Shown: in pieces, positions 1 through 35,505 of the stretch
Numbering within the stretch: position 1 is the first letter of the stretch
Layout of the letters: every line of letters begins with the position of its first letter
Origin: Candidatus Methylomirabilis oxygeniifera
GTDB lineage: Bacteria; Methylomirabilota; Methylomirabilia; Methylomirabilales; Methylomirabilaceae
Reading direction: 5' to 3'
DNA: 35,505 nt
Assembly (NCBI GenBank): GCA_016190255.1
Contig: JACPQX010000018.1
Coordinates: 1-35,505, forward strand
Notes under the pieces: generated by a model
What the model was told of the DNA's origin: nothing
The model's input: the letters and a program-made list of their open reading frames with translations, nothing else
Databases searched by the model: none
Made by a program: the position numbers and the translations under genes

Positions 1-71
1 CATCGTGATCGCTTCAGCGTGCGTAGTCTATCATAGAGGCGATTCGTGGAGCATGACGGAAATAATGTCGA

Positions 72-100
72 GGGAGGCCGGTTTCACCGGCTGACCTCCC
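72..100. repeat. Hairpin-forming inverted repeat GGGAGG-CCGGT-ttc-ACCGG-ctga-CCTCCC
   Basis: Complementary arms read directly; one 4-nt bulge; no following T-run, so not called a terminator. Confidence 0.55.
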
Positions 101-144
101 GTGGGTCCTCGCGCCCGGTAGTGTCCTAATTTGAAACTAACGTT

Positions 145-339
145 TTGCGGATGCAGGTGCGGCGGTTCACGCGATTGACCGATGCGTTCTCAAAGTCACT
201 GCGGAATCTGAAGGACGCCCTGGCCCTGCATTTTGCCCACCATAATTTTGTACGGATTCATGGTAGTCTCCGGGTGACTCCGGCGATGGCGACGGGGATT
301 GCAGACCATGTATGGAACATTCACAGGCTCCTGCGCTAA
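145..339 (+). pseudogene. Transposase C-terminal remnant (IS1-like / DDE type)
   Basis: RFTRLTDAFSKSLRNLKDALALHFAHHNFVRIHGSLRVTPAMATGIADHVWNI resembles the C-terminal end of IS1-like transposases (FsKkl.nh..a..l...hyNf.R.H.sLrvTPAMa.g.tdhvW); N-terminal catalytic part absent. Confidence 0.75.
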
Positions 340-377
340 GATTTTTGTTGCATCCAAGAGAGTCGATGTTGTAAAGG

Positions 378-397
378 TAGTATCGTCTATGGTACTA
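378..397. promoter_or_regulatory. Candidate autoregulatory operator: imperfect palindrome TAGTAtcgtctatggTACTA overlapping the start of the hicA-like gene
   Basis: Palindromic arms read directly; position at the first gene of a TA-like cassette is the usual site for antitoxin autoregulation. Confidence 0.3.
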
Positions 398-696
398 TGA
401 ATCCAAAAAAGCTTCGTAGGTGCGAACAGAAACTTGCCAAGCTTCGGAGAAGTGTTCCAAGTGCGAGACAGTTAGAGGGACTTGCAACATCCCTCGGCAG
501 AAAACGAGTAAAGAGAGGGAAAGAACCAACCTGGGAGAGCATGGCATTTCCAAACTTCCGACCTATTAGCATCCCACGCCATTCATTTCTGAGTAGATTT
601 ACCGCCGGTAACATTCTGAGCCAATTAGAAGAAGATATTTTTAGGTTCAAGGAGATGCTCGAAAGTGGAGGACAGGACGATGCAAAAGACGCCTGA
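397..696 (+). CDS. HicA-like small protein (putative toxin partner, divergent)
   Basis: 99-aa ORF directly upstream of and overlapping a HicB-like gene; C-terminal FRPISIPRHSFLSRFTAGNILSQLEEDI is compatible with the HicA strand-helix end; the canonical GSH-type histidine motif is not obvious. Confidence 0.45.
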   Translation: MNPKKLRRCEQKLAKLRRSVPSARQLEGLATSLGRKRVKRGKEPTWESMAFPNFRPISIPRHSFLSRFTAGNILSQLEEDIFRFKEMLESGGQDDAKDA

Positions 697-1267
697 GGAA
701 TACCTAAAGGAACCCTATTCAAGAATTCTGATTCCTGATGAGAGGGGAACCGTGTTCGCGGAGATTTTGGAGTTTCCTGGATGCGTTTCTCAGGGAAAAA
801 CTGTTGAGGAAGCCTTCGAGAATTTAGAGGAGGTCGCAAAGTCTTGGATCGAGGCGGCGCTACATCATAGGCAGGAGATTCCATCAGCTTCATTAAGCCA
901 TGAGTTTAGTGGCAAGCTTGTCATACGGTTGCCGCGTGGTCTCCATCGTCGGGCAGCTCAGAAGGCCGAGAGAGATCGAACCAGTCTAAATCAGTTCCTC
1001 GCTACTGCCATCGCTGAAAGATTGGGAGCGGATGATCTGTATAATCGGATGGTTCAAAAACTTGCGCAGACACAAATCAACTTTATTAACATGCCAGTAC
1101 ACATATCCAATATATCTATGCAGTCGGTTTCTTCAAGCAATAAAGAGTCACTGACGCTTTCGCTTTCAGAACTTACAAATGGTGAAAGCAAGCGCAAATT
1201 CGCTACGAAGGTCTTATCAGGCAAGCGAAATAAGAAACAGAAATTTACGGAGGCTGAGAATGGCTGA
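680..1267 (+). CDS. HicB-family antitoxin-like protein with C-terminal ribbon-helix-helix region
   Basis: N-terminal HicB fold signature ERGTVFAEILEFPGCVSQGKTVEEAFENLEEVAKSWIEAALHHRQEIP, then GKLVIRLPRGLHRRAAQKAERDRTSLNQFLATAIAERL (RHH). ATG at 680; alternative GTG at 665. Confidence 0.8.
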   Translation: MQKTPEEYLKEPYSRILIPDERGTVFAEILEFPGCVSQGKTVEEAFENLEEVAKSWIEAALHHRQEIPSASLSHEFSGKLVIRLPRGLHRRAAQKAERDRTSLNQFLATAIAERLGADDLYNRMVQKLAQTQINFINMPVHISNISMQSVSSSNKESLTLSLSELTNGESKRKFATKVLSGKRNKKQKFTEAENG

Positions 1268-1535
1268 GATAAATCAATATGTGTTTGATTTTAAGGAAGT
1301 CGTCGAGGCGCTTCTAAGGAAACAGGGCATCCGCGAGGGAATCTGGGGCATTTATGTTGAATTTGGTTTAGGCGCCGCTAACGTTGGTCAAACAGACGAA
1401 CAGCTATTGCCAACAGCTCTTGTTCCAGTTAAGAAAATAGGCATACAAAGATTGGAAAAGCAAACCAATTTGGCTGTTGATGCATCTAAGCTCCCACCAC
1501 AGAAACTAGTAATTAGACTTCCTAAAATCAAGTAG
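1260..1535 (+). CDS. Small protein of unknown function, third gene of the hicAB-like cassette
   Basis: ATG at 1260 overlaps the hicB-like stop (1265-1267); 91 aa MAEINQYVFDFKEVVEALLRKQGIREGIWGIYVEFGLGAANV...KLVIRLPKIK. Confidence 0.6.
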   Translation: MAEINQYVFDFKEVVEALLRKQGIREGIWGIYVEFGLGAANVGQTDEQLLPTALVPVKKIGIQRLEKQTNLAVDASKLPPQKLVIRLPKIK

Positions 1536-1909
1536 TCCTTAATCCACAATCCAACATTCAAATTAGTTGCCCACCGCCCTGCGGGCGACCCGCATCGAAT
1601 GAAACCGTGGTGCGCTCGCGTGGTGGTGTCGGCACAGGGGTCGGTCTTGGTGCGCTCAGCCCGTAAGTTATTGGGTTTGCATGGGTTTTGCACATCCGAT
1701 GTTAAGACCTCCCAGTTTGCTGTCCAAGTGAGTTTCTTTCTAGGACACTACCCCCGGGCCCTTTCGGCTTGACATCGACGGATCGCTCAAGTAGGCTCCA
1801 TCCGACAACACGCCTCTCGCCCGGACCGCGAGAGGCGATGAAGGCGGAGGACCGCATCGAGGACATTTGCCATCCTCACGGCGGACGCGGGGCAGGGCAA
1901 GAGGGAGCA

Positions 1910-3052
1910 ATGCACACCGCGCGATCAGGGGTGATGAGAGAGCGGGTTCGACGGATCGGGGAACGGGTTCTGGCCGGCGGAGCGATCACGTTCGAGGAGG
2001 CGGTCGAGCTGTTCGAGCGGTCAGACTACGATGTCCACGAGCTGTTTCACGTCGCCAACCGTCTCAGGTTGAATCGGTTTGGCAACCGGATCCACCTCTG
2101 CAGCATCGTCAACGCCAAGAGCGGGAACTGCCCGGAGGACTGCGGTTTCTGCAGCCAGTCGGCTCGACACGCGACCGAGATCCAGACGTACGGCCTGATT
2201 TCAACCGAGGGGATGGTGAAGGCGGCCAGGAAGGCTGGCGAGCAGGGGGCCTTTGCCCTCGGCGTGGTGAGCGCGGCGAGGGGCTATTCTGCCGCCTCCA
2301 AGGATTTCCGGAAGATCGTCGAGGGGATTCGGGCCATCGTTCAGGACGGGAGGGTTGAGGGCCATGCCTCCCTCGGCATCATGGGCCATGAAGAATTCCG
2401 ACAACTGAAGGCGGCGGGCCTCACGGAGTTCAACCACAACCTGGAGACCGGCCGCTCCTTCTTTCCAAAGATCTGTACCACGCATACCTACGACGAGCGG
2501 GTCAACACTATCAAGGCCGCCAAGGCCGAGGGAATCAGGGTATGCAGCGGCGGGATCATCGGGATGGGGGAGGAGCCGGCTCATCGCGCCGAGCTGGCCT
2601 TCGCACTCAAGGAGCTGGATGTGGACGAAATTCCCTTGAACTTCCTGGTCTCCGTTGATGGGACCATGCTGGAACACGTGCGCCCTTTGGCGCCGCTCGA
2701 CATGCTGAAGGCCATCGCCCTTTTTCGCTGGATCCTCCCAACCAAGAACATCTTCATCTGCGCCGGCCGGCAGCATCTCGGCGAGGTCCAATCGATGATC
2801 TTCTTTGCCGGTGCCAGTGGGGCCATGGTCGGCGATTTCCTCACGACGAAGAACCGGAGTGTGAGCGACGACCTCAAGATGTTCCGGGATCTGGGGCTCG
2901 ACTTCGATGGGCCCCTCTCCACTGCTTCGACCCTTCGACAAAGCTCAGGACAGGCCCTTCGACAAAGCTCAGGACAGGCCCTTCGACCCTTCGACAAAGC
3001 TCAGGACTCAGGACAGGCTTCGACCGAGCTTCGCGTCACGACCGCTTTTTGA
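1910..3052 (+). CDS. bioB: Biotin synthase
   Basis: NAKSGNCPEDCGFCSQS radical-SAM CxxxCxxC motif, GHASLGIM, YNHNLET-type FNHNLETGRSFFPKI, CSGGIIGMGE, IPLNFL; RBS-like gggag before ATG 1910 (ATG 1934 is an alternative). C-terminus extended by repeat-encoded residues. Confidence 0.95.
   Translation: MHTARSGVMRERVRRIGERVLAGGAITFEEAVELFERSDYDVHELFHVANRLRLNRFGNRIHLCSIVNAKSGNCPEDCGFCSQSARHATEIQTYGLISTEGMVKAARKAGEQGAFALGVVSAARGYSAASKDFRKIVEGIRAIVQDGRVEGHASLGIMGHEEFRQLKAAGLTEFNHNLETGRSFFPKICTTHTYDERVNTIKAAKAEGIRVCSGGIIGMGEEPAHRAELAFALKELDVDEIPLNFLVSVDGTMLEHVRPLAPLDMLKAIALFRWILPTKNIFICAGRQHLGEVQSMIFFAGASGAMVGDFLTTKNRSVSDDLKMFRDLGLDFDGPLSTASTLRQSSGQALRQSSGQALRPFDKAQDSGQASTELRVTTAF
2931..3017. repeat. 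Short direct repeats, 24-nt unit cccttcgacaaagctcaggacagg (two perfect copies plus one interrupted copy)
   Basis: Perfect copies at 2931-2954 and 2955-2978; degenerate copy 2979-3017; lies in frame inside the bioB 3' end. Confidence 0.95.
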
Positions 3053-4407
3053 CCGCAGCAATGGCCTCCCGCAGCCGTAGGCTCCGGCAGGACGACAGAC
3101 GATACGTCTGGCACCCATTCACCCAGATGCAGGACTGGCTCCAGGAGCACCACCCGATCATCGAGCGTGGTGAGGGAGCCACCCTCATCGATATCGACGG
3201 GCGGCGCTACCTGGATGGTGTTTCCTCGCTCTGGGTCACCGTCCACGGCCACCGAAAGCCGGCGATCGATCGAGCCGTTCGAGCTCAGCTTGGCAAGATC
3301 GCTCACACGACGCTGCTTGGCCTCTCGCATCCCCTGGCAATCGAGTTGGCCAAGGCGCTCCTCCGGATCGTGCCGGACGGGCTCGCCAAGGTCTTCTACT
3401 CCGACAATGGGGCAACGGCTGTCGAGATCGCCTTGAAGATGGCGTTCCAGTTCTGGCGCCAGCAGGGCGGGCGGTACCGCCGAAAGACCCGGTTCATCGC
3501 CCTAGAAAAGTCGTATCACGGCGACACGCTGGGCGCGGTCAGCGTCGGCGGGATCGATCTCTTCCACCGGCTGTACCGGCCGCTCCTCTTCCCGGTCTGG
3601 AGAATCCCGTGCCCGTACAGGTCGCCATGGGACCGCTCTCGCCGGCCCGATTCGCTGGAACGGCTGGAATCTCTTCTGAGGCAGCGCCACGACCAGGTGG
3701 CCGGCCTGATCATGGAGCCGTTGGTGCAGGCTGCAGCTGGGATGTTGCCGTCACCGCCTGGGTTCCTGAAGGCGGTCCGGTCCCTCTGCTCACAATACAA
3801 CGTCCTCCTGATCCTGGATGAGGTCGCCACCGGGTTCGGTCGGACAGGGGCGATGTTCGCCTGCGAACAGGAGGGGGTCACGCCGGACCTGCTCTGTCTG
3901 GCCAAGGGAATCACCGGCGGCTACCTTCCGCTTGCGGCAACCCTGACGACGCAGAAGATCTTCGACGGCTTCTGCGCCCCCTACGGGGAGCAGAAGACCT
4001 TCTTTCACGGCCATACGTACACCGCAAACCCCCTGGCGTGTGCCGCCGCCCTGGCCAACCTTCACTGTTTTCAGCGCGAGCGGACCTTGGATCGGGTCAC
4101 GCTGAAGATCACCCAACTCAGGCGGGAGCTGGATTCACTCCGGTCGCTGTCGCATGTAGGCGATATTCGACAGGTCGGATTCATGGTCGGTATCGAGCTG
4201 ATGCAGGATCCGGCACGCGGGGAGCCGTACCCGTACGAGTCCAAGATTGGAATACGGACGATACTGGAGGCGAGACGGCGGGGATTGATCATCCGACCAC
4301 TCGGAAACGTCATCGTCCTGATGCCTCCGCTGTCGATCTCCAGCAGAGACCTGTCCCGAATGGTCCGGATTGTCGCAGACTCCATTGCGGCGGCGACGGG
4401 CAGGTGA
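3049..4407 (+). CDS. bioA: Adenosylmethionine-8-amino-7-oxononanoate aminotransferase
   Basis: YVWHPFTQMQDW, VSSLWVTVHGH, SYHGDTLGAVSVGG, LILDEVATGFGRTGAMFACEQEGVTPDLLCLAKGITGGYLPLAATL, FFHGHTYTANPLACAAALANL. TTG start overlaps bioB stop; ATG at 3061 is an alternative. Confidence 0.95.
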   Translation: MTAAMASRSRRLRQDDRRYVWHPFTQMQDWLQEHHPIIERGEGATLIDIDGRRYLDGVSSLWVTVHGHRKPAIDRAVRAQLGKIAHTTLLGLSHPLAIELAKALLRIVPDGLAKVFYSDNGATAVEIALKMAFQFWRQQGGRYRRKTRFIALEKSYHGDTLGAVSVGGIDLFHRLYRPLLFPVWRIPCPYRSPWDRSRRPDSLERLESLLRQRHDQVAGLIMEPLVQAAAGMLPSPPGFLKAVRSLCSQYNVLLILDEVATGFGRTGAMFACEQEGVTPDLLCLAKGITGGYLPLAATLTTQKIFDGFCAPYGEQKTFFHGHTYTANPLACAAALANLHCFQRERTLDRVTLKITQLRRELDSLRSLSHVGDIRQVGFMVGIELMQDPARGEPYPYESKIGIRTILEARRRGLIIRPLGNVIVLMPPLSISSRDLSRMVRIVADSIAAATGR

Positions 4408-4439
4408 TGGCTCGTGGAATGTCTCACGGATAGCGGGCG

Positions 4440-5255
4440 GTGGCGGTGAGCGTTGTTCACGGTTCACGGTTCACAGTTCGCGGTATACCGTCAACCGTCA
4501 ACCGTCAACCGTCAACCGTCAGGCCCTCGGGCCTGTTCATCATCGGGACCGATACTGGTGTCGGCAAAACGCTGGTCACTGCCGCGCTCGCGGCTGCGCT
4601 CCGCGCTCAGGGGATCGACGTCGGCGTGATGAAGCCGATCGAGACAGGCTGCCCCACCCGAATGGGTCGCCTGCTGCCTCAGGATGCGATGACGCTCCGG
4701 GAAGCTTCAGGGTCTCGAGATGCTCTTGACCTGATCAATCCGTACCGCCTCCGCGAGCCATTAGCGCCGATGGTAGCGGCGGAGGTATCCGGGCGGCGGA
4801 TCGATATTGGGAAACTCAAAGAAAGTTTCGCTCGTCTGGCTGGTCGGCATCGGGTGATCCTCGTCGAGGGGGCGGGCGGCCTGATGGTACCGATAACAGA
4901 ACGCTGTTCATTCTTGGATCTTGCGGGCCTGCTGGAGCTTCCTCTCCTCGTGGTGATCGGGTCCAGATTGGGCGCGCTGAACCACGCCAGGCTCACCGTG
5001 GAGGCGGCCCTTCATGCCCGCCTATCTGTGGCCGGGGCGATTCTGAACCATCCAAACAAGGACCGGTCGCACGCCCAAAGAACAAATCTCTCGGCCCTCG
5101 GCCGGATCTTGCCGGTGCCTGTTGTGGCGCAGATTCCCCATCTCGGCGCCGGCGGGGGCCAGCCTCTCTGGCGTGGTCCGCGCCTCCAGCGCCTGCTGGC
5201 CGGTTGCCTGCCGCGACTCCTGCCGGAGCTCTGGAGGAGGGACAAGGAGACATGA
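4440..5255 (+). CDS. bioD: Dethiobiotin synthetase
   Basis: GLFIIGTDTGVGKTLVTAALAAALRAQG, VMKPIETGC, ILVEGAGGLMVPI, LPLLVVIGSRLGALNHARLT. N-terminus before GLFIIGTDTGVGKT is encoded by heptameric repeat; true start uncertain. Confidence 0.9.
   Translation: MAVSVVHGSRFTVRGIPSTVNRQPSTVRPSGLFIIGTDTGVGKTLVTAALAAALRAQGIDVGVMKPIETGCPTRMGRLLPQDAMTLREASGSRDALDLINPYRLREPLAPMVAAEVSGRRIDIGKLKESFARLAGRHRVILVEGAGGLMVPITERCSFLDLAGLLELPLLVVIGSRLGALNHARLTVEAALHARLSVAGAILNHPNKDRSHAQRTNLSALGRILPVPVVAQIPHLGAGGGQPLWRGPRLQRLLAGCLPRLLPELWRRDKET
4454..4523. repeat. Heptameric tandem repeat with inverted symmetry: (GTTCACG)n then (GTCAACC)n
   Basis: gttcacg gttcacg gttcaca gttcgcg gtatacc gtcaacc gtcaacc gtcaacc gtcaacc gtcaggc, strict 7-nt period; right arm is approximately the reverse complement of the left. 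Confidence 0.9.
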
Positions 5256-5899
5256 ACGGGCCACGGCAGGTCCTCCTATCCGTCTTGCTGCTCCTGGTGA
5301 CTGCCTGCGCCACTCCGGGGCCTCGCCCGCGGGCATGGGACTCCCTGTCGGGAGAAGAGGGATTGGCATCTTGGTACGGTGTTCCGTACCATGGACGCCG
5401 GACCAGCAGCGGAGAGGTGTACGACATGTACCAACTGTCGGCCGCGCACCGCGACATTCCCCTCGGGAGTTGGGTCGAAGTGACCAATCTTACGAACGCC
5501 CGGTCCCTCACCGTCCGGATCAACGATCGCGGGCCGTTCGTGGAGGGGAGGATCATTGACCTCTCGTATGCGGCGGCCTCTTTGCTCGGGGTGACCGGGC
5601 CCGGGGTTGTTCCCGTCAGGGTTCGCCTGTCGCAGCCGCTACCGGGTGGCACCGGTCCGCTACGGTACTCGGTCCAGGTGGCCTCGTTCACTGCCGAGTC
5701 GGCCGCCCGGGCGCTCAAGGCAGAGCTGGAGCGGAAGGTTCAGGGCGTCCACATCGTGAAAGTTCTTGTCAGTGGAGAGGTCTACCACCGGGTGCGTGTC
5801 GGAAGCTTTCCCTCCCGGACGGAAGCCCATGGCGCGGCGGAGCGACTTGCCAGCCTCGGCTATCGGGTGCTCATCATGGAGTCCGCCGAACGTCTGTGA
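5252..5899 (+). CDS. rlpA: RlpA-like septal ring lipoprotein (double-psi beta barrel + SPOR domain)
   Basis: Lipobox LLLLVTAC; GLASWYGVPYHGRRTSSGEVYDMYQLSAAHRDIPLGSWVEVTNLTNARSLTVRINDRGPFVEGRIIDLSYAAA; C-terminal SPOR YSVQVASFTAESAARALKAEL. ATG overlaps bioD stop. Confidence 0.92.
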   Translation: MNGPRQVLLSVLLLLVTACATPGPRPRAWDSLSGEEGLASWYGVPYHGRRTSSGEVYDMYQLSAAHRDIPLGSWVEVTNLTNARSLTVRINDRGPFVEGRIIDLSYAAASLLGVTGPGVVPVRVRLSQPLPGGTGPLRYSVQVASFTAESAARALKAELERKVQGVHIVKVLVSGEVYHRVRVGSFPSRTEAHGAAERLASLGYRVLIMESAERL

Positions 5900-6004
5900 G
5901 CCCCCTGCTGTGAGAATGACCCATACGCTTTTGTCGAGGGTAGTTGGTGAGGGTGTTGTTATTTGGCAAAAACGATGATAGGCACTCGTAAGATGCGAAA
6001 AATA

Positions 6005-6034
6005 TTGACACTGAGAATATAACTGCCGTAGGAT
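6005..6034 (+). promoter_or_regulatory. Candidate sigma70-like promoter upstream of histidine kinase 1 (TTGACA-N18-TAGGAT)
   Basis: Perfect -35 at 6005-6010 in an AT-richer intergenic stretch; weak -10, long spacer. Confidence 0.25.
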
Positions 6035-6142
6035 TTTCCCAACTGGAGAGGGCGGCGTAATAGGGGGATCGCGCTCAAAGGCTGATTTCCGACGCTCCGC
6101 CGGCGCCTTTCCGTTGGGCTTGTGGACCTCGGTGTGGAAGGA

Positions 6143-8653
6143 ATGGAACGCATGACTCTGAAGAAAAGACCGGGACTGGCCCGGAACCGCGTCACGATGG
6201 TCACGATCATCCTGGCCGCCGAGGTGTTCGTAGCCGACCTGGTGTTTCCACTGGGCTTGGCGGTCTGGCTGCCGTACGCGGCCCTCGTGCTGATCTCTCT
6301 GTGGGCGCCGCATCGAAGGTACACGATCATTGTCGCAACAGCCACCACAGCACTTATTATTCTTGGATATTTCCTTTCCCCCCTTGCGCTTGCGGGCGTC
6401 GGATCACTGCAATCCCTGTTGAACCGCGCGCTCGGCGTGCTGGTGATTTGGGTCACAGCCTTGCTCTGCCTGCAGCGCAAGCGTGGGGAGGAGACCCAGC
6501 AGGCACTCCTCCGACTGAGCGATCAGTTGAGCCGATCTCTTGACATCGAGGAGGCCTACCCGGTCTTTGCAGCGGCGGTGAAGACGTACCTGCCCTACGA
6601 TCGAATCGGGGTGGTCGTGCCGAAAAGAGAATCGTTGGTGGTGGCCCTGTCGGTCACCGGGTCGCCGTTGCCAAGCCACCAAGGGATGGAGTGGCCTGAC
6701 GCAGCAGCCAGCGCGGTAGGATGGGTGCTGGCACACAACGACGCCAGGGTCGTACGGGATCTGGAGACAGAGCAGGCTTTTCCTGATGACGCGTTTCTCT
6801 ACAAAGAAGGGGTCCGCTCGACAATCGTGTTGCCCTTGGTGGTCGGGGGGGAGGCGGTTGGGGCCTTCTTCGTAGAGAGCCGGACGCCTGGCGCCTACTC
6901 TCAACGGCACCTCGAATTACTTGGACCGTTGGCCGAACATCTCGCGCTCGCCCTTCAGAACGCCCGGCTGTATCACGAGGCGAAAGGCCATGCTCAGGAA
7001 TTAGAGCGGCGCGTAGAGGAGCGGACCCGGGAACTTCAGGCGGCGAATCTCCAGCTAGAGGCTGCCTCGCGGCACAAGACGGATTTCCTGGCCAACATGT
7101 CCCATGAACTCCGGACGCCGCTCAATTCTATTCTCGGCTTTTCCGAGATCTTGAAGCGGCGAGCATATGGTCCACTGACGGCGGACCAGGATCTCTACGT
7201 AGACAGCATCCACGACAGCGGAAAGCACCTGTTGGCGCTGATCAGTGATCTCCTGGACCTTTCGAGGGTGGAGGCGGGGCGGATCGAGCTCCAGCCCCAG
7301 CCCTTCTTTCTTCCCGACGCTCTCCGGGCCGCCCTGTATACCATCCGCCGTCAGGCCGAGGGGAAAGGTCTCCAACTTTCATTGTCCATCGATGAAGGTC
7401 TCTCCATGCTCACCGCCGACCCGATCCGATTTAATCAGATCCTGTACAATCTTCTGTCGAATGCGTTCAAATTCACGCCGGACGGCGGGCAGATTGACGT
7501 CACCGCCCGCCGCGTTCACGGTTCACAGTTCACAGTTGACACAGCAGAGAACGCAGACCGTGAACTGTCAACCGTGGACCGTAAACCGTCGGGCGAGTTC
7601 GTAGAAATCAGCGTGGCCGATACGGGGATCGGGATCAAGCCCGAAGATCTGCCGAAGCTCTTCCAGCGGTTTACTCAGCTCAAACAGACGATCACCAAGC
7701 GGCACCAAGGGGTTGGGCTTGGCTTGGCCCTGACGAAGCAACTCGTCGAGCTCCATGGAGGAACGATCCGGGCTCACTCTGATGGTGAGGGACGAGGGAG
7801 TATCTTCACAGTCTGTCTCCCGCTGGCCGAGGTGCAGGCCGTACCCCAGCTTCTCGTGGTGGACGACGACAAGAACCTGCTGGAAGCCATCCGAGACGCG
7901 CTTGAAGCAGCCGGGTACAGGGTGAAGACGGCAGAAGACGGGGCGGCGGCCCTGGCTCAGATCGAAGCTGCCCGCCCGGAACTGTTGATCCTCGATCTCA
8001 GTCTCCCTGTAGTGGACGGCTGGGAAGTTCTCCGGCGGGTCCGTACTGGCGCGGCCACGCGCGCACTTCCGGTGTTAGCCATCACAGGGGTGGAGGTTGA
8101 ACGCAGCGATCAGGTGCTCTCTGCGGGGGCTGATGAATTCCTTAGCAAACCCTTCTCAATGACCGTCCTGGAAGGCACGGTCCGACGGATCCTCCAACAG
8201 GGCGGGTCGGCAGATCACGTGCGGGGGCCGCAGATGCATCGCCTGGATCTGATGAGAGAGCCCACCGTGAAACCGGGCGCCTCGGAGGATGTGAGGATCC
8301 TGGTCGTGGAGGATCACCCCCGCGGGCGGAAGCTAGTCGTCGATCTCCTGGCGCCGGAGGGGTATATTGTCCTCCAGGCGGAGAGCGGCGTCGGGCTGCT
8401 GGACCGCGTCAAGCGGGAGCGACCGGACTTGATCCTCCTCGACCTCCAGCTTCCTGAGATAGACGGCGTGACGCTCGCCCGCCAGCTCAAAGCCGATCCT
8501 GACACCCAACGCATTCCGCTCCTGGCCATAACCGCCTATGCCCAGCCGGAGGACCGTGCGAAAGCGCTGGCGGCCGGCTTTGCCGACTATCTCACCAAGC
8601 CTCTCGACACGGAGAGGTTCATACAGGCCGTCGGTCACGCCCTTGGGCGGTAG
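6143..8653 (+). CDS. Hybrid sensor histidine kinase 1: membrane N-terminus, GAF, HisKA, HATPase, REC, REC
   Basis: Hydrophobic N-terminal segments; HKTDFLANMSHELRTPLNSILGFSEIL; LYNLLSNAFKFTPDGG, VADTGIGIKPEDLPKLFQRF, GVGLGLALTKQLVELHGG; two receiver domains (PELLILDLSLPVVDGW and PDLILLDLQLPEIDGV). ATG 6143; alternative GTG 6122. Confidence 0.9.
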   Translation: MERMTLKKRPGLARNRVTMVTIILAAEVFVADLVFPLGLAVWLPYAALVLISLWAPHRRYTIIVATATTALIILGYFLSPLALAGVGSLQSLLNRALGVLVIWVTALLCLQRKRGEETQQALLRLSDQLSRSLDIEEAYPVFAAAVKTYLPYDRIGVVVPKRESLVVALSVTGSPLPSHQGMEWPDAAASAVGWVLAHNDARVVRDLETEQAFPDDAFLYKEGVRSTIVLPLVVGGEAVGAFFVESRTPGAYSQRHLELLGPLAEHLALALQNARLYHEAKGHAQELERRVEERTRELQAANLQLEAASRHKTDFLANMSHELRTPLNSILGFSEILKRRAYGPLTADQDLYVDSIHDSGKHLLALISDLLDLSRVEAGRIELQPQPFFLPDALRAALYTIRRQAEGKGLQLSLSIDEGLSMLTADPIRFNQILYNLLSNAFKFTPDGGQIDVTARRVHGSQFTVDTAENADRELSTVDRKPSGEFVEISVADTGIGIKPEDLPKLFQRFTQLKQTITKRHQGVGLGLALTKQLVELHGGTIRAHSDGEGRGSIFTVCLPLAEVQAVPQLLVVDDDKNLLEAIRDALEAAGYRVKTAEDGAAALAQIEAARPELLILDLSLPVVDGWEVLRRVRTGAATRALPVLAITGVEVERSDQVLSAGADEFLSKPFSMTVLEGTVRRILQQGGSADHVRGPQMHRLDLMREPTVKPGASEDVRILVVEDHPRGRKLVVDLLAPEGYIVLQAESGVGLLDRVKRERPDLILLDLQLPEIDGVTLARQLKADPDTQRIPLLAITAYAQPEDRAKALAAGFADYLTKPLDTERFIQAVGHALGR
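7513..7593. repeat. In-frame heptameric repeat insert in kinase 1 HATPase domain
   Basis: gttcacggttcacagttcacagttgac ... gtgaactgtcaaccgtggaccgtaaaccgtc; 7-nt period; arms mutually reverse-complementary with mismatches; same family as 4454-4523. Confidence 0.85.
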
Positions 8654-8746
8654 GCGTCCCTCCGGATGTCGCCGGGTGCCTCTAGGGCAGCCGGGCTCTC
8701 CTCACCCACGATCATGCCTCCAGCGTTGAGCTGCTGACTGCCCTGA

Positions 8747-8850
8747 TGCTGAAGCCTTCCCTCCCCCGCCGAGGGTCAAGGAACACCGCAGCCGCTCGCC
8801 AGCCTCGGGTACCGGGTTTTGATCATGGAGTCCGCTGACCGCCCCTGAGC
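8747..8850 (+). pseudogene. Decayed second copy of the rlpA 3' end (SPOR C-terminus)
   Basis: One frame reads PLASLGYRVLIMESADRP* versus rlpA RLASLGYRVLIMESAERL*; hand alignment of the last ~61 nt shows about 48 matches; resemblance continues upstream to a gaagccttccctccc stretch. Confidence 0.75.
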
Positions 8851-8955
8851 GGCACTCCTCCAAAATGGCCTTCTCTACTCTAATCGCCTGTCACTGACCC
8901 TTGTACCATGCGCTGCAGCCTTGACACTTGACTTCTTGCGAACGGTGTGAAACCA

Positions 8956-8982
8956 TGACTATGGTCAGATAGACATGGTCAT
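8956..8982. promoter_or_regulatory. Candidate TA operator: TGACTATGGTCA imperfect palindrome plus second ATGGTCA half-site
   Basis: tgactatggtca (8956-8967) and acatggtcat (8973-8982) just upstream of the antitoxin start; TTGACA at 8921-8926 could be a -35. Confidence 0.35.
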
Positions 8983-8999
8983 CTTACCGGAGGTCAGCG

Positions 9000-9227
9000 A
9001 TGAAAACCATAGCAGCCGGGAAGTTCAAAGCACAGTGTTTGGCTCTGTTGGACGAGGTCGCTCGCGAGCATGAAACGATCCTGGTGACCAAACGGGGGAA
9101 GCCGGTCGCAAAGGTCGTCGCGGTGACCGAACGGAAGGCTGACCTCCGTCAACAACTGAGGGGAAGCATCCTGCGTGAAAAGGACATTATTAACCCAGTG
9201 CCGTTCACATGGGAAGCCGTCTCATGA
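9000..9227 (+). CDS. Phd/YefM-family antitoxin
   Basis: MKTIAAGKFKAQCLALLDEVAREHETILVTKRGKPVAKVVAV is a typical Phd/YefM N-terminus; overlaps a PIN toxin. Confidence 0.88.
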   Translation: MKTIAAGKFKAQCLALLDEVAREHETILVTKRGKPVAKVVAVTERKADLRQQLRGSILREKDIINPVPFTWEAVS

Positions 9228-9610
9228 TTCTCCTGGATACCCACGCGTGGGTATGGTGGGCCACTTCTTCTCCGAATCTCTCGAAGAACGCGGTCAAGGC
9301 CATCCGCGCGGCCCAAACATTGCACGTCAGCGCAATCAGTTGCTGGGAGGTGGCCACGTTGGCGGCAAAGGGGCGTCTGGTCTTCGATCGCGATGTGGAG
9401 GTCTGGTTGGACCTGGCGCTACGATTTCCCGGCGTCGAGTTGGTTCCTCTATCTCCCCGAATTGCGGTGCGCAGCTCCAGGCTGGAGAAGGGGTTCCTGG
9501 GGGATCCCGCGGATCGCATCATCGTGGCCACGGCGCTGGAACACGGCTGCGCCATCGTAAGCAAGGATGAGAGGATCCGCAGCTACCCGCGAGTGCGGGT
9601 GACCTGGTGA
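9224..9610 (+). CDS. PIN-domain (VapC-like) ribonuclease toxin
   Basis: MILLDTHAWVWW, AISCWEVATLAAKGRL, DPADRIIVATALEHGCAIVSKDERI; ATGA overlap with antitoxin stop. Confidence 0.9.
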   Translation: MILLDTHAWVWWATSSPNLSKNAVKAIRAAQTLHVSAISCWEVATLAAKGRLVFDRDVEVWLDLALRFPGVELVPLSPRIAVRSSRLEKGFLGDPADRIIVATALEHGCAIVSKDERIRSYPRVRVTW

Positions 9611-9752
9611 GCGCTAGGGCAGCGAGTTTTTTCGCTTGACGGGAAAGAAGAAATGAAGGTAGTAAGAGACCAGGCAGCCAACTGGCTGCTACATTGTCCA
9701 GGGGATAGGTCGGTGCGCGGTTGGGCCGCCGTATCTCACCGAAGGTAGCCTC

Positions 9753-12700
9753 ATGAGTATTGAACTGGAGCGGCACCTCGCCGAACTGAAATCTGGCGAG
9801 CACCTCTGCCTCATCTACGAGGATGCCGCCCAGCAGATGGCGGCCATCGTGCCCTTCGTGAAGGCCGGCCTGACCCGCGGCGAATGCTGCCTCTACGTCG
9901 CCGATCACTCCACGATCGGAGATGTAGCCGCCGCCCTGGCCGGCGCAGGCGTGGATGTCCAGCGCGAACGCGAGCGGCACGCACTGGTCCTGCTGACCGA
10001 ACAGGACGCGTACCTTCGGGGCGGGCGGTTCGAACCCGACGCGATGATCGACCTCCTCCGCCGGACGATGGAGCGCGCGCTCGATGTGGGCTTTACGGGG
10101 CTGAGGGCTACCGGCGAGATGATCTGGGCGCTGGGGCCAGCTATCGGCTGTGACCGACTGATCGAGTACGAGGCCAAGCTGAACACCTTCTTGCCAGGGA
10201 CCCACGCGCTCGCGATCTGCCAGTACGATCGACGCCGGTTCGCGCCGGCCCTCATCCGCAATGTGCTGCGTACCCATCCCATGGCTATTCTGGGACATCA
10301 GGTGTGCCCAAATCTGTACTACGAATCGCCCGATCTGGCGCTTGGCCAGATCTCCGAGGCGGATCGGGTGGATTGGATGATCGCTAACCTGGAGCGAATG
10401 CGAACTACGGAGAGGGCGCTGCGAGAGAGCGAGGATCGCTATCGTGACTTGGTGGAGCACAGCCACGACCTGATCTGTACTCATGACCTGGAGGGCAACA
10501 TTCTCTCTGTGAACCAACGGGCTGGAACACTGTTGGGTTGTGACCCGAGCGAGATTCTGACGAAGAATATCCGCGACTTCTTGGCGCCGGAGGTCAGGCG
10601 CGAGTGTGATGCCTACTTGGTCAGAATCCGGTCGGACGGTGTCGCCAGCGGGCTGATGCAGGTTCAGACGAGCGCGGGCGAAAGGCGAGTCTGGGAGTAC
10701 AACAACACCCTGCGCACTGAAGGAGTCGCTGCTCCGATCGTGCGCGGGGTGGCGCGCGACGTCACCGAGCGCAAGCGGGCGGAGGAGACGCTCGAGGTTC
10801 GCGCCCGACAGCAGGCGGCAGTCGCTGAACTAGGTCAACGCGCGCTGGCAGGGACCGATCTTTCCACATTGCTGAGCGAAGCCGTCGCCCTCGTTGCGCG
10901 CACCCTCGAGGTCGAGTTCTGCAAGGTGCTGGAGCTGCTTCCAGACGGTGATGCGTTGCTATTGCGGGCGGGAACGGGCTGGATACAAGGGTGCGTGGGG
11001 TTCGCGATGGTGGCAGCGGAGACCGACTCTCAGGCCGGCTATACCCTGCTCTCCGGTGAGCCGGTGATCGTCGAAGACCTGCGCAGCGAAACACGATTCA
11101 GCGGGCCAACGCTGCTGCGCGACCACGGGGTGGTCAGCGGGATGAGCGTGATCATCCATGGTCAGGACTCCCCCTACGGTGTGCTAGGCGCGCACACCAC
11201 CAAGCGACGGACGTTTACCCAAGATGACATACACTTCCTCCAGGCCGTTGGCAATGTGCTGGCTGCGGCGATTACGCGGACCCGGACCGAGGAGTCCCTG
11301 AAGATTAGCGAAACAAAGTTTAGAGGACTCGTGGAGTCCTCGCCGGACGGGATGGTCCTTGTAAACAGTGATGGAAAAATCATTCTCGCAAATTCACAAA
11401 CGGAGAAATTGTTCGGTTATACGCGAGAGGAATTGCTCGGAGCAACCGTCGAAATGCTGGTACCCGAGCGTTTCCGCGCTGGGCACTCTCAGCAACGCGC
11501 AGGCTACTTCGCCAGTCCTCGCGTGCGGCATTCGGTTTCCGGCCTTGAATTATATGGCTTGCGCAAGGATGGGAGTGAATTCCCAGTTGATATCAACCTC
11601 AGTTACCACCAGACCAAGGAGGCACTCATCGCCGTTACCACTATCCGGGACGTCACCGAGCGCAAGCGGGCGCGGGAGACCCTGCAGGCGCTCTACCAGG
11701 CAAGCTTGCGCATCCAGGAGCCTCTGGGGCTTCGGGAACGACTTGACCGCCTTCTCCAGACAGCCCGGACTGTGTTGGAGCTGGATCGCGTCAACGTCCT
11801 TCTCTCAGACCCTGAAGGGCGGATGCTCCAAGCGATCGCCAGCCTGGGCGCCGAGGAACCCCTCGAGATGATCAGGGTGCCGATCGGGCCTGAGGGGGGT
11901 GGGGTGGCCCAGGCATATCTCACAAAGGAAGCGATCGTCTGGGATGGCCGGGGCCCGGTCCCTGAGACCCTCCGGCTGAAGCCGCCTTTTGATCAGATTG
12001 CGACACTCCGGTCCCGGGTTTTTGCCAACGTTCCCCTGGTCATTGAGGGGAGAGCGATTGGAGTCATGGGGGTCGATCGTAAACACAGCCGGCGGCTCTT
12101 CGAGCCGGCCGCGCTGGAGCTACTCCAGCTCTTCGCCGCGCAGGCTGCGCTCGCCATCGAGCATGGCCGGCTCTATGAAGCGCAGCGCATGGCCGCCATT
12201 CAACTCGAGGCCACCGTCGAGGCCCGGACCAGGGAGCTGCAGGCCGCGAATGTGCGACTTGAGGAGGCGAGCCGGGTGGCCGAGGAGGCCTCTCGCCACA
12301 AGTCGTCGTTCCTCGCGAACATGTCCCACGAATTCCGGACCCCTCTCAACGCGATTCTCGGGTTCTCGGAGCTCCTGGCACAGCAAACCTACGGCCCCCT
12401 GACCCAGAAGCAGGCCCGCTATGTGGACAATGTCCATACGTCCGGTCAATATCTCCTCGCCCTGATCAACGACTTGCTGGACCTTTCGAAGATAGAGGCG
12501 GGGAGGCTGGAGCTGCACCCTCAAGCCTTCGGTCTCCGAGAAGCTCTTGAGGTAGCCCTCCACACCATCCGCCCCCAAGCGGAGGCTAAGCAGCAGCTCC
12601 TGTACCATCACGTCGCCGGCGATCTCTCAACCATTGTGGCAGACCAAGTCCGGGTCACGCAGATCCTCTACAACCTCCTGTCGAACGCCATAAAGTTCAC

Positions 12701-13064
12701 CCCAAGCGGCGGGCGCATAACAGTGACCGCCCGCCGCGTGCCGCGTGCCACGTGCCACGTTCCAAGTTCTCAACCCGGAACCTGGGACCTGGACCCTGGA
12801 ACCGCGAGCGCGAGCGAGCTCATTGAAATCGCCGTGGCCGACACGGGGATCGGGATCAAGCCGGAAGACCTGCCGAAGCTATTCCAGCCGTTCACGCAAC
12901 TGGAGCAGACGTTCACGAAGCAGGCCCAGGGGACCGGGCTCGGCCTCGCCCTGACGAGACGCCTCGTCGAGCTGCACGGCGGGACGATCTGGGCCGAGTC
13001 GGCAGGGGAAGGTCGGGGGAGCACTTTCACGGTCCGGCTCCCCTTGCGGCTGCCCGCATCCTGA
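9753..13064 (+). CDS. Sensor histidine kinase 2: MEDS (DcmR-type sensory) domain, PAS, GAF, PAS, GAF, HisKA, HATPase
   Basis: N-terminus SGEHLCLIYEDAAQQMAAIVPFVKAGLTRGECCLYVADHSTIGDVAAAL...GEMIWALG...CQYDRRRF is MEDS-like; PAS ends ..RDVTERKRA; HKSSFLANMSHEFRTPLNAILGFSELL; VADTGIGIKPEDLPKLFQPF, GTGLGLALTRRLVELHGG. Confidence 0.9.
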   Translation: MSIELERHLAELKSGEHLCLIYEDAAQQMAAIVPFVKAGLTRGECCLYVADHSTIGDVAAALAGAGVDVQRERERHALVLLTEQDAYLRGGRFEPDAMIDLLRRTMERALDVGFTGLRATGEMIWALGPAIGCDRLIEYEAKLNTFLPGTHALAICQYDRRRFAPALIRNVLRTHPMAILGHQVCPNLYYESPDLALGQISEADRVDWMIANLERMRTTERALRESEDRYRDLVEHSHDLICTHDLEGNILSVNQRAGTLLGCDPSEILTKNIRDFLAPEVRRECDAYLVRIRSDGVASGLMQVQTSAGERRVWEYNNTLRTEGVAAPIVRGVARDVTERKRAEETLEVRARQQAAVAELGQRALAGTDLSTLLSEAVALVARTLEVEFCKVLELLPDGDALLLRAGTGWIQGCVGFAMVAAETDSQAGYTLLSGEPVIVEDLRSETRFSGPTLLRDHGVVSGMSVIIHGQDSPYGVLGAHTTKRRTFTQDDIHFLQAVGNVLAAAITRTRTEESLKISETKFRGLVESSPDGMVLVNSDGKIILANSQTEKLFGYTREELLGATVEMLVPERFRAGHSQQRAGYFASPRVRHSVSGLELYGLRKDGSEFPVDINLSYHQTKEALIAVTTIRDVTERKRARETLQALYQASLRIQEPLGLRERLDRLLQTARTVLELDRVNVLLSDPEGRMLQAIASLGAEEPLEMIRVPIGPEGGGVAQAYLTKEAIVWDGRGPVPETLRLKPPFDQIATLRSRVFANVPLVIEGRAIGVMGVDRKHSRRLFEPAALELLQLFAAQAALAIEHGRLYEAQRMAAIQLEATVEARTRELQAANVRLEEASRVAEEASRHKSSFLANMSHEFRTPLNAILGFSELLAQQTYGPLTQKQARYVDNVHTSGQYLLALINDLLDLSKIEAGRLELHPQAFGLREALEVALHTIRPQAEAKQQLLYHHVAGDLSTIVADQVRVTQILYNLLSNAIKFTPSGGRITVTARRVPRATCHVPSSQPGTWDLDPGTASASELIEIAVADTGIGIKPEDLPKLFQPFTQLEQTFTKQAQGTGLGLALTRRLVELHGGTIWAESAGEGRGSTFTVRLPLRLPAS
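12737..12805. repeat. In-frame degenerate heptameric repeat insert in kinase 2 HATPase domain
   Basis: gcgtgcc gcgtgcc acgtgcc acgttcc aagttct then aacccgg aacctgg gacctgg accctgg aacc: 7-nt period with inverted character, at the same domain position as the kinase 1 insert. Confidence 0.75.
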
Positions 13065-13081
13065 GGTGGTGAGACGCAGAT

Positions 13082-14083
13082 ATGCGCAACCACCAGCCGC
13101 CATCCTCGAAGCCGCCTCGAATCCTCATTGTGGATGACATCCCGCAGAATGTCGATCTGGTGAGCTCCCTGATGCGGGCCGAGGGGTATGAGGTCGCCTC
13201 GGCCGCCGACGGGCTGGAGGCCCTGGCGCGGGTTGCCTCCGCTCCACCGGACCTGATCCTCCTGGACATCATGATGCCGACGCTGGATGGCTATGCGGTC
13301 TGCCGCCAGCTCAAGGCGCGCCCCGAGACCCGCTTGGTGCCAATCGTCCTGATCACCGCGTTGGGGGATGAAGCCGACAAGCTCATGGGGATCGAGGCAG
13401 GGGCGGATGACTTCCTCACCAAGCCGTTCAGCCAGGCGGAGCTGAAGGCTCGCGTCCGCTCTCTGCTCAAGCTCAAGACCTTCACCGACGAGCTGGAGCA
13501 CGCCGAGGCCATGTTGTTGACGCTTGGCCGGACAGTGGAGGCGAAAGACCCGTACACGCAGGGGCATTGTGATCGGCTCTCGGCCTACTCGGTCGCCCTT
13601 GGACGCGCGCTCGGCCTGGCGCCTGAAGAGTTGACAGCCCTCGAGCGCGGGGGGGCCCTCCACGATGTAGGGAAGATCGGAATCCCGGATGCCATCCTTC
13701 TCAAACCCTCCGGGCTCACGGCGGCGGAGTGGGCGGTCATGCGCGAGCACCCGGAGATCGGCGAGCGGATCTGCCTGCCGTTGCGGTCGCTGAGACGAGT
13801 CCTGCCGATTATCCGCCATCACCACGAACGGTGGGACGGCAGCGGGTACCCCGACGGTCTCGCAGGCGAGGCGATTCCCCTCACGGCCCGAATCCTCCAG
13901 GTTGTGGACATCTTCGACGCGCTCACGACAGAGCGCCCGTATAAGCCTGCCCTGTCACAGGCCGCCGCGCTCGCCGCCCTGCAGGATGAGGTCGCTCGCG
14001 GCTGGCGGGATCCAAAAGTGGTCGAGGCGTTCATCGAGCTGGCGGAACGTAGAGAGCTTCCTCCGGTCCCGCACGCGCTATAG
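13082..14083 (+). CDS. Response regulator with HD-GYP domain (putative c-di-GMP phosphodiesterase)
   Basis: [33 protein letters not shown], then [76 protein letters not shown]. Confidence 0.95.
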
Positions 14084-14139
14084 GTCATAGGCGAGATCGT
14101 CGTGGCCCGTACCATCGGCCGGCCGATGGGGTTGACACG

Positions 14140-17100
14140 ATGGGAGGTCTGATGCCAGGGCGAGATGACACGACGACGGGTTCATCCCTCCGTCGATATG
14201 TCCCGATGGCCCTCTTACTGTGCGTGGGGGTGATACTGTCCGTCCTGGCTTTCGGCTTGGTGCGCGGATGGGAACAGAAGCGCATCAAATCTGAATTCGA
14301 CCGGCGGGCGAGCGACTTGATGGCAGCCCTGGAAAGCGGCCTGACCCAGCATCTGGAGATACTGTATTCCTTGGGGAGTTATTTCCCCGCCTCTGACTTC
14401 GTCAATCGACGGGAGTTCGCCGAGTTTGTCAAGCGATCCTTGTCGATTCGTCATGGCATTCAGGCGCTGGAGTGGGTGCCCCGAGTGCCTGACTCCAAAC
14501 GGCCTGCTTACGAGGCTGCCGCGCGGCGGGATGGGCTTGCCGGCTTCCGGATTTCCGAACGGGATACAGAAGGGAAGATGGTGACGGCCGCGCGGCGCGA
14601 GGAGCATTTTCCCGTCTACTACGTGGAGCCGCTGGAGGGGAATGAGGCTGCGCTGGGATTTGATCTCGCCTCGGATCCCATCCGGAAGGAAGCGCTGGAG
14701 CGCGCGAGGGACACGGGAGAGGTGGTTGCCACCGGACGGGTCACGCTGGCTCGAGAGACCGGCAAGCAATATGGCGTGCTGGTCTTCGTGCCGATCTATC
14801 ACAAAGGCGCACGTCACGACACCCTCGCGGAACGCCGCGGGAACCTGCACGGATTCGCCGTGGGGGTGTTCCGGATCGGCGACCTCATGGAGGCGTCTTT
14901 GAGGGGGCTGGACCGGTGGGGCATCCATATCCATCTCCATGATACGGTGGCGAAGGGCCACGAGCAGTTTCTCCATGCGACTGAGCCGTCTCAAGCCTCT
15001 CTGGAATCGCGCCCCATTGTCAGGGAGATCGCGAGCGACAGCCGCGCGCCGCGCTGGGGCGGAACGCTCGACGTGACCGGACGGCAATGGTCGGTCCTGT
15101 TCCGCCCGACGCAGGGATATCTAGCCGTCCAGACAACCTGGCAGCCCTGGGCCGTCCTGGGTGGCGGGCTCCTGTTGACTGCCCTGCTGGTGGCATACAT
15201 GTCCACACTGCTGGGTCGGACCACCCACATCGAGCGCCTCGTGAAGGAACGTACCGTCCAGCTCACCAGGGCCAATGAGGACCTGGGACGAGAAATCGCC
15301 GAACGCGACCGGGCCGAGGAGGCCCGGCGGGCCTCCGACGCGATGTTTCGGGATCTCCTGGAGGCCGCCCCGGACGCTATGGTGATCGTGGACCGGGACA
15401 GCCGGATCGTCCTGGTCAACTCGCAGACGGAGAAGCTGTTCGGCTACGCTCGGGCGGAGCTGCTCGGCCAGCCGGTGGAGACCCTGGTCCCCGAGCGCTT
15501 GCGAGGCGGGCACCCGCGCCACCGGGACGGCTACTTCGCCGATCCCCGGACCCGGCCCATGGGAGCGGGCCTCGATCTCTTCGGCCGCCGGCAGGACGGG
15601 GGCGAGTTCCCCGCCGAGATCAGCCTGAGCCCCTTGGAGACGGCGGATGGCATCCTCGTCACGGCCGCCATCCGCGACATCACCGAACGTAAACAGGGGG
15701 AGCGGGCGCTTGCGAAGCAGGCAGAGCAGATGCAGGCGCTTCGGGCCACGACAGTGGGGATCGCTCAGGAGCTTGACCTCACCGCCCTCTTGGACCTCAT
15801 CACCCGGAGGGCGGCGGAGCTGATCGGGGCCGCCTCTGGCGCGATCTATCTTTGGGAGGAGGCGACTCAGGTCCTTTCCGTGGAGGCGTGGTGCGGCCTC
15901 GGCGAGTGGATGAGGGGGATGCGCCTCAGACTCGGCGAGGGAGTGGCCGGGGTGGTCGCACAGCGCCGTCGGGGGTTGATCGTCAACGACTACCGGACCT
16001 CCTCCTACGCGAGCCCCCTGTTTCTGGATCGGAGCGGATTCACTGCTGTGATCGCCGAGCCCCTTCTGTACCACGAGCGGCTTCTCGGGGCGCTCACAAT
16101 CAACAATGAGGGCACGGGACAACATTTCACCGAGGAAGACCGAACTCTTCTGACTCTCTTTGCCGCCCAGGCCGCCATTGCCATCGAGAACGCCCGGCTG
16201 TACACAGCAGCTCAGCGGCGGGCCGAGCGAATCGTCTCGATTAATCGACTGACCAGCGTCATCAGCTCCTCGCTCGATCTTGGTGAGATCTATCAGGCCT
16301 TCGCCGAGGAGGTGAGGCGGCTTCTCCATTACGACAGGATGGGAGTCGTGGTTCCGGACCACTCCGGCGAGGGACTGGCGATCGTCCAGCTCGCCACCGA
16401 TCGACCGACGCGAGCCGGCCTAGGGAGCATCTGGGCAAGGAGGGCTGGCACCGCCATCGAGTGGGTGATGTTGCACCGGCAGCCCCTCATCACACGAGAT
16501 TTGGTCGAAGAGCGACGGTTTGCAGAGGATGAGTTTCTGTTGAAGGAAGGGATCCGGTCCTCCATTCGCGTTCCCATCATCTCCAAGGGGGATGTGATCG
16601 GCGCCTTCTTCTTGGACAGCGCCAGAGCCGATTGCTACGGTCAGGGTGATCTCGATCTCCTTGTCCCCATTGCGGAGCAGTTGGCCACCGCCATCCAGAA
16701 TGCCGGCCTCTATGAGGAGGTGCGGTCAGACGCGCAATTTCAGGCCGCCTTGGCCGAGTTCGTGAGGGTCTGTGCCTCAAACATCGAGCCGACATCGCTC
16801 CTCTCCCTCGTCTGTGAGCAGATGGCGAGCCGCTTGGAGGTGGATGGCTGCTATCTATGGACCCTCGACGAGGCCGCCCATGATCTGGTGGGCGCCGCTG
16901 CCTTCGGCCATAAGGCCGACGAATTTGTCGGACTTCGGGCTTCCTTGGACCAGCAGGACTCTGTCAGCGCCAAGGCGGCCAGGACCAGGAAGCCGCAAGT
17001 CGTCCAGGATGTGGCTGCCAGTGAACTGGCAGGAGCGCCGCTGGCCAGCCGGTTTGATTCGAAATCCCTCCTGGCCCTTCCCCTCATGGCCAAGGAGACG

Positions 17101-18549
17101 GTGATGGGCGTGATCATCCTTAATGACATCCGCCGAACCGGCCGCTTTGACAGGGTTCGCATCCAGCGGTCAGAGATCTTCGCACATCAGGCGGCTACTG
17201 CCCTCGAGAACGCCCGGCTGTACTCCGCGCTTGGCGATTCGAAGCGGCGGCTCGAGCAACTGTATAGCCTTAGCCTGACCATGCAGGAGCACCGAACGCT
17301 GCAGACCGGTCTCGACCTCATCCTGAAAGGGGCGCGGACGGTTCTTGGCTTCGAGCGGATGAACATCCTCCTCGCGAACCCCGAAGGGACGCGACTGACT
17401 GGCGTGGCGAGCTTAGGCGTGGAGGAGCCCCTTGACCGGATCCACGTCCCACTGGGACCGGAAGGAGGGGGGATCGCGAAGGCGTTCTTGGAGCGGAGGG
17501 ATATCGTCTGGGAGGGCCAAGGACCGGTGCCAAACGAGTTGCGCCTGGCCCACCCCTACTCGGAGATCAAAGCCTTCCGCTCGCGAAGCTTCGCGATCGT
17601 GCCCCTCATCGTCAGGGGGGTGGCGATCGGGGTCTTGGGCGCTGATAACAAGTTCAGCCAAAAGCCGATCCCATCGGAAACGATTTACCTTCTGAAGACC
17701 TTCGCCGCCCAGGCCGCCATCACCATCGACAATGTTCGTCTTGACGAACAGGTCACAGAGTACGCGAAGGATCTGGAGGAGAAGGTGGAGAACCGGACCA
17801 GGACGTTGAAAGAGGTGCAGATGCAGCTCATCCAGTCGGGGAAACTGGCTGCCGTGGGGACCCTGGCCGCAGGGGTCGCCCACGAGCTGAACCAGCCCCT
17901 GATGGTCATCCGGGGATATGCCCAGGAGCTGCTGGGAGATGAGCGGATCGCCGACGAGGAGATCCGAGAAGACCTGCGCCGGATTGCGGCTCAGACGACG
18001 CGAATGTCGGCCATCATCAGCCACCTCCGGGACTTCTCCCGACAGTCGAAGGGGAAGCGACAAGTGATCGATTTGAACCAAGTTGTGACACAGGCCTTGA
18101 CCTTCCTCGAACAACAGTTGAAGACCCGTAACGTTGAAGTGGTCCGGCAGCTCCATCCCGGCCTTCCTTGGGTTTGGGCCGATCCACTGCAGATCGAGCA
18201 GGTCCTGCTGAACCTTGTCACGAACGCGCGAGACGCCATGGAGAAAGCCGGGAGGGGGACCATCATCGTCCGCACCGAGACAATCCAAGACGCCGGGGTG
18301 GCCCTCAGCGTCACCGACACCGGCCCTGGGATTCCCCCGGACCTTCGGGCGCGGATCTTCGATCCGTTTTTTACCACGAAGGAGGTTGGCAAAGGGACCG
18401 GCCTGGGGCTGAGCATCTGTCACGGGATCGCGGAGGAGCACGGGGGGGAACTCCGAGTGGAAAGCCCGGTGGCCGACGAGCGGGGCGCCCGCTTCACGCT
18501 GGTGCTGCCGCGCTCCCTTCGGGACTCCAGTGAGAGTGATCGGGCATGA
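14140..18549 (+). CDS. Large sensor histidine kinase 3: CHASE-like extracellular domain, PAS, multiple GAF, HisKA, HATPase
   Basis: N-terminal TM, CHASE-like [42 protein letters not shown]-type [33 protein letters not shown]; repeated [17 protein letters not shown] ends; [65 protein letters not shown]. Confidence 0.92.
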
Positions 18550-18935
18550 AAATCGTGCGAATCTTGCTGGTCGATGACGAGGAGGAGGTCCTCCGCCTCC
18601 TACAGCGACGGCTCACGCGCCGGGGCTACGCGGTCACCACTGCGACCGATGGCAGCCAGGCCCTCGCGTCGCTCCAGCACGGGGCGTTTGACGTCGCCAT
18701 CCTGGACTTCATGATGCCGGGCATGAACGGCCTCGAGCTGGCGGGTCAATGCCGCGCCAGGGACCCGGGCTTGAGAATCCTCATGCTGACCGGGTCGCCG
18801 GTCATCGGGGAGATCGAAGCGGAAGGGTATCTCTGCCTGCGCAAACCGCTCGAAAACCTGGAGGAGCTGGACCAAGCAATCGAGCGCCTCCTGGCCCCGG
18901 AGAGCGAAGGACACCCGGAAGGAAGGGAGAGATGA
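18546..18935 (+). CDS. Single-domain response regulator (REC)
   Basis: [57 protein letters not shown] overlap with kinase 3. Confidence 0.9.
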
Positions 18936-19309
18936 GCGGGCGTCGCATCTTGGTAGTGGATGACGACAGGGATGTGGTCGTGTTTCTGAGTAGGCTTCTC
19001 CAGAGGGCCGGCTACACGGTCGTCACCGCCGGGGACCCCTCCCAGGCGGTGGCGCAGACCCACCAGGAGAAGCCGGACCTCATCCTGACCGACGTCACGA
19101 TGCCGGCTGGCGGCGGCTTCACCGTTCTGGACCATCTGAAGACGTCTACGACGACCGGCCCCATCCCCATCATCGTCCTCACCGGCAACGACGACGCCGA
19201 GGTCGAGGCCCGCGCCCTGGCCGCGGGGGCGGTCCACGTCCTGCGAAAGCCGTGCGACAATGCCGTCCTGCTGGAATGCATCAGGACGGCGTTCCGCGAG
19301 GGGACGTGA
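18932..19309 (+). CDS. Single-domain response regulator (REC)
   Basis: [66 protein letters not shown] overlap with previous gene. Confidence 0.9.
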   Translation: MSGRRILVVDDDRDVVVFLSRLLQRAGYTVVTAGDPSQAVAQTHQEKPDLILTDVTMPAGGGFTVLDHLKTSTTTGPIPIIVLTGNDDAEVEARALAAGAVHVLRKPCDNAVLLECIRTAFREGT

Positions 19310-19989
19310 GCGCGCAAGAGCGCATTCTTGTCGTCGATGACGATCCGGAGGTCCGGACCTTACTCTCGCGGCGCCTCCGACGCGCGGGGTACGTTGTCGA
19401 GGAAGCAGGCGATGGGATGGACGCCCTGGGACTGGTGGACAAGGCAGTTCCTGATGTCGTGGTGACCGATATGGCGATGCCGCGCCCCGACGGCCTGGGG
19501 CTCCTGAAAGAGCTTCGAAGCAGAGATCCCGAGCTTCCGGTCATCGTCCTGACCGGGCACGGGTCATTGGATAATGTCATCCTGGCGATGCGGGACGGAA
19601 GCCTGTTCGACTATCTGCTGAAGCCATTGCCCGACCTCGACCTGTTGGACGTGGCAGTCCGGCGCGCGCTCGAGGTCCGGCAACTCCGCGCTCGTGCTCG
19701 AGAGGCTGATCAGGTTGTCGCCATGCGAGAGCTGGCCGCGACCGCGAGCGACCGGATCCTGAATCCTCTGAGCGCCATCATGCTTAGCCTGGTCACCCTC
19801 CGCCAGGAGGGGATTGCGCCGCAGGCCAGGGCCACGGCCGCGGCCAGGGTCGAGCAGGCGATCGACATCATCACCAGGGTCGTCCGCCAAATGCGCACAG
19901 TGGCCCGGTACACGCCTCGGGAGGTCACCCGTGGACTCCGGGAGATCGATCTCGAGACAGCGACGGCTGAAGAGCAGGAGACCGATTAG
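19306..19989 (+). CDS. Response regulator (REC) with C-terminal degenerate DHp-like helical region
   Basis: ERILVVDDDPEVRTLL..PDVVVTDMAMPRPDGLGLL..IVLTGHGSLDN..LKPLPDLDLL, then MRELAATASDRILNPLSAIMLSLVTLRQEG resembling an H-box without the His. GTG start overlaps previous stop. Confidence 0.8.
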   Translation: MSAQERILVVDDDPEVRTLLSRRLRRAGYVVEEAGDGMDALGLVDKAVPDVVVTDMAMPRPDGLGLLKELRSRDPELPVIVLTGHGSLDNVILAMRDGSLFDYLLKPLPDLDLLDVAVRRALEVRQLRARAREADQVVAMRELAATASDRILNPLSAIMLSLVTLRQEGIAPQARATAAARVEQAIDIITRVVRQMRTVARYTPREVTRGLREIDLETATAEEQETD

Positions 19990-19994
19990 TAGAG

Positions 19995-22019
19995 ATGACG
20001 CCGGCTGGGGAGAGGTGGGCCGAAGAGCGAGACCGCCTGTATGCTGTCTTCGAGGCGACCTCCGACGGGATTGCCCTGTTTGACCTTGAAGGCAGGCTGT
20101 TGCTGGCCAACCTGGCGTTCCGAAAGTTGTTCGGGGTGATCCCTGAAGGACTGTCCCGAGATGATCCCGCGTGCACGCTCGCATTCCTGAAGTCGAGGGC
20201 TAAAGATACCACGGAGTTTGAACGAGAGTTCCGGAGGCTCCTCCTCCAGCGGGATACACCGGAACGTGATAGGGTCGAACTGGCGCTTCCCCACCCGCGC
20301 TCCCTCCTTCGAGTGCGCACCCCGGTATTGGATGAGCGGGGGAATCTTGTTGGGCACGTCCATACGCTGCGCGATGTGACCAAGGAGCAGGAAGTCGCGC
20401 AGATGAAGTCGGAGTTCGTTTCCAGGGCGTCCCACGAGCTCCGCACCCCCCTCACGTCGATTAAAGGCTCGCTCCAACTCCTGATCGAGGGCGCGAGGAA
20501 TCTGCCGCCCTTCGAACAGGAGCTGCTGAGTGTCTGCCTGAGAAACACCGATCGGCTGATCCATCTTGTGAACGATATCCTGGACCTCTCAAAGATGGAG
20601 GCAGGCAAGCTCAAGCTGAGGCTTTCCGATCAGGTGGTGGCTCATCTGATCGAGCGCGCCGTGGCCGGCATCACGCATCAGGTGGAGGAACGAGGGGTCA
20701 CGATCGAGGTTTATGTGCCCCCGGATCTGCCTCAGGTCCGGGTCGATCGAGATCGTGTCGTTCAGGTGTTGACGAACCTCCTGGACAATGCGATCAAGTT
20801 CTCCGGCCCGGGCGAGCGGGTCAGGGTAGCTGCCCGGGGCCCCCAGCGTCTGGAGCCAGGTACGGGAGGTGTGCCTGGTGTCGTGTCGCCCCTCGCCCCT
20901 CACCGCTCTCACCCGGGCGATTTCCTTGAGATCAGCGTGACCGACCAGGGCCGAGGCATCGCGCCGCACGATATCGACAAGTTATTCTTGTCGTTTCAGA
21001 AGCTGGATGGCTTGACAGCAAGCGACACCCCGGGGACCGGACTGGGGTTGGCCATCTGCAAGGGGATCGTCGAACAGCATGGCGGAAGGATCTGGGCAAG
21101 CTCGGAGGGTCTTGGCCACGGCACCACCCTCACCTTCCTCCTCCCCGTTCTCGGGCCGCCGCGGCCCCGTATCATGGTGGCCGATGACGAACCCAGATTC
21201 GTCCGACTCCTGACCAATATCCTCGAACCGGAGGAATTTTCGGTGACCTCGGCTCCCGATGGTGAAAACACGCTGCGGATGGTCGAGCAGGCCGTGCCGG
21301 ATCTGCTGATCCTGGATCTGCGCCTTCCTGGATTGGATGGATGGGGGGTGTTGAAGGCTCTGCGCGCGAGGATCTCTACGCGCCACCTGCCGATTCTGGT
21401 CGTGACCGCTCTGGGCGCCGAGGACGCAGAGAAGACGCTTGCGCTTGGAGCAGACGAGTACCTGAGCAAACCGATCTCCCCTTCCGTCCTGATTGATACC
21501 GTTCATCGCCTCATTGGTGACGTGGAACGCCGGCGGCGAGAGCCGACCGAGGCGTTCGCGGACGCCGGCGCGGGGCCGATCTCGGAAGCGGACACGGGAC
21601 GGCCGCGCATCCTGATCGTCGAGGACAATCGGGTGAATCTGGAACTGATGGTTGAGCTGCTCTCGCCCCATGGGTTCGAGGTCCATTCGTGCGGTGATGG
21701 GAGGGAGGTCATGCGGCTGGCTAAGGCGAATCACCCCAACCTGATTCTGCTTGACATCAACCTGCCGAACATCGATGGCTTGACGCTGGCCCGGATGCTT
21801 CGCGAAGATCCGGAGACTCAGACTATCGCGATCCTGGCAATCAGCGCCTACTCCATGGTCGGCGACAAAGAGCGGATGGTCGAGGCGGGGTGCGATGGGT
21901 TCATCCCCAAACCGATCGACACTGGGACCTTCTTGGCAACGGTCTCGACCTTCCTCGATCGCGGGAGAACCCCAGGGGTTCCTCGTGGCGAGGCTGGCCG
22001 CAGGTTGCCTGAATCGTAG
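19995..22019 (+). CDS. Hybrid sensor histidine kinase 4: PAS, HisKA, HATPase, REC, REC
   Basis: MKSEFVSRASHELRTPLTSIKGSLQLLIEG; LTNLLDNAIKFSGPGE; VTDQGRGIAPHDIDKLFLSFQ; GTGLGLAICKGIVEQHGG; PDLLILDLRLPGLDGW and NLILLDINLPNIDGL. Confidence 0.92.
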   Translation: MTPAGERWAEERDRLYAVFEATSDGIALFDLEGRLLLANLAFRKLFGVIPEGLSRDDPACTLAFLKSRAKDTTEFEREFRRLLLQRDTPERDRVELALPHPRSLLRVRTPVLDERGNLVGHVHTLRDVTKEQEVAQMKSEFVSRASHELRTPLTSIKGSLQLLIEGARNLPPFEQELLSVCLRNTDRLIHLVNDILDLSKMEAGKLKLRLSDQVVAHLIERAVAGITHQVEERGVTIEVYVPPDLPQVRVDRDRVVQVLTNLLDNAIKFSGPGERVRVAARGPQRLEPGTGGVPGVVSPLAPHRSHPGDFLEISVTDQGRGIAPHDIDKLFLSFQKLDGLTASDTPGTGLGLAICKGIVEQHGGRIWASSEGLGHGTTLTFLLPVLGPPRPRIMVADDEPRFVRLLTNILEPEEFSVTSAPDGENTLRMVEQAVPDLLILDLRLPGLDGWGVLKALRARISTRHLPILVVTALGAEDAEKTLALGADEYLSKPISPSVLIDTVHRLIGDVERRRREPTEAFADAGAGPISEADTGRPRILIVEDNRVNLELMVELLSPHGFEVHSCGDGREVMRLAKANHPNLILLDINLPNIDGLTLARMLREDPETQTIAILAISAYSMVGDKERMVEAGCDGFIPKPIDTGTFLATVSTFLDRGRTPGVPRGEAGRRLPES

Positions 22020-22076
22020 CGTTTCGTCTCTCTACAGCAAGCTTTCTCTGAAGTCCTCTCTGAGGGACCGCAGCGT

Positions 22077-22811
22077 GTGGAGGAGGGGCCGGCGTTGACA
22101 AGAGGCAGGGACGGGACAGGGATCGATGGATTGGACGCCTTAATCGAGGGAGGGTTTCAGGAGCGGAAGGCCTATCTCATCTGTGGGGAGCCGGGGACCG
22201 GGAAGACCACCTTCTGCCTTCAGTTCCTGTTGAAGGGGCTGGGACAGGGCGAGCCAGGGGTCTATGTCACGATCGACGAAAAACCCTCGCACCTGATCGA
22301 GGATGCCCAGTCGATGGGGTGGGACCTGGCGCCGCACCTCGACCGGAAGGAACTCCTCATTCTCGATGCTTCGCCGTACTTCACGAACCTTCGCCTCGGG
22401 AAGGAGCGGGAGCTTGACGTGCGGCAGATCGTGTCCGACCTGGGCAAGCATATGAAGTCTCTGGGCGCGCGTCGCCTGGTCATCGATCCCGTCGCCCCGC
22501 TGATCTTCAAGGAAGAGGGCCAGGCGGTGGTGATGGAGTACATTCGGAGCCTCATCTTTTCGATCGAAGACAACCTCGGCTGCACCGCGCTCTTCACCTC
22601 CCATATGGTCACCGGGAGCGAGCGCCTGAGCCGGTTCGGGGTGGAGGAATTCATCGTGTCTGGCATCGTGTTGCTCCGGATCGTTCGAGCGCAGAACCGG
22701 TATATCAGGACCCTGTTTGTTCGAAAGATGCGCGGGACCGCCCTCGATCTGACGGAGTACAGCTTTGACATCGTTCGGGGCCGAGGCATCGTCCTTCGTC
22801 AAGCCGTCTAA
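22077..22811 (+). CDS. KaiC-like RecA-superfamily ATPase
   Basis: TGIDGLDALIEGGFQERKAYLICGEPGTGKTTFCLQFLLKGLGQGEPGVYVTIDEKPSHLIEDAQSMGWDL; ARRLVIDPVAPLI; VRKMRGTALDLTEYSFDI. GTG start; exact start uncertain. Confidence 0.85.
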   Translation: MEEGPALTRGRDGTGIDGLDALIEGGFQERKAYLICGEPGTGKTTFCLQFLLKGLGQGEPGVYVTIDEKPSHLIEDAQSMGWDLAPHLDRKELLILDASPYFTNLRLGKERELDVRQIVSDLGKHMKSLGARRLVIDPVAPLIFKEEGQAVVMEYIRSLIFSIEDNLGCTALFTSHMVTGSERLSRFGVEEFIVSGIVLLRIVRAQNRYIRTLFVRKMRGTALDLTEYSFDIVRGRGIVLRQAV

Positions 22812-22841
22812 GAGGGGTTCGTATCGCGTCGAGGACACCTT

Positions 22842-23945
22842 ATGGAACCCGTGAAGATCCTGATCGCCGACGATGAGCCCGATATTGCCCTGATCCTGAA
22901 GACGACCCTGATGAGGAACGGGTATACGGTCGTGGTGGCAGTGGACGGAGAGGAGGCGTTGGAGAAGGCAAGGGCCGAACGCCCCGGTCTCCTGCTTCTC
23001 GACCTGATGATGCCGAAGAAGGATGGGTATCAGGTATGCCGGACGCTGCGCGAGGATCCCCAGTTCAGCCTGTTGCCGATCGTGATGCTCACGGCGAAGG
23101 GGGAAGCGGCGGATCGCTTGCTGGGCTTCGAGGTGGGCGCCGACGATTACATCATTAAGCCGTTCGACCGGGATGAGTTGGTTGCGCGGGTTCGGGCGAT
23201 CCTTCGCCGCCGGCCCCAGCAGCAAGCCGTCCAGCCTGTCGAAACGGCGGAAGGCCTGGTCCCGACCGGCCTGCCATCGCTTGATCGGGTGTTGGAAGGA
23301 GGGGTGCCGAAGGGCACCAATCTCCTGGTGCTCGGCCTCATAGGAAGCGGCAAGTCAAGCTTCGGCCGAAGGTTCGTGGCGGCCGGCCTGGCGTCGGGAG
23401 AGCCCTGCCTGTGCATCTCGGTCGATGACAATCCATCGGTCGTCCGCCAGGGGCTCGACGAGGCCGCCGCGGGGGCGCTCTCCACCTGCGAGCGCGCCGG
23501 GCTGTTCAGGCTGGTGGATGCTTACTCGTGGTGTGCCGGCGGCGCGGGAACGGCCGAACGGTTCGCCGTCACCGGCATCCTGGAGCTCACGCAGCTTTCC
23601 GGCGTGGTTTCGGACGCGGCGGGGGAGCTCGGCCAGACCATACAGGACAAGCGTGGCGGGCGGCGGGTCATCGATTCGATATCGAGCCTCTTGGTGAATT
23701 TCGAGCTCTCTTCAGTGCAGCGTTTCGTGGCCCATCTTGCTCGCTCCGCCGTGGCGTGTGGTGGCGTCAGCTCCCTGTTCATCGTGGAGGGGGGGGCCGT
23801 CAGCGATCAGGCCTTGAACAACATCCGGTATGTGGTGGATGGCGTCCTTGAGTTCAGGCGAGAGGAGACGCGTCACTATGTTCGGGTAGCGAGCATGAAG
23901 TGGCGGCGGGCCTCTCCGAGCTGGACCGAAATCACCCTGACCTAG
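22842..23945 (+). CDS. REC domain fused to KaiC-like ATPase domain
   Basis: KILIADDEPDIALILKTTL..PGLLLLDLMMPKKDGYQVCR..IIKPFDRDELVARVRAIL then GLPSLDRVLEGGVPKGTNLLVLGLIGSGKSSFGRRFVAAGLASGEPCLCISVDDNPS..RRVIDSISSLL. Confidence 0.88.
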   Translation: MEPVKILIADDEPDIALILKTTLMRNGYTVVVAVDGEEALEKARAERPGLLLLDLMMPKKDGYQVCRTLREDPQFSLLPIVMLTAKGEAADRLLGFEVGADDYIIKPFDRDELVARVRAILRRRPQQQAVQPVETAEGLVPTGLPSLDRVLEGGVPKGTNLLVLGLIGSGKSSFGRRFVAAGLASGEPCLCISVDDNPSVVRQGLDEAAAGALSTCERAGLFRLVDAYSWCAGGAGTAERFAVTGILELTQLSGVVSDAAGELGQTIQDKRGGRRVIDSISSLLVNFELSSVQRFVAHLARSAVACGGVSSLFIVEGGAVSDQALNNIRYVVDGVLEFRREETRHYVRVASMKWRRASPSWTEITLT

Positions 23946-23987
23946 CGCTCCTCCAACTATAGCAAACGACATAAATGTTGTTTCAGT

Positions 23988-24091
23988 GTCATTGCGAGCG
24001 ACCAAATAAGCCGAAGCCCTGAGTGAAGCGAAGGGGTGGCAATCTCGCCGCTTTTGGGATTGCTTCAGTCACTTCGTTCCTTCGCAATGAC
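23988..24091. repeat. Palindromic dispersed-type repeat, termini GTCATTGCGA ... TCGCAATGAC
   Basis: gtcattgcgagcgacc...ggcaatctcgcc..gggattgcttcagtcacttcgttccttcgcaatgac; inverted ends read directly; resembles a palindromic intergenic repeat type common in many bacterial genomes. Confidence 0.85.
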
Positions 24092-24155
24092 GCCCTATTT
24101 AATGCGTTTGTAATAGCTCGCCATAAGTTGGTGGGCCTCGCGAGGGAGTGGGTTG

Positions 24156-25532
24156 ATGCAGGCGATCGTGCTTGCAGGGGGCATGGGAACGAGACTTCGG
24201 CCGCTTACCTACACGCGACCGAAGCCGATGGTGCTTGTGGCGAATCAACCGGCGCTCGACCATATCGTGGCTGCCGCCGCGCAGGCTGGCTTCTCCGAGG
24301 TAATCGTCACGACCAACTATATGGCCGAAACCATTCAGGCGTATTGTGCGGCCGACCCATTCCAGATCCCCGTCCGTTGCGTCAAGGAGGACCGTCCGAT
24401 GGGCACGGCCGGAGCCGTCAAGAACGTTGAATCGCAAATCACGGGGCCCTTCGGCGTGATTCAGGGCGACAGCCTCTCGGAGATCGACCTGACCGCACTG
24501 ATGGCCTCCCACCGCCGGCTCGGCGGGACCGCCACGATCGCCGTAATGCCTGTGGAGAATCCGTCCGAGTTCGGGATCGTCGAGCTGAATGGCGACGGGA
24601 GGATCGTGCGGTTTCTGGAGAAACCGAAGCCCCAGGAGTGTTTCAGCAATCTGGCCAATACCGGGTTCTATATCCTCGAGCCCGAGATCCTCGGCTTGAT
24701 CCCTCCCGATATCAGCTACGATTTTTCATTCGAGCTGTTTCCAAGACTTCTCGCATCGGGCCGGCCGATCTTTGGTTGGCAGACCCGGGCCTATTGGATC
24801 GATCTTGGCCGGATTTCCAGCTATCTGGCGGGTAACGTCCATTGCCTTGCTCGTGAAGAAAGCGCGATTGTCGCATCGCGGACGTCCGTCAGTCCGAGCG
24901 CCGTTCTTCATCCTCCCGTCCTGGTGGGGGACGGAGTGGTTGTCGAGGAGGGGTGCGAGGTCGGTCCATTTTCGGTGATCGGCAATGGTGTTCGGCTGGG
25001 GGCCGGATCCAGGGTGCGACGCTCTGTCCTCTATGACCGGGCCGCGGTGGCCGCAAGGGCCGTCCTTGAGGAGTGCGTGATCGCCGACGAGACGAGGGTG
25101 GGTCGGGATGTCTCGATCGAGAGACTGGCGGTGCTCGGGAGAGGATGCGCCGTGGGGGACGGGGCGAGGATCAAGGAGGGCTCGCGGATCGGTCCTTTTG
25201 TCGTTGTGGAGCCGCACAGCGTCGTGGAGGGCGTGCTGTCGCCGGACCTTGATCGAATCGAGCGAAGCCAGGCGTTGCTGACGGGCCATCCTGCGTTCGC
25301 CGGCCTGGTTCCGGAAGAGCTGGCGATCTGCATGACCCTTTCCGAGGTGGGTGAAGCGCCCGCGAAGACGCTCGCCAGCATCGCGAAGATCCCTTTTTCT
25401 CGAATCCACTCCGTGCTCTACGCATTGGAACAGCGTCGGTTGGTGGTCGCCAGGGGGGAGTCGCCGAAATTGTTCTCGCTCCTCTACGAGAATCCGGATC
25501 GGATCGCCTTGCGGGCGGCCCAACACCGATAG
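24156..25532 (+). CDS. Sugar-1-phosphate nucleotidyltransferase (mannose-1-P guanylyltransferase-like) with left-handed beta-helix and C-terminal winged-helix-like domain
   Basis: MQAIVLAGGMGTRLRPLTYTRPKPMVLVANQPALDHIV, GTAGAVKNVE, VIQGDSL, EKPKPQECFSNLANTGFYILEPEIL, YWIDLGRISSYLAGN; hexapeptide-type repeats; tail LVPEELAICMTLSEVGEAPAKTLASIAKIPFSRIHSVLYALEQRRLV. Confidence 0.88.
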   Translation: MQAIVLAGGMGTRLRPLTYTRPKPMVLVANQPALDHIVAAAAQAGFSEVIVTTNYMAETIQAYCAADPFQIPVRCVKEDRPMGTAGAVKNVESQITGPFGVIQGDSLSEIDLTALMASHRRLGGTATIAVMPVENPSEFGIVELNGDGRIVRFLEKPKPQECFSNLANTGFYILEPEILGLIPPDISYDFSFELFPRLLASGRPIFGWQTRAYWIDLGRISSYLAGNVHCLAREESAIVASRTSVSPSAVLHPPVLVGDGVVVEEGCEVGPFSVIGNGVRLGAGSRVRRSVLYDRAAVAARAVLEECVIADETRVGRDVSIERLAVLGRGCAVGDGARIKEGSRIGPFVVVEPHSVVEGVLSPDLDRIERSQALLTGHPAFAGLVPEELAICMTLSEVGEAPAKTLASIAKIPFSRIHSVLYALEQRRLVVARGESPKLFSLLYENPDRIALRAAQHR

Positions 25533-25545
25533 GAGGCGCCGAGCG

Positions 25546-26247
25546 ATGCAGACGATCGATCGCGTTCCGACAGGAATTCCAGGATTGGACGGCCTGATAG
25601 AGGGCGGGTTCCCGCGGGGGCGGATCACCCTTGTGACGGGTTCGGCCGGCGCAGGCAAGACCACCTTTGGCATCCAGTTTCTCTGGTCGGGAGCGGTCCA
25701 GCATGGCGAACCCGGGGCCTTTATCACGCTGGAAGAAGAGGCCCTCGACCTCCAGCAGGAGATGGGACGCTATGGATGGGATCTGAAGCGCCTGGAGGAG
25801 GAGCAGAGATTCTGCATCATCCAATCGCCCGTGCCGTTCGAGGTCGCCGGCGTGTCCGTGTCGATGGACGATCTCCTCGACGCGATCCACTCGAAGGCCG
25901 TTGCCATCGACGCAAAGCGCATTGTGTTCGATTCCGTGGCGGCCCTGGGCCTGCCGTACAGCGACCCGGTCCGCTTGCGGAGGGATCTCCATCGTCTGTG
26001 CGCGATGCTGCGGGAGCTGGGATGCACCGCGCTCCTCCTGACAGAGCGTCCCGAGGAGGAGAACCGGATTACGCGCTACGATATCGAGCAGTTCGTTGCC
26101 CAGGGTGTCATCGTGCTGCACCTCAGCCGAAAATACCGCGGGATCGAGATCAGGAAGATGCGTGGGACGAAGCACGATACCAACGTTCACACCGTCAGGA
26201 TCACCGATAAGGGGATTGTGGTGAACCCCGGGGAACACCCTTTTTGA
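25546..26247 (+). CDS. KaiC-like RecA-superfamily ATPase
   Basis: RBS aggagg; TGIPGLDGLIEGGFPRGRITLVTGSAGAGKTTFGIQFLWSGAVQHGEPGAFITLEEEALDLQQEMGRYGWDL; RIVFDSVAAL; IEIRKMRGTKHDTNVHTVRITDKGIVV. Confidence 0.9.
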   Translation: MQTIDRVPTGIPGLDGLIEGGFPRGRITLVTGSAGAGKTTFGIQFLWSGAVQHGEPGAFITLEEEALDLQQEMGRYGWDLKRLEEEQRFCIIQSPVPFEVAGVSVSMDDLLDAIHSKAVAIDAKRIVFDSVAALGLPYSDPVRLRRDLHRLCAMLRELGCTALLLTERPEEENRITRYDIEQFVAQGVIVLHLSRKYRGIEIRKMRGTKHDTNVHTVRITDKGIVVNPGEHPF

Positions 26248-26264
26248 GCGTCGAGCGAGAAGTC

Positions 26265-28415
26265 ATGCAGAACCTGGGCGCCGCCATTATCGGGAACGGG
26301 AGGATGATTGCCACCCTGAATGCGAGGGGACATGTGCAGAGTCTGAGCTTCCCGAACCTCGACTACGCCCAGAACATCGGCGAGACACGCTATGGTCTCT
26401 ACTATGGTCTCCCGGATCAGGGATGGCTCTCATGGGATGATGACGAGGGATGGACCGCAAGCCAGCAGTACATTGCCGGGACCAATCTTGTCGCCACCGA
26501 CCTTCGGCACGAGATCACACGCGTCCGGCTCTCCCGGGAGAGCTACGTGCTGCCGACGGAGGCGATCCTGGTCCAGCGGAGCCGGATCGTCAACGAAGGC
26601 GAGTGGGAGCTCCGGGGACGGCTCTTCTTCTACGGTCAACTGAATGTGGGTGAGTTCCAGGGCAAGAACACCGTGCTCTACGACGAAACAGCCGATGCCA
26701 TCGTCCAGTGGAAGCGGGAATACTGGTTTGCGGTCGGCGCAGATCGGCCTGCGACTGAGTTCCAGTGCGGCAAGATCGATGACCCGGTCGATGCGAAGCT
26801 CGACTGCCGGGACGGGCGGCTGATGGGTTATGCGAACCTCTTCGGTCACGTGAACTTCGCGCTCGGCTGGGAACTGACCGGGATCCCGCCCGGCGGCGAC
26901 ATCGTGGTCGCCGTGTTCCTGTGCGGTGGGTTGTTGCAGGAGGAGGCCCTGGAGCGCCTGCAGTACGCCAGGAAGATGGGCGAAACGGAGCTTCGGCACA
27001 AGACGGTGAATTACTGGCAGGGTTGGCTGAGCGAGGGGCGGCGGCCACCGGTCGGCGATGAGCTGGGGGCCCTGCATGATCGGTCCGAACTGGCGCTGGC
27101 TCTGCTGCACGATCGATCCCATGGCTCGTTTATCGCCGGCCCGCTTGATTACGACTACGCCTACTGCTGGCCCCGAGATGCATCAGAGGTCTGTTTGGCT
27201 CTGCTGCATTCTGGGCGCCGCGAGCCGGTCCGGCAGTTCCTGGAGTTCTGCCGCCGGGTGCAGTCGAGGGACGGTTCCTGGTTTCATCGCTATTGGGCGA
27301 ACGGCGACAGGGCGCCATCGTGGTGCGCACTGCAAAAGACCGACCAATACGACCAGACGGCCAGCGTCGTCTGGATCCATCACGTGTACGGGGTGACTCT
27401 TCCCGCCGGGGAGCGGAGCGGCTTCTGGGAGGGGGTCTGGCCGGTCGTCAGGAGGGGCGCGAACTTCCTGTACGACAGGATCGACGGAGAGACCGGGCTC
27501 CACCTCCCCTGCACCGATCTCTGGGAGGAGCGGGTTGGTCAGTTCGCCTATACCTCGGCCGCCTTCTTCGCCGGCCTCAAGGCGGCGTCCGCCATCGCAA
27601 CCGAGTTGGGAGAAACGAAGGCTGCCGGCCGTTGGGATGAGCAGGCCGAGCGGCTCCGTCGAGCGGTTCGCGGGCTCTTGTTCGGCGCGCATGGCTACTT
27701 TTGTAGAGCGCTCGGCGACTCGACGCCGGACGCGTCCTCGCTCGCGGTGATCGACCCGTTTGAGCTGCTGGATGTGGCCGATCCGGCACAGCGCGAGGAG
27801 GGGCGAAGCGCGATCCGGAATATCGCCGATCACCTCGGAAGGCCGGATCCGAAACATCCGGGTCGTGGCCTGGTGAGGTATCCGGGCGACCAGTACCGGG
27901 GACAAGAGAATCGGTGGATCATCTGCACGCTCTGGGTGGCACGCGCGGCGCTTCGACTCGCCGAAGGGTTCATCGGGTCGTTGGCCCTTGACGAAGCCTC
28001 GGCGCTCCTTGGGGAGGCCAAGGCCTGCCTTGACTGGTGCCGGGCCCACGCGAACCCCGCGGGGTTGCTGCCGGAACAGGTCTATGGCGGCGACGGTGAG
28101 CCGGCCTGGGTCGTCCCGCTTGGATGGAGTCTGTCATCCCTCATCTACACGTGTCACCGTGTGCAGGCGGTCGAGGCTCGATACCAGGAGGCAAGAGAGC
28201 TGGGTCCGGTCGTGGGGTACCGGGACCAGCTCTCGCCGGAGGAGTATGCCGTACTAGTTCTGCTGCGCCGGGGAGGGCCGATGCCGGGGGCGGAGATCAG
28301 CCGGCAGGCCTCCTTTCCGTTTTCCCAAGTCTTTCCCCTGCTCCATCGGCTGGTCGAGAAAGGGTTGATCGAGGGGGCATCAGGAGGGCAGAAACTCTAC
28401 CGATCAAAGGTCTGA
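26265..28415 (+). CDS. GH15 family glycoside hydrolase (glucoamylase-like) with C-terminal winged-helix-like domain
   Basis: GPLDYDYAYCWPRDASEVCLALL, QKTDQYDQTASVVW, LHLPCTDLWEERVGQFAYTSAAFFAGL, GLLPEQVYGGDGEPAWVVPLGWSLS; tail LSPEEYAVLVLLRRGGPMPGAEISRQASFPFSQVFPLLHRLVEKGLI. ATG 26265; alternative TTG 26244. Confidence 0.88.
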   Translation: MQNLGAAIIGNGRMIATLNARGHVQSLSFPNLDYAQNIGETRYGLYYGLPDQGWLSWDDDEGWTASQQYIAGTNLVATDLRHEITRVRLSRESYVLPTEAILVQRSRIVNEGEWELRGRLFFYGQLNVGEFQGKNTVLYDETADAIVQWKREYWFAVGADRPATEFQCGKIDDPVDAKLDCRDGRLMGYANLFGHVNFALGWELTGIPPGGDIVVAVFLCGGLLQEEALERLQYARKMGETELRHKTVNYWQGWLSEGRRPPVGDELGALHDRSELALALLHDRSHGSFIAGPLDYDYAYCWPRDASEVCLALLHSGRREPVRQFLEFCRRVQSRDGSWFHRYWANGDRAPSWCALQKTDQYDQTASVVWIHHVYGVTLPAGERSGFWEGVWPVVRRGANFLYDRIDGETGLHLPCTDLWEERVGQFAYTSAAFFAGLKAASAIATELGETKAAGRWDEQAERLRRAVRGLLFGAHGYFCRALGDSTPDASSLAVIDPFELLDVADPAQREEGRSAIRNIADHLGRPDPKHPGRGLVRYPGDQYRGQENRWIICTLWVARAALRLAEGFIGSLALDEASALLGEAKACLDWCRAHANPAGLLPEQVYGGDGEPAWVVPLGWSLSSLIYTCHRVQAVEARYQEARELGPVVGYRDQLSPEEYAVLVLLRRGGPMPGAEISRQASFPFSQVFPLLHRLVEKGLIEGASGGQKLYRSKV

Positions 28416-28425
28416 GGCTGCACAG

Positions 28426-30111
28426 ATGGCCGGTCTGTTCCGATCCTTTGATCCATCCGCTGATCAAGATATCCGAGCCCCGGGCCGCGACCCGCGGGCG
28501 GCACTCTGGGTGACCTGCCCGCTCGTCATCCTTGCCCTGCTCTGTATCTATCTGCTCTTTCGGACGCTGGCCTTTTTCGATCCGTCGTACCGGCCGATCG
28601 ACCGTGTGGCCTCCGTGCTTCTGTTCGGGTCCGAGCTCTTCAACTTCGCCCACGCTATTGGGTACCTGCTTGGCACCGTCAAGGCGAGACGAAGCTATAG
28701 GGTTCCCCAGGAGCATATGCTGGCGGCTTTTGTAGAGCCTCCCGTGGCGGTTCTCATCGCGTCGTTCAATGAGCCGAGGGAGGTCCTGGAGGATACAGTG
28801 GTCGCGGCCTCCGGCATGGATTATTCTCGAAAGGCCCTCTACTTGGTCGACGACTCGACCAAGGAGGAGGCCCGGCAGGGGGCAGAGGAGCTCGCCGCGC
28901 GATACGGGGCCAGGCTGGTTCGCCGCGCGGAGCGGCGCGGATATAAGGCCGGGGCCATCAATGACATCCTCCCGCATCTGCAGGAACCCTACATGGCCGT
29001 CTTCGATGCCGACGCCAGACCCGTGTCAACCTTCCTGCGCGATCTAATCCCGCTTATCGACCGTGATCCTGCCCTCGGGTTCGTCCAGACCCCGCAATTC
29101 TATGAGGGAACCGAATCGCTTCCGGTCGCCTCTGTCGCAGCCACTCAACAGGCGGTCTTCTTCGAGTACATCTGTGAGGGGAAGGGCATATCAGAGGCGA
29201 TGTTCTTCTGCGGAACCAATGGGATCTTCCGGCGCGAGGCGCTGCTCTCGATCGGGCGACGGGTCGGTGGCCGCATCGAGTATTTCGATGAGTCGTCCGT
29301 GACGGAAGACTTCGCGACATCGCTGACCCTGCATCAAAGGGGTTGGCGGTCGTTGTATTACAACCGGGTGTACGTGTACGGCATGGGACCGGAGACGCTA
29401 ACCGCTTATTTCACCCAGCAGATGCGTTGGGCCATGGGCAACCTCGGGATCTTCCCGCGGCTGCTCGTGGACATGCTCCGTCGCCCGCGATCACTGAGGC
29501 TTGGCCAGTGGTGGGAGTACCTGCTCTCTTGCACCTATTATTTCGTTGGGTGGGCGAACTTCGTCTTTATCATCATGCCGATCCTCTTCCTCTTATGTGG
29601 CGTGCGCCCCCTGATCGCCGATCCTGTCGCGTACCTCGCCGCGTTCGTCCCGTACTTTGCAACGTCCCTCTCCCTCTTCTATGTCAGCTTGGCGTGGCGG
29701 GGCTATCGAGTCCGAGATCTCTGGTTGGGTCAGGCGCTGGGGTTCGCGACCTTTTGGATCTACATGAAGGCGGCAGCGGCGGCGATGCTGGGACGCAAGC
29801 GGGCGTTCGGCGTCACGCCCAAAGGGGTCGGCGGGAGGCTGCCGCTTCGGGCGCTTTGGCCCCAAGCTACGATCATGGTGCTGAGCTATGCGGCAGGGGT
29901 CTGGGGGGCGCTGCGCTTCCTCTACCTCGACCCCGCCATGACCCTGCTGATCAACGTTCTCTGGGCGTGGTATCACGTCGCGCTCCTCGTTCCCCTGTTC
30001 TGTTACTTCAACCGCCCCGTGGAGATCGAGGGGCGAACGAGCCTGTTCGATCGATACCTTCTTGAGCAGGCCGCTTCGGGCATGCTCGACTCCCCCGAGA
30101 GAAGGCGGTGA
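28426..30111 (+). CDS. Cellulose-synthase-like family 2 glycosyltransferase, multi-pass membrane protein
   Basis: VAVLIASFNEPREVLEDTVVAA, DDSTKEEAR, VFDADARP, SVTEDFATSLTLHQRGW, QQMRWAMG (QxxRW), N- and C-terminal TM segments; no PilZ domain apparent. Confidence 0.9.
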   Translation: MAGLFRSFDPSADQDIRAPGRDPRAALWVTCPLVILALLCIYLLFRTLAFFDPSYRPIDRVASVLLFGSELFNFAHAIGYLLGTVKARRSYRVPQEHMLAAFVEPPVAVLIASFNEPREVLEDTVVAASGMDYSRKALYLVDDSTKEEARQGAEELAARYGARLVRRAERRGYKAGAINDILPHLQEPYMAVFDADARPVSTFLRDLIPLIDRDPALGFVQTPQFYEGTESLPVASVAATQQAVFFEYICEGKGISEAMFFCGTNGIFRREALLSIGRRVGGRIEYFDESSVTEDFATSLTLHQRGWRSLYYNRVYVYGMGPETLTAYFTQQMRWAMGNLGIFPRLLVDMLRRPRSLRLGQWWEYLLSCTYYFVGWANFVFIIMPILFLLCGVRPLIADPVAYLAAFVPYFATSLSLFYVSLAWRGYRVRDLWLGQALGFATFWIYMKAAAAAMLGRKRAFGVTPKGVGGRLPLRALWPQATIMVLSYAAGVWGALRFLYLDPAMTLLINVLWAWYHVALLVPLFCYFNRPVEIEGRTSLFDRYLLEQAASGMLDSPERRR

Positions 30112-30175
30112 GGTTGGGGGAGAGAGGCGGCCCAGCCGGGGTCCGGTCGCGCAGGCAGGAAACGGGACACTGACC

Positions 30176-31072
30176 ATGCTGCACCGACAGGTACTCGCCG
30201 TCTTGTCCGGCCTCATCGTGCTGACGGGCGGGGAGGTCGGGCTCTTCCTGTGGCTGAACGAGGCCGAGATCGCCGCCAGGCGGGCAGACGCCCTGTTTCG
30301 CAGGCAGGCGTATGCGGCGGCGGTTGAACTGTATCAGCAGGCGCTGCGCCGACACCCGGGCCGCCCCGATCTCTTGCTTCCCCTGGCGAAGGCGCTTGGC
30401 GGAAGCGGGCGTCCGGCGGAGGCCCGGCTGGCAGTGGGGCAGGTCCTGGCGGTGGCCCCAAGAGACGTGCAAGCTCATCAGGTTGCGCTCGAGCTGGCCT
30501 GGCAAGCGAAGGATCGGGCGGGGGTGATCGACGCCGCCACGGCCCTTCTGGCTATCGACCCGAGACATTCGGTTGCCCGGCGCGATCTGGCAAGAGCGCT
30601 CGCGGCCGTGGGTCGCTCTGAAGAGGCCGAGACCGAGTATCGACGCCTTATCGAGGGCGTCCCATCAGAGGTCTCGGCGATGGTTGAGCTTGGGGTCCTC
30701 CTGGAGGCCAGGGGGGACAGGGCGGGCGCCGTGGAGCAGCGCAGGCGAGCGCTCGCGGCCTCCGCCGGGGACCTCGATGTCCAGCTTGGCTTGGCTGACC
30801 TCCTTGCCGCAAGCGGGCGCTTTGCCGAGGCCGCCGATCTCTATCAGCGCCACCTGGCCCGCCGCCCGGGCGATCGGAGCGTCCGGCTTCGGCTGGCCGA
30901 GACGCTGAACGCGTTGAAGGCGTTCGATCGGTCGGCCGCTGAATACCGGGTGGTGTTGGAGCAGTCTCCCGACGATGCCGAGACCCGCGTTAAGCTCGCG
31001 CGCGCCCTGTCGTGGTCCAAGCGGTACGAGGAGTCGATCGAGGAGTACCGGCGGGTTCTCGGGGAGCGATGA
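30176..31072 (+). CDS. TPR protein with N-terminal membrane anchor
   Basis: MLHRQVLAVLSGLIVLTGGEVGLFLWL anchor then repeated TPR units (AYAAAVELYQQALRRHPGRPDLLLPLAKAL, RFAEAADLYQRHLARRPGD). Confidence 0.85.
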   Translation: MLHRQVLAVLSGLIVLTGGEVGLFLWLNEAEIAARRADALFRRQAYAAAVELYQQALRRHPGRPDLLLPLAKALGGSGRPAEARLAVGQVLAVAPRDVQAHQVALELAWQAKDRAGVIDAATALLAIDPRHSVARRDLARALAAVGRSEEAETEYRRLIEGVPSEVSAMVELGVLLEARGDRAGAVEQRRRALAASAGDLDVQLGLADLLAASGRFAEAADLYQRHLARRPGDRSVRLRLAETLNALKAFDRSAAEYRVVLEQSPDDAETRVKLARALSWSKRYEESIEEYRRVLGER

Positions 31073-34000
31073 GACGGCCACCGCGGTGGCTCCGCGCGGG
31101 GTGGGGCGACCGACGAAGCGCAGGCATGTGGACCCTCCGATCCTCAATCCTCTCGGTCACGCTGGTCATTGGGGCCGCCCGCGCGATGGTGCTTCCCGCC
31201 GATGCCGAGGCCGCATCGAGGGTGCGCGAGACGCCGATCTCCCTCTCCCAACGCATCACCGCTGGGGCCAAGGAGCGGGATCCGGCCGGTGAGGCGAAGC
31301 TTCGCTGGGAGCTGGCCCGGGTGTTGCGTGATGCAGGGCGAGGTGATGAGGCGATAGGCGAATACCGGAAGGCGCTGGCCCTCGATAGTCGCATGGAAGA
31401 GGCGCGTCGCGAGCTTGCCCAGCTCCTTCGGTCTCGCGGTCGCCCTGCCGAGGCTGCTCACGAGTTTCTGAGACTCGTTCGCGGCCGGCCGGGCGATGCT
31501 GCGTTACGGCGGGAACTGGCGGAGACCTGGGTGGAGGCAAAACAGGAGGACCGCGCGATCGGCGAGTTCGAACGCCTTGCGGCCGGCCGCCCCTCCGATC
31601 TCACGGTGAGGCGTCGATTGCTGGATCTCTATGCCGGGCGGGGTCGGTGGGCCGACCTGATCGGGACGGCCCGCGCCATCCTGAAGCGCGCGCCGAGCGA
31701 TACCCAGACCCGGTTCCACCTGGCCAACGCGCTCGTTGCCAGCCAGCGTGCGGCGGAGGCGGTGTCGCATCTGAGGCAGGTTATCCGAATGGATCCAGGG
31801 CGACGCGACGCCAAGCGACTTCTCGCTGACGCTCTGAGCTGGCAGGGTGAATATCAAGAGGCGGCCGCGCTGTACAAGGAGCTGCTGGAACCGATCCCAC
31901 GCGACGTTGGGCTTCGCCTGCGTCTTGCCGAGAGCTACCGTTGGTCGGGACGGCTCGATGAGGCGGAGCGCGAGTATCGTGCCGCCCTTCGCGAGGCTCC
32001 CCAGCGGTACGACGCCCGTCTGGGGCTTGGGTTGACGCTTCAAGCGGCTCGCAAGACCGCCGAGGCGAGGGCGCTCCTCGAGTCGATCCTCCGGGAGCGG
32101 CCCGGCGAGCCGGAGGCGCTGGACGCCTTGGCCCACCTCTCGCTCGAACAGGGAAGGCTCGAGGAGGCGGAAGGGCTGCTCGCGCAGCTCGCGCAGCTTC
32201 AGCCAGGACGCGAGGAGCGGCGTCGCCGGCTCGCCCAGGTGCTGGCATTGCAGGGTCGGCTTGAGGAGGCGATCGCCGAGTATCAGCAACTGATTCGTGC
32301 GGACCCGAGCAACGCGGAGGCCCTCGAGGGGTTGGGGGCCGCCAGCGTCGCGTCGCAGATGCCCTATCGCGCGCTGGAGGTTTATCGTCGCGCCGTGGCG
32401 CTTCGGCCCAAGAGACGCGAGGCGCGCCTTGGGGTGGCCCTGGCCCTTGGCGTCGCGGGCGAATACGTGGCGGCACTGCGCGCCTACGCTGCGATCCTCT
32501 CAGAGGATCCCAAGGACGCCAGGGCCTGGTTGGGCACTGCCAAGGTGCTCACGTGGGCGAAGCGGTTTGAGGAGGCCGAATCGTGGTACCTTGGAGCGAT
32601 ACGCGGATTTCCAGGCGATCCGGACGTGCGTCTCGACTACGCCGCGATGCTGCTTGCGGAACGGCGATTCTTCGAAGCGGCCGATATGATCCGGCGTGCT
32701 CCGATGAGCCAGGCGGAGGTCACGAGGGCCACGCTGGTTGAGGCCGATTCGCTCCGCCACCTGGGCCGGGCTGAGGAGGCTCGAGGGCTGCTGACTGGCG
32801 TGGCGGCGCAGAGGCCGAGGGAGCCCCATCTCGTCATTGCGCTCGGTGAATTGGCGCTTCGGCAGGGACAGTTCGGGGCGGCCGAGGAGGAGTTCCGCCG
32901 GGCCCTGTCGCTTCAATCGGACCTTGTTGAGGCCCGCTACGGTCTCTGGAAGGCGGAGGGGAGAGGCAAGGATCCGGATGACGTGGGTTCGCGCTTTGGG
33001 GAGGTACAGAGGGGATCGGGTGGCGCGCGGCGACTGGCGCGACTGGGAGAGCTGCTGGCCGCCGACGGGCGCTTCGCGCAGAGCGCCCGGGCCTGCGCCG
33101 TCGCCGTCGCCCTTGATCCGGATCTTGTGGGAGCCGAGTTTACGCTTGCGGAGGCGGCAGCGGCGCAGGGCGATTTTCAGGCGGCGGCCGATACGTATCT
33201 GCGGCTCTTGGAACGGCATCCCGAGAATATCAAGGGGCGGCTTGGCCTCGCGCGGGTTCTGAGCTGGTCGCAACGGTTTTCGGATGCCGTGGCCGAGTAC
33301 GATCGGATCCTGAGTCGTGACCCGCGCGATCCGCTCGCTCAGCGCGAGCGTGCTCGAGTGCTGGGTTGGGCCCAGCGGCACGCCGAGGCGCGCGAGGGGT
33401 ATGAGCGGCTGCTGCGCGATCCTCCGAAGGGTCCGGAAGAACCGCTGCGACGGCTGATGGAGACGATCCGCCTGGAGCGAGAAGGCAAAGAAGCCCTCTG
33501 GATCGGGCGATACGCAACGGCCGTCGATCTCTACGACCAGCTCCTCCGTCTCGAGCCCGGCAACGAGGAAGGCCGGTTTGATCGGGCCCAGGCGCTGAGC
33601 CACCTCGGGCGGTGGCGGTCCGCCGAGCTGGGCTATCTGGACCTACTGGCGCTTCAGCCCTTTCATCGCCAGGCGGCGATCGCCAGAGAGCGGGCCCGGC
33701 TGGAACAGAGACCGAGAGGACAGATCCAGTACGAGTTCTTTGAGAGTCGGGGTCGCGGGACGCTCGCCGATATCCGGCGTCAGAGGGTCTGGACATCGGC
33801 GGGCATTCCCCTGGCGGCCGAAGGGGCGATGCTGACCGGGGAGTACGCCCACACCTTCTTTCCGACCGGCGACTTCGAGCTGAACGCCTACACCATCCGG
33901 CTGGATGGCCGCCTCGGCCCTCGCCTGACGGGTTTCCTTCGGGCCACCCACAACGACTACCTGGCGCCACTCCGGTCGAAGCAGAACTATGAGGCGGCGC

Positions 34001-34611
34001 TCGACTATCGGCCGCTTGATCGGGCGAGCCTCACGTTCAGGTATCGCCGCGAGGATGTCCAGGAGAATCGTGAATCCCTCGGCCAGCAGATTCAACGCGA
34101 CATCCTGACGCTTCGGGCCGAGACGCCGCTCACCATCAGGAACTCCGTCGGGGCGGCGTACAGCTATGCCCGGTACTCGGATGACAACGACCGGCAGGCC
34201 TTCGAGCTGTTCGGTTCGCACCAGTTCTCCCTCTACCCCAGGGTCCTGAAGCTGACCTACACGCTCAGTTATCAGGACTTCACCCGGGCCACGATCGTCC
34301 CGCCCGACGGCAGCTCGATTCCCACCGTCCACCCGTACTTCGCCCCGTCGAACTTCTTCACCAACGCCCTCACCATCGAATGGCGGCATTACCTCCAGAA
34401 GGAGCTCTTCCTCGGAGCCAACCAGTGCTACTATGACCTCCAGTGGACTCCGGCGGTCGAGTCGATCGATGCCGTGTTCTCCAATACGGTTCGCGGAGAG
34501 GTGCTGTGCGACTTGACTCGGCGATTCACGGTGTCGGTGCAGGGCCTGATCAGTCGATCAACGACCTATGAGGCCGAGCAACTCAGCCTCCAACTCCTGT
34601 ACCGGTTCTGA
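31069..34611 (+). CDS. TPR-rich protein with C-terminal outer-membrane beta-barrel (BcsC/YaiO-like)
   Basis: Many TPR units, then alternating beta-strand pattern from RPRGQIQYEFFESRGRG to terminal LSLQLLYRF with C-terminal Phe; ATGA overlap with previous TPR gene. Confidence 0.85.
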   Translation: MRRPPRWLRAGWGDRRSAGMWTLRSSILSVTLVIGAARAMVLPADAEAASRVRETPISLSQRITAGAKERDPAGEAKLRWELARVLRDAGRGDEAIGEYRKALALDSRMEEARRELAQLLRSRGRPAEAAHEFLRLVRGRPGDAALRRELAETWVEAKQEDRAIGEFERLAAGRPSDLTVRRRLLDLYAGRGRWADLIGTARAILKRAPSDTQTRFHLANALVASQRAAEAVSHLRQVIRMDPGRRDAKRLLADALSWQGEYQEAAALYKELLEPIPRDVGLRLRLAESYRWSGRLDEAEREYRAALREAPQRYDARLGLGLTLQAARKTAEARALLESILRERPGEPEALDALAHLSLEQGRLEEAEGLLAQLAQLQPGREERRRRLAQVLALQGRLEEAIAEYQQLIRADPSNAEALEGLGAASVASQMPYRALEVYRRAVALRPKRREARLGVALALGVAGEYVAALRAYAAILSEDPKDARAWLGTAKVLTWAKRFEEAESWYLGAIRGFPGDPDVRLDYAAMLLAERRFFEAADMIRRAPMSQAEVTRATLVEADSLRHLGRAEEARGLLTGVAAQRPREPHLVIALGELALRQGQFGAAEEEFRRALSLQSDLVEARYGLWKAEGRGKDPDDVGSRFGEVQRGSGGARRLARLGELLAADGRFAQSARACAVAVALDPDLVGAEFTLAEAAAAQGDFQAAADTYLRLLERHPENIKGRLGLARVLSWSQRFSDAVAEYDRILSRDPRDPLAQRERARVLGWAQRHAEAREGYERLLRDPPKGPEEPLRRLMETIRLEREGKEALWIGRYATAVDLYDQLLRLEPGNEEGRFDRAQALSHLGRWRSAELGYLDLLALQPFHRQAAIARERARLEQRPRGQIQYEFFESRGRGTLADIRRQRVWTSAGIPLAAEGAMLTGEYAHTFFPTGDFELNAYTIRLDGRLGPRLTGFLRATHNDYLAPLRSKQNYEAALDYRPLDRASLTFRYRREDVQENRESLGQQIQRDILTLRAETPLTIRNSVGAAYSYARYSDDNDRQAFELFGSHQFSLYPRVLKLTYTLSYQDFTRATIVPPDGSSIPTVHPYFAPSNFFTNALTIEWRHYLQKELFLGANQCYYDLQWTPAVESIDAVFSNTVRGEVLCDLTRRFTVSVQGLISRSTTYEAEQLSLQLLYRF

Positions 34612-34630
34612 TCGCGCCCACCCGGCTTCG

Positions 34631-35505
34631 ATGCGAGGCTTCGTGGCGGCGTTGTTGGCCGCGGCGGTCGCCACGCCCGGCTGTGCTCCTCGGGTGAAGC
34701 CGGAGCCATCACGCGGCGCGGCCGGGACCGAGTCGTTCCTCGCGATGACCTGGGAGGGGTATCGCCAGAGGTTCATCCAGGCTGACGGCCGGGTCGTCCG
34801 ACCGACGGACGGATTCGACACGGTCTCGGAGGGGCAGGCCTATGCGCTCCTTCGAGCGGTTTGGATGAATGACCGCGAGACCTTTGATCGCGTGTACCGG
34901 TGGACAGAGGCACACCTCTCCCGTCAACGCGCCAGGGGTGATCGCCTTCTGGCCTGGCGCTGGGGCAGGCGCGAAGGGGACGGGTGGGACATCCTGGACT
35001 GGACGGCGGCCTCGGACGCGGACGAAGACTACGCCCTCGCCCTTCTCTTCGCTGGTCAGCGTTGGAAGGATGCCGGACCGGACGTTCCACCGTATCACGA
35101 GCAGGCGGTAAAGGTGCTGGCCGATATCCTCGCGAAGGAGACCCGGCGGGGGTCTGATGGTCGCCTCTATCTCCTCCCGGGCGACTGGCAGGAGCGCGCG
35201 CTCGTTATCAACCCCTCCTATTTCGCGCCGGCCTGGTACCGGGTCTTCGCGGCCGCGACAAAGGATCCACGCTGGAACGAGCTGATCGAATCGAGCTACC
35301 ATGCCATTCACAGCATCTCCTTTCGCCTCGGCTCGAGAGCGGGCGTAGGATTGATGCCTGATTGGGCGGTGCTGGAACCACAAGGCGGCTTCGCGCAAGC
35401 GAGCGGCCTGAGCGACGCGCACCGCTGGGATGCCTTCCGGACTTCCTGGCGGGTCGGACTGGATTGGGTCTGGTTTAAGGAGCCGAGGGCGCGTCGTTAT
35501 CTGGC
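34631..35505 (+). CDS. GH8 family glycoside hydrolase (endoglucanase, BcsZ-like), 3' truncated by window end
   Basis: Manual translation from ATG 34631: MRGFVAALLAAAVATPGCAPR lipobox, FDTVSEGQAYALLRAVWMND, WDILDWTAASDADEDYALALLFAGQRW, VINPSYFAPAWYRVF. Not in the ORF track because it is open at the end. Confidence 0.85.
   Translation, partial: MRGFVAALLAAAVATPGCAPRVKPEPSRGAAGTESFLAMTWEGYRQRFIQADGRVVRPTDGFDTVSEGQAYALLRAVWMNDRETFDRVYRWTEAHLSRQRARGDRLLAWRWGRREGDGWDILDWTAASDADEDYALALLFAGQRWKDAGPDVPPYHEQAVKVLADILAKETRRGSDGRLYLLPGDWQERALVINPSYFAPAWYRVFAAATKDPRWNELIESSYHAIHSISFRLGSRAGVGLMPDWAVLEPQGGFAQASGLSDAHRWDAFRTSWRVGLDWVWFKEPRARRYL

Follow-up and report, generated by a model that had tools for sequence, protein, structure and literature searches.

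C-terminal TrmB-type winged-helix domains on two sugar enzymes flanking a KaiC-like ATPase

Genes of the locus and their contig

The window, meaning the whole stretch of DNA analysed here, is an entire contig of 35.5 kb from an assembly that is 80% complete. Along its + strand run, in order, the genes for a nucleotidyltransferase with a C-terminal winged-helix (wHTH) tail, a single-domain KaiC-like ATPase, a GH15 enzyme with a wHTH tail, a cellulose-synthase-like family 2 glycosyltransferase (GT2), and two TPR export proteins. Thirteen bases separate the nucleotidyltransferase gene from the KaiC-like gene, which overlaps the GH15 gene by 4 bases if the latter starts at TTG 26244; a further 10 bases lie between the GH15 and GT2 genes. 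This spacing argues that the genes form one operon. The placement of a KaiC-like ATPase between the two enzymes in a sequence-only reading proved real: the gene starts at 25546, encodes a single KaiC domain, and sits within this tightly packed operon.

The first gene (24156..25532, + strand, stop included) encodes a sugar-1-phosphate nucleotidyltransferase of 458 aa from ATG 24156 (PF00483, 9.4e-47; PF25084/Hexapep), in which an NTP_transferase domain is followed by a left-handed beta-helix and the TrmB-type wHTH. Its closest solved structures are a UTP-glucose-1-P uridylyltransferase (8x7s) and a GDP-mannose pyrophosphorylase (7d72). Homologues in Brevibacillus (L083) and in a genome of the same genus (L049) reach about 800–840 residues and run on into phosphoglucomutase/phosphomannomutase domains. 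The window protein stops after the beta-helix, with the wHTH in place of the phosphomutase, and the KaiC-like gene separates it from the GH15 gene. From this comparison, which does not reconstruct the history, the wHTH appears to stand where the relatives' enzyme has its phosphomutase. In Paenibacillus, Brevibacillus and relatives, the fusion gene for nucleotidyltransferase and phosphomutase directly precedes a GH15 gene (L083 7550–11944 and similar Bacillota loci).

The KaiC-like ATPase (25546..26247, + strand, 233 aa) belongs to PF06745 by profile (1.9e-65, 220.9 bits, cut-off 26.6) and bears the Walker A motif GSAGAGKTT. Among solved structures, it is most like the first domain of two-domain KaiC and keeps the Walker A motif and the paired glutamates. 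At positions aligned to the phosphosites of the second KaiC domain, whose phosphorylated residues are S/T, it carries E and Q. No KaiB scored above cut-off in the 80%-complete host assembly. We therefore rejected a circadian-clock KaiC: besides its single domain, the protein has E and Q in place of the phosphorylated residues, and its assembly shows no KaiB above cut-off.

The GH15 glucoamylase-like enzyme (26244..28415, + strand) starts either at TTG 26244, overlapping the KaiC stop, or at ATG 26265. Its PF00723 match (1e-19, 71.2 bits, cut-off 22) and the conserved E428 and E611 in the alignment, the catalytic glutamates of GH15, together assign it to the family, and its 437 bits against the TIGR01577 oligosaccharide amylase model fall below the cut-off of 820.7. 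The AlphaFold2 model of the whole protein (pLDDT 89.6, pTM 0.91) gives the enzyme part a beta-sandwich and an (alpha/alpha)6 barrel, with fold matches in the PDB to a glucoamylase (1lf6) and a glucodextranase (1ug9).

Downstream, the GT2 gene (28426..30111, + strand) matches PF13641 (1.1e-24) and reaches 218.7 bits, below cut-off, for TIGR03030 CelA; no PilZ domain was found in it. Neither this gene nor the KaiC-like gene had a match in 97 other genomes at strict thresholds (1e-60 and 1e-45, respectively). Two overlapping TPR genes follow (30062..34611, + strand), the second of which is long and partly resembles export proteins of the PgaA/BcsC type. Their frames, 30062–31072 and 31012–34611, differ and overlap by about 60 bases, and may represent one frameshifted long export protein. 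The gene set suggests that the product of the operon is an exported polysaccharide.

Is the locus native to its genome? A foreign organism as the source of the contig is unlikely: bioB on it is 90% identical to that of a same-genus genome, and stretches within its first 22 kb can be aligned to contigs of the same genus. The alignment to a second same-genus contig ends at 21964; the KaiC genes, like the polysaccharide cluster, lie beyond this point, and the region holding the operon shows no collinearity with a same-genus relative. The stop at 21964 fits the insertion or replacement of a block. We found neither a donor nor boundaries for the polysaccharide block, and it is for this reason only by inference that the exopolysaccharide-type operon was probably acquired.

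Several further features lie upstream. Large multi-sensor histidine kinases and response regulators stand in a run at 6122–22019, partly collinear with same-genus contigs. They are followed on the + strand, at 22077..23945, by a KaiC-like ATPase (PF06745, 8.2e-66) and then a response-regulator/KaiC fusion (PF00072, 6e-30; PF06745, 2e-22). The fusion, at 22842–23945, joins a receiver domain to a KaiC-like ATPase, here in a bacterium; an archaeal survey recorded KaiC-REC fusions in six Methanosarcinaceae genera only (PMC5847659). A second KaiC-family gene adjoins the fusion, and a third sits between the two enzymes. Directly before the nucleotidyltransferase gene, at 23988–24091, lies a 30-nt imperfect inverted repeat with the ends GTCATTGCGAGC and GCAATGAC, which resembles a dispersed intergenic repeat.

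Identity and relatedness of the two tails

Each tail lies in frame at the C-terminal end of an intact open reading frame. The nucleotidyltransferase tail (25305..25487, + strand) scores 24.4 bits and the GH15 tail (28230..28412, + strand) 26.4 bits against PF01978 (TrmB), each searched alone, with a cut-off of 25.6 that the second passes and the first narrowly misses. Across the host assembly they are the top two matches to this profile, the GH15 tail ranking first, and a search of the assembly with the nucleotidyltransferase tail (E<=10) returned only itself and the GH15 tail. AlphaFold2 gives both the three helices and beta-hairpin wing that define a wHTH fold. The nucleotidyltransferase tail (pLDDT 85.6) is modelled as helix-helix-helix-beta-hairpin, and its PDB fold matches are MarR proteins, Zalpha, AspA and TrmBL2. 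The GH15 tail is carried on the last long helix of the enzyme (residues 627–659) and comprises helices 665–677, 682–689 and 693–705 and strands 709–711 and 718–721; it ends at the wing, and the helix that follows the wing in the model of the nucleotidyltransferase tail is absent from it. Profile and model alike point to TrmB-type wHTH domains in both tails, though the profile score of the first falls just short of the cut-off; the fold comparison made for the first tail agrees. The earlier proposal that two unrelated sugar enzymes share a wHTH-like C-terminal domain is borne out, and the domain is of the TrmB/MarR-like kind it had anticipated.

The same reading had aligned the tails by eye, correctly. 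In BLASTP they match at 32.3 bits without gaps, with 30% identity over 57 residues (E 2e-8, for a single comparison); residues 385–445 of the nucleotidyltransferase frame, counted from 24153, align gaplessly with GH15 residues 663–723. Their BLOSUM62 score is 78, and none of 5000 shuffles scored as well (mean 23.2, maximum 46). Protein identity is 26–30% and the DNA encoding the tails is 43% identical. The closest sequence to the tails met in the analysis is an Asgard-archaeal TrmB-type regulator from Borrarchaeum, with scores of 95 and 92; those of further TrmB-type proteins lie at 50–81. Because the archaeal protein is closer to each tail than they are to each other, and because their DNA is only 43% identical, a recent origin of one tail by duplication of the other is not supported. 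As judged from these sequences, the similarity of the tails is of TrmB-family level, and they are not demonstrably sister copies. An old duplication and two separate captures of the domain fit equally well. A tree of the tails was set aside, as the sequences are too short and support was weak.

Rarity of tailed enzymes

The tail is absent from all 80 GH15 homologues compared, drawn from Bacillota, archaea, Nitrospira and other groups, and a tail-profile search found no tail-bearing enzyme in 95 genomes of the phylum. Strong matches to this profile occurred in the present genome only; nine others were weak (best 1.7e-7), and full reading of three of them revealed an IclR regulator, a TrmB regulator and a helicase-like protein. 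A search of 28 further genomes returned mostly TrmB regulators and no tailed enzyme, and a search of 148 genomes from the phylum to which a Nitrospira MAG belongs brought up three weak matches. No tailed relatives appeared in the first genome scan with GH15 alone, in viral contigs or in plasmids. Within the genus, one of 14 genomes holds a GH15 relative, a distant homologue without the tail. These counts agree with the earlier statement that neither enzyme family normally needs a wHTH, and the search it proposed for other enzymes with this tail found none among the 80 GH15 loci, the 95 phylum genomes and the 28 further genomes. Open-licence papers likewise yielded no report of the enzyme–wHTH fusion.

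Two other loci came to light. In a Thermoplasmata locus a KaiC gene lies two genes from a GH15 gene, on the opposite strand, and was left uncounted. In a Vampirovibrionales MAG (L163 1279–2676), an AAA ATPase has an N-terminal wHTH-like stretch with LPFKIVHPILMDLKNRMLV, like the PFS helix of the tails, as a weak match.

The arrangement is thus real and unusual without being categorically new: it is a one-genome variant of a known theme of enzymes with HTH domains. Since it is known from a single genome, co-occurrence cannot support a partnership of the KaiC-like ATPase with the enzymes.

Possible roles of the tails and known systems

What might the tails do? We weighed four readings, with weights that are a matter of judgement and were not computed. 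The foremost, which we hold tentatively and at somewhat less than an even chance, is that the tails are regulatory wHTHs that bind DNA and feed the state of the enzymes back on transcription of their own operon. On this view, each of two carbohydrate enzymes that work in the cytoplasm and belong to an exopolysaccharide-type operon would have gained a C-terminal TrmB-type winged-helix domain. The tails would bind DNA at or near this operon, and the state of each enzyme, that is, its occupancy by nucleotide-sugar or oligosaccharide, would feed back on transcription as in other HTH-bearing enzymes; the KaiC-like ATPase would regulate the pathway separately, in an ATP-dependent manner. TrmB domains are sugar-responsive transcription regulators. 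The TrmB-type wHTH in both tails, the DNA-binding proteins that head the fold matches of the first tail, the handling of sugars by both host proteins, and the close packing of the genes all favour this feedback. Should the tails bind DNA, a single polysaccharide pathway would have two enzymes reporting directly on the operon that encodes them, a new pair to add to the few enzymes that also act as regulators.

The recognition helix tempers this reading. Each of the nine TrmB-type regulators compared has a tyrosine in the first turn of this helix, a regularity of these nine and no published criterion, and the tails have His in one case and Phe in the other; in the GH15 tail, Gln and Pro also occupy the first turn. 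With the tyrosine replaced, DNA binding cannot be assumed, although the net charge of the helix (+2 and +1) lies inside the range of the nine regulators. Moreover, GH15 glucoamylases are often monomeric, whereas DNA binding by TrmB and MarR proteins mostly involves dimers. That the arrangement is known from one genome also counts against DNA feedback, as does the presence of the same type of tail on two enzymes around one ATPase gene, which would equally suit a shared protein partner. The helix comparison, itself weak evidence, leaves DNA binding by the tails plausible but not assured, and we infer both the binding and its response to substrate.

A shared partner could be the ATPase itself: the tails may dock both enzymes on a ring of the KaiC-like protein, its ATP cycle gating precursor supply and glucan breakdown. 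This is unlikely, yet the tightly packed order of tailed nucleotidyltransferase, KaiC-like gene and tailed GH15 gene speaks for it, as do the deviation of both recognition helices from the TrmB pattern and the nature of the window protein, an ATPase of first-domain type that lacks phosphosites. A role of KaiC-like ATPases as archaeal signalling hubs has been proposed, according to a passage of PMC5847659 that cites the proposal, and BcsE, a regulator of cellulose secretion, has a predicted degenerate RecA-like domain that was overlaid on KaiC (PMC7439463). Set against docking are the single genome known to have the arrangement, the tendency of wHTH domains to bind DNA, the two further KaiC-family genes just upstream, and the fact that KaiC genes often adjoin signalling genes anyway (PMC3164672). 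Still less probable is a full hub, in which the KaiC-like protein would recruit the two sugar enzymes through matching wHTH tails, the winged helix serving as a docking module, and would couple precursor synthesis and glucan breakdown to the ATPase cycle in a polysaccharide secretion operon. Binding of the tails to KaiC would provide a concrete output for bacterial single-domain KaiC-like ATPases, few of whose partners are known.

It is also rather improbable that the tails are relics of a TrmB-like domain captured by gene fusion and drifting without function. Their occurrence in one genome and the loss of the recognition-helix tyrosine from both would suit such relics, but the two separate tails retain a full wHTH core, a confident model and open frames despite their low mutual identity. 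Least likely of all, the tails may pair with each other or with themselves to hold both enzymes in one complex: they are of one domain type, wHTH domains of the MarR/TrmB group commonly dimerise, and a tail-less nucleotidyltransferase–GH15 gene pair exists in Bacillota, which suggests a possible common pathway for both enzymes, but the tails are only 26–30% identical and the post-wing helix of the first is missing from the second.

In regulators of the TrmB family (PF01978) from archaea and bacteria, the wHTH has the sequence and fold seen in the tails but stands at the N-terminus and drives a regulator; in the window it is found at the C-terminus of catalytic enzymes, and the recognition-helix tyrosine is missing. 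The first domain of KaiC has the Walker A motif and paired glutamates in common with the window ATPase, which differs in having no second domain, no phosphosites and no KaiB found above cut-off in its assembly. The Bacillota fusions of Paenibacillus and Brevibacillus share the nucleotidyltransferase and beta-helix core and the GH15 neighbour, but their C-terminal half is a sugar phosphomutase, their GH15 enzyme is tail-less, and no KaiC-like gene lies between. Like the PgaC/PgaA and BcsA/BcsC export systems, the operon places TPR genes after a processive GT2, and the second of these TPR genes is long and PgaA/BcsC-like in part; unlike them, its genes all fall below the family cut-offs, no PilZ domain was found, and a GH15 enzyme replaces the usual hydrolase.

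Comparable with the favoured reading, feedback through DNA binding, are RbkR, BirA, NadR and PutA, in each of which, as in the window, a metabolic enzyme is joined to a domain of DNA-binding type. PMC8305020 lists the archaeal riboflavin kinase RbkR, which has an HTH domain, as a bifunctional gene regulator and enzyme, and BirA is a precedent for an enzyme with an HTH domain (PMC4016012). Those are other enzymes, with the HTH mostly N-terminal, whereas the window holds two different enzymes of one operon, each with a putative DNA-binding tail.
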